A stretch of DNA of 64,000 bases, from the NCBI GenBank assembly GCA_032622095.1, contig CP136066.1, forward strand, positions 10,377,784 to 10,441,783, written 5' to 3'. How positions within the stretch are numbered: position 1 is the stretch's first letter; each line of letters starts with the position of its first letter. Positions 1 through 64,000 of the stretch are shown here, piece after piece. The notes below the pieces were generated by a model that was not told the DNA's origin, ran no database searches, and saw only the letters and a program-made list of their open reading frames with translations. Position numbers and translations under genes: made by a program. Source of the stretch: Siphonodentalium dalli (lineage: Eukaryota > Mollusca > Scaphopoda > Gadilida > Siphonodentaliidae).

Positions 1-169
1 ATCTGTGCTTAATATCGATCGGGTCTGACTCCAAGTTTATTATTCTCAATGAAAGGGAATAACTCAAACTCTTAGTTGTGAATTATGATGAATTCTGGTG
101 TAAATAATGGGGTGAATCTGAGAATCTCTGTCACTTGGTGGACACTCATAGGCCACATATGTTCCATAT

Positions 170-290
170 TCTTGTAGACTATATATTTTTGTATTCCTCT
201 TCCAAATGGTATATAATATGGAATATGTCGTATATAATGTGATCTGGACATTCGAAAATTAAGTGGGCCTTTAAGGTAAAATCATTATCA
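170..290 (-). repeat. Dispersed repeat, inverted copy of 62725-62850
   Basis: The reverse complement of this stretch matches 62725-62850 with scattered substitutions; both read through a 'ggcccacttaatt...cccagatcacattata...ttggaagagga' core. In the 62.7 kb copy the reading frame resembles the C-terminal tail of LINE ORF2 proteins (LRN...P..R), so both may be decayed LINE 3' ends. The LINE assignment is weak. Confidence 0.45.
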
Positions 291-349
291 CACATGATGA
301 GAAAATACCATGAAATTATCTGATATGCTCAAAATATGGTGCTGGACAT

Positions 350-456
350 TTGTAGAATGAGGTAATCAGAGGGTGAATTTAATGATGCTACTCCCACAGA
401 AGGCTAGCTGCCGCTAGCATTACTACATTCACCCTCTGGCCACCTCATTCTGCCTA
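350..456. mobile_element. Small hairpin (MITE-like) element, copy 1
   Basis: An inverted repeat of about 26 bp (gaatgaggt..cagagggtgaat against attcaccctctg..acctcattc) encloses about 50 bp. The arms are closely related to those of the hairpin at 626-716. No ORF. Confidence 0.5.
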
Positions 457-625
457 GGCATCATATCTCGAAAGTAATTTTATTACTAAATTAACAAGTT
501 TTTTTGTTTCTTTAGAGACTTCTTTAAAAAGTTTCTTTTCTAGTTTAGTTTCTCTATAACCCCACATTTGCAGATGACACATTGCATAATCGAGGTGCCC
601 AATGGGTGCATACCATGAGGCCATG

Positions 626-716
626 CAGAATGAGGTCCCCAGAGTATAAATTTGGTGATACATGCCCACTGTGTGGAACAGCGTCACTAAATTCGCCCTC
701 TGGGGACGCCATTCTG
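626..716. mobile_element. Small hairpin (MITE-like) element, copy 2
   Basis: Inverted arms of about 33 bp (gcagaatgaggtccccagag.. against ..ctctggggacgccattctgc) with a short loop. They share the arm consensus of 350-456, so this is a second copy of the same non-autonomous family. The reading frame through 454-801 on the minus strand only crosses these hairpins. Confidence 0.5.
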
Positions 717-1657
717 CAAATTTTGAGGCCTGCAGATTAGGGCTCTGCGAATCAGGGCCCGTCATTTTAGAATTGGACAATCGATTCCAAAATCGCATCA
801 AATCTCAAATCGAAGACTTCTTTCCAGTGCACCGAGAGTGAAGATAGGGAACAATTCGGAGAACATATAACCTTTAGGCCAAAATAAAAAAAACCTGTGA
901 TTCTGGTGACCCGCCCGCCCCTATTCCGGTGCCCCCGACCGTTTTCATTTTATTGATTTGGCAAAATTAGTATGCAACCGATTTTATTTTTCGGTGTAAA
1001 CCGATTCATGTTCGGACACATCGCGTGTAATGTTAAACTGGAAATTATACCACACTTCAATTAGGTCACAGCCGAATCAGATTTATTTTTTCATGTTTTA
1101 TTCAATAAAACAATAAATTACACTATATTCTAATATTATGCACTTAATTTTATTATTGTATAGTACATTAAATATAAAGAGAAGCAGTCTGGGGATATTC
1201 ATATTTAATTTTAGCAAATTTGAAAATAAAATGAAAAAATTGAATAAAATGAAAAGCCACCCGCCCGCCCCTAATGATTTCCTTGCATGTCACCAGAAAC
1301 ACAGGAATATTTTGTTTTGGCCTTATGGAGCCTCCATACTGGAGTGTAAAATAAATTAACACTGTCATGACTGGAGCTTAATGGAGCACCAGACATAGAG
1401 AACAATGCACCTATGGCTGTCATCTGCGTGGTTCAGAGTGAGGCTCCATACGGGAGTGTTATATAACCCTTCCGTGATGGGAGCTGTGCTAGCTCTAGCT
1501 GCGAGTGGAGCGAACAAGTCAGATTTTATTTGGCTCCATTAGTTCCTCGTTAGCTAGAGCGTTTACACGAGTGAGTTGTGCGGTCGCGATCCAGGTTGTA
1601 ACTGCCCTCGTGGAGACGCCAGACTGAGATGGTTTTGGATTAGGCTCAGGACGGATT
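717..1657. other. Intergenic; contains fragments related to the 25-kb satellite
   Basis: No gene seen. Positions about 1320-1490 contain 'tggagcctccata', 'tcatgactggagc' and 'ataacccttcc' blocks that match, in inverted orientation, parts of the 107-bp satellite unit at 25255-26470. The rest is AT-rich. Confidence 0.4.
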
Positions 1658-2445
1658 ATGGGGCTAATCCCTGAAGCCGCGTTGGCCGCTATACAGAAAA
1701 GCCGGTTAGTTGACGCTGTTAGTTGGACACTCCAAGCTAACAGGGGCTCTCTGGTTCTCTGTGTAGAATTCAGGACAGAAGAAGCTGGTACCCAGAAGTC
1801 TTCTGCCGTGAACAGGAACGCCAAGACCCGCTGTAATATGAAGAAGGGGCCTCCGAAAAAAAAGACACCCTCACAGAAAAGAAGGGACGCTGCCAGACGG
1901 GCGAAATGGAAGAAGCAGAAGGGGGTGACTGTTGATCGGCCAGTCGCCCCTTCCCGTGTGGCTCAGCCGTCCAAAGTCATAGCCGGCGGGTCGAAGTTGT
2001 CTGAGAGACGCCCAGACGACTCGACCCGCATGGAGACTGACGACATAACACCAACTAGCAGGGATTCCGTGGATCTGCCGGAGGTCCCTGCTGTCGTCGT
2101 CGAGGCTAGCGGAGACAGGGACGTGGATACCACCCAGATGTTCCTGCCGCCAGCTTCGACGTGGAACTGGACTTTACACCTCGGACACCGGATTACCTAA
2201 ACATCCCGGTGTCCCCCAGCTCCACCAGCACCAACAACAACACCAGCGCAGCCTCCGCCCGAGCTGAACTCAAGGCCCAGGTAGACAAAGAGATTGCATT
2301 GACACAAGAGGCGTTGAGGATATCAAAAATCAACAATCAGCGACATCAACTTTACTTACAACAACTCCAACAGAAATCTCCTCCGTCACCACAATCATCA
2401 ACAGAAAAGCCAAACCCAAAAAAGAAAAGGAAAAAGAAAAAGTAA
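1658..2445 (+). pseudogene. Basic, low-complexity retroelement-like ORF, frameshifted
   Basis: Two overlapping frames (1658-2200 and 2161-2445) look like one broken gene. The sense of the first continues into the second if the frame changes just upstream of about 2160. A likely ATG is at 1838, followed by a strongly basic N-terminus (KKGPPKKKTPSQKRRDAARR). The middle is acidic and Pro/Ser-rich. The end has a Gln/Leu-rich helix and a KKKRKKKK tail, followed by a poly(A) signal-like aataaa near 2501. This composition suggests a nucleic-acid-binding ORF1/gag-like protein, but no domain is recognisable. About 80 bp near 1975-2060 is closely matched inside the Gypsy element at 14190-14260, which links it to LTR-element sequence. 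Function unknown. Confidence 0.35.
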
Positions 2446-2798
2446 TCACCATCACCATCACAAAATGCTTAATTTTTGTTTTTGTTTTTTTGTTCTCATA
2501 ATAAAGGCAAAAACATGAGGGATTAAGGAAAGGGTCACTCGACCCTTTCGACAATCCCGGGCTAGCCCCCCGAACCACTCACTCACAGCTGTGCTGGTCC
2601 AGCATTTAAGATCCTGTTCCAGTGCAGGCAACGGCTGCATGTACCAGACCGGGACAGGACCACCCCTTCTGGATCGGTCCGGTCCAGTCTATGTGTATGT
2701 ATGTATATGACTTAATCAAGTATACTGTTGTTGTGACGCGAGATTCCGTCAGGTTTCAGATGCTGCCAAATGCAAATTGTGACACATTTCACATACAA

Positions 2799-3030
2799 TT
2801 CATGGTTATATGTAACTAAAGACCTCTGGTGAATAAATAGGTTTATCCATAACTCAACCTTAACTTCTATTGACATATCACCGCTTGTTTTCAAGGTTTG
2901 GATGGGTAGGGAGCTAGCCTAACTTCTTTATTCAAAATGGCTGACTCACGATAGCATTACCTTCTGTTTAGGACGGGGCGGCTCATGATAGCATTATAAG
3001 CAATCAAGTTTCGAGTATACAGGCAAACCG
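2799..3030 (+). repeat. Dispersed repeat, direct copy of 19688-20000
   Basis: Starting at 'caattcatggttatatgtaa', this stretch matches 19688 onward at most positions, through 'ggatgggtagggagctagcc' and to 'cgagtatacaggca'. No ORF, no clear termini. Possibly SINE-like, but unassigned. Confidence 0.6.
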
Positions 3031-3099
3031 TATGGGAGCTCATAAAAGCCGAACACAACCGAACACAAGTCCAAATAATGGGAAATTTCACAAATAAAG

Positions 3100-3236
3100 T
3101 TCATAGGCATATGTGCTCATGTTCACACTATTACTATACGAAGATTGGTGGAGTTTGGGCCAATAATAAGTGTTTTATTCGATATTTTGTAAAACGCGTT
3201 TAGTGTTCGGCATAGAAAAGCCGAACACAAGCTTAT
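3100..3236 (+). repeat. Upstream tandem copy of the MULE terminal region
   Basis: This block resembles 3347-3483 (cataggcatatg...tactatacgaag...gtttgg...aacgcgttt..tgttcggc). It ends in the same short palindrome, tgttcggc-atagaaaa-gccgaaca. It reads as a duplicated terminal segment of the transposon below. Confidence 0.5.
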
Positions 3237-3441
3237 AGTTCGACACTCAGTCACCGTTAATTAATTAACACATAGTTGTAGCGTTAGCTGGCGTTTGAGA
3301 TATATAACTCTATATACAGTCTACTAAATATACGACCACCTTGTAAAGTTGATAGGCATATGTATTCATGTTCAAACTATTACTATACGAAGTTTGATGG
3401 AGTTTGGTTCAATAATGAATGTTTTGTTAGATGTTTTGTAT

Positions 3442-3540
3442 AACGCGTTTGTGTTCGGCATAGAAAAGCCGAACACAAACTTCTGTCTCATGGATTAGTT
3501 TTTCCGTTGATAGGTGATAATTAATATCTGCCAGATGGGA
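3442..3540 (+). repeat. Left terminal inverted repeat of MULE-like element
   Basis: Runs from aacgcgttt through the tgttcggc/gccgaaca hairpin to ..taatatctg. Its reverse complement recurs at 5232-5339 with small indels. Both sit outside the transposase fragment on the minus strand. Confidence 0.55.
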
Positions 3541-3876
3541 TTTGGCAGGCTTTATTCGCGAGAAAAACGTGTTGTTCATTTTCGTCTGCATTCTCACTAA
3601 AATGTTACCCCCCCCCCCCCGTTATATTACATGTCCATTCGTACAATATGGAAGTTTAGATGGATCATAGTGGACAAATGGGAACATATCAGCACGCCCG
3701 GACTTCTAAGAAGTAGTAAATCGGTTGCTGAGTTAATGGTTCGGAGAGTATAATACAAACCACAAAACAAATAATTTTCAAATAGTTTATTGCAATCATA
3801 AGTAAACATTGTAAAATTATATATATATGCAAAACATAGATCTTTGTTACTGTACTCTTCTCTATTCATCACCACC

Positions 3877-4314
3877 GATTAGCTCCTTGAAGACAGTGGA
3901 TGGAAATGGCTCTGATGCGTGCCTAAAGTTTGTATATATATCATGCTGTATGGTGGATACCAGTATATAACTTATCATGTTCAATGTACTATACAATATA
4001 CTATATATACCATATATGAGTTGTATAAACACACGTAGCGAAAACATAAAAATGTGAAGCACAAAATATGAAGCACATCTTGTGATTACCACAAAATTTA
4101 GGCACGCATCATAGCTAATTCCACCCACTGACATTCAAGAATACCCGACATTAGAGGTAGGCAAACTCTGCCCTCGGTGGAACGGATTTTGGGCAGAGAT
4201 TGTTCTCCTTGAAGTCAGTGGATGGAAATGGCTCTGATGCGTGCTTAACTTTTGTGTATATATCATGCTGCATGGTGGAAGCCGATATCAAGCCAGTATT
4301 TAACTTATCGTAGA
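3877..4314 (+). repeat. Duplicated ~110-bp block inside MULE remnant
   Basis: The segment at about 3877-3980 (ctccttgaag.cagtggatgg, then ggctctgatgcgtgc, then tatatatcatgctg) recurs at about 4196-4314. The two copies are in direct orientation, about 320 bp apart. Confidence 0.55.
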
Positions 4315-4409
4315 AACACATGCATCGAATACCGATTGAATTGGTTATTGAATTGAAATAAATGTGTCTGATATGACAGGAATGTGATATGTTATTATTT
4401 ATTTTGCGC

Positions 4410-5039
4410 TCAAGATACTTTTAGACGTTTGCTAGGGTTGATTGATCTAGTTTTGCATGTCTTTACGCGTTTAGTCTGACATGGCTTCTTGGCAATAGCC
4501 GCGGTTTTCGGTATCGTCAAACGTTCGTCAGTCGAAATTTGTAATTTTGCCGAAGATTCTGGAAGATATGATATTAGTCTGTTAAATCTTCTGTCGCGTT
4601 GGTCAGCCGTCATGTTCGTCCATGTCTGATTTTTCACTCTTAGAGCAGTTGAATGTTTTGCTAAGTCATAGTTTCCACAGCCATGCAATGCTCCTCGAAT
4701 ATCTCGCATCTGATCGTCAACTATTTCAGAAAGATTGGCCGTCAAGTCTGTCAGTCGAAGAACTTTCCAGTTGTTTTCTAGTTTTATAATATTATTTAGA
4801 CTTTCACAATTATTATTTGTCCACAATTTAGGAATGGAATAATTTTTCTGACGAGCATTAAAAACTTTAAGTTTTAACCTTTCCATGAAGTTAAATAAAT
4901 ATTTATTTTTGTAATTATTGGTTATGTCTGTTGCGACCTCTTCGTGAATTAGACATCGCAGAATTTTCAGATCTGTGATCAGAATGCCAAATAATATCAT
5001 ACCACATTCTTGTATAGAACTTCTCGGATATGACACCAT
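4410..5039 (-). pseudogene. MULE-type transposase, C-terminal fragment
   Basis: The 209-residue reading frame contains TNNNCESLNN followed by a tryptophan-rich stretch (NNWKVLRLTDL), a DDQ..DIRGAL segment and GNYDL. This resembles the C-terminal part of Mutator-like (MULE) transposases that are repetitive in invertebrates. The N-terminal catalytic part and any zinc finger are missing, so this is a 5'-truncated, non-autonomous remnant. The tail is Lys/Arg-rich (KPCQTKRVKTCKTR). It lies between inverted repeats at 3442-3540 and 5232-5339, which supports transposon origin. The first ~40 residues may not be original coding sequence. Family assignment is by recalled motif pattern, not by search. 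Confidence 0.55.
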
Positions 5040-5231
5040 GAACTCACTTTCTTGTCACTCAACTGTTGTTTTTACAATCGTTGTCTTTCATGACGGGGCA
5101 GGCCTATCAAAAGCATGTTGTTTCTATAATAGTAGGCGCCACCAAACACTGATAGCAACTAACTGTCAAAACACTGAACTACAATAGGTGAGAGACCGCC
5201 ACCAACAACAATTAAAGCCTTTCGGCTTAGT

Positions 5232-5339
5232 GACCATATGTCAGATATTATTTATCACCTAGCTAGACAACCGTTAGACTAATCCACGACAGAAGTTAAA
5301 TTTGTGTTCGGCTTTTCTATGCCGAACACAGAACGCGTT
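5232..5339 (-). repeat. Right terminal inverted repeat of MULE-like element
   Basis: The reverse complement matches 3442-3540, including the tgttcggc/gccgaaca hairpin, an 'aacttctgtc..ggattagt' block and '.aggtgata.*taatatctg'. Identity is moderate, with short indels, so the element is old. Confidence 0.55.
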
Positions 5340-6320
5340 AATAATTGCAACACAAAAGATTTTGTTTTATTTTGGTTGGGAGCATCAAAGAGTATGCTCA
5401 GCTAAAAATCAACAAAAATCTGAACATGCGAAATGGCCTTTTTGAGGCAAAAATTGGTGAAAAATGGAGATTAATATTTTTTGTTAATAACTCTTGATGT
5501 AAACATACAATTGTTATATTTTCACAATGATAAACGGTGGTACAGTTGTATCCAAGATTTTGTATCATTTTATTCTATAAATATTGATTAAATTTTCGAA
5601 ATTTGGGTTAAAAGGTTGAAAAATTTGCCAAAATTCAGTGAAAACTGGAAGTCTACAATAACTCTTGATGCAGTTGTAAAATTGTCATAACTGGGCTTGG
5701 AACTATTGTTATATATTATATCTCACGTAACTTTCTCGCGTTCTGATTGGCTGCCTACTGCCATACTATTTTACGATAGTACCCCAGTAGCCCACCTACT
5801 CACCTACTATTCTTTTTCTATTTATAGTAACATAATTTGTGTTTACACAATCGTATTGCCACCTGAACACATGGTCAATCTGAAACTTTCCTGCGTTACA
5901 CGTAGTTTTTGCTATATCGGTATATCATTAGACTTCGAGAAAGACCGATTTCCCGGTAGATAATCGCATTCGGTCCGGTTTGACGAAGGGCGATCCTCGT
6001 TTTCAAATACGCATGCTAATTGTAGACACTTCCGTGTTGAAACCCAGAAAACGCGCTTCGATGCAAGATAACATTTTCTCCATTATATACTGTAAATTCG
6101 TTGTGGTGAGTTAATAAACGTATATACATGTGTAATATAATCGTCACTTTATTTATCTCTGGCTCAATTGGGTGTTAACGCAAGATATTGCTCATGTCTC
6201 CTCGAATTTAATTTGTTTTCTCCGGTGATATTTTCGTAACTCAATTCTTTCAAGACCGATTAAGATCCATGGCGTGCGTCAAAAAACATAGGCGGCTATA
6301 ATTCCTATAAAAGTAACAAT
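5340..6320. other. Intergenic, AT-rich, two diverged ~170-bp repeats
   Basis: No gene. Around 5440-5530 and 5620-5690 a 'gaaaa.tgga..., aataactcttgatg' motif occurs twice. The last bases (caat, 6317-6320) form the left target duplication of the Gypsy element. Confidence 0.4.
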
Positions 6321-7054
6321 TGTGCCAAGACAACCCCAGGGACATAACTTTCAACCCGGGAAGAAGACAGACAATCTCTAAGTCGCAGGGGTCGCTAGAT
6401 TACCCCACATATCAGCGCCACTGTCGGCTACACCTAGATTGCAAAATACTGGACATCAAAAACAGATTAGCGGACATCCAGGCAGTACCCAGGTCCGACA
6501 CATACACAGGTGGATAATTGGGGAGTAAACAGACTGATCTTGGGATTAGCGAGACTAGATACTTCGCCAGGAAAAGCTACTGAAACCTAACACAGCGTAA
6601 TGGATAGGGAGCATGAAATGCGAACCGACCCGGAATAATACCGTCTCCGTATTTGAACGCAGACGAATTGAGAACCGAGGCCAGTTCTATCCAACTACCT
6701 GATCGACCATCAAGAATTCTCGGACGCGTAGAAGAGCAGTTTGGAGCAATGGACGAAAATACAAGGTAAACATTATGAGCTTGTATTTCTAACAACGCCC
6801 CACTGATGCGCCGACGGAAGAAGAAGAGCAGACGACAGGAAGACAAACTCAACCGGAACTCAACCGAGTAGAAGACAAGAGACACGCCCAATCTAAGAAG
6901 ACGAAAGAAGACCCTAAACCTAGCAGACGGCAGGAAGATAAACTCATCCAGGAGGAACCCAGATGCCGATGATTGAACATTATTAACTTTGTTGTAAATA
7001 AATAATCAAACCATTCTGATAGCCTTAAGAGTTATATGTACCCGTATTGGCACA
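6321..7054 (+). repeat. 5' LTR
   Basis: 734 bp, TGTGCCAA...TTGGCACA. It lacks a 67-bp segment that the 3' LTR has after position 14674. An AATAAA-type signal ('gtaaataaataatc') lies near the 3' end. Frames through the LTR on either strand are not real genes. Confidence 0.92.
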
Positions 7055-7070
7055 TATCTCTTAACTGGTG

Positions 7071-7085
7071 CCTTCGAGCCAGGAT
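7071..7085 (+). promoter_or_regulatory. Probable primer-binding site
   Basis: TGGTGCCTTCGAGCC lies about a dozen bases after the 5' LTR. It starts with TGG, as expected for complementarity to a tRNA CCA end, and the complement GGCTCGA resembles a T-arm. The tRNA identity was not determined. The exact left edge is uncertain by a base or two. Confidence 0.55.
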
Positions 7086-7190
7086 CTGAACGCTAATCGC
7101 AGACACAACGTGAAGTCAGAAGAGGATCAGTGTGAACAGAAACAGGGTGGGAAAATTCGCAAAACGTGAGTCTAATTGTTTATTATCATA

Positions 7191-7943
7191 ATGGCTACCC
7201 AATCTACATCTGCTGGTGTTCTCGCCCCATTAACAGAGTCTATCAATTCTCAAATTTCTGCAATGGCCATGGCTACGGTGACACAGGTAGTGACGTCATT
7301 TGACGGAGACCCCGCGAAATACCACGGGTGGGTCAAGTCAATAGAAAAATGCGCAATCCTCACCGGCGCTAACGAAACAAAGAAGCCCTACATGGCATTC
7401 CAGAGTAGTACGGGCCCCGTTTCGGATTTTTTACAAAGATATTTGGCCACGAATCCTAACGCCACGTGGCAAGAAACGAAAACTGAATTATCTAGTCGAT
7501 TTGCCGAGATCAATGACAATCAATTCGCCTTTTCGATGCTAAGAAAAATTAAGCAAAAACACAACGAAAATTTACATGTGCTAGCCGAACGAATTTTGGA
7601 GATAGCGACGGTCGCGTACCGAGCTCAACCCGGTGGGATCAACGCAGTTGAAGGCCAACTCGTAGGGTTTTATATTGACGCTTTAAGAAGCGACAGTTTG
7701 AAAATGAAGTTGATCAGAGACGCACCGAAGACACTAAAATTGGCAGCCGAAATCGCCATGCGGGAAATGGGGATCCGACGTGTATTCAACCTACGAACGG
7801 GCCGCGAAAATTACAACGAAAATGAACCAGAAGCAATGGAAATCGATAATTTCAGAAACAAACGTGCGAGAGCAACCTGTGATATATGCGCACGCGATAA
7901 CCACACGACCCGAGAACACCGATCACGCCCGAGACAGGTTTGA
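7191..7943 (+). CDS. gag: Gag (matrix/capsid part), Gypsy element
   Basis: The ATG at 7191 is preferred over the upstream in-frame start because homologous gags start MATQ-like and it follows the leader directly. After a Gln/Ser-rich start, the FDGDPAKYHGW motif opens a typical Gypsy gag domain that runs to ..LAERILEIA. The frame then enters a basic region and an incomplete knuckle (CDICARDNH) before stopping at 7941. The nucleocapsid with its two proper zinc knuckles continues in the -1 frame (open from 7901). No slippery heptamer is seen in the 7901-7943 overlap, so this break looks mutational, not programmed. Confidence 0.85.
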   Translation: MATQSTSAGVLAPLTESINSQISAMAMATVTQVVTSFDGDPAKYHGWVKSIEKCAILTGANETKKPYMAFQSSTGPVSDFLQRYLATNPNATWQETKTELSSRFAEINDNQFAFSMLRKIKQKHNENLHVLAERILEIATVAYRAQPGGINAVEGQLVGFYIDALRSDSLKMKLIRDAPKTLKLAAEIAMREMGIRRVFNLRTGRENYNENEPEAMEIDNFRNKRARATCDICARDNHTTREHRSRPRQV

Positions 7944-8278
7944 TTGTCGAAGCAGTGGTTAAACCACGAACAGTCGAATGTTGGACGTGTCAAGGCGACC
8001 ATTTCGCTCGTGACTGCCCCTTTAAGACCGAAAACCGAAGGCACATATCTTGCTGGGTTTGCGAAGGTAATCACTTGGCTAGAAATTGCCCCACCAAATC
8101 CGGAGATTCGAAGCAAAAGCAATGGAACGCGCCGGTAACGCCACCTAGGGGAATCCGCCGAGATCAGCCGAATCGATCACGTGACCTATCCCATGATACA
8201 CCGCGTCACAGCCGGAGATATCCGACATTAAACGAACCACCACGACTAATGACCCCGCCCACATACGCAAAAAACTAA
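7901..8278 (+). CDS. gag: Gag nucleocapsid part with two CCHC zinc knuckles
   Basis: This frame is open from 7901 and is out of phase with the upstream gag. It encodes CWTCQGDHFARDC and CWVCEGNHLARNC, two C-x2-C-x4-H-x4-C knuckles that bind RNA in Gag, followed by an Arg/Pro-rich tail. It ends with codons GCA AAA AAC TAA, which place a canonical slippery heptamer directly before the stop (see 8269-8275). No in-frame ATG begins it; it is the disconnected 3' end of gag. Confidence 0.8.
   Translation, partial: PHDPRTPITPETGLIVEAVVKPRTVECWTCQGDHFARDCPFKTENRRHISCWVCEGNHLARNCPTKSGDSKQKQWNAPVTPPRGIRRDQPNRSRDLSHDTPRHSRRYPTLNEPPRLMTPPTYAKN
8269..8275 (+). promoter_or_regulatory. Programmed -1 frameshift heptamer (A AAA AAC)
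   Basis: In the gag frame the codons read GCA AAA AAC TAA, so A-AAA-AAC is exactly the X XXY YYZ pattern, with the gag stop immediately downstream. The -1 frame is the protease/pol frame, which is already open there and runs on through 9744. Downstream 'cctctcattgaggccacatatgagagg' can fold (cctctcat/atgagagg) and could act as the stimulatory structure. Confidence 0.75.
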
Positions 8279-9744
8279 GGAATCCTCTCATTGAGGCCAC
8301 ATATGAGAGGAAGTTTAGTATCAATATTGTGGGAAACCCCAGCTCATGTTTAGTTAGAATAGGTAAAGATAAATATCGCTCGTTAGTGGATAGTGGCGCG
8401 GAAGTGTCATTGATTCACAGACGCGTCTATGACGCATTACAGTTTCGACCAAAACTAACTAGGGAACACATCAACCTTAGCTCTGTGAATGGGAAGTCAC
8501 TGGGCGTACTTGGTAGCGTGGAACTAACCTTCAGAATGGCGAAACTAAAATTAACCCATGAATTTTATGTGGTGAATGATATGACCCGGAATATGATCTT
8601 AGGGAGGGACTGGTTGACCTCTCGGGGGGTCAGACTATATTATGACCTGGGATGTCTCAAGGTCAGTGACGTGTACGTCCCCTTGGAATTGGACGCGCAC
8701 ATAGCTTCCCTGCTGAGATTGACCAGCAAGGTTAGTTTAAAGCCCCAAACGTCAACTTTATGTATGGGAAAATCAAAAAACTTAGCTTCTCTTCACAAGT
8801 CGACATTAGTAGAGGTGGCCCAAATCGAAAAAGGCTACCTAGCATCAGAACCCGGTCTGGAAATTGGCAGCTCCGTTTCTGGGGTGGGCAAGAGGAATAA
8901 GGTCCCGGTATTACTCGTCAATAACACCAACAAAACGTTTCGCCTACGGCGGGGCAGTGTGATCGGCAAGACGGTAGTGTGTGACCCCGAAACCAATCTT
9001 GAAATCAACTCCTTGTCGCAAAGCTCCCAGTTCCCGACAACCCGTAATTACCGCGACAATGGCTATGCCCTAAGGCGCGCCGACCGTAACAGGGTAGACA
9101 ACTCTAGGTCAGCGCACGCTACCGTCGAGAAAAGATTAAATTTAGCCGAAGTTTCATGCCCAGAGCAATACCGAGAGACACTGATAAAATTGTTGAAGTC
9201 CAACTCGGACATTTTTGCCGACAAGGACACTGAGCTGACGCAGACGAGCACAGTCAAGATGCATATTGACACGGGAAACCACCCTCCGATAAAACTTCGC
9301 CCGTATCGCACCCCTTTGAATAAACGACCGTTGGTTGACATTGCCATAAATGATATGCTTGAAGCAGACATTATCAGGCCGAGTTCGAGCCCGTATTCGG
9401 CGCCTATTGTCCTCGTAGACAAGCGCGACGGCACAAAACAATTTTGCGTCGACTTCAGACAATTAAATTCCATAACCAAACCTATGTCATACCCACTTCC
9501 GGTTATCGACGATATTTTGGCACTTCTTGGAAAGTCTAAATTTTTCACCGCTATCGATCTTAAAAGTGGCTATTGGCAGTGCCAGGTCGCAGAGGATGAC
9601 AAGCAAAAGACGGCATTCGCTTGCCACCGAGGTCTCTTTGAATTCAACTCCATGCCTTTTGGGCCCGGAACGCTGGCGGGGTTTTCTCCCAGCTTATGGC
9701 CCAGGTGTTATGTGGGATGGGTGATTACGCCATTGCCTACTTAG
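8279..9744 (+). pseudogene. pol: Protease and N-terminal reverse transcriptase (pol, broken)
   Basis: Expression is expected by -1 frameshift from gag; the frame has no credible ATG of its own. The aspartic protease active site is SLVDSGAEVSLIH about 20 residues after 8329. A linker follows, then an RT with the usual order: LEADIIRPSSSPYSAPIVLV, CVDFRQLN, FTAIDLKSGYWQ (palm motif A) and FNSMPFG. Directly after MPFG the frame goes wrong and ends at 9744, while the true RT continues in another frame from about 9663. A one-base loss near 9661-9667 would explain it. The lesion lies inside the RT catalytic domain, so this copy cannot make full polymerase. Confidence 0.85.
8284..8310 (+). other. 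Stem-loop 3' of the slippery site
   Basis: cctctcat pairs perfectly with atgagagg (8-bp stem, 11-nt loop), starting 8 nt after the heptamer. This is the usual spacing for a frameshift stimulator. Confidence 0.6.
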
Positions 9745-12098
9745 ACGACGCCCTCATCTACAGCGAGTCCCTAGAATTATACTTGGAACATATCCAGAAA
9801 GTCTTTGACAAGTTGCGCCAACATACACTGAAATTAAAATTAAAAAAGTGCCAATTCCTAAAGCAAGAAACACAATATTTGGGTTTTATAATTGATACCG
9901 ACGGCGTCCGACCTGACCCCGACAAGGTCAAGGCCATCCGGTCGCTTGTACCCCCAACATCAGTCAAGGAACTACGTTCCTTCATTGGCATGAGCAACTA
10001 CTACCGCAGATTTGTCCCCTCATTTTCGCAAATCGCTGAACCTTTGGTGCAGCTTACTAAAAAATATGCCAAATTCAAATGGGACCAAGCTTGCCAAATT
10101 TCGTTTGACAAACTAAAGGAAAATCTGACGGCAGTGCCTCTCCTGGCCTACCCAAATACGGCCACGCCCTATACATTGTATACTGACGCAAGCGACCTTT
10201 GCATCGGTGCCTGTCTGACCCAGTTGGGCTCAGATGGCGTTGAACAACCAATTTATTATCTCTCACACAAACTTAGTGATACTCAAACCCGATGGCCAAC
10301 TGTGGAGAAAGAGGCATATGCAATTCACTTCGCGTTACAAAGGTTGGACCATTACCTTCATAACGCCACTTTCACGATAAAAACAGATCATAAACCATTG
10401 AAGTATATCTTGGAATCCCCCATGCAGAACAAGAAAATTCAACAGTGGGCTTTGGGCATAACTGGATATAACTGTAACATTGAGTACATAGCTGGCCCAG
10501 ATAATCACTGCGCAGACCTGCTCAGTCGAACGCCACCTAATGCTTATACGGAACAAGAGAAGGCAGAAGTAGAGGTAGATATAAACGACAAAAACCTTAC
10601 CGTCGCCGAGACCCAAGCGGAAATCGCCGCCTTAAATTCGTCTCGATTTAAACCCAAAGACTTCGCAAGCTGCGAGGTAACCCCAAAAGAACTGCCGAAT
10701 AAAACTCAAATTGGTCAGGCCTACCAACCTACTAATCTACTGTTCAACAAGCCAGGCTTCAACGTGCTTGAGGAACAAAAGAAAGACCCGGAAATTGCGT
10801 CAGTTCTGGAGGCCCTCGACAAAGGCGAGGACACCCGGAATGACAAACACTTGATGATTGACGGGGTACTCTATTACCTCTCGAGTGCTGACGCGGAACC
10901 GACCCCACGCCTTTGGGTACCCGCACATCTTCAAACCAACATAATCCAACAATACCATGATGATAATGGCCACGTGGGAGTAGACAAAACGCATGATGCG
11001 ATTAGGTCGAAATATTTTTGGCCCAGACTGTACAAGGAACTAAACTGCTACGTTGGCAAGTGCGTGACCTGCCAAGTCAGGTCTCTGCAAAAACAATCCC
11101 CTATAATGCAAATAACGGACACACCCCCCTACCCTTTTGCCAAAGTTGGTTTGGACCAATCAGGCCCCTACCCCACGTCGCTATCGGGTAACCGCTACAT
11201 TATCAGCTTCGTAGACTTGTATAGCGGGTGGGCAGAAGCGTTTCCGGTCAAGGACAAGTCAGCCGATAACGTTGTTCATCTCTTGATCGACGAGATCTTC
11301 CCGCGACATGGATGCCCCCTAGAAATAATCACCGATAACGGCAGTGAGAACATTAATTACAAGGTCAGGGACACCCTGAAGGCCTTGAACATTCATCACG
11401 TGACCACGTCCTATTACCACCCCCAGAGCAACGCACGGGTTGAGCGGTTTCATTCTTCTTTGAAAACTGTGGTATCCAAGAAAGTGGCGGACCAAACAAA
11501 CACGTGGGACGTCCATTTAAATCAAGCACTAGCTGCAATCCGATTTAACAAAAATGAAACTTCAAAATTCTCCCCCTTCTTCTTGTTATACTACCGGGAC
11601 GTCGTGTTCCCAATAGACAATCTTCTAAAACCCAGGCGTAAATACGCGGGAGAAGATTACCATCAGATAGCTTTGCAACAACAGCACAAATCCTTTATGA
11701 TGGTACACAAACACGTGAAACAGGCGAAACGCCAACAAGCAGCGAAATTTAACAAAAAGGCCACAGACACCAAATTCGAGATTGGCGAGGCCGTCTATGT
11801 TAAGAATCATTTGCGAAAAAGCAAACTTGAAAGTAAATGGAAACCCTACTTCCGCATAACCAAGCAAATAACGCCCGTTACTTTCGAGTTAAGGAATCAA
11901 TTAACTGGGAAAGTCACACAATCCCACGCTGAACATATGCGCAAGGCCAACCTTGAATGGGAAATCCCCAAAACTGACAACAACAAGCGTGCTCAAACGT
12001 ATGTTGTTCCCCCCGAAGACGAAGATAGCGACGTTCCTGCCCCTAACCCTGTGGTGGGTCTTCTGGCGATGAAACGGAACCATTACCAGATGATGTAA
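9663..12098 (+). pseudogene. pol: C-terminal RT, RNase H and integrase (pol, second part)
   Basis: The frame is open from about 9663, with an internal ATG at 9696. AIAYLDDALIYS carries the RT catalytic YLDD. RNase H follows (YTDASDLCIGACL, then TVEKEAYAIHFAL, then KTDHKPL). The integrase has an HHCC zinc finger (H..GHVGVDKTHD, CVTCQ) and a DDE core: GLDQSGP, ITDNGSEN and ARVERFHSS. A basic C-terminal domain precedes an acidic tail. The alternative frame crossing the stop at 12098 remains open and reads into the next ORF, so the original polyprotein may have been longer. No env gene of classical type is visible. Confidence 0.88.
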
Positions 12099-12163
12099 TC
12101 GCTCGATATCGGAGACAATGTTCGGACTCCGATGACGAAGATGTCCCATTAAGCGAGCTTAAG

Positions 12164-12505
12164 ATGCGCTTACAGCGTAGAAAAGCGCGACTCGCACGCT
12201 CTGAGCCGCTACAAAACCCTGACTCGTCCACGGACGAGAGATCAGAACCGAGTGCCAAGGCACGACGCGCTTCCGCGCCTCGTCGCCACGGGCGCAAAAT
12301 AACAAAGATGTTTACAAGTGACGACAGCTCAGAGGATGAGTTAATGGAAGTGGCCGCCATTGAATCAACCCATCGTGAATGTAGGCCCGTACCGGCCCCT
12401 CGCAAGTGTAAGCAGCTCATGAATGGAGCGAGCAGCGACTTAATAAGTAAAACGTCACTGCAAACTATACTATCCTCAGTGTCCTCGATAGTAGCAGCAA
12501 TGTAG
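12164..12505 (+). CDS. Basic/acidic post-pol ORF, possibly the detached pol tail
   Basis: 113 residues from the ATG at 12164, but the frame is open further upstream across the pol stop. That upstream part encodes an acidic stretch (CSDSDDEDVPLSELK). The N-terminus is rich in Arg, the middle in Ser/Asp/Glu (DDSSEDE). It has no recognisable domain. Most likely it is the C-terminal extension of the integrase polyprotein, put out of frame by a small indel, and less likely a separate gene. Confidence 0.4.
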   Translation: MRLQRRKARLARSEPLQNPDSSTDERSEPSAKARRASAPRRHGRKITKMFTSDDSSEDELMEVAAIESTHRECRPVPAPRKCKQLMNGASSDLISKTSLQTILSSVSSIVAAM

Positions 12506-13576
12506 ATGAGAAAGCGCCCGAACTTTCGACCTGGAATTCATTATAGAATGAATGAGACCCCGCTTTTAACTGTCTTATTGACGAGTCTAACCTGGCTTCG
12601 TAAATGTTGAAAATAATGAGCCCAATGCCCCGAACCGAACCGCGAATAGCGAGTCATTTCCGGATCAATTACATATCGCACGTCCCCATGAAGCCCGGCA
12701 CGTGCGCGTAGCAATTTCATAAATAAACCTTTAAACTTTACAACCATGCGCGAAGAGATAACGAGTACCACACCGACGCGAATATCGCCATCATTAGGGT
12801 TACTACGTTTAAGCGAATCCCGAGCAAATTAAATGCGATCGAAAATATCCACACGACTGACTTAGTGAACGAAAAAGTATTACCCCAATGAATGGTAGAG
12901 ATGGCCATGGTAGTATTTTGCCCTAGTAACAACTACAGTAGTAATTTTCATTATCTTGACCCACCGATTCTGGTGGAAATTTTTTAAACATCATTTGCCA
13001 AGGTTAGCCATTATGTATAATAAGCAGTTAGACCAGCGACCTGAGGATATCCCGAATGCCGTGTTCAAAGAGCCCATAGACGAAACAATGGAGACGGATG
13101 CACCAAAGCCGTCTGCGCTATTCCGGGATGACACTCAGGAACGCCTACACGTATATCCAATTATAGCCGTCAGAGGCTAACAACATATGTGGCGGATTTG
13201 GATTAGTATTAATTATGTATCGTATATTAATGTATTCCGCATTTCCTCCGTAATTATTGTTGCGTGGATATCAGAATCATTTGCATGTATATAGACATTT
13301 ATGCATTTCATATATTTCAAATATTAATTGTTGCATAACGATGTCCAGGGTATTATAGTTGTATAATCATCAGAATGATTATAGCAAGCGTTGAATAGGG
13401 ACTATAAATCCCGATATTCAGTCATACGTTTTGATGATTGAAATCAATCACCCCGACTTATCTTGTGTTTAACTGTTCGTCAACCAATCCATCTATATAA
13501 TTAGTTGTAGATTCCATTTTCGTATTGGGCCGATCTGACGACCCTCAAGCGATACCGATAAATTGGAAGATTAACC
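12506..13576 (+). other. Gypsy internal region, non-coding or decayed
   Basis: No supported ORF; the 74-codon frame at 12956-13180 has no recognisable features. It contains the phrase ETMETDAP, similar to METDDI at 2030 and METDDIAP near 14240, a hint of related low-complexity coding remnants. Confidence 0.5.
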
Positions 13577-14170
13577 ATGGTGTATACTGACTGTGTCATT
13601 TGTTCTCAAACCTCACACAAATATCCGTTTGAGTATTACAGGCTGACCATGGCGGTGGAACAAGGGTCGACCAGTTGTCAGAACCTACCCCCATACTCGG
13701 ACATTGAGGACGAAAATACCTCGACATCCGATGATGACAATATGACACCCAATTCAGATGCACGACCATCCACCAGCAGGCGGCCGCATGAAAGCTACCT
13801 CGACATGATGCCGCGCATGCAGTCACCCACATCCTACAACCAGCCATGGGTACAGCCTTACAACGAGCATAGACGATATTACGCAATGCAGTCACCTCCC
13901 CCGCCTTACAGCCCGCCCAGAGAAACTGAAGATGCACTCATCGACATCGACCCCGACTGGTACTACTTCATGGACGAACACCGACAGCCGATCCAGACTC
14001 GCCAGCGAACCTACGCTAGAGCACGACAGCAGCCGTACCAACGACACCGACGGACATACGAACAACGGAGGCCTCTCATTCACCGATGCCGCTGTTGCGA
14101 ACTACTCCGACGAATCATCAACCTGCTACGCAGCGACGGATTGGACTTGCGATTTCAGGATCAACTTTAA
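13577..14170 (+). CDS. Accessory 3' ORF of the Gypsy element with PPPPY motif
   Basis: 197 residues, starting MVYTDCVICSQT at 13577 (a second Met is at 13647). It sits where an env gene would be, but has no signal peptide or membrane segment. The middle is acidic and Ser/Thr-rich with LPPYSDIEDE. Further on, SPPPPYSPP holds a PPxY sequence, the type that recruits Nedd4-family ubiquitin ligases and serves as a late-budding motif in retroviral Gag. The C-terminus is Arg/Gln-rich, then HRCRCCELLRRI and ends LDLRFQDQL. The last ~90 bp are duplicated just downstream (14268-14360). Function unknown. Confidence 0.6.
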   Translation: MVYTDCVICSQTSHKYPFEYYRLTMAVEQGSTSCQNLPPYSDIEDENTSTSDDDNMTPNSDARPSTSRRPHESYLDMMPRMQSPTSYNQPWVQPYNEHRRYYAMQSPPPPYSPPRETEDALIDIDPDWYYFMDEHRQPIQTRQRTYARARQQPYQRHRRTYEQRRPLIHRCRCCELLRRIINLLRSDGLDLRFQDQL

Positions 14171-14360
14171 AATAAAAAAAAAGTCACAGCCAGTAGGTCG
14201 GAGTTGTCTGAGAGACGCCCAGACGACCCGATTTGCATGGAGACGGACGACATCGCACCAGCTATCTATCGCCGATGCCGCTGTTGCGAAACACTTCGAC
14301 GAATCATCGACCTGCTGTGCAGCGACGTATTGGACTTGCGATTTCAAGATCAACTTTAAA
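14082..14360 (+). repeat. Duplicated C-terminal coding block separated by a foreign segment
   Basis: Positions 14082-14170 (cgatgccgctgttgcga ... gatcaacttta) recur at 14268-14360 with about 90% identity, again ending in a stop. Between them, 14190-14260 matches 1975-2060 of this window (ttgtctgagagacgcccaga...catggagac.gacgaca). The block therefore looks like a recombinant tail. Confidence 0.75.
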
Positions 14361-14361
14361 T

Positions 14362-14380
14362 CGAAAAAGTGAAGGAGTAA
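14362..14380 (+). promoter_or_regulatory. Polypurine tract before 3' LTR
   Basis: gaaaaagtgaaggagtaa lies directly upstream of TGTGCCAA. It is purine-rich and correctly placed for plus-strand priming. Confidence 0.65.
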
Positions 14381-15181
14381 TGTGCCAAGACAACCCCAGG
14401 GACATAACTTTCAACCCGGGAAGAAGACAGACAATCTCTAAGTCGCAGGGGTCGCTAGATTACCCCACATATCAGCGCCACGGTCGGCTACACCTAGATT
14501 GCAAAATACTGGACATCAAAAACAGATTAGCGGACATCCAGGCAGTACCCAGGTCCGACACATACACAGGTGGATAATTGGGGAGTAAACAGACCGATCT
14601 TGGGATTAGCGAGACTAGATACTTCGCCAGGAAAAGCTACTGAAACCTAATACAGCGTAATGGATAGGGAGCAGAGTTTGAAGAACACACAGGAAAGCTG
14701 CTCCGCCTGATTAACCTAGGAACGCCCCAATTGACGTACCATGAAATGCGAACCGACCCGGAATAATACCGTCTCCATATTTGAACGCAGACGAATTGAG
14801 AACCGAGGCCAGTTCTATCCAACTACCTGATCGACCATCAAGAATTCTCGGACGCGTAGAAGAGCAGTTTGGAGCAATGGACGAAAATACAAGGTAACAT
14901 TATGAGCTTGTATTTCTAACAACGCCCCACTGATGCGCCGACGGAAGAAGAAGAGCAGACGACAGGAAGACAAACTCAACCGGAACTCAACCGAGTAGAA
15001 GACAAGAGACACGCCAAATCTAAGAAGACGGAAGAAGACCCTAAACCGAGCAGACGACAGGAAGATAAACTCATCCAGGAGAAACCCAGATGCCGATGAT
15101 TGAACATTATTAACTTTGTTGTAAATAAATAATCAAACCGTTCTGATAGCCTTAAGAGTTATATGTACCCGTTTTGGCACA
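14381..15181 (+). repeat. 3' LTR
   Basis: 801 bp; identical to the 5' LTR apart from scattered substitutions and a 67-bp segment at about 14675-14741 that is absent from the 5' LTR. Confidence 0.92.
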
Positions 15182-15954
15182 CAATTAGGACCAACGCATA
15201 TGTATTTATCAACTAAATACAAATACAAGTGTGAAACCATCCACTCACCTACGTGTCATTTATCCTTAAAATCCGACAAGAACGTAAACACTGACATGTC
15301 GTGTGTTCGTCGACCATTGCATGTGACCCGTAATTTCATGAATCCCCCTGTGAGTTCCCCGTGCGCACGGCAAGGTAATCACATGCGTTCACATTGAGTG
15401 TACAATTCAGGTTGCCCTGATACAATTCAAGTTGAGGGAAACTACAATCTGCGCATGCGTGTAGTTTTTACAAATTACCAACTCCAATTTGTTACACATG
15501 CGTACAGTCAACATCCTGGTACAGTAATGCGAGTTGCAGAATCATGTTTGCCATGCACGAGACGCACGTAGTCATGTGATATGTTAGCTCCTCCTGCTTC
15601 GGCCATTTAACCACGTTTTGTCAACATGTTTTCCGACTGGATTTTTGGATTAAATTATTACGGAATTATACACACGTTCTGGTAGGTGTCAGAGCTAATA
15701 TATATTGCAATATTGTTAACATTAATGACTATGTTAGTTGATTCGTAAAATTAAGTGTATTTAAAAAAATTAGATAGCCGTCTAAGCTGATGCGCCGCCG
15801 CGGTCAGACGTGGATGGCCATAGCCATATTACCACGTCTGGTCAGACTAGAATTAACTATGTGCATACTGAGACACTGTTTACTTTACTTATCGGCTGCT
15901 ATCAGCTACTTCAATTATTGAGTTTGCCTGTCGAAATGAGTGATCATAGATTTG
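15182..15954. other. Intergenic with a small hairpin
   Basis: No gene. A hairpin at about 15802-15845 (gtcagacgtgg ... ccacgtctggtcagac) is the only structure seen. Confidence 0.45.
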
Positions 15955-15961
15955 CAGAAAA

Positions 15962-16106
15962 TATCAAAACAAAAAACAACAAAAAACACAACAAAAAACA
16001 ATAACACAACAAAAAACACAACACCACCACCACCAAAAACACAACAAAATACTAAACAAAAACACAACAAAAAACACAACACCACCACAAAAAAAAAAAA
16101 ACACAA
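15962..16106. repeat. A/C-rich simple repeat (AACAAAAACAC-like)
   Basis: Degenerate runs of acaaaaaacaca and accaccacc. The reading frames across it on both strands are artefacts of composition. Confidence 0.85.
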
Positions 16107-16573
16107 TAACAAATGTTCGATATAATATAATAAATAATGCATGACTTGTCGTTGACTATGCCAAAATAGTGGTCCTCGAGGAGGAATAGTCCACTCCAAG
16201 CCATGCATTATCTATATAAATTATAATAGTTATATCCACAATTGTGGGGTTTTTTAATGTTGTTATTACAAGCAATAATCAAAATATTTTAGGGTGAAAA
16301 GATGTAAAAATGACAAGAAATCAGAGAAAAATGGAATTTTACATTTAATGTTTATGCATTAGAAAATTGCCATATTTGGACTTTGGACTGTTATCAGTCA
16401 GTTATATATGGGATTTTCCATCAATTTTGGGCCAGGTTGTGGTATCAATGACACTAAGTTGTCCATATCTTGTGGCAAAATAGTGAAAAAAGAGAAAAAA
16501 TATAGAAATTCATTAAAAAAATATAGAATTTTGAAAAAATAATAAGTCTGGATAGATCGTTCTGATTTTCAGT

Positions 16574-17069
16574 CTAGGCCTCCATTTCACTGTTGTCGAA
16601 AGGCTGTGTGTTCGAACAGTCAACCCCTTGGCATTCCCCACAAGACATAGAACACATAATTCCATGTTTTCTGCATGTGCACCTATTGCTTTTGCAGTCC
16701 GTTTTGCATTTACAACGAATGATGTTCAGTAGTTCTTTTGGAGCTGGTGGTTCCTCACATTTGATAGGATTAAGCCGCCCATCCTTAACCTGCCAACCCC
16801 AATCAGTTGGTTCCAAATTCAGCCCCTTCCAACACTGCACCTGGTGATAGTGTATGTAAATAAAATCCTTTTCTACCTAAAAGTCTGACACAGCAAGTTA
16901 CATCACCTCTGGTCCACGCTTTGGCAACAGCGATAAACCTCTGAAACAAGAGTTGTGGGTCGATGTGTACAACGTCGTTGTCGATCTTGAGAGACGGAGC
17001 ACTCATTATTATTGCTTGGGATGTTCGCTTGAATACATAACTCGTAATATCTTTCCCTCCCATGTTCAT
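16574..17069 (-). pseudogene. Fragment of a Cys-rich CXC-type repetitive protein
   Basis: Two minus-strand frames (17069-16803, then 16840-16574) join with one frame change near 16820. The first part contains HIDPQLLFQRF. The second contains LEPTDWGW, then APKELL, then a dense cysteine array (RCKCKTDCKSNRCTCRKHG, CSMSCGECQGVDC). The order W-G-W, APKELL, CxC..C..C.C resembles the C-terminus of a repetitive invertebrate protein family with a CXC (tesmin-like) zinc domain. I remember that family as transposon-associated, but cannot prove it here. The N-terminus is absent, so this is a truncated, frameshifted copy. It ends close to the left edge of the foldback element at 17119. Confidence 0.45.
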
Positions 17070-17118
17070 AAGGATCTTCGTGCTATTAGTCTATTGCATT
17101 GATGAGAATAAAGTGCCA

Positions 17119-19393
17119 AACCTCAAACTAATTGCAACACAATGTTTCTTAGCAGGAATAAGTCTATTAACCAATTATAAACAACATACTAAAAATAGAA
17201 AAGGATCAAGAAAGGCGAATTTGATAAATATTGTGAAATAAATTTAGTAATATATGGTAAAATACCCATTTTATAGCTTTTCAAGGATGTTTATAAAAAA
17301 CTTCATTTCACATGTCCTTCCAATTATATATCCATTTTGTTGAGTACACAATTCTGATTACAGGACATAAAACATTTTCCAGATACGTTGAGAATTTTTC
17401 GAGTTATGTGCCTCCAAAATTGGGAGTTTGTCTAATTTCGGAGCCACAATTTCTGAAGAATTAGCTAAAATCCATATCTTAGGGTCTAGTATTTTAAAAA
17501 CTAGAGAACAATGAAGGAATATCTTACTGTTGTATTAGTTGCCTCACTATATTGTGCAAAAAAAATGATTTATTTATGCATCTATGATCGAGAAGACAAA
17601 TATATTCTTAAACAAAATGTGTGTTCCATTGTATGGACTTCGCCAAATTTGCCTTGTGACACAGAACTGGTGTGATGAAATACTATATTTGAGGTATTAC
17701 AACTCAATAAATTGATATCCATATGCCCTGTATTTCTCATAACCTCTTACGTATACTAGGTTAAATACACTGCGCTTGAATTGCTAAACACATAAGTGCC
17801 ATAATCTGAACTTATGGCCCTATGAATCCAATGAATTGACTCTTTTCCAAAAATGCCATTTTTGACTGTTTTGTGGTGTTTTTGTCCATTTTAAAGTTTT
17901 TTGTGTGCACAAATAGTAAACAACAATGAATACAATTAGTGTTTAATGTGTAAAATCATTTGAACGTTCCTCCTAAAACACTTAGTGTTGGAAAAAATAT
18001 GATTACATTGGTTATGCCAATCAACAGTCACTGGATTTCACATATTTTTCAAGAAACTGACTCCAAATTTAATGTTGATAATGGGGTAGGTGAAATCACA
18101 AAGGCTATGTTCTTGTCACCATATCCTAGTCATTGGAGACAAAGGGTTGTTTTATTCCAGTTTGTGCAGATTATTCTTGCATGGTAAGCAGTTTAGTACT
18201 TTAATAATTATTAGATGTTCATTTAGAACTTTATCAGCATGTTTAATATATAGAACCAGCCCGAAATAATGATTCGCCATTTCGCCATTGAGTTACAACA
18301 AAAAGGATCGTAGCTCTAAATATGAACATCAAAACAGGAAGCAGTTTACTCTGTATGAAAGCATAAGGTTTGTAGGAGCTGGTGATGTTAAAGTTTATGC
18401 ATCAAGGTCCATATTTTCTAGATTTTGTCAATATGGTTTCCCCTACCCCATTTTTCAGATATTCAAATTTGGCATCAGTTTCCAGAACAATTAGTGAAAT
18501 TCAGTGACATTCATTGACATATCCAACATAATGCATTTATTTCAACAGTAAAGTGTTTCAGGAGGAAAGTTCAAATGATTTTGCACATTAAACATACATT
18601 TTTTTTTACAATTTATACACAAAAACCTTTAAAAATGAAAAAAAACCGCCCCAAAATGGCATTTTTAGACGAGTCAATTCTAAAGATTCATAGGGCCATA
18701 ATTTGATTTTCTACACCATGATTTATGAAATTCCTTTACAATGTGTTTAACGATGTATACTTAAGTGATTATGAGAAAGACAGGGAATATGGATATATAA
18801 TTATTGATTTGTATGACATCAAATATGCTATTTCATCACGCCGGTGCTGGACCACAGGCAAAGTTGGTTGACCATACAATGGTGGAACACACATTTTGTT
18901 TAAGAATATTTTTGTCCTCTCAATCATAGATGCATAAAGAAATCATAGTTTGTGCACAACCAAGAGAGGAAATGACTAAAACAACAAGGAATCCCTTCAT
19001 TTTACTTTATTTTTTAAAATACAAGACCATAAAAAATGGATTTGAACTAATTTTGAGAAATTGAGCCCCGAAATTAGACAAACTCCAAATTTTGGAGGCA
19101 CATAACTCAAAAAATACTGAACGTATCTAGGAAAGGTTTTCTGTTCTGTAATCAGGGTTGTGCACTCTACAAAATGGATATATAAATGGAAGGACATGTG
19201 AAAGGAAGTTTTTTTTTTTATAAACATCCTTGAAAAGCTATAAAATGAGTATTTTACCAAATTTAGACAAATTTATTTCACAAAATTCATCAATTTCGCA
19301 TTTCTTGATTCTTGTTGATTTTTAGTATATTATTTGTGATGGGTTAAAGTACTTATTCCCACTGAGAAACTTTGTGTTGCAATTATTTTGAGG
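17119..19393. mobile_element. 2.3-kb foldback (long inverted repeat) element
   Basis: The left half reads in reverse complement as the right half almost to the centre near 18250. The outer ends are cctcaaactaattgcaacac (17119) and gtgttgcaattattttgagg (to 19393). Matching blocks include ttgaaaagctataaaat, tggaggcacataactc and 'gaattgactc..aaaatgccattttt'. Identity is roughly 75-85%. Inner ORFs (17960-18187 and others) have no recognisable features. Termini and target duplication are not resolved. Confidence 0.7.
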
Positions 19394-19509
19394 TGAAACC
19401 ATAAATGCACTGGACTACTATATGACCATGAAAACACTTTTGATCTCTGCAAGAGATTCTGATTTAATAAAATACTAAAGCTTATGGGAGGCCAAATTCA
19501 CATTTAATA

Positions 19510-19692
19510 ATTAATTGTGCTTAAGCGCAATCAATTGCGCTTAAGCGCAAATAATTATGCTTAAGCGCAATCAATTGTGCTTAAGCACAATCATTGCGCT
19601 TAAGTGCAATTAATTGCGCTTAAGTGCAATTAATTTCGCTTAAGCGTAATTATTTGCGCTTAAGCGCAATCAATTGCGCTTAAGCGCAATTC
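19510..19692. repeat. Array of TTGCGCTTAAGCGCAA palindromes
   Basis: About ten units of 18-20 bp, each a near-perfect palindrome centred on CTTAAG with AT-rich spacers (tcaatt, ataatt). Variants are often symmetrical (gtgcttaagcac). Two more units lie at about 20738-20775. Confidence 0.85.
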
Positions 19693-20000
19693 ATGGTTAT
19701 ATGTAACAAAACACCCCTGGTGAATAAATAGGTTTCTCCATAACTAAGCATTAACTCCTATTGACATGTCACCTCTTGGTTTCATTGGTTTGGATGGGTA
19801 GGGAGCTAGCCCAACTTCTTTATCAAAATGGCTGACTCGCAATAGTATCACATTCTGTTTTAGTTGGAGCGACTCGTGATAGCATTATATTATCTTCGGT
19901 ATATATTAGTTGGGGCTACTTGCAATAGCATTACTTTCTGTATTAGTCCGGGCGACATTGATTTTCTTCAATTTTCGAGTATACAGGCACACCATATGAG
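19688..20000 (+). repeat. Dispersed repeat, direct copy of 2799-3030
   Basis: Homologous to 2799-3030, with an internal expansion of the 'gcgactcgtgatagcatta' part. It begins exactly where the palindrome array ends. Confidence 0.6.
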
Positions 20001-20210
20001 GAGAAGCAAGCCCTCGGTGACACCACATTCACACTATATGATCATGGAAATACTATAGATTTGTGCAAGAGATGCTGATTTAATAAGAAAAACGAGAGCT
20101 CCGGGACTGAGACACCAAAGCTCCAGTAATTATACACCATTTTTTGGACAGGGATGCTGATAATATGAAAATAGGGTTTTTCCCCCCTGATTTAAGTCAA
20201 TAAGTAAACC

Positions 20211-20426
20211 ATACAGTAATGCTCTAATTAATCGACTCCTTAACCACAGCAGAATTATGGATAACTTTTCAGGATTTAGTTGGAAATATGGCTTGTTGCC
20301 ATTCATCGGAAAGCTCTCGAGAGCTTTTCGATGAATGGCAACAAGCCATATTTCCGACTAAATCCTGAAAAGTTACCCATAATTCTGCTGTGGTTAAGAA
20401 GTCGATTAATTAGAGCATTACTGTAT
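20211..20426. repeat. Near-perfect 108-bp-arm palindrome
   Basis: The arms meet without spacer at 20318/20319 in aaagctctc|gagagcttt. Only a few mismatches occur over 108 bp. Flanking 'ggatgctgataatatga' on the left, again at 20577 and at 24507, suggests a family with a conserved outer part. No coding potential. Confidence 0.85.
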
Positions 20427-20919
20427 GAGGTAAGAAAGCCCTCATGCAGTGACACTGCATGCATGTATAGGATATTACCATAGTAAAGGCTAACATCTGT
20501 GCAAAAATACATTGAAAACATCATACAAAAAATTACTAGAGTTCCAGGAAGGCGATATCAATTCTTTGGATAGAGGGATGCTGATAATATGTAATTAGGG
20601 ATTCTCCTTGTTGAACACATACTCACAGTTGACTTGAGTACAGGTAAAAATTAGCCCAATGCTCATCTTGTGTTGCTATATGATACACCAGATCATGCTA
20701 ATAGTTTATGGGTAGGTTAGATAGTAGTCACAATTACGCTTAAGCGTAAATGCCCTATTTGCGCTTAAGCGCAATACATTATTAAATGTGAATTTAGCCT
20801 CCCGTTAAAGCTCGAGGACTGAGACACCAAAGCTCCACAAGAAAACTAAGATGCATGCATCAGGTCGGCCGTGAATAGAATTGTTGTAGCTATCGATTAA
20901 ATACATTTTGAAACACCTG

Positions 20920-20965
20920 TCTGTATGTATGTATGTGTGTATGCATGAATGCATGTGTGTATGTG
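20920..20965. repeat. TATG/TGTG microsatellite
   Basis: Run of gtatgtatgtgtgtatg-type repeats. Confidence 0.7.
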
Positions 20966-21289
20966 TTATAGACTCTAACACTGCTCGAATTTGGTATTTA
21001 ACGTGTCAACTTGACCTCGCTCATAGGCATGTTTCTGGACCTTGACCGATCCGACTAAAAATTTGTGTGTAGGACTACTTCGATCCCGGGAGCAATATGG
21101 ACGGGTCCAATTTCACGTGGGACCATGTTCTCGAACGTGCTGATATAGGCATGTTTCTGGACCAATTGAACAATAGTTTGGCCAGACGCTGTATATACTG
21201 GGTACTGTCCAGATGGAGGCGATCACAAAAAAATCCCTAACTAGCCCGAACGAAGTTGAGTACATCAGCTAGTCTAATATATATTTTGG

Positions 21290-21775
21290 ACATTTGTCTG
21301 TCTGTTTGTCTGTTAGCTATGGCCGGGAAAACTGCCTGACAGATTTGACGAAATTTGATACCTAGGGGAAATTATTTCCAGGGAGTATTTTGGACGGGTC
21401 AAATGTTGATCCCGACCTGACTTTGACATTCAAAAAGATCAATTCAAGGTCAAATCTGGTAAAACGGAAGTATTTCAACGAAATTTGATACCTACTGTTA
21501 CCTTTGTCCCAGAGTGTTTCGGGTGGGTCAAATCATGACCCTGACCTGATCTTGACATTCAAAATTGTCAATTCAAGGTCAAATCGGGTAAAGCCGGCGG
21601 ATTTCGACGGGTACTTTTGTCGTGACTTATGTCCGGGAGTGTTTTGGACGGGTCAAATCGTGACCCCGACATGACCATCACCTTTAAAATAGTCAATTCA
21701 AGGTTAAATCGCGCAATTCTCCGAAAATCAGAGGGGAACATCCCGGACGAAGTCGGGTCCACCAGCTACTATTAT
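21290..21775 (+). repeat. Degenerate ~125-bp tandem repeat
   Basis: 'ttttggacgggtcaaat', 'cccgacctga' and 'gtcaattcaaggt.aaatc' recur at about 21394, 21525 and 21649. No coding capacity. Confidence 0.65.
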
Positions 21776-21779
21776 ATAT

Positions 21780-22740
21780 TTCTAGATTTAGTTACAAACT
21801 AAATACCTGTATATTGTACAAAGAAATGTTTGATAAATATATCTGTATCAATATTAGCATGCGGGTCATTAAAATAGATACGACGAAAAAAAATTTGAAG
21901 GGTGCATGTATCAGGTAAATTTTTATATTTCAAATGATGACAGGAATGCGGAAAGTTGAAGTACCTACGTAATACTGGCTATCCGCATGAAGAGATATAG
22001 ATGTATATAAAAACCAAAATAGAAGATGACTGCTGGCGACAATGTTTTCCAAAAAAAATTCAAAGCATTCGATAGCTCCCATCTAGTTGTCAGCCCGAAG
22101 ATCAATATGAAGTTTGGTGACTATCAGATGAGGGATATGTCTGTACAGTTGCTAAACAATTCAGTCATGCAAAAGAGGATCAAAGAGTAAGATACCAAAT
22201 TGCTGCCTGTGGTAATGTTTTTTAACGAAATTCGGGAAAATTAGATTACTCTCACGCTGGTTATCCAGAAGATCATTGTGGAATCTGGTGACGATCGGAC
22301 AAGGGGTGTCGTCTGTAGGATCAACCAAATTATTTAGCCATAAAAATAGTAAAATTGAAGATCACCGCTGGCAGTGATGTCTTTACAAGGACAGTTTGAG
22401 AACAAAATATGGCTCACATCTAGCGGTGACCCAAAATATCCACATGAGAAAAAGTTCTCCAATAAAAGCTGGCTGCAGGGTGCGCCAATTGATTCAAATT
22501 CGAAATTTAGCAGGGTGTACTTCTTGTGGCCATGTTTTCCCCGCAAACTTGATAGACTGATGGACAAAACCACTGAATCCGTTGAATCAATATACATGTA
22601 TACATGGATTAATTTATATGCATTGTTATACACAGTACTGGTATATAAAGGTACTGAAAATAACTATATTACTAGTATACATAAAATAAACCATATATCA
22701 TGGCTATGGGTTCATGACAGCTGAGAACTTGGTGTGAATT
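21780..22740. other. Dispersed 'gctggcgacaatgtttt...gaagtttggtgac' repeats, no gene
   Basis: Related copies near 22020, 22190 and 22360 share 'atgaagtttggtga..atc.gatgagggatgt'. The same family recurs at about 23290-23420 and 30060-30210. No gene seen. Confidence 0.5.
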
Positions 22741-22754
22741 AAAGAGTGGTGGTT

Positions 22755-22832
22755 TCTCCTCCTCCTCATCATCATCATCATCATAATCATCATCATCATC
22801 ATCATCACCATCATCGTCTTCATCGTCGTCAT
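22755..22832. repeat. (ATC)n trinucleotide repeat
   Basis: Mostly uninterrupted cat/tca units, ending in cgtcgtcat. Confidence 0.9.
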
Positions 22833-23450
22833 AATGTAACATTTAGGATTTTGTATTTTTTTGTTTTCATTTATGTATTATCTGGTGGTGGGATTGTTGA
22901 TTGTGTTGATTATATATAAGATATAATTATATATGTAACTCTTCAGTTATGGAGGAAAATAAAGATATATAATTATATATATAAAACCCCCCTTAATTCA
23001 ACCAGGTCCTCGCGCGATGTATGGTCGATCACATGATGATCTAGGGGGATTAGAATTGTATAAAAACAGCACTGCGTGTAAATATAAAATAAAATAGTGC
23101 TACATCTTATTACAGATTATTGCCATATATAATCAGTGATTATACAGACAGTCTGACAAAATAAAGTTTCAGTGACACTCTATTCGAAGAGGGGAATAAT
23201 TTCATCTGTTACAGTCAATGGAGCAATTATGAATCTGGAAAGGTGAAATTTCTAAGTAATACTAGATATCGACATAACGCGATAACATATAACGTAAATG
23301 CAATATGGCCGCTGGCGACCATTTTTTCCTATGAAATTAAAAAAATATTTGATGGCTCTCATCTGATAGATCAATATCAAGATAAATATGAAGTTTGGTG
23401 ATGATCGGATGAGTGAAGTGGACTGTGGTCTGCTAAACGGTTTGGTAATG

Positions 23451-23751
23451 TTTAAAAAGATTCTTACCTTAATATTTTTATGTTCACTTTATAAACTTCA
23501 CTGAGTCATCTTTGTCATGTATTGAGTTTGATATCTTTTGTTAACAGTTTATAAATTATGTATGTCTCATGTTTGTTATTTTAATTTATGTGTTTATTAT
23601 CATTAAATAAAGTTGCATTCCTTAAAAAGATTCTTACCTCAATGTTTTTATGTTCACTTTATAAACTCCACTGAGTCATCTTTGTCATGTATTGAATTTG
23701 ATATCTTTTGTTAACAGTTTATAAATTATGTATGTCTCGTGTTCGTTATTA
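23451..23751 (+). repeat. ~170-bp tandem duplication
   Basis: 'aaaaagattcttacct.aat.tttttatgttcac' and the following ~130 bp occur at 23451 and 23622 with few differences. Sequence between contains a poly(A)-like 'cattaaataaag'. Confidence 0.8.
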
Positions 23752-25254
23752 TATTATATACACTTTATAGTGTGTTTTCAGAACGAAAAAAAAAAGAAGA
23801 ATAAAATCAACAAATTTGTAAATTTAAAAACAGTTCAAACGTTGTTGTATTCCATGTCCCAGCCCGGACATATACACCAAATTTCAATAATATTCATTGA
23901 GAAACAACGGACAAAACGCTATACAACACCCGTATACATATTTTATTCCGAGCCAGACTCATCCTCGGGTACATGTTATAGTAGGTACCGAATTGACACA
24001 CGTCGACTGGGGCGAGTTGGCCCTGGAGCGATTAGGCCGATTCCGGCACATTCTATAATTTACCGTATGTATCCGTTTACGCGTAGTTTACTTTAGAAAG
24101 TTCCGCAATTAATACCGTAAATAGAGCGACCATATTTGACAGAGAATGCCTCTGTTATTGATTATCAAGTTGCTATACATTAAAAACGACAAATTCACAT
24201 GCTCGTTCAAGCGCAGTAGTCTATTTCCCCCATGTTAAAGGCATCCACAAATACTAAATAACGCTAACCTACTGCCGAATGTTTTACACGACAACTGTTA
24301 ACATATTTGGGCTGAATTCATCTGACGCGGTATTATTCCTCAAAATAAACAACAAAACCATCGTTACTTGGAAATGTAGTTTGGGCTAACATTTACATAA
24401 ATCCTCCACATCATTTATTCGACACACACGTCAGATGAAAAAAAGACATGAAGTAACCGGCCAAATTGGCCGAAATGAATGAGACACCAATTTTTGGGAC
24501 AGGGATGCTGATAATATGAATAGAGGGTTTTCCCTGATTTAAGTCAACAAGAACACCATGTGAGGTAAGCAAATATAAATGGAGAATAATCTTCCTCAAA
24601 GTAGTTATTTTTATGAATATAATCAAAATTGACAACACGCACATCGTCATTATTCAAACGCGATGACTCTCTATGGAAAAATCATTTGTGTCTGTGTAAT
24701 GCCGATAGTTGCATCCCGAATCCAGATGTAAATATTTACAATTGAGTGTAGTTCAGATGATGTTTTCTATGGAGTGGTGTGGTCGATTTCCTTGAAATTT
24801 TCGGCAATGTTAGTAGAATGCTATATTCCCTAGGTTAGCCAGTAGCCAGGAAGCAGAATAACAATTTTACCCTTCGGCATTGTTGTCTCAAAAAGTGATG
24901 TGCAACGTGCACCTAATGTGCACAGAAAAATCATCTCTAAAAGTTTTTATTCAGAATACGTACTGGGTTATTGAAGTGACACCTTGTTAACTGCGGCAAG
25001 CAATGCTGCAAACATTGTTGCAAACATTGCTTGCACACCTTGTTTTGATATAGTAAACTTAATGTTCCCTGCATACGATGCACACTTAGCTAAAAGGGTA
25101 ATCCATTCACTTTGGACCAGGCAAGGGTACTGGACCGGAATAGCCTAGAACGGACCGGATTGGACCGCCTTCTCAGAGGTCCGCATCACTAATATACAAG
25201 AGAATGCACTGGCTTACACGATCAAATTAAATATTGTTATATAGGACACAATCT
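23752..25254. other. Intergenic, no gene recognised
   Basis: AT-rich; one 'gggatgctgataatatga' block at 24505, shared with the 20.2-kb hairpin. No credible ORF. Confidence 0.45.
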
Positions 25255-26470
25255 CAGGAAGCTCCAGTCATGGAAGGGTTAAACAATCCTTATGGAGCCC
25301 CTCACAGACCTGAGTAGACGACACTCAGCAATACAAGCTGCCACCTGTATGGGGCTCCCTACAGGAAGCTCCAGTCATGGAAGGGTTAAACAATCCTTAT
25401 GGAGCCCATCACAGACCTGAGTAGACGACACTCAGCAATACAAGCTGCCACCTGTATGGGGCTCCCTACAGGAAGCTCCAGTCATGGAAGGGTTAAACAA
25501 TCCTTATGGAGCCCCTCACAGACCTGAGTAGACGACACTCAGCAATACAAGCTGCCAAGCTGCCATCTGTATGGGGCTCCCGACAGGAAGCTCCAGTCAT
25601 GGAAGGGTTAAACTATCCTTATGCATGGAGCCCCTCGCAGACGTGAGCAGACGACACTCAGCAATACAAGCTGCCACCTGTATGGGGCTCCATACAGGAA
25701 GCTCCAGTCATGGAAGGGTTATACTACCCTTATGGAGCCCCTCACAGACGTGAGCACACGACACTCAGCAATACAAGCTGCCACCTGTATGGGGCTCCAT
25801 ACAGGAAGCTCCAGTCATGGAAGGGTTAAACTATCCTTATGCATGGAGCCCCCCACAGACGTGAGCAGACGACACTCAGCAATACAAGCTGCCACCTGTA
25901 TGGGGCTCCATACAGGAAGCTCCAGTCATGGAAGGGTTATACTACCCTTATGGAGCCCCTCACAGACGTGAGCAGACGACACTCAGCAATACAAGCTGCC
26001 ACCTGTATGGGGCTCCATACAGGAAGCTCCAGTCATGGAAGGGTTATACTACCCGTATGGAGCCCCTCACATACGTGAGCACTCATCAATTCAAGCTGCC
26101 ACCTGCATGGGGCTCCATACAGGAAGCTCCAGTCATGGAAGGGTTAAACAATCCTTATGGAGCCCCTCACAGACGTGAGCAGACGACACTCAGCAATACA
26201 AGCTGTCACCTGTATGGGGCTCCCTACAGGAAGCTCCAGTCATGGAAGGGTTAAACAATCCTTATGGAGCCCCTCACAGATGTGAGCAGACGACACTCAG
26301 CAATACAAGCTGTCACCTGTATGGGGCTCCCTACAGGAAGCTTCAGTCATGGAAGGGTTAAACAATCCTTATGGAGCCCATCACAGACACGAGCAGACGA
26401 CACTCAGCAATACAAGCTGCCACCTGTATGGGGCTCCCTACAGGAAGCTCCAGTCATGGAAGGGTTAAAT
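25255..26470 (+). repeat. 107-bp satellite, about 11 copies
   Basis: The unit begins caggaagctccagtcatgg, contains 'tatggagcccctcacagac' and 'gacactcagcaatacaagct', and ends 'tatggggctcc'. Successive units start at 25255, 25362 and 25469, then at 107-115 bp spacing. ggagccc and gggctcc within each unit form an internal inverted repeat. Open frames across it come from the repeat, not a gene. Confidence 0.93.
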
Positions 26471-26627
26471 CGGTTGCCGTATAGCGAATAAAAAACTACA
26501 TTCAGATAAAAGATCGTCAATTGATCTTATATTTAACCATATTGATGAGTCTTCTATGCAATAGACCGTCTGCTACTAATGTGATGATACCAGAAGCAAC
26601 AGGATAGACAGTACTATTACAATATAC

Positions 26628-28182
26628 GAGGCCCCCTTCCCCCTCCCCCTTGAGTCCGGAATCCAGTTTTAAAATGACGCTGGAATCCGGAATCCAGCTT
26701 CAAATTGACCCTGGAATCCGGAATCCAGTTTAAGAAACAAATACCGATTTCAGGTTCAGTTTACATGATATTATAGATTAGTTTTGTGATACCCATAATA
26801 TATGAGCAGGTGGATTCTCGCATCCCGGTCCCACATATAAAGGCACCCGTCTTGAACCCCGGTAGTGGAAACTTCACCAATGAGGTCCAGAGCAGTCTAC
26901 CTTGCGGCAGTTTACAACATGTTAGGATAAGAGTAACAAAGGTATAGAATATGCGTCTAGACTTCCTTGGATTAACCGATCTTTATCACATTCCCGTGTA
27001 AAAACTAATAAATTAAACGCTCTTTATATGGGCGTGATATATTGACCCAGAATTAATACCCCGATGTGATAACACAATGTAAAACCCTCGGGTGGACTCC
27101 AAACTCGAACCCAACCTGGCTGCACCGGATCAGTAATCCCAGTAAAACCAGTTTGGACTTACCAATGCCCTCACATGGCGACGCACATGGAAGGAAATCC
27201 CAACAAAAAAAGGGGGCCCTATTCTATAGCGGAAATTGGCCGGCGGTCACCGAACACGTGGTCCCGGCCTGCACTCTGTGTTAGAAAACCCAAATACTAA
27301 ATTAAGTTTAGAAAGTTGATACGTAGGCCCTATCTTAAGCCACCACACATAAACCAATACCGAACGATGGATGGACAGACGGTCGGACAGATCAATAACA
27401 TAATGCGCACGATCCACTAGAAAATTGGGGATTAATCTATGATTACATATTGATTTTGATATATAAATATATAATATGTATATATCCACTGGTAGTCAAA
27501 CAATACACATCCATGTATTTGCATGCGTGTATATGGCCGCTTGCATGGGTTACAGATAATAATATTAACAATCATGCTGAACACATCGCATGTAAACCGC
27601 CAAACAAACGCCATTTGAATTAATGTGTTTGATGATATAGCTAAGTGTCGGAGAGTATAAACAGTTTTACATATAGCATGGTTGAAATCCACATACTATC
27701 CTGGCAAGGTTATATTGTTTTAACTAGCCATCGGAGGTACCGTTTATATGTTGATGGTAGCTCAGTATAACATACATATTTTTGAATTGTGGGTGAAGTT
27801 TATGCCCACAGCGCATTTTCACGGAAATATAATTGGCAGTCCATCATCCGAATTGTTTTGCTATGTCTTTGTGGCAATTTTTGAGATATGTTGCCGCAAC
27901 TAATGACCGGAAAGATAAAGAGCACCGTATACAAACGAATATATATACGGACTAAGTCCTATAAGAGTGTGCATCAGATTGGATCCAATATAAAATTCAT
28001 GATATTATGATCTATTATGACCAAATGAGGAACCAAATCGCAATATTTCACCCGAAATGGAATCCGTTTATATAAATACATGAATCCGGAAACCAGCTTA
28101 ATTTGTGTCTTGAATCCGGCGTACGGGTCCAAAATGGGTCGAATCCGGCGTACGAAAGGGGGGGGGGGGGAAAGGGGCCCTC
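26628..28182. mobile_element. 1.55-kb non-autonomous TIR element
   Basis: The ends are gaggccccc..ttccccc and, inverted, ggggg..aaaggggccctc, followed inward on both sides by 'gaatccgg' motifs. A 6-bp target duplication ATATAC flanks it (26622-26627 and 28183-28188). It has no ORF with recognisable content. Superfamily not assignable. Confidence 0.6.
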
Positions 28183-28189
28183 ATATACA

Positions 28190-29019
28190 CGCACTCATTC
28201 TCATCAGAAATCAGATTCGGCACGATGAGTGATGGATGGGGAGTAACTCTATTTGACCTGTGGTAGTATGAACATTATAGGTGTCGAGGCTGTCCAATGA
28301 TTTTGTATGTAATTCCCTTGTGACCCGCAATTCCTGGAATCCTGCATACCCAGCTGTCATTATTACAGACATTGTGTCCATCTATTTATAGATCATTTGC
28401 GACACTGTTATATGTAGGTATAGTTGTTCGTCGGTATCATGAATTAAGTCTTTGGCCGAAAAATAAAAAAAACTCTGGGAATGAACACGGTTGAAATTAT
28501 TCGAAAAAATCTGAATCAGGACAGCCGATTTCGAATCGATTTGCAGGGCCCTATATGAGATGTCTGTTGGGAGTGTAATAAACACAAACCGCATGTATGT
28601 TACTGGTCAATAGTTTATGGAACTCTTGCGATAGAGGAAGGATAACACCAGTGCTATCCTAACGTCATCCCACTTGTGCCGTAAACTTGCGGCTGGTACA
28701 CAGTTCATTGTATTTCTCTCCATTTTATTTTTGAATTTTTAAACTAACACAAGTCACGCTTAGACTGGGATTGCGTCTCTCTGCATTTTTGCATCATAAA
28801 ATAGTTATTGGGACGAAATATAAACGTATAGTTTGTTATTGGGGCTAATGTGTTTACAATGTGTCTTTAGAAAAAGTAGATAATTCCTTATGTTGACATC
28901 TGATACAACACTCAATGTTCACTAATCCCATGGTTAATTACTTTTAGCGTCATCCTTGAATATGAGAATTAAATGTAATAACAACAAATAATATGGACGG
29001 TACTGTTCTCTTGTGAATT
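28190..29019. other. Intergenic, nothing recognised
   Basis: AT-rich sequence without repeats or ORFs that I can support. Confidence 0.4.
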
Positions 29020-29495
29020 TGTATGTGTATTCTACATTAAATAAATCAAAATACTGCGCATTATGCAATCATTCGTGGTTCCAATCCCAGGCGATAACTT
29101 TAGTTCATATTTTATGACACTGAACGGCGGAATAAATATTTGCCTATTATTTTATCAATTGATAAGATGTTTTAGTGGTGAAACTAATGTTTGATATGAA
29201 ATGTTATTCTATATAGTCATTACAATAATATACATTTCGCCACTGGGGACGTTCCTCTTTAAAATTAAAACTGAATGCCATATTGGACGCCATCATGGAT
29301 TTTGATACTTTTCTAATAGTGGATATGGATGGAAAGTTCGCATTTTACACTGCTTATGTGTGTTCTACATTAAATGAAGGCAAATACTGCGCAGTATTCT
29401 ATCATTCTTGGATACAATCCCGGCCGATGGCTATATTTCAAATTGTATGACATTGGGGGAAGGGGTAAGTTATTGCCTATTATTTCAAAATATAT
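29020..29495 (+). repeat. Duplicated ~145-bp block
   Basis: 'ttctacattaaat.aa..caaatactgcgca' followed by 'caatccc.g.cgat', 'tatgacact' and 'tgcctattatttt' occurs at about 29030 and again at about 29360 in direct orientation. Confidence 0.65.
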
Positions 29496-30708
29496 ATGGG
29501 CATGACAACAAAGTTTATACCACCAAGTAGCAAATACTCCACTCGTCCCAAACATATATGATAAGATGGGCTAGGTCCAGCATGTTAATTTCGTATAGAG
29601 TTGGCATGCGACAGTTTCTCAGAATCGTGATGATATTTTGACACAGAACGTTCATTTTCTACAATGACGTCGAGAAATCTCGAACAAACCAGACAAAATA
29701 AAAACGATTCGATCTAGTATCATCATGTGCCACATAATAACAAATACATCGTTCCGTTTATTGTGATTTGATTGTCTTTTAACTAATTGTCTATTGCTGG
29801 TCAACCGCTGAAAATAAGTTTTCAGTAGGGTACGTTCACAAATAGTCTTACCATACATAGCTGCCACCAGTTCCAACAAGACCAAGAATCATTTTCGTAA
29901 ACAATATAGATTTACCTTCCAGAAAAAGTTGGTTTCAATTGTTCTACCGAGGGTTGGGTATCTCTAAAACTAAGCCCTTTTTGGATTTGGCCGCTCCTCT
30001 ATATGTAGTTTGGTGACGATTTGGTGATGGGTGTGACCTGTAGGGTGTATTAATGGATTTAAAACTGCAATTCAAGATGGCCGGTGACGGCCATATTTTT
30101 CAACAAAATTCAGAAAAGTGGTAAGCTCACATCTAGAGGTCACTCAGAAGATCCCTATGGAATTTGTTGACGATCGGATGAGGGATGTGGCTTGTAGGTT
30201 GTGTCAAATGAAATTGTTGATGCACACATGCACACGGACGCTCAACCCACCGCAATAGCTCAAGCTTTATAAATTAAGGTAAAGCTAAAAATATTGTTCC
30301 ATTTTAAATGTGTCTTTTGATGTTGACAAAATTATTAAACCACCCTTATCACTCATGTTTATCTCACAGTCAACACTATATAACCCAACACAAATCGAAT
30401 ATCATAATTATATTCCAATTAACATAACACTTCCAGCATCAAAATCATTGTGCTAAGCTCTTGAATCACTGTGCGTACTGATAATACACGCATGTTTTAC
30501 TAAAAAATATGAGGCCCGGTTTAGGGGCTAATTATGTGATAAATCAGTTTATTCTATAGAGGACATTATATTTGTTCTGAACACCACATGAGTTGTCAAT
30601 TGAATCCGGTTAGTTAAATGAACAATATATTTTATCAGTATTTTTACATAATTACATACACCTCGCTATAGAAAGATATAGGCAGGATGCTTCGAAGAAT
30701 AATATTAT
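29496..30708. other. Intergenic with one dispersed repeat copy
   Basis: 30060-30210 belongs to the 'ggccggtgacggccatattttt..gacgatcggatgagggatgtgg' family seen at 22.0-22.4 and 23.3 kb. No gene. Confidence 0.45.
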
Positions 30709-30858
30709 CCATCATGACCTCAGACCTGGGGTGTGGGATGGAAAAATCTCACCGAGGGGCCAGATATTTGGGCCGGACACGAGGCTTGCCGAGTGTCCGG
30801 ACCAAATATCTGGCCCCGAGGGTGAGATTTTTCCATCTCACACCCCAGGTCATGATGG
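30709..30858. repeat. GC-richer hairpin element (~70-bp arms)
   Basis: ccatcatgacct..ggggtgtg...aaaaatctcacc...ccagatatttg..ccggacac is mirrored by gtgtccgg..caaatatctgg...ggtgagattttt...cacaccccaggtcatgatgg. The spacer is about 12 bp. The ORFs running through it are artefacts. Confidence 0.85.
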
Positions 30859-31877
30859 ATCATTTTTCTCCCACCCCCTACACACTTTAGCACAGGCAGC
30901 CAGTGTGAGATAGCTGGGTGAGATTTCCTGTCTCACATAACACGTGACCATCTATCTCACACCACCCACGTGACTGCTTTACATAATTAATTAAGAGCCG
31001 GAACCAATTTAACAATCCGTCATCATGTTTTGTGTGAACTAAAACAGATCAAAACAATGGCGACCAACCAGTTACGCTTCACGTTTCAAGTAAATAAATA
31101 CGGACGAATTCGTGGACGCTAATACAAATGGAGATAAGCCTCAACTGTTAATCACGAAAAACCTTCAACATAACCTCACTTGCAGACACAGAGTTGCATA
31201 TATGACATATATAACATGAAATATAAACGACTAATTTGCGAACATATTCCATAAAACGGAAGACCCCAATCGAAACTGACACATTTCGTAACAGGTAAAC
31301 AATAGCCGCTTCACAAATGACGAACGAAATAATTCCACATTCGAACAGTTGTCATCGTTGCAATAAATCGTCGAACGCGTCTAACTAACATTTGTCTGTC
31401 ATATATTCACATGTTTCCTTTTCTAATGGTATCGATATGGTCATTTCCGATGACAAACACGATTAGTCAAGTTGTATAATACTTCATATCAATACGCGCG
31501 TTTCTCGGAATTTATGCAGGTGCAACGATGTGACGTATCCATGTCGTTTTCACAAGACCGTGTCGATTTCACTCTAACGTATTAACCCTGCGCGCACGGG
31601 TAACGCGCTTTGTTTTTACTTTGGTATATACCGAAATCATCCCAGTTAATCACGAATATCGCATCAGATTTCTCCCCATATATACCGTTACGAATCTACT
31701 GGAATGTGCCAAAGATTGGTATAAAACAAAAAATCGGAATGAGGCTCTTGGGTTGGGAGAAAGCAGTATCTATCCCTACCGATTTTATTATCTGCTTTAC
31801 GTCTGCTGTATGTCAAAGGAAACTTGGACGATATTCTCATATTATTATTGATCGATGTAGATATAATTATACTAGCG
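30859..31877. other. Intergenic, no gene recognised
   Basis: Contains short repeats of gtgagat/atctcac near 30900-30965, related to the adjacent hairpin. No supported ORF. Confidence 0.4.
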
Positions 31878-31960
31878 AGTTTGCGATTTCAAACGGGTAC
31901 GGGTACCGGTACGGGTACTGGTAGCTACCCGTACCGGTACACGTTTTGAAATCGCAAACT
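31878..31960. repeat. GGGTACCGGTACGGGT palindrome
   Basis: agtttgcgatttcaaa...gggtacgggtaccgg is mirrored by ccggtacacgttttgaaatcgcaaact. A related single arm lies at about 52150-52195. Confidence 0.7.
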
Positions 31961-32099
31961 GTTTTACGGGTAGAATTAAGCATATCGACGGGTAGTGTAT
32001 GGTGAGCCAATTGCAGCACAATATATATGATATAGAGAAATTGTTATCCGCATTCGCTTTCTTGGCCGACGTTATACTTGCTGTTATGGTTATATGATG

Positions 32100-32105
32100 G
32101 ACATC
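32100..32105. repeat. Left target-site duplication of Polinton (GACATC)
   Basis: Identical to 49177-49182. Six base pairs is the length known for Polinton/Maverick insertion. Confidence 0.93.
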
Positions 32106-32263
32106 AGTAGTAATGGGGGCCACTATGGCCCAGTACCCATCAGAGAGGGCCATAGTGGCCCTCTCTGATGGGTACTGGGCCATAGTTGCCCCCCTGAGGA
32201 TAGATATTCCTGTCATTGATGTGACATTTCTGATCGAAAAAATGAAAATGGACTTAGAATTAT
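32106..32263. repeat. Left terminal inverted repeat, with hairpin
   Basis: After the first ~10 bp comes one 30-bp unit (cactatggcccagtacccat..) and its mirror copy, forming a hairpin around 32149-32151. About 75 bp follow that match 48759-48837 in reverse complement (gaggatagatattcctgtca..). Confidence 0.92.
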
Positions 32264-32338
32264 TTTTTTTCAAAAGGAAAATCTCACTTTGGAAAATATC
32301 AATTAGCAATCAAGAGTTTTTCTTTTCGAATATTTGGT

Positions 32339-32354
32339 GGCCCTGAAAAGGGCC
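32339..32354 (-). terminator. Histone-type 3' stem-loop after OTU-like gene
   Basis: In gene sense it reads GGCCCT-TTTC-AGGGCC, preceded by AAAAC and followed by ACCAAA: a 6-bp stem, 4-nt TTTC loop and ACC tail as in metazoan replication-dependent histone mRNAs. It starts about 20 nt after the stop of the 32838-32374 gene. A purine-rich GAAAAGAAAAAC follows, as a histone downstream element would. Confidence 0.85.
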
Positions 32355-32373
32355 GTTTTATTTTTGTTATAGT

Positions 32374-32838
32374 TTAGAATCCGCCACATTGAACTTCTTT
32401 GTTCGCCAAAACTTCAATTGATTTGTCTCCTCGCCTCATCCATATTTCGCATTCACAATAATGCTCGTGGCAAACGTGTGGGATCCACACTAGAGTTATT
32501 GATGACTTGAATCTTGGTGTTGATTTGTAGCCGCCTTTGGTAGCATCAAACATGACGATAGGTCGCTGTATAACAGTCGCCGCTAATTCAACCATCAATC
32601 TTGATTCAGCCAAAAGTGGTGTGTGCCGTAAATCTTGTGCCGACGCACCAAGTTCGTCACTCTCTGCGTAGTACAGGTCAACTGCCGCATCTCTCAGAAT
32701 CATCCATCCATCGGTCGTCCCGTAAACCCCGAGGCTGAGTGCCCTCCAAAACAGCGATATTTCTTCACCGTACACTGCTTTACAGTATACCCCACCGCCC
32801 ATTATCTCGTCAAGATCTGTTATGTTTACAGCAGTCAT
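32374..32838 (-). CDS. OTU-like (deubiquitinase-like) protein, atypical active site
   Basis: The start at 32838 (MTAVNITDLDE) is chosen because the context 'attct.cattcaaagATG' is identical to the start of the second cassette's minus gene at 34445; an upstream in-frame ATG at 32913 lies in the duplicated promoter. The 154-residue protein resembles OTU cysteine proteases: SLFWRALSLGVYG matches the DGNCLFRALS block, then ILRDAAVDLYY, LMVELAATVIQRPIVMFD, and a terminal CHEHY with the expected catalytic His. The usual nucleophile Cys is replaced by Ser (EEISLF), so it may be inactive, a ubiquitin binder, or something else. The mRNA apparently ends in a histone-type stem-loop. Assignment rests on motif pattern only. 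Confidence 0.5.
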   Translation of the reverse strand: MTAVNITDLDEIMGGGVYCKAVYGEEISLFWRALSLGVYGTTDGWMILRDAAVDLYYAESDELGASAQDLRHTPLLAESRLMVELAATVIQRPIVMFDATKGGYKSTPRFKSSITLVWIPHVCHEHYCECEIWMRRGDKSIEVLANKEVQCGGF

Positions 32839-33462
32839 CTTTGAATGTAGAATAAGTCTGAAGTTCCGTCTTGAACATATATCACGATTGCGCGGGCGGT
32901 AGAGAAAGCACATAATACTTTGACGTTAAAAATGACAAATGCTCCCTGACGTTGTGTTTCTTTTCAGTGCATTATCTGTTAGTTTCACCATTTCGATATG
33001 ATATAGATTAAATTCATGATAGTATATGCAATTAATTAAGATATTTTAACATATGAATTCATCTTCGTTCATAAACGATGACCAAGTAAAGTTATCAATT
33101 GTAATGATGAAGAAAAATGTTCAGTATGTTTTCTTGTGTTCAGTTTTATGTATAAAATATGTACATTTCCAAAACCAAAAACTAGAAAAACATTCCATAT
33201 TTGCCTAACGAGGTAACAAATATATCAATCATGTGTACCAAATAATAGATAATGATCTAACGAAATAAAAAACATTTGTTTGATCGCTATGCAATAATGA
33301 TCAAGAAAAATATGAATGCTGATCCGTCTCTGAAAAAACACAATGCCAGGAAACATTTGTCAATTTTAACGTCAATGCGACATGTGATTTCATTGACGCC
33401 CGTGTCAAATGTATAAAAATATTTTCGAATTTGATCAACGTTACATTGCATTGCTATCAAAG
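32839..33462. promoter_or_regulatory. Bidirectional promoter, copy 1
   Basis: Divergent intergenic region almost identical to 34446-35062. Mirror-image 49-bp arms lie at 32893-32941 and 33354-33402 (cgggcg ... tgacgttaaaa.tgacaaatg and its inverse). The plus side has a strong TATA box, tataaaaat, at 33412; the minus side has a weaker atatatgttc. The core between the arms is AT-rich, with no ORF. Confidence 0.75.
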
Positions 33463-33951
33463 ATGGATCCGTTAACAGAATTTCTTCAGAGTGAGATATA
33501 CAGTAATCCTGTTGTACAGAATACATATGCGGCACCACAGTCAACAGGCCAAGCTAATACGACAATGACTATAGGTGGTGATACACTCATTTTAAAAGCG
33601 ATTTTAGATGAACTGAGATGTCTTCGCAGGGATATTGACGTGAAAACACAAGTAACGCATCAAGAAGTAAAAGTGAATCTTCGTTTCGTTGCAGAAGAGA
33701 TAGATATACCAATCAGGGTTCATGATGTTCAGAGATCGAAAGAACAGAAACAGATCAAAAAAGAAAAAATATTGGCGGCGAAAGAAAAAGAACCTAAAAG
33801 TATCATGAAGCCTTCTACTGAGACAAAAGTCAGATTTCGTCTTCCTTGTAAAGAATCTAAAGATACAGAGAAAAGTGATGAATTCGCAAAAGCTATCGGT
33901 TCTCATGGGAAAGATATGTCAAGATATAAGAAAAACACAAAACGATGTTAA
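33463..33951 (+). CDS. Lys/Glu-rich Polinton accessory protein (cassette 1)
   Basis: The start at 33463 (MDPLTEFLQSEIY) is preferred because the upstream ATG at 33409 overlaps the TATA box. The protein has 162 residues. The N-terminal half has an aliphatic/helical region (LILKAILDELRCLRRDID) and VNLRFVAEEIDIP. The C-terminal half is highly charged and Lys-rich (KEQKQIKKEKILAAKEKE) and ends in a basic tail (RYKKNTKRC). No known domain is recognised; a DNA- or RNA-binding or coiled-coil role is possible. It is divergently transcribed from the OTU-like gene and followed 22 nt after the stop by a histone-type stem-loop. It is not homologous to the plus gene of cassette 2. Confidence 0.7.
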   Translation: MDPLTEFLQSEIYSNPVVQNTYAAPQSTGQANTTMTIGGDTLILKAILDELRCLRRDIDVKTQVTHQEVKVNLRFVAEEIDIPIRVHDVQRSKEQKQIKKEKILAAKEKEPKSIMKPSTETKVRFRLPCKESKDTEKSDEFAKAIGSHGKDMSRYKKNTKRC

Positions 33952-33973
33952 AGTCAGATGATAATTTTAAAAC

Positions 33974-33989
33974 GGCCCTTTTCAGGGCC
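33974..33989 (+). terminator. Histone-type 3' stem-loop, cassette 1 plus gene
   Basis: AAAAC-GGCCCT-TTTC-AGGGCC-ACACACATTCCCC, starting 22 nt after the stop at 33951. The downstream 'ccccaaaaggttactctttca' is shared with the cassette 2 copy. Confidence 0.85.
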
Positions 33990-34199
33990 ACACACATTCC
34001 CCAAAAGGTTACTCTTTCAATGCTGAAAAATCAAAAACACGATTGTTCAATTTATATTTTATTCAACAACAAATATTTGCAAGTATATTTTGTTTTAAAT
34101 TATTCGTGGCGTGATTTTTTCAAAACAAAACATAGGGTACAAAGAACATTATTAGTTCTTAAGCAATGCTAAAAGTTTTTCTTTTTGAAAAAATTGGTT

Positions 34200-34215
34200 G
34201 GTCCTGAAAAGGACC
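34200..34215 (-). terminator. Histone-type stem-loop with compensatory change
   Basis: In gene sense GGTCCT-TTTC-AGGACC-AACC: both stem sides differ from GGCCCT/AGGGCC by a paired C-G to T-A change, so the stem is preserved. It is the second of two stem-loops 3' of the 34445-34257 gene. Confidence 0.8.
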
Positions 34216-34227
34216 GTTTTTGTTTTT

Positions 34228-34243
34228 GGCCCTGAAAAGGGCC
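34228..34243 (-). terminator. Histone-type 3' stem-loop, cassette 2 minus gene
   Basis: GGCCCT-TTTC-AGGGCC in gene sense, starting 13 nt after the stop of the 62-codon ORF. Confidence 0.83.
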
Positions 34244-34256
34244 GTTTTGTATGGCA

Positions 34257-34445
34257 TCAAAGTTCACGCCACGATTTTCTTTTGAGACTTTTGCTTTTGT
34301 TCCAACGCTGTTGTTTTTTGCATATTTGCATAACCAGTTTTGCACTGGCGGTTACTTCTTTTGCGTGTCCGCCCCGCATTATCTGGGGTGTTAGCCCTAT
34401 CGTTCCTCTTAGTATAGACATCAACGGTTCGGGGATTTCGGACAT
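34257..34445 (-). CDS. 62-residue basic Polinton protein with an adenain-like cleavage site
   Basis: The start is fixed by the same 'attct.cattcaaagATG' context as the OTU-like gene. The sequence is short and basic (CKKQQRWNKSKSLKRKSW) and contains IMRGGH. This fits the (M/I/L)-x-G-G|x pattern cut by adenovirus-type proteases, and such a protease is encoded at 47906. It could be a small processed DNA-binding virion or core protein; that is inference. An overlapping longer frame (34524-34264) starts within the duplicated promoter and is less likely. It is followed by two histone-type stem-loops. Confidence 0.5.
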   Translation of the reverse strand: MSEIPEPLMSILRGTIGLTPQIMRGGHAKEVTASAKLVMQICKKQQRWNKSKSLKRKSWREL

Positions 34446-35062
34446 CTTTGAATGCAGAATAAAAATTGTTCACGGCCGTGTTTGAACATATATTACGATT
34501 GCGCGGGCGGTAGAGAAAGCACATGTCGCATTGACGTTAAAAATGACAAATGCTTCCTGACGTTGTGTTTCTTTACAGTGCATTATCTGTAGTTTTCACT
34601 ATTTCGATATGTTATAGATTAAATTCATGATAGTATATGCAATTAATTAAGATGTTTTAACATATGAATTCATCTTCGTTCATAAACGATGACCAAGTAA
34701 AGTTATCGATTGTAATGATGAAAAAAAATGTTCAGTATGTTTTCTTGTGTTCAGTTTTATGTATAAAATATGTGCATCTCCAAAAACAAAACTAGAAAAA
34801 CATTCCATATTTTCCTAACGATATAACAAATATATCAAATCATGTTTACCAAATAATAGATAATGATCTAACGAAATAAAAAACATTTGTTTGATCGTTA
34901 TACAATAATGATCAAGAAAAATATGAATGCTGATCCGTCTCTGAAAAAACACAATGCCAGGAAACATTTGTCAATTTTAACGTCAATGCGACATGTGATT
35001 TCTCTACCGCCCGTGTCAAATGTATAAAAATATTTTCACTTTTTCAGTGAACTTCATTCATT
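34446..35062. promoter_or_regulatory. Bidirectional promoter, copy 2
   Basis: Near-identical to copy 1. The mirror arms at 34504-34552 and 34965-35013 match in inverse orientation at all but a couple of the 49 positions (cgggcggtagagaaa.cacatgtcgcattgacg...). The plus-side TATA box tataaaaat is at 35023. Each arm lies 10-30 bp upstream of the presumed core promoter, so the arms are probably the activating elements for each direction. Confidence 0.78.
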
Positions 35063-35413
35063 ATGCCGTCTCTAAAGAAATTTTTCAAGAAGCTATGGAG
35101 GAAGAGAGATTCGTCAGAGGAGACGAAAATCAGAACCTATAGGAAATGGCAGGATTCTCCTGAACAAAAGGTGGTGCAGAAACAGATGTTAACAGATTTT
35201 CTGGCTCGGCGACGACCATCGGCTGAAGTATGTGATCAAGAACCAAGCAATCTTGATCTCGTGGAGATCTTGTCACAGATCAAGAAGAAAGATCTGTGCA
35301 ATGCAGCGATTGACAGCTTCGCTCAGGCTGCTGCGGCGCACAGATCAAACCCTACTTGGTCTGTGACAATTAATCCCAACGGGATATATCCTGATTTGGC
35401 AGAATTTTTATGA
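35063..35413 (+). CDS. 116-residue Polinton accessory protein (cassette 2)
   Basis: It begins MPSLKKFFKKLWRKR, a basic amphipathic start, about 40 bp after the TATA box. The middle is charged (SSEETKIRTYRKW) and LDLVEILSQIKKKDLC looks helical. The end has a compact Ala-rich helix (AIDSFAQAAAAH) followed by WSVTINPNGIYPDL. No family is recognised. The gene has no similarity to the plus gene of cassette 1, although both promoters and 3' ends match. The stop is followed 18 nt later by a histone-type stem-loop. Confidence 0.7.
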   Translation: MPSLKKFFKKLWRKRDSSEETKIRTYRKWQDSPEQKVVQKQMLTDFLARRRPSAEVCDQEPSNLDLVEILSQIKKKDLCNAAIDSFAQAAAAHRSNPTWSVTINPNGIYPDLAEFL

Positions 35414-35431
35414 ATTCTGGAAAAGAAAAAC

Positions 35432-35447
35432 GGCCCTTTTCAGGGCC
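35432..35447 (+). terminator. Histone-type 3' stem-loop, cassette 2 plus gene
   Basis: AAAAAC-GGCCCT-TTTC-AGGGCC-ACCCA, the best match of the five to the metazoan histone consensus, including the ACCCA at the cleavage side. 'ccccaaaaaggttactctttc' follows. Confidence 0.9.
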
Positions 35448-35521
35448 ACCCACATTCCCCAAAAAGGTTACTCTTTCATAGCTGAAAAAAACAAAACAAA
35501 ACACGATTGTTCAATTCATAA

Positions 35522-35527
35522 TTTATT
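35522..35527 (-). terminator. AATAAA signal for the zinc-knuckle gene
   Basis: AATAAA on the minus strand, about 30 nt after the stop at 35559. This gene therefore appears to be polyadenylated, in contrast to the four stem-loop genes beside it. Confidence 0.6.
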
Positions 35528-35558
35528 CACAATATAATTTTCAAATGTTTGTATCGAT

Positions 35559-36143
35559 TCATTTATCTGTTTTTGGAATGTAGAATTGTCTCAGCTTCTT
35601 TTTCTTGGAAGTTTTCTTGGAATTTTCAAAATCTGGATGTTTATCTTCAGATTTGTTCTGTGAATCATTCGTAGGATCAACAGGTCGGGGTTGTTTGAAA
35701 ACATCTGATGTTGTAGACATCTCTTCAGTTTTGATAACTGCATTTTGTTCTTGTATTGTTACTGCTTGTAGACTTTTTTGTATAGTTTTCACATTTTTTT
35801 TGTCGTCGAAATCTGTTTTACATTGGAAGGACCAATGGGAGTCTTGTCCGCATTTGTAACAGTAACCATATGGTGGTTTCCAATTTTTATCAGCTTTGTT
35901 TTTCTCTTTTTTCTCTTGCCATTGCATTTTGTTACAAAATTTAAACAAATCAGTAGAGATCTGTCTCAATTCGACAAGATTATCTTGAATTTTTCTAGTC
36001 TGTAGTTGTGTAGATTTTTTTGAATCTTCTTTATGCAGCTCAATATAGCTCTCTTCAATAACTGCAGGCCTTGGTCTTTTTCTAACAATATCTTCTTCGC
36101 TGGCGGAGTCGTCTGAAACAGGTCTTTTGATTCTCTTAAACAT
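35559..36143 (-). CDS. CCHC zinc-knuckle protein of the Polinton
   Basis: 194 residues, starting MFKRIKRPVSDD. The N-terminus is basic, then acidic (DDSASEEDIV), with a KRPRP nuclear-localisation-like patch. Around residue 95 a single retroviral-type knuckle, CYKCGQDSHWSFQC (C-x2-C-x4-H-x4-C), suggests single-stranded nucleic acid binding. The C-terminus is Ser/Lys-rich with KTSKKKKLRQF. It is divergent from the polymerase gene, and its first 32 codons are an inverted copy of the polymerase leader. A role in DNA replication or virion nucleoprotein is plausible from the pairing, but not shown. Confidence 0.75.
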   Translation of the reverse strand: MFKRIKRPVSDDSASEEDIVRKRPRPAVIEESYIELHKEDSKKSTQLQTRKIQDNLVELRQISTDLFKFCNKMQWQEKKEKNKADKNWKPPYGYCYKCGQDSHWSFQCKTDFDDKKNVKTIQKSLQAVTIQEQNAVIKTEEMSTTSDVFKQPRPVDPTNDSQNKSEDKHPDFENSKKTSKKKKLRQFYIPKTDK

Positions 36144-36458
36144 TTTTGTCTTGAGTTTTTGTCAGCAAAAAATATTGCGACTGGCTTCTTCGGAGTTGAA
36201 GTGTAAAGTGTATAATTACACAATTTTAACACCTGCTTTTATAGCAGTCACGATGAAAAATGCTATAAAAGCAAGTGTAAAATTGTGTAATTATACACTT
36301 TACACTTCAACTCCGAAGAAGCCAGTCGCAATATTTTTTGCTGACAAAAACTCAAGACAAAAATGTTTAAGAGAATCAAAAGACCTGTTTAAGACGACTC
36401 CGCCAGCGAAGAAGATATTGTTAGAAAAAGACCAAGGCCTGCAGTTATTGAAGAGAGC
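36048..36458. promoter_or_regulatory. Palindromic bidirectional promoter plus copied N-terminal codons
   Basis: Arms 36048-36246 and 36261-36458 are near-perfect inverse copies around a 14-bp spacer. Each arm contains a TATA box (gctataaaagca), ~95 bp of leader and the first 32 codons of a gene (zinc-knuckle protein to the left, polymerase to the right). Differences are few: one indel, a leader substitution, and a C-to-A change that turns a serine codon into TAA (36390-36392) on the polymerase side. Confidence 0.88.
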
Positions 36459-36461
36459 GAA

Positions 36462-36659
36462 ATGGAAACTGATAGGGCAGAAAGTGAAGAGAGCGATATG
36501 GAAACTGATAGGGCAGAAAGTGAAGAGAGCGATATGGAAACTGATAGGGCAGAAAGTGAAGAGAGCGAGATGGAAACTGATAGGGCAGAAAGTGAAGAGA
36601 GCGATATGAAAACTGATAGGGCAGAAAGTGAAGAGAGCGATATGGAAACTGATGGAGGC
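36462..36659 (+). repeat. 36-bp tandem repeat in the polymerase N-terminus
   Basis: Six in-frame copies of atggaaactgatagggcaga-type units encode METDRAESEESD, with E/K and D/E variants. This is likely a disordered acidic tail. Confidence 0.9.
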
Positions 36660-39600
36660 GAAAGTGAAGAAAGTTCTAGTGATGGTCAGATTGGACGCGG
36701 TCGAAGACAGAATAGAGAAATTGGTGGGAAGAGAAAGAGAAGTCTGGCTAGAGAGCGTGTTGTGTTCAATCCAACAAAATATTTCAAATTGGAGCTGAAC
36801 TCGGAGAAATTTTCCAGAAAATTTAAATCAGCATCACGACAATTTGGTGTGAAATTCGAGAAATTTACAGATCCAATCGAAAACATTCCAGAGATATTTG
36901 AGAAGTTGACAGAAGAATTGAAACAGAAATGTTCAGCAAATGAGAAGACAAGAATCAGAGTTACGATAAATCATCCAGGACTTGATATGAGCATTTTCAT
37001 TCCATTCACAAAAGCCAGTGAATTGAATGGCGGGACACTTATGGATAATATTCAAAATGTGGTTCAATCAAATGCAGACTTTACAATTCATGACGGTGCA
37101 CTCAATTTCGAAATCTTCGTTACAGATATTCCGGAAGGTGGTACACGACACTCACTACATTATGGACCATTTGCAGACAAGAACAAGCTTACAAAAGTGA
37201 AAAGAAGTATTGTCCGGATTGAAAATGCTGATGATGTTATGTGTATGGCAAGATCTATTGTCGTCGGAATGTGTAAGGCAGATAGTGATGGATCTGCGTG
37301 CTGGTCAAAGAAATGGAAAAGAATAAGACAATCAATATACACAGCACAAACAGATGCAGCAAAAAATCTACTCAACCGTGCTGGTATTCCACACGATACA
37401 GTTTGCAGTATCAATGAGTTCCACAAGATTCAAGAAATATTGTATCCAGAATATGTTGTGAAAATTCACAATGAATTTGCTGGTGCTGGATTTCTATTTG
37501 AACCTGCAGAAATGTGTTCGGAGAGCAAATGTGTACACATCTACTACAACAACAATCACTTCGACACCATAACATCAATCAAAGGATTTCTAGGCACCAA
37601 CTACTACTGCGAATTCTGTGACATTGGATTCAAAAGTCGTGGCGATCATCGATGCAGATTTGTTTGTGCATGCTGGTCATTGACACAGTGTAATTTCACA
37701 AATTTGGTGAAGTGTAGAACGTGTCGACGATCATTCAGAAGTAAATCTTGTTTCGACAACCATTTGAAGACGGAAGGAAAACAGAAAAGAAAAATATGTG
37801 ATTTGGTTCAACTATGCAACAATTGTGATGAAGAAATTCTCATCAATAAATCATCCAGACATATATGTGCGGGGTTGAAGAAATGCAAACATTGCAAAGA
37901 AATCGTTGAAGCAGATCACAGATGCTACATTCCAAAATATGAATCACCGGAAAAGAAACCTGCAAAGATTCCATATGTATTCTTTGACTTTGAATGCAGA
38001 CAAGACACAGGTGTTCATATTCCAAACTTCTGTGTTGCACATACCGCTTGTGGAGATTGCATGTGCAAACCAATCGAAGAAAAATGTGAAACATGCGGAC
38101 CGGATTCCAGAGAATTTGTATTCAAGGGTGACAACGTTTTAACAGACTTCACAAACTGGTTATTCCATCAAGATCACAAAGGATGTGTTGCAATAGCACA
38201 TAATGCTCAGGGATACGATGCACAGTTTCTACTTCAAGCACTCATACAAAGTGGAATTCATAAACCAGAACTGATCATGAATGGAAACAAAATTCTCAGT
38301 TTAAAATGCAACAGCGTGAAAGTTATTGATTCTCTGAGTTTTCTGATGATGCCGCTTTCAAAATTTCCACAAACTTTTCAGCTGAATGAGATGGCAAAAG
38401 GACACTTTCCACATTGGGCGAATTCACCAAAGTTTCAAAATTACATTGGACCTTACTTGGCTTGTGATTACTACAAACCAGATATGATGAGCGTGGAAAA
38501 TCGAGAGAAATTCTTTGAATGGTACAATGAGAAAATAGAAAATTATGCGATATTCAACTTCCAAGAAGAGATAGAGAAGTACTGCAAATCAGACGTGGAT
38601 ATTCTTCGCCGTGGATGTGGAAAATTCAGGAAATACATATTGGAAACAGAACAGATTGACCCGTTCATTGAGTCAATAACATTGGCACAAGTTTGCAATT
38701 TGGCATGGAGGAAGAATTCAATGCCAGAAAAAACAATTGGAATCATTCCAGATGGTGGATATCCATGTGCTAAAAACTATTCCATGAAAGCGATACGTTG
38801 GCTTCAACACCTATCATTGTCACGTTTGATAACAATCAAACATGCTTTGAATGGAGGAGAAATCAAGATTGGTGGACACTACGTCGATGGATATGAGGAA
38901 GCCACAAGAACAGTTTTTGAGATGAATGGATGTCTGTTTCATGGATGTCCAAAATGTTACAACACCAGACATTACAAGAATCCTTATACGATGCTCACCA
39001 TGGAAGAATTATATACAAGAACTCAACAGAAGAAAGATGAACTGGAAAGTCTTGGTTACAGAGTTGAATCAATTTGGGAGCATCAGATCGACGAAAGAAT
39101 GAAATCGGATGTGAAATTCAAACAACAAATGGAATCTTTCTACAAACATCGAGACCCTATTTTGCAAAGAGAAGCGTTGTTTGGTGGACGTACAAATGCC
39201 ATCAAATTGTACGAGGAAATTGATCAAGATTCCACAAAAGAAATCAAGTTTATCGATGTGTGTTCGTTGTATCCATTTTGCAACAAATATAAATTCTACC
39301 CTGTTGGACATCCAGAAATTTTGAGCCAAGAGCAGATCGATCAAGAACACATTAGAGACTATGCGGGACTTATTAAATGTACAATTTTACCACCATCGAA
39401 ATTGTATATTCCAGTTCTACCGATTCATTGTAACAAGAAAATGGTTTTTACTTTGTGTAACACTTGTGCCATCAATGAGGACGAGACATGTAACCATTCA
39501 GAAGAAGATCGAGCTATAACCGGAGTGTGGACCACGCCAGAATTATTCAAAGCAATGGATGTTGGCTACAAAATACTTGATGTGCACCAAATTTGGCATT

Positions 39601-40508
39601 GGACAGATTGGACAGATGAAATATACAAATCCTATATCGATAAACATCTAAAGATCAAACAGGAATGTAGTGGTTATCCATTTGGTGTTGAGACAGAAGA
39701 ACAGAAACAAAAGTTTGTACAGGATTATTATGCAGCTGAGGGTATAAATTTGGAGAACATCGAGAAGAATCCAGGAAAACGTCAAATATCTAAAATTATG
39801 ATTAATTGTATATGGGGTAAGAATGCACAAAGAAATCTTATGTCAAAAACAGAGTATGTGGATAAACCATCACGTTATTTTGAATTGCTTAATAGTAACA
39901 ATATAATTGTTCAAAATGTTACACTTCTTGATGGTGACAAATTCATTCTGGTAAATTATGTTGATATCTTAGATAATATTGAACCTCATCATTCAGCAAA
40001 TGTTGTTGTTGCTTCTTTTGTTACAGCGTATGCAAGATTACAATTGTATAAAGTTTTAGAAAAACTTGGAGATAGAGTGCTGTATTTTGATACAGACAGC
40101 TGTATGTATGTCAGTGATCCATCAAAGAAGAACATCAAAACTATCGAAGGAAGATTGGGGAAATGGAGCGACGAACATCCAGATGCAAAGATTGTCAAAT
40201 TTGTTGGACTTGGGCCAAAGAACTACGGATATGAATACATCAAAGATGGGGTAAGATACACCAAATGTAAGGTAAAAGGTATCACTCTTGATTACAGCAC
40301 AAGTCAAAAAGTTAATTTTGAAACAATGGTACAATGTGTTAATGATCGTGAAAATTTCAAAACTGTTGTTGAGTATCCTTCCAGAATTAAAAGACAAAAG
40401 AACCATCAACTGATTAGTGAGTGTCAAACCAAAACTTGCAGATCGGTGTACACAAAACGAAAACTCGTCAATGGTATTCATACATATCCATACGGATGGA
40501 GATGTTGA
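36462..40508 (+). CDS. polB: Protein-primed family B DNA polymerase
   Basis: 1348 residues from the ATG at 36462. A more upstream ATG (36363) lies in the same frame and is the natural match to the divergent gene, but it is cut by TAA at 36390. The N-terminus holds six acidic METDRAESEESD repeats. A Cys/His-rich region (about residues 385-490) precedes the 3'-5' exonuclease: FFDFEC (D509/E511), NAQGYD (N581, D586), YCKSDVDIL (D711). The polymerase domain has motif A DVCSLYP (D932), motif B K1111...NCIWG, and motif C YFDTDS (D1210/D1212). All catalytic residues are present, so it should be active. It replicates the element by protein priming in the nucleus, by family knowledge. Confidence 0.96.
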   Translation: METDRAESEESDMETDRAESEESDMETDRAESEESEMETDRAESEESDMKTDRAESEESDMETDGGESEESSSDGQIGRGRRQNREIGGKRKRSLARERVVFNPTKYFKLELNSEKFSRKFKSASRQFGVKFEKFTDPIENIPEIFEKLTEELKQKCSANEKTRIRVTINHPGLDMSIFIPFTKASELNGGTLMDNIQNVVQSNADFTIHDGALNFEIFVTDIPEGGTRHSLHYGPFADKNKLTKVKRSIVRIENADDVMCMARSIVVGMCKADSDGSACWSKKWKRIRQSIYTAQTDAAKNLLNRAGIPHDTVCSINEFHKIQEILYPEYVVKIHNEFAGAGFLFEPAEMCSESKCVHIYYNNNHFDTITSIKGFLGTNYYCEFCDIGFKSRGDHRCRFVCACWSLTQCNFTNLVKCRTCRRSFRSKSCFDNHLKTEGKQKRKICDLVQLCNNCDEEILINKSSRHICAGLKKCKHCKEIVEADHRCYIPKYESPEKKPAKIPYVFFDFECRQDTGVHIPNFCVAHTACGDCMCKPIEEKCETCGPDSREFVFKGDNVLTDFTNWLFHQDHKGCVAIAHNAQGYDAQFLLQALIQSGIHKPELIMNGNKILSLKCNSVKVIDSLSFLMMPLSKFPQTFQLNEMAKGHFPHWANSPKFQNYIGPYLACDYYKPDMMSVENREKFFEWYNEKIENYAIFNFQEEIEKYCKSDVDILRRGCGKFRKYILETEQIDPFIESITLAQVCNLAWRKNSMPEKTIGIIPDGGYPCAKNYSMKAIRWLQHLSLSRLITIKHALNGGEIKIGGHYVDGYEEATRTVFEMNGCLFHGCPKCYNTRHYKNPYTMLTMEELYTRTQQKKDELESLGYRVESIWEHQIDERMKSDVKFKQQMESFYKHRDPILQREALFGGRTNAIKLYEEIDQDSTKEIKFIDVCSLYPFCNKYKFYPVGHPEILSQEQIDQEHIRDYAGLIKCTILPPSKLYIPVLPIHCNKKMVFTLCNTCAINEDETCNHSEEDRAITGVWTTPELFKAMDVGYKILDVHQIWHWTDWTDEIYKSYIDKHLKIKQECSGYPFGVETEEQKQKFVQDYYAAEGINLENIEKNPGKRQISKIMINCIWGKNAQRNLMSKTEYVDKPSRYFELLNSNNIIVQNVTLLDGDKFILVNYVDILDNIEPHHSANVVVASFVTAYARLQLYKVLEKLGDRVLYFDTDSCMYVSDPSKKNIKTIEGRLGKWSDEHPDAKIVKFVGLGPKNYGYEYIKDGVRYTKCKVKGITLDYSTSQKVNFETMVQCVNDRENFKTVVEYPSRIKRQKNHQLISECQTKTCRSVYTKRKLVNGIHTYPYGWRC

Positions 40509-40524
40509 GTCATTTCATGTCAAG

Positions 40525-41031
40525 ATGTTGGCAGGAGTAGTACCTCCAGAAATTGCTGAGAAGATTTATGGATATTTGGTGGCACAGTCAACGCTTATTC
40601 CAGAGATAAAGAAGGAATTACAAGAAGTCTGGTTTGAAAGAGAAAAGAAAGCAATACTACGATGCTGTGATGTCGGCGAATGTTTACAGAGATTGGCCTA
40701 TCTTGAGTCAAGTATATCTTCTCATTTCTCTCAAAAATATATTGAATCATTTATTAAATTCAAAACATTTTTTCTCATTGAAAAAATATCTGATTTTTGG
40801 ACATTTGGTGGTGATCAACACCATTTAGATTTAGATTTAGGAACTTTTGATGAACATGACTATATTCATTATACAAAGTATGAAGATCATTTTCCTCTTG
40901 CTGGGGGAACTTTTGAATCAGTTCCTAGGATCTATGGGTATTTGTTAACAAAAAAATGTCAACATATGCAAAAATTAAAAACATTTTGGGGGATGATTTT
41001 TTTATTTACAGAACAAAGTACAGAAGAATAG
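40525..41031 (+). CDS. Polinton protein of unknown function
   Basis: The ATG at 40525 lies 16 bp after the polymerase stop; upstream ATGs would overlap it. The 168-residue product begins MLAGVVPPEIAEKIYGYL, with predicted helices and a Glu/Lys-rich segment, followed by acidic HLDLDLGTFDEHDY. No domain is recognised. The last ~75 bp overlap another short frame. Its position between polymerase and packaging ATPase suggests a replication or early role; no more can be said. Confidence 0.6.
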   Translation: MLAGVVPPEIAEKIYGYLVAQSTLIPEIKKELQEVWFEREKKAILRCCDVGECLQRLAYLESSISSHFSQKYIESFIKFKTFFLIEKISDFWTFGGDQHHLDLDLGTFDEHDYIHYTKYEDHFPLAGGTFESVPRIYGYLLTKKCQHMQKLKTFWGMIFLFTEQSTEE

Positions 41032-41120
41032 AAGACTATGATAATTGGATTATTGAAATGTATGGAAATATTTACAGCTTTGGAGATTTCTCTTTAAGAA
41101 CTAAATTCACACGTCGTTAA
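40956..41120 (+). CDS. Small overlapping ORF, 54 residues
   Basis: It starts with an ATG in a good A-rich context at 40956 and continues past the stop of the previous gene. The product contains DDFFIYRTKYRRI and ends SLRTKFTRR, which looks like real coding composition (Tyr, Arg, Asp, Trp). It could be a separate small gene or the frameshifted end of the preceding one; the choice is open. Confidence 0.45.
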   Translation: MSTYAKIKNILGDDFFIYRTKYRRIEDYDNWIIEMYGNIYSFGDFSLRTKFTRR

Positions 41121-41153
41121 GTTCACTCTCTGATTAGACATCAAAGTGACAAC

Positions 41154-41804
41154 ATGGAAGAATCTTTACTTTTCCAACATCCGTGTAATTTCTTTATCAG
41201 CGGACCTAGTGGATCAGGTAAAACAGAATTTGTTAAAAAAGTTATTGAATTTAAACACGATTTATTCCAAACACCACCAAAGAAAATAGTTTGGTGTTAC
41301 AAAGAATGGCAAGACACATACAATCGTATAAAAGAAATTGATAACGTTGAGTTTATCGATGGTATTCCAGACGATGATGAGGAAATTGTATCAGATAAAT
41401 CATTTCCTCATCTTGTTGTTTTCGATGACATGATGGGGGAACAAGATGAAGACAAAATAATGCTTTGGTTTACTAGAAAAGGTCATCATCGAAATGCTTC
41501 AATAATTTACATTACTCAAAACATGTTCCAAAAATCAAAAAGTAGCAGAACTATAAGTTTGAATGCACACTACATGGTTTTATTTCAAAGCGTTCGAGAT
41601 AAAAATCAAATAAAAGTTTTGGCTCATCAAATGCAAACCAATCATTTGAAACAAGCATACGAAGATGCAACTTCAATAAATCATGGATATATTTTAGTAG
41701 ATTTTCATCCTAGAACAGAAAATTATTTGCGAATTAGAACTGATATTTTCCATAAATGGTTGACAGCTAATGACCGAGGTCCTGTCATATATTCAAAAGT
41801 ATAA
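41154..41804 (+). CDS. Genome-packaging ATPase (FtsK/HerA, A32-like)
   Basis: 216 residues. Walker A is GPSGSGKT (about residue 20); Walker B is HLVVFDDMM (around residue 88). A sensor-type IIYITQN follows near residue 125, and an arginine-rich SKSSRTISLN. The length is typical for Polinton ATPases. It is expected to pump element DNA into capsids, which goes with the capsid genes downstream. Downstream spacing is 34 bp. Confidence 0.93.
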   Translation: MEESLLFQHPCNFFISGPSGSGKTEFVKKVIEFKHDLFQTPPKKIVWCYKEWQDTYNRIKEIDNVEFIDGIPDDDEEIVSDKSFPHLVVFDDMMGEQDEDKIMLWFTRKGHHRNASIIYITQNMFQKSKSSRTISLNAHYMVLFQSVRDKNQIKVLAHQMQTNHLKQAYEDATSINHGYILVDFHPRTENYLRIRTDIFHKWLTANDRGPVIYSKV

Positions 41805-41838
41805 ATTCAGTTGTTGTTACTTTTTTCATTTTAGAACC

Positions 41839-42342
41839 ATGTCGTCCACCGAGATGTTTAGTCATGATGAACTGTCACAAATTATAAATTTCTTCACTTT
41901 TGCAGCTGAATTATTTCTTGAAAATGATTGGAAATTACCATCACAGACAAAAAAGTTTTTTCAGAGAAATAAAAATGTTCTTAAAAAAATCTCTGATCGA
42001 TCAACTGATATGGAAACAAAACGCAAATTAATTTTACAACGAGGTGGTAGTGGGTTTCTTGGAGGAGTTTTAATTAGAAGTCTTTTGAAAAATTCATTTG
42101 AACAAACTGGTAGACAATCTAAAAGTAAATCAAAGGTTTCTCCAAAACGTTCAAAGATTACTCGGAAGCAAACACAACAAAGAGGTAATCAAAAAGAATC
42201 TAAACGTAAAACAAAGCTTTCTCTAAATCATTCAAAGTTTACACCGATGCAAACTCAACAAAATCAACATTCTAAATTTACACCTATACCTTCTCAGCAG
42301 AACCCTCAACATCAACCGTTACAAAAAAAAACCAGTTATTGA
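41839..42342 (+). CDS. pX-like minor virion protein, copy 1, probable 3' frame break
   Basis: The start MSSTEMFSHDE at 41839 is preferred over the upstream in-frame codon at 41770, which overlaps the ATPase. 167 residues. The LILQRGGSGFLGG segment is a G-G protease-site-like motif followed by a hydrophobic stretch (VLIRSLLKN), parallel to the next gene. After that come Lys/Gln-rich repeats (HSKFTPM, HSKFTPI). The frame ends just after a run of nine A (42312-42320). Directly downstream another frame stays open to 42427 with a similar composition, including a further SKF-P motif. This suggests a homopolymer indel or slippage. Confidence 0.65.
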   Translation: MSSTEMFSHDELSQIINFFTFAAELFLENDWKLPSQTKKFFQRNKNVLKKISDRSTDMETKRKLILQRGGSGFLGGVLIRSLLKNSFEQTGRQSKSKSKVSPKRSKITRKQTQQRGNQKESKRKTKLSLNHSKFTPMQTQQNQHSKFTPIPSQQNPQHQPLQKKTSY

Positions 42343-42483
42343 TCTTGAATTTTCAAAATTTATGCCGTTGTCTGATGCATCGAAATCTGCATTCGAAGCT
42401 TTAGAATGGTTCAATCCGAAAAGATAAAAGATGAAACATATAATTTTTCTGCTCATTTTGAGACAACTACTTAGACTGTGAAG

Positions 42484-42846
42484 ATGCCTTCAAAAACTAA
42501 GAGCCGGAAAGCACCGCTGATAAAAAAATATGGTGAGTTGATTGTTGCAATGAGTAAAGTTCCATCTGCATATAAAAAGAAAATGATCAACGATGCTCCG
42601 AAACAAGTGATGGATTGCATTTCAGAATGTTGTCAAAATCTTTTAAAAGGTAATGTAAAACTGAATGAAGCTCAGAACCGCAAGTTACATTCGAAGCGTA
42701 AACATATCAGATATCTTGCAGACAAGAACAAACCTTTGCAACAAAAGAAGAAAATTTTGAATCAAAAAGGTGGCTTTTTACCATTATTATTTCTTGCTCC
42801 ATTGATTAGCAAAACATTAGGTGCAGTTGTTAAAAATATTTTGTAA
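42484..42846 (+). CDS. pX-like minor virion protein, copy 2
   Basis: 120 residues from the ATG at 42484 (the preceding GTG is not a credible eukaryotic start). The N-terminus is basic (PSKTKSRKAPLIKKYGEL), then helical with Cys-rich ISECCQNL. A Lys-rich segment leads to NQKGG followed by a hydrophobic end (FLPLLFLAPLI). A basic region, a GG cleavage-type site and a C-terminal hydrophobic segment is the plan of adenovirus protein X. The encoded protease (47906) could cut at the GG. It shares the KKK-(I/L)L-Q(R/K)GG arrangement with the previous gene, so the two look like diverged paralogues. Confidence 0.72.
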   Translation: MPSKTKSRKAPLIKKYGELIVAMSKVPSAYKKKMINDAPKQVMDCISECCQNLLKGNVKLNEAQNRKLHSKRKHIRYLADKNKPLQQKKKILNQKGGFLPLLFLAPLISKTLGAVVKNIL

Positions 42847-42866
42847 AAACTAAATCTCAAATAAAT

Positions 42867-43574
42867 ATGAAGAAAATGGTTATTGTACCATTCAGAATGT
42901 TGGAAGATTTCAAACAATGGGAAATGTCAGAAATGAATAAACCTCAATTACCTCCTGATCCTGCAATTTCAAATGTTTCAGATTCTTACAAAGAATTGAA
43001 ATCAGTTTATGATAAAAATATTTCTGAATCAGAAAAGTCACAGTTATTTGGAGAAAATTTGTACAAATTGAAAACTTCACAAAAATCTTTAAATTCAAAA
43101 TTCAGTTTACCTGAACAAAAGTTATCTGAAAACTTTGGGAAAATGAGTGACCATATATTGGAAAGTGTGCCATCTAAATTTCGTGGTAAAGCACAACAAA
43201 TTTTATCATTGTTGTCAACTAATCCTAAACTTAGATGGGATGATCGTGGACAATTAATTTATGGAACAGAAACAGTTACTGGATCAAATATAATTGATTT
43301 GATAAACGATGTTGTTCGTCACCGAAAAGGTTTTAACCCAGTTGGTTATGAAACATTCCTACGTGGATTGGGGGAACTTAATATACCACAAGATTATGTA
43401 GGTAACAGGGATCGATGGCTGTGGATGCAAAGACATTTAAAAGGTCACACTGGTGATGTGTTTCATACACCTCATGCAACTCCTATCAGTGGCAAGTCAA
43501 GAAAACGTTCAGTTGATATTTTAACACCAGAAACCAGAAAAACTATTTTGAAAGGATGGTCCTCACTTACATAA
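42867..43574 (+). CDS. Conserved Polinton protein upstream of integrase
   Basis: 235 residues, starting MKKMVIVPFRML. The C-terminal half has the pattern ILSLLSTNPKLRWDDRGQL, GSNIIDLINDVVRHRKG, then FLRGLGELNIPQDYVGN, which I recall as a conserved unknown family in metazoan Polintons. The N-terminus is charged, without domains. It overlaps the integrase start by 19 bp, so expression is coupled. Function unknown; a virion or integration cofactor role would be a guess. Confidence 0.72.
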   Translation: MKKMVIVPFRMLEDFKQWEMSEMNKPQLPPDPAISNVSDSYKELKSVYDKNISESEKSQLFGENLYKLKTSQKSLNSKFSLPEQKLSENFGKMSDHILESVPSKFRGKAQQILSLLSTNPKLRWDDRGQLIYGTETVTGSNIIDLINDVVRHRKGFNPVGYETFLRGLGELNIPQDYVGNRDRWLWMQRHLKGHTGDVFHTPHATPISGKSRKRSVDILTPETRKTILKGWSSLT

Positions 43575-44650
43575 AATTTGACAAACTTCTAACTGAAATT
43601 TACTACAATCCAAAAGAAGTTGGTGGTTTCAGTGGAGCAAATCAACTTTTTAAAAATGCAAAAGAAACAAATAACAAAATTAAACTTTCAGATGTTAAAA
43701 AATGGTTACAATGGCAAAAAACATATACTTTGCACAAACCAATTGTTCGGAAATTTCGCAGACGTAAAACTATTGTTGCAGGAATTGATATTCAGTGGCA
43801 AGCTGATCTGGCAGATTTGCAAACTTTGCAAAAGCACAATGACAAATACAGATATTTACTTTGTGTTATTGATGTGTTCTCAAAATTTGCATGGGTTGAA
43901 AAAATTAAAGATAAAACTGGTAAAACTTTAGTTAAAACATTTCAGAAAATTCTCAAATCATCAAAACGAAAACCAGCTTCATTTCAATCTGACAAAGGTT
44001 CAGAATTCAAAAATAAATTATTTTTACAATTTTTGAAATCTAAGAAAATTCATTTTTTCACAACAGAGAATCCAGAGACAAAAGCAAGTATAGTTGAACG
44101 TTTTCAACGGACATTGAAAACAAAGATGTGGAAATATTTTACACATAATCAAACTTTGAAATACGTTGATGTTTTGCACGATTTTGTGAATTCTTACAAC
44201 AAAAGTTTTCATAGAAGTATTAAGATGGCACCAGTTTTAGTAACTCGAGAAAATGAAATTGAAGTTTCCAGAAATCTTTATGGAAAGTTAAAAACGAAAA
44301 AAGATAAGATGTTGAAAGTTGGAGATTTTGTTAGAATAAATAAAACAAAGAGAACTTTTGATAAAGGATATCTTCCAAATTGGACAAAAGAAATTTTCAA
44401 AATTAGTAGAGTTTGTAAAAGTACACCATTAACTTACAAATTAGTAGATTTAGATGGTGAAAACATCGCAGGATCATTTTATGGTAAAGAAATTCAACAT
44501 ATAAAAGATAATAAAGTTTACGAAATTGAATCAGTTGTTGGTAAACGTTCAAGAAAAGTTGCTGGTAAATCAGTTAGAGAAATTAAAGTTCATTGGGCTG
44601 GTTATCCTAAAAAATTTGACAGTTGGATACCTGCCACAAATTTGGTATAA
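43556..44650 (+). CDS. Retroviral-type integrase with chromodomain
   Basis: 364 residues. DDE core: first D in WQADLADLQ (about residue 82-86), second D in FQSDKGSEFKN (about 147), E in ASIVERFQRTLK (about 182). A chromodomain closes the protein (YEIESVVGKR, then IKVHWAGYPKKFDSWIPA), which may steer insertion to particular chromatin. The N-terminal zinc-binding HHCC is not obvious, as in some Polinton integrases. It acts on the terminal inverted repeats and produces the 6-bp duplication seen at this locus. Confidence 0.95.
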   Translation: MVLTYIKFDKLLTEIYYNPKEVGGFSGANQLFKNAKETNNKIKLSDVKKWLQWQKTYTLHKPIVRKFRRRKTIVAGIDIQWQADLADLQTLQKHNDKYRYLLCVIDVFSKFAWVEKIKDKTGKTLVKTFQKILKSSKRKPASFQSDKGSEFKNKLFLQFLKSKKIHFFTTENPETKASIVERFQRTLKTKMWKYFTHNQTLKYVDVLHDFVNSYNKSFHRSIKMAPVLVTRENEIEVSRNLYGKLKTKKDKMLKVGDFVRINKTKRTFDKGYLPNWTKEIFKISRVCKSTPLTYKLVDLDGENIAGSFYGKEIQHIKDNKVYEIESVVGKRSRKVAGKSVREIKVHWAGYPKKFDSWIPATNLV

Positions 44651-44660
44651 AACTTTTAAC

Positions 44661-44924
44661 ATGTCTCAAAATGGTTCAGTTGGTCTCGATGCTCCATCAC
44701 AATTTCAAATCTGTGGAGAAAAAATTGCAAAAAATCAAGTAACATATTTTACACAAATTATTATAATTGTTGGTATAATCGCTACAGCAATTGTTCATTT
44801 AAGTTTACAAAGTGAAAATAACGAACTGTGGTTAATTTTACTCAGTAGTTCTTTGGGGTACATTTTACCAACACCGCGTTTGAAATATTTGAAAAATCAG
44901 TCGGCAGAAATTTTGAAAGTATGA
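44661..44924 (+). CDS. Small membrane protein with two hydrophobic segments
   Basis: 87 residues starting MSQNGSVGLDAPS at 44661; an upstream in-frame start would overlap the integrase. Two membrane spans: IIIIVGIIATAIVHL and WLILLSSSLGYIL. It ends overlapping the penton-like gene by four bases (ATGA at 44921). I recall similar short membrane ORFs at this place in other metazoan Polintons. It may reside in a virion membrane or host membrane; unknown. Confidence 0.7.
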   Translation: MSQNGSVGLDAPSQFQICGEKIAKNQVTYFTQIIIIVGIIATAIVHLSLQSENNELWLILLSSSLGYILPTPRLKYLKNQSAEILKV

Positions 44925-45772
44925 ATCCTTTCTACATTACAATTCCGAGCGACAGTTCGATGGTAATGTATCCAAACAATACTCAATGTTGTTTTACTGT
45001 ACAATTACCAAAACCAGTTCAAATTGATAAAGAAAAATGGGAAGTTGCATTAGCCGAACTGATAACACCTTCAGAAACATACAATGTTACAGGGGATTCG
45101 TGTAAATTCAATTTGATTACAACTGATGCAATATTACTGTCTGTTCTTCAAAATCGTTTTGAAGAAAAGATATTTAGGAGACCTGATGGCGTTCATGCAC
45201 TTGAAATACAGATACAAAATGGTTCGTATACCTCTGCGACAGATTTACTTGATACAATGCAAGATGTAATTGATGAAACACTTGGAGAAGCAATGCAAAA
45301 CGAATACGGATTTCACATCGGGTACTCAAAAGCTACAAAACGTGTGAAAATTATTCGCAAGAGTTTAAGTAACACAAAACTAGGAATTGAATTACCACAA
45401 TGTCTTTTACACAAGTTGGGTTACAAAACTGAAAACGCTTCTGAAGATTTTTATTCAAATAATAGATTTCCGTTTGGTGTAGATTTGAATGTTGGTCATA
45501 ATCTAATGTTTGTTTATTCTGATATTGCCGATTACACATTTGTTGGAAATGTTGAAGTACAAATTTTACGAGTTGTTTCTTTCAGAAGTAAAAGAGATAT
45601 CGACGGATTACATGTAAAACATGAATTTTTAAATTTACATTATGTTCCAGTTTCAAAGTCATACTTTGACAAAATTAGTGTAAATATAAGTGGCGACACA
45701 GGAAAATCAATTCAGTTTATTGGTGGTAAGTCTTTGGTGAAGCTACATTTCAGAAAACGAGAGGAGTTCTAA
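44921..45772 (+). CDS. Minor capsid (penton-like) protein
   Basis: 283 residues. The N-terminus MNPFYITIPSDSSMVMYPNN followed by FTVQLPKPVQ and WEVALAEL is the pattern of the Polinton penton-like, single jelly-roll protein. Further GYSKATKRVKI and a later FVYSDIADYTFVGN suit the family. It would form capsid vertices with the major capsid protein encoded downstream. Overlap with the previous gene is ATGA. Confidence 0.88.
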   Translation: MNPFYITIPSDSSMVMYPNNTQCCFTVQLPKPVQIDKEKWEVALAELITPSETYNVTGDSCKFNLITTDAILLSVLQNRFEEKIFRRPDGVHALEIQIQNGSYTSATDLLDTMQDVIDETLGEAMQNEYGFHIGYSKATKRVKIIRKSLSNTKLGIELPQCLLHKLGYKTENASEDFYSNNRFPFGVDLNVGHNLMFVYSDIADYTFVGNVEVQILRVVSFRSKRDIDGLHVKHEFLNLHYVPVSKSYFDKISVNISGDTGKSIQFIGGKSLVKLHFRKREEF

Positions 45773-45777
45773 AAACA

Positions 45778-46152
45778 ATGTTCCCCGTGTATAGAGGCGT
45801 GCCACGGCAATATGGTAATGGTATTGGTTCAATTTTCAAATCAGTTATGAGATCTGCTATACCATTTCTAAAACCGCTTGGTCGGACAGCTTTACAACTT
45901 GCGAAAAAACACACTTTTGGTGTTGCAGATGAAATTATTAATCAAGGTAAAAGTCCGAAAGAAGCGTTGATGTCTGAAGGTAAAAAAGCTTTAAAATCTT
46001 TTGGCACACAAGCTAAAAATCAAATTTTGAACTCGAGAAAAAAACCTAGAAAAAGAGTAGCGACTTCAAAAATGAATCATTCAGCTGTCAAACGCCGAAA
46101 AAGTCAGTCGAAAAAACATCCTAGCAGTCGAGCTCTTGATATTTTTGATTAA
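45778..46152 (+). CDS. Basic minor virion protein
   Basis: 124 residues, starting MFPVYRGVPRQYGNGIGSI, then an amphipathic segment (RSAIPFLKPLGRTALQLAKK) and a Lys/Arg-rich tail (SRKKPRKRVATSK, KRRKSQSKKH). A glycine-containing amphipathic N-terminus with basic tail recalls adenovirus pVI-type proteins, and a gene of this shape regularly lies between penton and major capsid genes. A membrane-lytic or DNA-binding role is only inferred. Confidence 0.7.
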   Translation: MFPVYRGVPRQYGNGIGSIFKSVMRSAIPFLKPLGRTALQLAKKHTFGVADEIINQGKSPKEALMSEGKKALKSFGTQAKNQILNSRKKPRKRVATSKMNHSAVKRRKSQSKKHPSSRALDIFD

Positions 46153-46154
46153 TC

Positions 46155-47459
46155 ATGGCACAAATGGTAAATGGATCATGCGAATGCAATAAATCGGAAC
46201 TTGATATAACACATGTTCCACCAACGGTGGCTACAATGTCAGAATCGCAGTGGATCGAAAATCATCCTATTGCACCGCTGAATAATTCTGCTCCGATAGA
46301 GTTTGTCATACCATCTCAAACCGAAAAGTGGACAGATATTAATCAATCTTATCTTTATGTGAAATTCAAAATTACAAAAAAAGATGGAACTAATTTGGGG
46401 GCTGGTACGGAATTAGCACCTGTTAACAATTTCTTTCATAGCATGTTCAGCAGTATCGATGTTTACTTGAACAACAAATTGATAACTTCGAATTCTGACA
46501 CTTACCCATACCGAGCATATTTCGAAAATCTGTTGGGATACTCTCAAGAATATAAAGATAATCAATTAGCAAATTTAGAAATGTGGTATGGCGATACAGC
46601 AGAACAATTTGAAGAGAGCACCAAAGGTGGTGCTAATGCTGGATTAACTTCTAGAGAAAGTTTGATCACTGGTAGTAAATTTGTTGAACTATGCGGACGC
46701 TTACACACCGATCTGTTTCTTCAAGAAAAATATTTACCAAATGGAATTGAAATTCGTATCAGATTAAACAGATCACCATCAAAATTTTGCCTCATTGGCT
46801 CCGAGGATGGACAAATTGTTTTCGAATCAGCAGTGTTCCATGTCAGAACAGTTAGTCTCTTTCCAGCGGTCTCAAATAAATTAAATCAAGAAATTGCCCA
46901 GTCAAAAATGAAACTACCTATCAGACGAGTAGAAATAAAAACTTTCACAATTAGTACTGGACTTAGATCAAAAATTGAAGACCACTTATTTCAAGGACAA
47001 TTACCAAAGAGACTTTTTATTGCGTTGGTCGAAAATAAAGATATGAATGGAGATTTGGGTACCAATCCATTCCACTTCAAACATTTCAGTTTGAATAAAT
47101 TGGAAGTTAGTCAAGATGGTCATACAATACATAACCGTCCATTTGAACCAAACTTCGCAACAAAACAATGTCTCAGATCATATTTATCTTTGTATCAATC
47201 TTTAGGAATGTTTGGTGTTAACAAATCAATTGGCATTAATTTAAAAGAATATATGAATGGTTATTGTTTGTGGGGTTTCGACTTGACACCGGACCAAGGA
47301 AGTGACGAGGGACATCTACATCCTATAAAGACAGGGAACCTGCGTTTGGAGCTTCAGTTCTTGACAGCTCTCACTACAGCCGTCAACGTTTTGGTGTATG
47401 CTGAATTCGACAGTGAAATAGAGATCACAGCTTTGAGAGAAGTGCTTACTGACTATTAG
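46155..47459 (+). CDS. Major capsid protein (double jelly-roll)
   Basis: 434 residues starting 2 bp after the previous stop. Recognisable blocks: PIEFVIPSQTEKWTDINQSY with LYVKFKI, PVNNFFHSMFSSIDVYLN, and TYPYRAYFENLLGYS, followed by later LRLELQF. These match the metazoan Polinton capsid pattern and its double jelly-roll fold. Intact. It would build an icosahedral particle with the penton-like protein. Confidence 0.93.
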   Translation: MAQMVNGSCECNKSELDITHVPPTVATMSESQWIENHPIAPLNNSAPIEFVIPSQTEKWTDINQSYLYVKFKITKKDGTNLGAGTELAPVNNFFHSMFSSIDVYLNNKLITSNSDTYPYRAYFENLLGYSQEYKDNQLANLEMWYGDTAEQFEESTKGGANAGLTSRESLITGSKFVELCGRLHTDLFLQEKYLPNGIEIRIRLNRSPSKFCLIGSEDGQIVFESAVFHVRTVSLFPAVSNKLNQEIAQSKMKLPIRRVEIKTFTISTGLRSKIEDHLFQGQLPKRLFIALVENKDMNGDLGTNPFHFKHFSLNKLEVSQDGHTIHNRPFEPNFATKQCLRSYLSLYQSLGMFGVNKSIGINLKEYMNGYCLWGFDLTPDQGSDEGHLHPIKTGNLRLELQFLTALTTAVNVLVYAEFDSEIEITALREVLTDY

Positions 47460-47460
47460 G

Positions 47461-47919
47461 ATGGAGCTCACAACACAGCTATGGAACTACTATGAAGAAT
47501 ACCAACGTTCACAAAACTTTGCTCCGAGATGGAACCTGATCTTGGACACACTCAACAACGCTATGATTGAAGAACTACAAGAAATTATTCGCAAGGAAGT
47601 GTCAGCAAACTGTGAAGGATGTAAAATAGAGCATCCTAGTCAACGTGAACATGTTCTGTGTTTGTTCTCTACAACTGATGATTGGACAAACCAGTTTATC
47701 GACTTAGCGCTGATTAAACTTGACATATACAATGTTATGGAAAGATGGTTCCCGAAGCTGATGTGGTTAAACCCACACTGCAAGGAGAAGTTCGAAGCAT
47801 TCATCATGTGGGATCATCTGAGAAACAGTTTGGAGCTCAACCGCAAAAAATTCGACGCAGAGTGGACTCTGATGTGGTCACAGCGAGTCAAAGAGAATTA
47901 CAACGATGCAGACAGCTGA
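47461..47919 (+). CDS. Conserved Polinton protein with Cys/His motif
   Basis: 152 residues, one base after the capsid stop. CEGCKIEHPSQREHVLC is a possible zinc site (C-x2-C...H...H-x2-C) and resembles a conserved block of an unknown Polinton family. The rest is helical and Trp-rich. It overlaps the protease gene by 14 bp. Function unknown. Confidence 0.68.
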   Translation: MELTTQLWNYYEEYQRSQNFAPRWNLILDTLNNAMIEELQEIIRKEVSANCEGCKIEHPSQREHVLCLFSTTDDWTNQFIDLALIKLDIYNVMERWFPKLMWLNPHCKEKFEAFIMWDHLRNSLELNRKKFDAEWTLMWSQRVKENYNDADS

Positions 47920-48379
47920 ACTTCAATATATTCTGGACAATTCCTGGTTGTGTAAACTTAACACATATGTTTGTGCTAGAGATCTGTTACCAGAGAAGAA
48001 ACCACAACATATTCAAGCATATATTGTGAACACGCACTCATCGGATCAGCCAGGAGAACACTGGACATTGATGTTATTCAAGGGAAGATCAGCTGTATAC
48101 TTCGACTCATTTGGACTACCACCACCGAGACGATATATGTTACCATTCATAAAAAGGAACTCATCAGCATGGATTATGAATACAACACGATATCAACATC
48201 GTGCGACAAATGTGTGTGGATTATATTGTATATTCGCACTCCACCACATGATGAAAGGAAAGAGGATGAAAAGATTATTCAATTCTCGGGATTTCTTCAA
48301 GAATGACAGAACAATAGTTCGATGGTTTGGAAAGCACTACGGTCGATTATACAGAAAAGCAAATTTGCTGTTGAATTAA
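47906..48379 (+). CDS. Adenain-type cysteine protease
   Basis: 157 residues. The catalytic order is His in GEHWTLML (about residue 51), acidic residue in VYFDSFGLPP (about 67), and Cys in NVCGLYCIF (about 108), as in the adenovirus protease family (Ulp1-like fold). It should process virion precursors at GG-type sites, for which candidates are at QRGG, QKGG and MRGG in other ORFs of this element. It is the last gene of the late block and overlaps its neighbour by 14 bp. Confidence 0.92.
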   Translation: MQTAELQYILDNSWLCKLNTYVCARDLLPEKKPQHIQAYIVNTHSSDQPGEHWTLMLFKGRSAVYFDSFGLPPPRRYMLPFIKRNSSAWIMNTTRYQHRATNVCGLYCIFALHHMMKGKRMKRLFNSRDFFKNDRTIVRWFGKHYGRLYRKANLLLN

Positions 48380-48758
48380 ACTTCACCAGGACATCGACGG
48401 CTGATATACATACAACGCAAAGAAGACGACGACCAGATAACAACGAATGTGTCAACAACTCCACAAAATAGACTCTTTTGTTATTGATTCAGCGTAGGAT
48501 GTTGTAGGATGTTGTAGGATGTTCAATTAAGTTTCTTCAAATCTGAGACCTTGTTTTGTACATAAATTATTGTTCTTTGTTAATATTATTGATGTATAAT
48601 AATATATTATTGTTCATTGTTCTTGTTCTTGTTTTTGAAAAATAAATGATAAATTTCAACAAAATCGTTTTCACTGTAGGATCCCCACCAATTGATTCTG
48701 TTCGTGTCGATGTGACATCTCTGGTCAGAATTATACAAACTTTTAAATTAGTAATGAA
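48380..48758 (+). other. 3' flank of late genes with poly(A) signal
   Basis: No gene. AATAAA occurs at 48641-48646. A triple 'taggatgttg' repeat lies at about 48494-48520. Confidence 0.55.
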
Positions 48759-49176
48759 AAAATGTCTAAGTCCATTTTCATTTTTTCCGATCAGAAATAT
48801 CACATCAATGACAGGAATATCTATCCTCAGGGGGGCAACTATGGCCCAGTACCCATCAGAGAGGGCCACTATGGCCCAGTACCCATCAGAGAGGGCCACT
48901 ATGGCCCAGTACCCATCAGAGATCGGCACTATGGCCCAGTACCCCCCAGAGATCGGCACTATGGCCCAGTACCCCCCAGAGATGGGCACTATGGCCCACT
49001 GGGCCATAGTGCCCATCTCTGGGGGGTACTGGGCCATAGTGCCGATCTCTGGGGGGTACTGGGCCATAGTGCCGATCTCTGATGGGTACTGGGCCATAGT
49101 GGCCCTCTCTGATGGGTACTGGGCCATAGTGGCCCTCTCTGATGGGTACTGGGCCATAGTGGCCCCCATTACTACT
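48759..49176. repeat. Right terminal inverted repeat with 30-bp-unit palindrome
   Basis: The inner 80 bp match 32182-32263 inverted. Then five 30-bp units (cactatggcccagtacccat...) run to a centre at 48999 and five mirror units run out again. Variants in the units are mirrored exactly. Open frames of up to 200 codons cross it on both strands; they are artefacts. Confidence 0.93.
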
Positions 49177-49182
49177 GACATC
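49177..49182. repeat. Right target-site duplication of Polinton (GACATC)
   Basis: Identical to 32100-32105. Confidence 0.93.
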
Positions 49183-49682
49183 TGCGTGGATAATGGATTG
49201 CATTAACCAGGGACGAGGAGAAAGTGGAAGGGGTTGGCGTCTTTCTTTGACTCATTTTGGTAACATTTTCAATAATTAGCTTTCATAAGTAATTTCCCAG
49301 ACCGTTCGAGTGTCGTCTAGAACAGATGGAATTTTCTGACTGAGAAAATATGTTATGATAGCACAAATATACAATTACGCTAATTTAATAATCCAACCAT
49401 TATTCGGTGTAAAATGTGTTGGTTTAGACCCAGGGTCCAAGAATGTCCTATATACATGCATGCACTTTTAGTCAGATATAAGACCGAAATTGCCCCTTAT
49501 ATTAGTTGGGGAATATTTAGTCATATAACTGGTAATGGGTTGGAATCTTTCGAAGGGTCGGGCAAGAGAATATTCATCCCAAGAACTTCGATATTTGTCT
49601 GGGTTTAAACCCGGATGTAGGTAGAACAAGAGCTACGCTGGGCGTGCAAAATACGCCCTCTCTTGTGTCGGCGGAAACTGGT
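49183..49682. other. Intergenic, no gene recognised
   Basis: A/T-rich sequence without supported ORFs. Confidence 0.4.
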
Positions 49683-50480
49683 AAAAAAAGGGGCATAACT
49701 CTGGTAAAAATTGGCGGACGGAACTCAAATTTGAACTTGACCTGTGTTTTGGTGGGAGAAAGTAATATACCATATTATCATTGAATCCGATAAGCTCTAG
49801 TAAAGTTATCATCCGGACAACAAATTTCAGGGATTTTCTAAGTCAAATTACGTCAAATAAGGGGCATAACTCCGGTGAAAATTGGTGGACGGAACCCAAA
49901 TTCGAACTTGAGCTGTCTTTTCTCCTAATAAACCCACATACCAAATTTGATTGAAATCGGTTCACTCTAACTAAAGTTATCATCCGGACAACAAATTTCA
50001 GGGATTTTCTATGTCAAATTACGTCAAAAAAGGGGCCATAACTCTCGCAAAAATTATCGCATTAAAACGAAATTCGGACATTAGCTGTATTTCGATATAT
50101 GTAATCCACAAAAGAACGGGTTTTGCGTATAAACATTCCAAACTCGAGTTATCATCCGGAAACCAAAAAACATAAGAAAAACAGAATTTTCTGAGTCGAA
50201 AAAGGGGCATAACTCTGCCAAAAATGGTCGGACATAACCCAAGTTCGAACTTGACCTATGTTTTGGTGGGAGAAAGTAATATACCAAATTTGGATTCATT
50301 CCGATAAACTATACTAAAGTTATGATCCGGACAACAAATTTCAAGGATTTTCTAAGTCAAAAAACGTCAAATAAGGGGCATAACTCCGGTGAAAATTGGC
50401 GGGCGGAACCCAAATTCGAACTTGAACTTACCTTTCGGCTAATAAACCCACATACCAAATTTTATTGAATTTATTGAATT
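49683..50480 (+). repeat. ~172-bp tandem repeat ('aaggggcataactc'), five copies
   Basis: Units start near 49683, 49855, 50025, 50201 and 50370, each with 'ggggcataactc', 'cgaacttga', 'aaagttatcatccgga' and 'caaatttcagggattttct'. Related sequence is inverted at 54955-55200 and in another form at 63600-64000. Confidence 0.88.
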
Positions 50481-50584
50481 TATTGAATCCGGAAACCAGG
50501 TTAACGGACGGACGCCCGGACGTCCATACGCACGACAGGGTACTTGTGAGGTGCGATCTTTTGTTTGCATGACTTGTGGGGTGC

Positions 50585-50935
50585 ACCCCACAAGTAACGT
50601 ACGGAAAATCCAATTTTAAAGAGAAAATCCAATTTACAGACCAATACTATAATACGGCCGTTTTTTCAAACGGGCGTATAAAAATCAAACTTGTTAAATA
50701 TAAAGGGTGTTTAATGGTACACTATTCATTATATGGTTCGAATAAAGAGCGTTTGCTTCACGTCTATGCGAAACAAAGAAAACAGCTAAAAGTCGCTCTG
50801 CATGATGACGGTAAGATTGTGCCGAGTATGAGGTGTGTATATCAGTATTTGGTGTCACTATCGGCCACTACAATATACAACAGTCTTGGGGTTCAAATGC
50901 GCCATGTCCGTTCAAAAGTCAAATATCTATATTAA
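50585..50935 (+). CDS. Uncharacterised short ORF, low support
   Basis: The 119-codon frame (50576 onward) gives a product with balanced composition (IKLVKYKGCLMVHYSLYG, then RLLHVYAKQRKQLKVAL). No domain, promoter or relative is recognised. It directly follows a tandem repeat and may be a chance ORF or an exon/retroelement fragment. Confidence 0.2.
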   Translation, partial: TPQVTYGKSNFKEKIQFTDQYYNTAVFSNGRIKIKLVKYKGCLMVHYSLYGSNKERLLHVYAKQRKQLKVALHDDGKIVPSMRCVYQYLVSLSATTIYNSLGVQMRHVRSKVKYLY

Positions 50936-52629
50936 AATGAGAAATCAGTCACCACCACATAAGGTACAATAACTGAACGGTTGTATTCAATCGTGTAACA
51001 CATTCACGGTGTACTTATGCCCATGCACAAAGGGTCGATAGGGGACGTGGCGAGAGGGTGTGGTGTATCACCCCAACTTTTGTCAACAGTTGGATATTGC
51101 ATATACCTAACACACCAAAACATACGTTGAAATTATTCTGTCATTCAGTTTGATTTTCCAAAAATGTATTAGTGGGGATTTTTTTTTTATAGTTTTAGAC
51201 CAACATTTGCAAATATTCCTACTTTTGGTAGAAAAACATTCGGGCTATATGGTCAACAGCAGGTTGGAAATATCCAACAAATGTAAAGCTTGAGGAAAGT
51301 CAATAATTTATCAATTTTCATGTTCAGATTTCAAAACGTTCTCACACCAGACCGAACCATGGTCGACCCGGTATGCCCTGGTCTAACCACATTCAGTGGC
51401 TCGTCAATACTGATAATTAATTTGTGAAAAACAAACCAGGGCGTGAATTTGCCTGGTGTTAGACCACTAGATGTTATGATTTTGCAATTTCCAGGTTCAT
51501 ATCTACAAAACTGTTCTCGTACTGCATGGTCGGCAAGGTGGACCCCCCCCTCCCCCCATCACAGGACTTCTGCAACAAGACTACTGATCCATTTAGAACA
51601 GTCCACAATAATATTCAGGACAGTGAAGGATCAGTTGGGGGAAAAGAGCCCAACGGCGTGCACAATTTGAATTACGCACAAACCTCTGTTTGGTGTGGTT
51701 TAAGGGGGTGTATAGTTGGGAATTTGAAGGTGGACACCTTCTCAACGCGGAGACCCCCTATAATTACGTCCCTGTGTCGAGACTGCGTATAGCACCGCCA
51801 ACTCACTCTCTTAATCATAACATGTCATTACTTGAGTGAAGACAGTTGTCAGTAAACAAACCGGCGTTCCATAGTTATCTTAGTGTTAGAAGCCGCCTCG
51901 ATACTTTGAACATAAAACATGGCTTAAATGACAAATGTATCAATGAGATTTGGCAATGAAATCGTGCAATAAATAGATTAATGCATAGCTGACTGTTATT
52001 TCGTAGAACTAATGTACTTTTGAGTGAGAAAACTTTAGCGAAAGACTACCAGTCAATGAGATACATCTACCCGTTCCAAATCCCTATCGCTTTATGTGCT
52101 GCATTCAAAGTATGCAAATGACCGTGACGATTTTCACCGATCTACCTGGATCTACCGGTACCCGTACCCGTCCGACGGGTATCGCAAACTCGCTATTAAT
52201 GTACACATATGCACCGACACCAATATGAAGGCATCGACCCACACACACCCAGTTCTCATATGACTTTCCCCTGTGGTATCTCATGGTTCAACCCACACAC
52301 AGTTCTCACACGACTGTTCCCTGTGGTACATCATGCACTTTCTTTTGACCATCGGATCGAGGAATGGATCGGCATCAGTGACTCGCCGACCGAGCTGTGA
52401 ATATATGATGATGATAGTGAGAAATCCTATGAGTCCAATAACGGAATGATGAAGATTCGTTCCATCATCTAACCCGGGTCCTTGCTCCACTTCGTTTTCC
52501 CGAGACCTACCATAAAATATGAGTGAAAATGATAAATGTGCAGTGATGTCAATCAATTCATTGAATATGTAGGGTTTCACGATTTGTCGGTATTATAAGT
52601 TACAGTGTCTCCAGTTTTGTGGTTTAGTG
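50936..52629. other. Intergenic, no gene recognised
   Basis: 52150-52195 carries a 'ccggtacccgtacccgt...tcgcaaactcgct' arm related to the palindrome at 31878-31960. No supported ORF. Confidence 0.4.
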
Positions 52630-52639
52630 TGATATAAGG

Positions 52640-53850
52640 CTCGGCGGAACCAATACCACCCGACGTGGAGCCTTGTATCACACTGTATCACCCAACATGA
52701 AGCCTTGTATCACGCTACCCCACCCGACATGAAGCCTTGTATCACACTATACCAACCGACATGAAGCCTTGTATCACAATATACCACTTGACATGTAGCC
52801 CTGTATCACACTATATATACCACCCAACATGAAGCCCTGTATCACACTATACCACCCGCCATGAAGCCATGTATCACACTATACCACCCGATATGAAGCC
52901 CTGAATCACACTATACCACCCGACGCGACACCTAGTATCACACTATACCACCAACCTGAAGCACTGTATCACACTACACCACCCGACATGAAGCCCTGTA
53001 TCACACTATACCACCCGACATGAAGCCTTTTATCACACTACACCACCGACATGAAGCCCTGTATCACACTATACCACCCGACATGAAGCCGTGTATCACA
53101 CTATACCACCCGACATGAAGCCTTGTATCACACTATACCACCCGACGCGACACCTAGTATCACACTATACCACCAACCTGAAGCACTGTATCACACTATA
53201 CCACCCGACATGAAGCCCTGTATCACAATATACCACCCGATATGAAGCCTTGTATCACACTATACCACCCGACATGAAGCCCTTTATCACACTATACCAC
53301 CCGACATGAAGCCTTGTATCACACTATACCACCAGACATGAAGCCCTGTATCACACTGTACCACCCGATATTAAGCCTTTTATCACACTACACCACCGAC
53401 ATGAAGCCCTGTATCACACTATACCACCCGACATGAAGCCCTGTATCACACTATACCACCCGACATGAAGCCTTGTATCACACTACACCACCGACATGAA
53501 GCCATGTATCACACTATACCAACCGACATGAATCCTTGTATCACACTATACCACCCGACATGAAGCCCTGTATCACACTGTACCACCCGACATGAAGCCG
53601 TGTATCACACTATACCACCGACATGCAGCCTTGTATCACACTATACCACCCGATGTGAAGCTTTGTATCACACTATACCACCCGATGTGAATCCTTGTAT
53701 AACACTATACCACCCGATACGACGCCTTGTATCACATACCACCCGATGTGAAGCCTTGTATCACACTATACCACCCGACATGAAGCCTTGTATCACACTA
53801 TACCACCCGATATGAAGTCTTGTATCACACTAAACCACACAACTGGAGAC
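52640..53850 (+). repeat. 32-33-bp minisatellite, about 36 copies
   Basis: The unit 'ccacccgacatgaagccttg' plus 'tatcacactata' repeats with point variants. Two identical higher-order blocks (cgacgcgacacctagtatca.. caacctgaagcactg) occur at about 52920 and 53138, which implies a segmental duplication within the array. Confidence 0.95.
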
Positions 53851-54590
53851 CCTGTAATGTATTTACCATGTCAACAATTCTAACGATTGGAAATAATGCC
53901 CGTATAAATGGGTTTGCTGCCAAATGCAAAAGCGGTGAATAAATATTTTGAACAAATGGTTTCACATGAAATCTGACAAAATATTTTGATTTATCTATGT
54001 GAGGTCATGTATATACCACAGCTCTATGCTGAAAACATGGCAATCAACGCCAAATCAATTTGCAAATTACAAAAAGACAAACAAAACTAAATTATGGATA
54101 ATTACACTGTACATGCCTTACCAGAAATAAATCGCCTGTTGATCAACCTTGAGTTGTTCTAATGTCTACAGCGATCAATATGTGTATGTGTGCCAAGGCT
54201 TTAGTTTGGCATCATGACATACTTATTTTTAAAAATAAACATTTTGCAACTTGAAGCGAACCAAACACAGCACTGAGCAAGATGGCAGTTACTCGCATGG
54301 TATGGGACAGACTTCCGGCTTAGTGAGATCAGACAACATGTGGTGGATATATCTGCTCGGCCAAGCAAAAAGCAAACATTTCTAGATAAACAAAGATGAA
54401 TCACTCCTGAACGGAACAATTTAACATCTCATTAAATGTCCCCATTGTAGTGAACATCCATACCAAATTTCATTGAGATCCAAACACTTCTGCTCAAGTT
54501 ATAACCTGAAGACACATCGGACGTACAAAAAGCCAACATTTCCATTTTCCAAATAAACAAAGAGAATGGACAACTCCAAAAAAAAAGGAT
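53851..54590. other. Intergenic, no gene recognised
   Basis: AT-rich; no supported ORF. Confidence 0.4.
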
Positions 54591-54591
54591 T

Positions 54592-54880
54592 AACTCACAT
54601 GAACCATCGCTGTAACCATGGAAACATATCTTATGTTAACTCATTTGAACCATCGCTGTAACCGTGACAACATATATTAGTCTTAAGTTAACTCATTTGA
54701 ACCATCGCTGTAACCATGGCAACATATATTAAGTTAACTCACTTGAACCATCGCTGTAATCATGGTAACATATCCTAAATTAACTCACTTGAACCATCGC
54801 TGCAACCATGGTAACATATCTTAAGTTAACTCACTGAACCATCGATGTGACCATGTTAACATATCTTAGTTAATTTGAAA
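54592..54880 (+). repeat. ~55-bp tandem repeat, about six copies
   Basis: 'aactcacttgaaccatcgctgtaaccatggtaacatatctt'-like units with small variations. Confidence 0.88.
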
Positions 54881-54954
54881 GTCATCTCCGCCTTGCTAGA
54901 AAAGTTGGACCAAGTGCTGAAGTCAGTCCATAAAACACGCCACGTCCAGGGCAG

Positions 54955-55200
54955 TCAAAAAGGGGAATAACTCAAGTATGTTTTACCCCAATATACAGAT
55001 CAAGTTCGAGTATGGGTTTCGTCCGCATGATTATGACTGAGTTATGCCCCTTTTTTACTTAGATTTTACCTGATATGCGGTTTCCAGATGATAACTTTAG
55101 ATTGAATCGAGTGAACTGAACCAAATTTGGTATACAGATCAAGTTCAAATATGGGTTCTGTCTACATGCCCCACTCTACTCCAGAAATGGGTGTATTATG
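54955..55200 (-). repeat. Inverted copies of the 'ggggcataactc' repeat family
   Basis: 'gagttatgcccctttttt' and 'gatgataactttag' on this strand are the inverse of elements in the 49683-50480 units. Confidence 0.6.
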
Positions 55201-55453
55201 TCATGCCCCGACGGCGTGCTCTTGTTAATCCTATAAAAAATAACATTGTATTCCCATCAAATAAGATTAACTTAGGCCTTATATCGTGGTGTGATTATGA
55301 TATATTACACTCCAGACATGCACAAGGGTTCATCGACAGAGTAGTTTGAATACGCATCTCGGAAACACGTATGGCGCTGATAACCTATTTGTATTTAGCT
55401 ATGATGTTTTTGACAATCCATGATGATATTCTTTATTTTATTATAATTTCAGA

Positions 55454-55546
55454 TGTGTTCCACTGTGATTGTATTGGTAGATATGTGTTCCACTGGGATT
55501 GTATTGGTAGATATGTGTTCCACTGTGATTGTATTGATATATATGT
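55454..55546 (+). repeat. 30-bp tandem repeat, three copies
   Basis: gtgttccactg.gattgtattg.tagatat three times in a row. Confidence 0.9.
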
Positions 55547-55745
55547 GAATTGACTGCCTGCTAACACGGCCCCAGCCGGATACATGTGCCCGACATGCAA
55601 AGACTGTGATTTTCCCAGCGAGCAATGTCGTGTCTCCGATAGCAGATGCCGTTAATTAGAAGTTATCAACAGTAACCTGGGCAAGAGCTTGGATCGGCCT
55701 GTCACTGGTAATTTTTTTATTTTATTCAATAACTTTATTTACAAA

Positions 55746-56990
55746 TTAACTTGAAGAAATAAGCATGTATTCATACATTATATGGAGGAAAACTTGTTTA
55801 ACAGTTTTGTGATTGTTACATTCGATATTACACAGTGATGATAATAGTGACAATTTCTTTTTATGTATGTAGAATTCTAGTGAATGAATTCCAAGTAAGC
55901 CAAGAGCAATGTCGGTCCGGGTCCTGGGTTCAAAACCCTGTATCCTTTTGATGCAAAATCTATGAGTCCTCTCTAGTTTCATAATTTCATTTTGGGATAG
56001 ATTCCATAAAAGTTCCGTACCGAACAATGCTCTTGGCAAGACGACTGATTTATAAATGAGTGAGGAACAAAGGGGAGTTAGACCTCCGGCATACAAACCA
56101 GAATTCGATAGCATAAGAAAGGTGCTTCTCAGTTTATCACATACATGGTCAATAAATTATTTGTTTGTTTATACTTATCAATTGGGATTCCCAGATGAAC
56201 TGTACTGTCCACTTCATTAAGGTGTTCAGACCCCATGATCCACTTGCGTTTATACTCATTGGCTTGCTTCCTTGTCTCATTAAGCACCATTGCTACATAT
56301 TTAGACGAATTATACTTATACCGCCATGTATAGCTATACCTCACACACATATCAATAAGTGAATTCAAACCACATTCAGTTAGTGATAGAAGTAGCATGT
56401 CGTCTGCGTCGGTTGGACAGGTGCAATTAATTGATTCCATGTGAAAGCCATATATTGACTCTGATAATAATTTTATCAGTTCGTCAATGTAGACCATGTA
56501 AAATTTCGGTGAGCAGATTCCCCCTCGTTGTTCCTTGATCTATTTTGATTAATCTTGATGTAGCATCATTATATCTCACATTACAATAAACATCGGATAG
56601 CAATTGGTGCACAAATTTGAAGGAAATTCCAGCTAGGCCCCTCTCATACAGTTTGTACATAAGTCCGTCTATCCAAACAGTATCAAAGGCTTTCCATACA
56701 TCTAGGAAGCAACAGTACATTTTTTATTTCTTTCAGCATTGAAATGTATACATTCCTGGGTTAGATAAGAAGTCATGTTAGAACTAATGTGTTTTTGAAA
56801 ACCGTGCTGAAGAGGATTAACTGATAAGATATGCGGCGTATGTAACTCAATGCGATTCAGTAAAACTTTCTCCAGCAATTTGTATAAGGCAGGCATTAGA
56901 GTTATGGCCCTGTAGCTGTCAAACGAGTGTTTTGACTTTGATCCTCCTTTATGTAATATGATAATGACACCTCGTTTGGCAGCAACAGGT
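55746..56990 (-). pseudogene. LINE reverse transcriptase remnant
   Basis: Several minus-strand frames together form an RT. The order is RGVIIILHKGG near 56970, SYRAITLMPALYKLLEKVLL with LNRIEL, CFLDVWKAFDTVW (palm motif A, in the 56720 frame), then DADDMLLLS (motif C, usually YADD) near 56410, and a 3' part with ELLWNLSQNE. Frame changes occur near 56710 and near 56510, so it is dead. The clade is not assigned; the endonuclease part is not contiguous with it. Confidence 0.8.
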
Positions 56991-57224
56991 ATATATATAT
57001 ATCCTTTATTTCCTCCGTTAACGAAGAGCTGTTACAATATATTTTAAATGTTTACACAATTGCAATGAACAAATGAACGAATACAAAAAAAAAGGAATAT
57101 GTAAGTAAACAAACATTAATGTGTGCGGTAGACGGATAAGCCAGCCACACACTGGACGAGGCAGCCACGCTCAAGCAGCAATAGAGGTCGGTAAGCAGAC
57201 TGTTGGTCATGCATACAACAGGCC

Positions 57225-57275
57225 GTACGTACATACATATATACATACATACACACGTACATACATACTGAGATT
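57225..57275. repeat. (TACA)n microsatellite
   Basis: Run of tacatacata/cacgtacata units. Confidence 0.8.
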
Positions 57276-59454
57276 TATTGCGACTGAGAGTATTCACCAC
57301 TGGCAATAATTCATTTCGACTAATAGTCTGGTCGTTGAGACTCGATTTTGAGGTGAACCTAGAACAAATTGTTTACAAGCTGTTTTCGGTTTTCGGCAAA
57401 AATCCGCGTTGGGGAAACTTTGTTATCCACGATGGCGTTCAACATGGTTGTCTATACTACATCAGTTCTCGATATAAGTCATTATACGATATATAGTGGC
57501 ATCATAATTATGCCGTTATATCAGTTTGTGTTAAATTAGAATGCGGGAGCGATTAGAGTGACACGGACATAAAATTATACAATCGTGGCCATGAAATGGC
57601 TGTCAAAATGGCCGCAACTCCAAACCATACCACGTAGAAAGCAACATATTGGGTAACTACATAAGAGTGAAATACGTATTGGCAATATACAAGTCGGTTG
57701 TTAAATATCTTTAAAGGTACAGTCATCATTAAAACAGATCAATCTGAAGGATCATCAGTCACTGCACAGCAAGTCAACCCCCAATGATTTACGTCTTTAA
57801 CGTTTGGGTGTTCTGCTTATCCAACATCCAACTGTTGGGCAAAACAAAAATAGCTCGTGCATGCAACACACGAACTAATGTTTCGCCTTACAGTACATGG
57901 TAGTTTCATTCGGCATGGTGATCAAATATTGAATGCAACGTCGACATTTAAGTGCATACTCTAGAGGTATAAATACTAGTTATATTTCCGGAATTGTCAA
58001 CACTCCCGGTGATAATAAACGATACACCTATGTCGCAATGGGGGGGGGGGGTTATTATACTGTAAAGAAACACTCATATCTTCAATTGATTAGCACCGAA
58101 TCTCACCAGGTCAAAGAGGCTGTACATAATACATTGCATGTAAGACTAATTTTCATTATGCTACCAACCAGGTTTCTTAGTAGACAATTTTGTTAAAATT
58201 ATTTCAGTGGCCACTTTACAAATAGAATAAGCTACAGCGCAATACACACTATTAGTTTTCAGTATATTTTTGTTTGAAAATATATTATCATTACCACCCA
58301 CGTAATCGTGCTAAATATCAGGTGATCATCGTTTAAGATGTTATTCCAACGTTGAACATTCACCCAATATTGTTAGTTCTGGTTCTGTGTGCAACAGACA
58401 TATGTAACATTATGGAAAATGGGTAAACGCGGTGATGCGGTTGAAGACAACGTAGTAAGTTTCGCGTAGATGTGGCCTTGGTGAATTCAACCAAATATAA
58501 TTTCCAGGTATGAACACAGTCTCTGCCACAGATTATGTAGGCAATTTTGGTCAAGTTTTGAATTTATTGAAGACAGTCTATGGTACTCATTTGTGATTTA
58601 ATAAATTTAGTTCATGGTACACCATCACGCATTCTTGTGATAAAAGCGAAATATTTGTGTTTTATCACTTGATCTGAGGCAACAATAACTACTATTCTGA
58701 GAAACGTACAATAGGATCTACCCATTCTCCCCAGTACAATATGAACATAATTCATACCGTTTTATAGCAATTAATCTTTTAAGGTTTTATACCGTAGATA
58801 TCAAAACAAATGGTGATCGGTCTCATTCGTGAGACTGCTCTGAATACATATATTTCTGCTTCTAGAGAAAGGCCGCATAGCCAATACATCCCTACTAAAT
58901 CCCGTTTAGCTGTTTAATTACACATATATCACACGATTCAAGATTAGCGGTACAGATAAAACTGCGTCATTTTTCCGTTTCTGGACACCCAAAAGTCCAG
59001 ATTTAACCGTTCCACAAGACCCTGATTTCGCTTGCTCTCTCGTGAGATACATCAGAGAGAATTCGTACATCTCTAATCAAAAGTTTCTCTTATACTTGTA
59101 GTCATTCTTCCGCGCAATATTCGAGCGTTTGTTCACTCGTATAGGACTAGCTATTCAAGTTTGCACTAAATGTAAATTTCATTCGATTTTGTCCATATTG
59201 GTGGCCATTTTGGGAAACATATTCTACATATATGGTTTACGACTAAGCAATGTTTGTGTATATTTCAATTTATTACGAATTTGGTATTAATTGGAGCACC
59301 TGCCGCAGAATTCAGTATTTTCCGATAACAACAGACATTATCTATCTTCAATAGAGAATTTTCCCCAAAGCGGATTTTAGCGGATTTTGGATATATTGTT
59401 CCCTACATTCTGCCCGACAATATGACACCAAAAACAGCCTGTATACAATTTGTT
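57276..59454. other. Intergenic, no gene recognised; 16-bp inverted repeats at its edges
   Basis: atagtctggtcgttga at 57323-57338 recurs inverted at 59469-59484, at the point where the LINE endonuclease frame ends. No ORF with recognisable features lies between. Confidence 0.35.
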
Positions 59455-60940
59455 CTAGGTCCAATGCTTCAACGACCAGACTATAACTGGAAATAATAAA
59501 ACATCATCAGTTATATTATGACCATTATGTGCAGAGCATAGCTTTTCTTGTACAGATTTGGTGACCATTTCAAAGTGATCCGAGTCAAAATTTTCACTGG
59601 TCAGTGGTGAATATAAATTCTCAAAATAGCTAGACCATGCATTGACAATTTCTGGAGTTGATCGGAAAGTTTGGCCATTTTCCTTGAAAAATGTAGTGGA
59701 TGTTTGATTGGTTGGAGAACGTTTTGAGTTGTATAATTTGAAGAAAGTGTCTTGATCTAATTGTGCGCTTCTATCAATTTCTTCGTCACGCTGCTTAATG
59801 AATTGTTCTGACCCTCTTCTATAATCGCGACGGAATTGTGCCTTTGCGTGTTTATAGTTAGCGTTACTAATAATGTCATTTACTTCACACGGTCTACGAT
59901 TGTTTCTCCATCCATTTCTGTACTTTTGGATTTCAATGTGAAGTTTGCTCAGATTTGGAGTCCAAAATGGTTTCAAATGTCTCTGAAATTTCTTACGCGG
60001 CAAAACGTTTTCTGATGCATTGTTGATAGCCGACACTATACATTGATATGATTCAGATACATCATTTTCTGTGCGAAAGTTGAGTGTTGGTATATAATTT
60101 GCTAATGATGTTTGATAATTTTATAACGCGGCGATATGCGCTCGTTAATGTTCGGTCTATCTTGAGTTATCGGTATCTCTAAAGCAATTGTCAATGGCCT
60201 GTTGTTCGAAACATCAAGAGAATCATCGTCGATAACATCACATGAGCGAATAAAATGCTTATCATTATTATGAAGTAGGAAATGATCAATTGTTGACTGA
60301 CCTGTGCCATTATAAGATACACACGTCGGGAGTCTCTTGGTCGGACAATTCTCGTGGTTAGCAGAGAAGAATTGTTTTGTTTGAACACTCATTTTGAACA
60401 GTTAATTTCTTTTGTCATTTTTATCAAAGTTTCCATTAAAGTCCCCCATGAGTATTACCCGACTAAGGGATCCGTACATGTCAATGAGGTCACTAATTGT
60501 TTGAATGTACGTCTCATATGTGTCTATACTTTCATTTGTAGATGGTAGATTCACTTGGAAAATATATGTAAAAGTATTAGTGGCCAGTTGAACTTGTATT
60601 CCAATTATCCTGTCATCATTCAATTCAATCTGCGACACAAGATCCGCATGATTTTTGTGACAGAAAATGGCGACCCCGCCTTTGTTTCGCCCTCTTTGGA
60701 ATGGGAGTCTTTGAGTATAGTCGCAAACTGCGTAACAATCGTAATGTGGGCTTATTCTATTAAGAAACCATGCGTTGTGTTGGGACAACCAATGTTCACT
60801 TACTCCAACAAAATCGACTTTTTGATTCGACAGCATTGAAGACAAGTAGCCTCCGCTGCTTTCACCCCCGAAACGTTCCAGGTAGCGATGCGTAGCACTG
60901 TGTTGTGAGCTATGGGGCACTTCTCAATCTGTAGTGCCAT
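59455..60940 (-). pseudogene. LINE ORF2 endonuclease and linker, broken, RT missing
   Basis: The probable start MALQIEKCPIAHN lies near 60940, followed by LRIATWNVSG (endonuclease/exonuclease/phosphatase motif). After a frame change in a G run near 60870 the domain continues with GVSEHWLS, VILMGDFNGNF, an in-frame stop at 60402-60404, then STIDHFLL and SNNRPL. A further frame change near 60115 leads into a basic, Arg-rich linker (WTPNLSKLHIEIQKYRNGW). The sequence ends at about 59484, before any RT motif. This is an APE-type non-LTR element, decayed and truncated at its 3' side. Confidence 0.82.
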
Positions 60941-61061
60941 ATGAATGTGAACAATTAATAAGCATGATAAGCATAATACAATCAACATGGCGCACTTGTA
61001 CATGAATTATATAACCACACTCATATAATGTATGCTATTCACACAAACGAACGAAGATTGT

Positions 61062-61715
61062 TCAATACTCCTTGCTTTCTTGAGGAGGATTCCAGTCAGC
61101 CGTGTAGATACTTCGCGATGGCCAGAAATTATCTCCCTTAACAACTTCCACTTGCGTTTCATCCACATTGACTGTTGCTGAATATCCTCCGTATTTTCTA
61201 TTGCGGTATAATGACATTTTGATCACAGTGAATTTAATATTTTTAGAATACAAATGATCAGCAATTGTTTCTGCATCCACCCACTCTGCAAGATTACTTA
61301 CAAATAATCTCTTGGTATACACTGGCTGCTTATGCTTGTGCATGAAATAGTACTTATCCGAGTCTAATGACTTCAGATGTGGGGCTTTTTGAGTCTCAGC
61401 TTTATTTTCGTGATCATTATATCTGTACCGAGCGTCGTATTTCTCGGGCATTGTGTCACGAGAAGATCTATCTCTGCATTCATGTCTGTTGTCCTCGTCT
61501 TTACACTCATCAACAGTTATATAGCTATCATTATAGTTGGCTTTGTAGTCATGTTTCAAGGTTTTAATGTCTGTATTTTCGTGTTGTTTTTTCTTCTCAA
61601 TCGCGGACTCCTTAATAGAAAGAACTGCGTTATCCATCTGTTTACAGATCAACTCTCCGAACTGGTTTAAGGCTTTTTTAACACCATCGAAACCTGAGCC
61701 AATTCTGTTTTCCAC
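61062..61715 (-). CDS. LINE ORF1-like protein with RRM-like domain
   Basis: 217 residues without a break, directly upstream of the endonuclease gene on the same strand. The N-terminal half is charged and helical (GFDGVKKALNQFGELICKQ). The C-terminal half has RLFVSNLAEWVDAETIADHL and YGGYSATVNV, then FWPSRSIYTADW, fitting an RRM-like nucleic-acid-binding fold as in some LINE ORF1 proteins. It would bind element RNA. The frame is intact although the neighbouring ORF2 is decayed. Confidence 0.6.
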   Translation of the reverse strand: MENRIGSGFDGVKKALNQFGELICKQMDNAVLSIKESAIEKKKQHENTDIKTLKHDYKANYNDSYITVDECKDEDNRHECRDRSSRDTMPEKYDARYRYNDHENKAETQKAPHLKSLDSDKYYFMHKHKQPVYTKRLFVSNLAEWVDAETIADHLYSKNIKFTVIKMSLYRNRKYGGYSATVNVDETQVEVVKGDNFWPSRSIYTADWNPPQESKEY

Positions 61716-62724
61716 CTTTTGCAGACCAGTATCAGCATCCTCATTATTGTGTTTATCATTTTTGTTTGTAAGTTTTAATTTATAATTAATTTAATTGCCA
61801 GCTGTAGCAGGATCATCATAATTCGCAGGCCGCACGGGGTCCTCATATACAACAATGACCTGTAGAGAAAATTGTTAGAATAGTGAGTAATTATGGTGTG
61901 AGATTTTATAAACTCTCAACAACTCACAATGCACCGCACTCTTTCAGCTGAGTTATCATCAAACACTGGTACATATGGCACTCACCCTCATATCATCTTA
62001 GAGTCACTCCACAGAACTAGCCATCATCCATTCAAAACTCATCTGACCCAATATCTGAGCATAAAATACCTCTACCACTCACTCTAACAACAATCTAACA
62101 ACAAACAACTGTCCACATCTGAATATGATAAGACTAAACACATCATTGAAACTAACCTGACATTTGAAGAAGCCCAGTAATTAATTTGGAATATATCTCT
62201 CACCCTTGTACTAACCTGTTCAGATTTTGATTATAATTTCAGAATTAATTTTCCTTAGAAAATCACTTTGAATGAATTTCTTATTTGCTAGATGACACAT
62301 ACTGCCACGATGACAATGATATTACTTTAATGCCGATTTAAATAGATTTGGACCAGGAAATTTGTGTATATATTGTGCATATTCTGCCACATTCTCAATC
62401 TTTTGTATATATCTTCTATTTGTCTTCTCAAATACTTGATTAGAAAATATATAAATATAGAATGCCACAACAATGATTAATATCACCAGAAAGCTGAACC
62501 ACTGTTTAACATAAATATGCTGCTTATTGATTACTTAAAAATGGCATCTGAATGCGGGAATGCCGGGATTTACTACGGCATATTAAAGTGTATCCAGTTA
62601 TCGCTAATCATGTTTTACTAGTGCGGATGACTTTGTTCCAGACATAAATATCATACTAAACTTTGCAGAAATCACTTCAGATCAGGTTCATCATGCTATT
62701 GTGTTTACTGCTAAAAGCATCCAG
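61716..62724. other. Intergenic / LINE 5' region, no gene recognised
   Basis: AT-rich; probably holds the 5' UTR of the minus-strand LINE. Nothing else supported. Confidence 0.4.
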
Positions 62725-62850
62725 TAGGTTAAAAGGCCCACTTAATTGTTTAATGCCCAGATCACATTATACACTACGTAATCCATATTATATACCGTTT
62801 GGAAGAGGAACCAATAATATATATATTCCACCAATATTGTGGAGCTTCCT
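62725..62850 (+). repeat. Dispersed repeat, inverted copy of 170-290
   Basis: See 170-290. The frame contains HYTLRNPYYIPFGR, similar to LINE ORF2 tails. Possibly the 3' end of a non-LTR element. Confidence 0.45.
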
Positions 62851-63559
62851 CCTTCAAGTGGTATATGATATGGATTACATAACAAAAATAAGTGTATTTT
62901 TAAAGATATATTCAGTGAATAAAATCAATAAATTAGTATCCAAACACTATGGAATGATGTGGCAATCAACTAAGATTGTAAAAAATTCAAACCATTTCAG
63001 AGAACACTACGTTTGAACTACGTACAAATGTAAACATATTACTACTTTATTCGGGGCGAATTATTGGGCATAAACTTTACGACAATGTTTCCGACAACTG
63101 TATGTAATCCGTTTAATTATAAATGATAGTTTGCTGCCTATTTGGATATCACATTTATATGAAAATAACGTATTTTGCATGATCATTTGTTATTCCACTC
63201 TGAACACGTTTACTTCATTGGAGTGCTTGACATCACGTTAAGCCACTAGTTATCTTATCACATAAAATCGTTCATTCTTCAATTTTATAATTGTGTTTAG
63301 CATCACCCAGCACAAAACAACAGTTTATATTATATAACTTAGTTGCAGACTAATCAGAGAACTCTCTAATATAATCTCCTTCACATCTGGCTGCTCGCAG
63401 CTGTTTTACCCATTTACAACATATTATAATGTAAACTCACTTTCGGAAAATATTTTCAATATCCTGAATGACTTACTAGAAATTCAAAACCAAAATCGTG
63501 AAAATGATAGCAATAAACAAACCATCCAAAAATAAAAGGTCGCCGACCAGTGTCCAGCG
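62851..63559. other. Intergenic, nothing recognised
   Basis: AT-rich; no supported ORF or repeat. Confidence 0.35.
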
Positions 63560-64000
63560 TAACGGTGACTAACTCCAAGATGGCTAACTGCAATGTGTCT
63601 AACTCCGAAATTGGCAGTGTTAGGAATAAAATTAATTAATCCACATACAAAATTATTGAAATCGGTTAATATATGTTTGAGTTATTGCGCTTACGACCAT
63701 AAAATGGCGATAAATCGCCTCAGGTAAGAAAAATCAGACGAAACTGATTTTTGAACTCATCCTAGATATTATGGCAACCAATTGATAAAAAAAAATATTG
63801 AAATTGGGTAATATTTGTTCGAGTTATTGTGCTTACGACAAAAACACGGTGAGAAGTTTTGTGGTAACCAACTCATAAACAAAATCATATTGAAATCGGT
63901 TAAAACTTATTCGAGTTATTGCGCTTACGACAAAAAATGGTGAAAAATCGTCAAACTAAGGGGCATAACTCAGGTAAGAAAAATCGGAGAAACTGGTTTC
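63560..64000 (+). repeat. ~100-145-bp tandem repeat, runs off the window
   Basis: 'aaatcggttaa.a..t.ttcgagttattgcgcttacgac' recurs near 63657, 63801 and 63892, with 'ggggcataactcaggtaagaaaaatcgg' at the end. Confidence 0.75.

Follow-up and report, generated by a model that had tools for sequence, protein, structure and literature searches.

The histone stem-loop (Rfam family RF00032) belongs to the 3′ end of replication-dependent histone mRNAs, and according to two papers (PMC6303110, PMC12819152), no other protein-coding mRNAs of animals are of this type. Among virus-like elements of animals, bracoviruses have histone H4, as stated in PMC12819152. For Polinton-like elements, a light literature search turned up a sole source that joins them with histone stem-loops, a 2025 tabulation (PMC12220804, Microbiome 2025) that gives RF00032 six times among 8300 Polinton-like virus and virophage genomes scanned and none in the 1107 cryptophyte genomes of the same survey. 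These matches belong to the Rfam family considered here, but they appear as a list count only; the main text names no genes, hosts or function for them and has the word "histone" once. The same search, itself a weak probe of prior work, found no account of a histone-signal regulon in Polintons. Here we describe a Polinton family that probably uses histone-gene control signals for non-histone genes, the mRNAs of which are predicted from their sequence to be SLBP/U7-processed, non-polyadenylated and replication-coupled.

The element and its four cassette genes

The window, i.e., the whole 64-kb stretch of DNA that was analysed, provides all coordinates given below. It contains an element with the following main features.

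32106..49176, no strand: Polinton element, 17.1 kb, with a 6-bp target duplication, GACATC, at 32100-32105 and 49177-49182
32104-32161 / 49178-49121: terminal inverted repeats (95%)
36462..40508, plus: DNA polymerase B, organellar and viral type (PF03175, E 1e-38)
43556..44650, plus: rve integrase with chromodomain (PF00665, E 1e-12)
35559..36143, minus: zinc-knuckle gene adjoining the cassettes

An A32-type ATPase is present as well (PF04665, E 8.3e-9), together with a weak match to an adenovirus-type protease (PF00770, E 5.8e-4, 20.0 bits versus a cut-off of 21.3), while two candidates for the double and single jelly-roll capsid proteins, ORFs of 434 and 283 aa, have no Pfam match. With PolB, rve integrase, A32 ATPase, inverted repeats and a target duplication of the 5-6 bp type, the element is a Polinton/Maverick. 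The family has many near-identical copies in this animal genome. Inverted repeats are frequent in the element, and several miRNA-like Rfam matches fall under their own cut-offs.

At its left end lie four short genes, which are arranged in two divergent pairs.

32374..32838, minus: gene 1, 154 aa, no family match
33463..33951, plus: gene 2, 162 aa, no family match
34257..34445, minus: gene 3, 62 aa, basic (pI 10.7), with the ORF kept by 10 of the 11 polymerase-picked copies
35063..35413, plus: gene 4, 116 aa, no family match
32871..33426, no strand: divergent promoter, copy 1 of a 558-bp duplication (94.6%)
34482..35037, no strand: divergent promoter, copy 2 of the same duplication (94.6%)
32893..32967, minus: shared promoter-proximal element, gene 1
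33333..33402, plus: shared promoter-proximal element, gene 2
34504..34573, minus: shared promoter-proximal element, gene 3
34944..35013, plus: shared promoter-proximal element, gene 4

A first-pass annotation of this DNA had stated that none of the four proteins is a histone, and our comparisons agree with this: a Pfam search at E 0.1 gave nothing for genes 1, 2, and 4, and the comparison for gene 3 covered PDB sequences. The best PDB sequence matches had E 0.14 for gene 1 and 0.53 for gene 3, with none up to E 10 for gene 4; a weak match of gene 2 to a viral chemokine inhibitor (E 0.0085) was not accepted as homology. For gene 1, no homologue was found at E 0.001 and the single-sequence fold was unusable (pLDDT 34); by eye, the protein looks OTU-like. 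The codon signal of genes 3 and 4 is weak in the window. Between copies, amino-acid changes are fewer than silent changes in genes 2 and 4, with a pooled pN/pS of 0.50 for gene 2 (window plus 4 copies) and 0.36 for gene 4 (window plus 6 copies, leaving out L040 and L041 with their interrupted or broken frames); values for single pairs, which share branches, span 0 to 1.17.

The promoter-proximal element of approximately 70 nt is common to all four genes, and the next best match in the window has an E-value of 0.2 (BLAST). Both the 558-bp promoter and the 3′ flanks have been duplicated inside the element. Given that the cassettes (promoter plus 3′ flank) are duplicates, the four hairpin sites described below do not represent independent events.

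Stem-loops and downstream flanks

The first-pass annotation reported five 16-nt hairpins in the sense of the preceding gene, such that four genes on both strands have one approximately 13 to 22 nt past the stop. All five are present, and the distances fall within this range except for the second hairpin of gene 3.

32339..32354, minus: stem-loop of gene 1, 19 nt after the stop; RF00032 41.8 bits at 32359-32313
33974..33989, plus: stem-loop of gene 2, 22 nt after the stop; RF00032 39.5 bits at 33969-34013
34228..34243, minus: weak (first) hairpin of gene 3, 13 nt after the stop; RF00032 22.2 bits, under the cut-off; flank not histone-like
34200..34215, minus: strong (second) stem-loop of gene 3, 41 nt after the stop; RF00032 37.1 bits at 34220-34174
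35432..35447, plus: stem-loop of gene 4, 18 nt after the stop; RF00032 42.6 bits (E 2.9e-9) at 35427-35472, the best RF00032 match of the window

A scan with RF00032 had been named beforehand as a possible refutation. When all of Rfam was run against the whole window (cmscan, matches listed up to E 5), RF00032 reached at least its gathering score of 34 bits four times, at four of the five hairpins and every time at these genes. The adjoining zinc-knuckle gene has no RF00032 match and carries, as had been reported, an AATAAA signal, at 35527 on the minus strand. The claim that the flanks follow the histone consensus, best at 35432, holds for the four strong hairpins, with that site scoring highest, but not for the hairpin at 34228, which lacks a histone flank. 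The 16 nt of this weak hairpin are the same as in the hairpins of genes 1, 2, and 4, yet it scores 22.2 bits, so that the flank contributes up to approximately 20 bits of the strong scores. At 34200, both sides of one pair are altered from C-G to U-A and pairing is kept, in line with the compensatory change noted earlier.

We compared these ends with those of the host's own histone genes. Genes 1, 2, and 4 carry exactly the hairpin seen in the H2A and H2B genes read from the host, for which RF00032 gives 41.7 and 42.2 bits, versus 42.6 and 41.8 for the best two of the element. Host H2A and H2B agree in 16/16 stem positions and 25/25 of the next 25 nt, and then in 10/35. With an offset of at most 2 nt allowed, this 25-nt host flank is matched at 17, 17, 21, and 18 of 25 positions by genes 1, 2, 3, and 4; when both strands of the element are taken together, 4 of their 34,092 25-mers attain at least 17/25, as many as there are strong hairpins. 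A CA lies at most 5 nt past the stem for genes 1, 2, 3 (strong hairpin), and 4, and a run of at least 7 purines starts 11 to 13 nt past the stem in three of the four genes, against a background of 0.17 per 30-nt stretch; the run of gene 2 is of six only.

32317..32327, minus: purine run GAAAAGAAAAA, candidate U7-pairing (HDE-like) element of gene 1, aligned with the host histone flank
34176..34186, minus: purine run AAAAAGAAAAA, candidate U7-pairing element of gene 3, in the flank with 21/25 identity to the host
35461..35467, plus: purine run AAAAAGG, candidate U7-pairing element of gene 4, past its stem-loop

The CA dinucleotide and the putative purine-rich downstream element of a histone-type 3′ end are therefore both represented at this locus. 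The cassettes are all built alike, with the shared promoter element, a short ORF in which no intron is visible, a histone stem-loop, and a host-type downstream flank.

Sister copies and other genomes

Among the 75 scored RF00032 matches listed for the genome, which do not include the window's own 42.6-bit match, there are 12 outside histone-like arrays, and each of these is a copy of gene 4 (eight cases) or gene 2 (four cases), with the hairpin 18 to 22 nt past the stop. In a 210-kb host sample (21 pieces) the same hairpin was found 0 times, and a loose hairpin rule picked out two hairpins of other sequence. These observations bear on the idea that the hairpins are palindromes that arose in AT-rich spacer DNA by chance or by convergence. 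The abundance of inverted repeats in the element speaks for it, but the E-values of the four strong matches (3e-9 to 3e-7, all Rfam versus window), the empty host sample, and the confinement of the dispersed matches to these genes leave it with a negligible probability.

Outside the host, PolB and two PolB alignments used as queries in IMG/VR gave no close relative and two distant loci (L002 and L015), and contaminated genome bins yielded 11 related loci. Of 12 sources (the 11 bin loci plus L002), one, L007, has an RF00032 match at or above the gathering score, and L007 is again the only one with a match among the 8 of these 12 scanned up to E 2. This match (35.8 bits, on a Polinton-like contig, 28 nt past the stop of a C2H2 zinc-finger ORF) was not counted, since the ORF may lie outside the element. 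A hairpin-plus-flank pattern occurred in two IMG/VR stretches inside long ORFs of phage-like contigs, one of which scored 18.9 bits when scanned with Rfam; both were taken as chance.

From 35 scored polymerase matches, we read 11 other copies of the element. Related copies without hairpins had been named in advance as evidence against the first-pass interpretation; this is not what is seen, as 10 of the 11 have all five hairpins, and 50/50 are paired. The eleventh (L067) has gene 1 with its hairpin and, beside the same promoter element as in the window cassettes, a full-length histone H4 ORF (phmmer E 2.6e-54) with a hairpin 27 nt past the stop; genes 2 to 4 are absent from the stretch read. 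Its hairpin flank matches the host flank at 15/25 positions without gaps, a level reached by 60 of the 34,092 25-mers. H4 is present in this one of the 11 copies only. The ORFs of most copies read thus encode four unrelated non-histone proteins, and in one diverged copy one ORF is H4. Both the H4 copy and the shared promoter element go beyond what the first-pass annotation had observed.

Gain and loss of cassettes is also evident in another copy (L048), where gene 1 is joined to gene 4 and genes 2 and 3 are gone. Together with the H4 copy lacking genes 2 to 4 in the stretch read, this could point to the hairpin as a DNA-level cassette boundary, i.e., a site of recombination or cassette exchange, with the likeness to histone genes being secondary. 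However, the join in L048 lies in the repeated promoter and not at a hairpin, and a boundary role leaves unexplained why the CA and the purine run stand at the spacing known from histone genes and why the ends resemble those of host H2A and H2B, making this reading very improbable.

In nine copies picked via their hairpins, which are recent, no slower change of the hairpins compared to the DNA beyond was detected (5/464 versus 34/1847 sites, Fisher p 0.32); past the stem, the next 26 nt vary more (21/538 sites). Since rates among copies are not significantly lower, selection on the hairpin or downstream flank is unsupported. In 4 of the 29 sister hairpins of these copies, a change breaks the hairpin or blocks its recognition in the scan. 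Such rates would fit hairpins that are remnants of a captured histone gene and have no present role, the genes being polyadenylated elsewhere. The H4 ORF in one copy is in keeping with this, as are an AATAAA that ends 2 nt upstream of the gene 1 stem, so that poly(A) forms are possible, and another at 34063 on the minus strand, past gene 3. On the other hand, both the hairpin and the host-like flank of 25 nt are kept behind four different ORFs, whereas the cassettes have diverged from one another upstream of the stem and past the flank, one paired change has preserved pairing, and all 50 hairpins are intact in 10 polymerase-picked copies, even if these are young. We therefore regard mere remnants as unlikely.

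Proposed origin and relation to known systems

The interpretation put forward in the first-pass annotation, SLBP-type ends on non-histone Polinton genes, is supported at the sequence level. Because a sister copy carries an H4 ORF in the same cassette, an origin from a histone gene is suggested, and the source of the signals is probably a captured H4 gene. On balance, we favour a history in which the promoter and 3′ end of a captured histone gene became a general expression cassette, giving rise to a set of non-histone, non-polyadenylated, replication-coupled mRNAs. From the DNA alone we infer this direction of evolution as well as SLBP binding, processing, the lack of poly(A), and coupling to S phase or replication. 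The family would have captured a replication-dependent histone gene, H4 being the likeliest, and duplication and ORF replacement would have made its promoter and 3′ end reusable. RNA polymerase II would transcribe the genes and SLBP would bind the hairpin; the U7 snRNP would pair with the purine-rich stretch starting 11 to 13 nt past the stem, and CPSF73 would cut after the CA at most about 5 nt from the stem, producing an mRNA end without poly(A). Levels of such mRNAs would rise in S phase or while DNA is being actively replicated, as would suit an element that replicates DNA.

If this is correct, the histone mRNA class of animals would gain its first non-histone members with the cassette genes, and early gene expression of the element would be tied to S phase of the host or to replication of the element itself, hinting at how Polintons time genes to DNA replication. 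The signal would be portable and would provide a natural test of its role apart from histones. In addition, the mRNAs would be missing from poly(A)-selected RNA data, so that Polinton activity in animals may be underestimated.

With the 3′ end of replication-dependent histone mRNAs (RF00032, SLBP/U7), the cassettes share the 16-nt hairpin, AAAC before and CA after it, a purine-rich stretch, and a short distance to the stop; unlike those mRNAs, the genes in the window have no histone match. PolB, rve integrase, A32-type ATPase, inverted repeats, the 6-bp duplication, and perhaps an adenovirus-type protease (weak match) are common to this element and Polinton/Maverick elements, but in contrast to those described in the literature found, it holds a block of histone-signal cassettes. 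Bracoviruses resemble it as virus-like animal elements with histone H4 (PMC12819152); there, the histone itself is the product, whereas in the Polinton family signals of the same kind also appear to serve non-histone genes.

Hairpins and promoters of the left-end gene block

The Polinton at 32106-49176 is bounded by inverted repeats, with a 6-bp duplication (GACATC) on either side, and encodes PolB, an A32-type ATPase and an rve integrase with chromodomain; its adenovirus-protease match is weak. Its left end is the site of four short non-histone ORFs, arranged as two divergent pairs:

32374-32838 (-), gene 1, with a hairpin at 32339
33463-33951 (+), gene 2, with a hairpin at 33974
34257-34445 (-), gene 3, with a weak hairpin at 34228-34243 and a strong one at 34200
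35063-35413 (+), gene 4, with a hairpin at 35432

All five hairpins listed in the first-pass annotation are present at their places. We scanned the 64-kb window with RF00032, the Rfam model of the histone 3' stem-loop (cut-off 34 bits). Four hairpins score above the cut-off (42.6, 41.8, 39.5, and 37.1 bits), and the rest of the window has no match above it. Each of the six hairpins folded, the five of the window and one of L007 (a Polinton-type relative from a contaminated genome bin), has a 6-bp stem and a 4-nt loop. The compensatory change proposed for the hairpin at 34200 is real, with both sides changed and pairing kept. Hairpin 34228-34243 scores 22.2 bits; its 16 nt are identical to those of three other hairpins, but its flank is different. 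It thus serves as an internal control, indicating that up to approximately 20 bits of the RF00032 score come from the histone-type flank and not from the hairpin. The histone-type flanks claimed for the whole set therefore hold for the four strong hairpins but not for this one. Likewise, a hairpin lies 13-22 nt past the stop in all four genes, as had been noted, but the strong hairpin of gene 3 is the second one, at 41 nt.

The divergent promoter (558 bp) occurs in two copies that are 94.6% identical, and the 3' flanks of the cassettes are related to one another at 82-86%, so the gene block arose partly by duplication. An element of approximately 70 nt lies upstream of each of genes 1-4, in the correct sense and within the promoters (next match in the window, E 0.2). 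Promoter element and 3' signal therefore travel together, as in a regulon. The zinc-knuckle neighbour does have the AATAAA attributed to it, approximately 31 nt past its stop, with no RF00032 match there. By eye, the gene 1 protein resembles an OTU-type protease with serine in place of the usual cysteine; Pfam and PDB sequence searches lend this resemblance no support. Other features observed in the window are:

7191-12098 (+), Ty3/gypsy-type retrotransposon matching RT, RNase H, and integrase models, and matching capsid and gag models at sub-threshold scores
32104-32193 and 48757-49178, ends of the element, made of repeated GGCCATAGTGGCC-type palindromes; miRNA-family matches are under the cut-off
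36106-36400, inverted repeat between the zinc-knuckle gene and PolB, at least approximately 295 nt (the compared piece stopped at 36400), 95% self-complementary; miRNA-family matches there are under the cut-off
36253-36609 (+), 118-aa ORF with tandem repeats of approximately 12 residues, overlapping the PolB start in a different frame

The host histone signal and sister copies

The host genome (2.23 Gb, 9 contigs; the window is C6:10377784-10441783) was searched with RF00032, and scores were obtained for the best 75 of 409,530 first-look candidates; the window's own 42.6-bit match is not among these 75, all of which exceed the cut-off. By position, 63 of the 75 lie in tight arrays on contigs C5 and C8, and the genes upstream of the three array matches that were read are H2B, H2A, and H2B (Pfam). 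Between host H2A and H2B, the hairpin and the following 25 nt are identical (25/25), while beyond that only 10/35 positions agree, which likely marks the extent of the host signal. Host H2A and H2B ends score 41.7 and 42.2 bits, near the element's best. The strong hairpins of the element match the host stem at 14-16 of 16 positions, and the 25-nt flanks of genes 1, 2, 3, and 4 match the host flank at 17, 17, 21, and 18 positions (shift of at most 2 nt). Among 34,092 25-mers from both strands of the element, only 4 reach 17/25, the number that the four flanks account for. In a protein search, the best named relatives of the element's polymerase come from oysters (approximately 44% identity); together with the H2A and H2B genes, this indicates an animal host.

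The hairpins recur in related Polintons of the same host, as anticipated, both in copies picked by polymerase and in copies picked by hairpin. For PolB, 35 matches were scored of 4045 candidates, the window's own among them, and 31 are without stops. The accessory region was examined in 11 of the 34 non-window copies: ten carry all five hairpins (50/50 perfectly paired), and the eleventh has two, both paired.

The other 12 scored RF00032 matches are dispersed over 11 places; eight belong to copies of gene 4 and four to copies of gene 2. All of these copies show 91-99% identity to the window and have the hairpin 18-22 nt past the stop position; the gene 4 frame is interrupted in one copy (L040) and broken in another (L041). 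Since these copies were picked by hairpin, we examined the hairpins of their sister genes instead, which are intact at 25/29 sites in nine places. Differences from the window in these nine places amount to 5/464 sites in hairpins, 21/538 in the next 26 nt, and 34/1847 in the DNA beyond, and slower change of the hairpin than of the DNA beyond was not detected (p 0.32); the copies are too young for selection on the hairpin itself to show. Pooled pN/pS values of 0.36 for gene 4 (window and 6 copies) and 0.50 for gene 2 (window and 4 copies), i.e., fewer amino-acid than silent changes, point to purifying selection on both genes.

In one copy on C9 at 99.78 Mb (L048 and L060), fused promoter repeats connect gene 1 with gene 4, and genes 2 and 3 are missing, which looks like cassette loss through promoter recombination. 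In the relatives from contaminated bins, L007 has a C2H2 zinc-finger ORF at 8042-8380 (+), in element or host DNA, with an RF00032 match 28 nt on (35.8 bits). At 7189-7695 (-), this Polinton-like contig from a Bacteroidia bin has a TATA-binding-protein gene (PF00352, E 1.2e-27), and ORFs in L004 and L010 resemble TBP on visual inspection.

A histone H4-like gene and comparison with known 3' ends

The eleventh PolB-picked copy (L067, contig C4) carries gene 1 and a 104-aa H4-like ORF on opposite sides of the promoter. The match to histone H4 spans the whole ORF (phmmer E 2.6e-54); against the Pfam core histone model the ORF scores 22.8 bits, below the 26.4 cut-off and lower than with the CENP-T and TAF histone-fold models. 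The shared promoter element lies upstream of the ORF and a hairpin 27 nt downstream, scoring 42.0 bits with RF00032 (41.8 for the gene 1 hairpin of this copy). The 25-nt flank of the H4 hairpin agrees with the host flank at 15/25 ungapped positions, poorer than all four window genes. Most simply, these sequences can be explained if the family took up a replication-dependent histone gene together with the gene's control signals, which other ORFs then came to use. The order may also have been the reverse, with the cassettes first and H4 captured into them later; the H4 ORF was seen in 1 of the 11 copies.

In histone mRNA processing, the hairpin is bound by SLBP, a purine element pairs with the U7 snRNP, and CPSF73 cuts after CA. 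Such processing of genes 1-4 would yield short mRNAs without poly(A), mostly during DNA replication. An AATAAA before the gene 1 stem is compatible with this path, given the human precedents reported in PMC9756948: an H2A pre-mRNA whose downstream element is overlapped by a poly(A) signal can take either processing route, and H4 pre-mRNA has a poly(A) signal upstream of the stem-loop.

According to PMC6303110 and PMC12819152, histone mRNAs alone among the protein-coding mRNAs of animals belong to this class. PMC12220804 lists six RF00032 matches, uncommented, across 8300 scanned Polinton-like virus and virophage genomes; an incomplete literature search found no published work closer than that list. 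Taken together, what appears to be new here is the setting: a histone-type 3' end, itself of a known kind, on non-histone genes of a Polinton.
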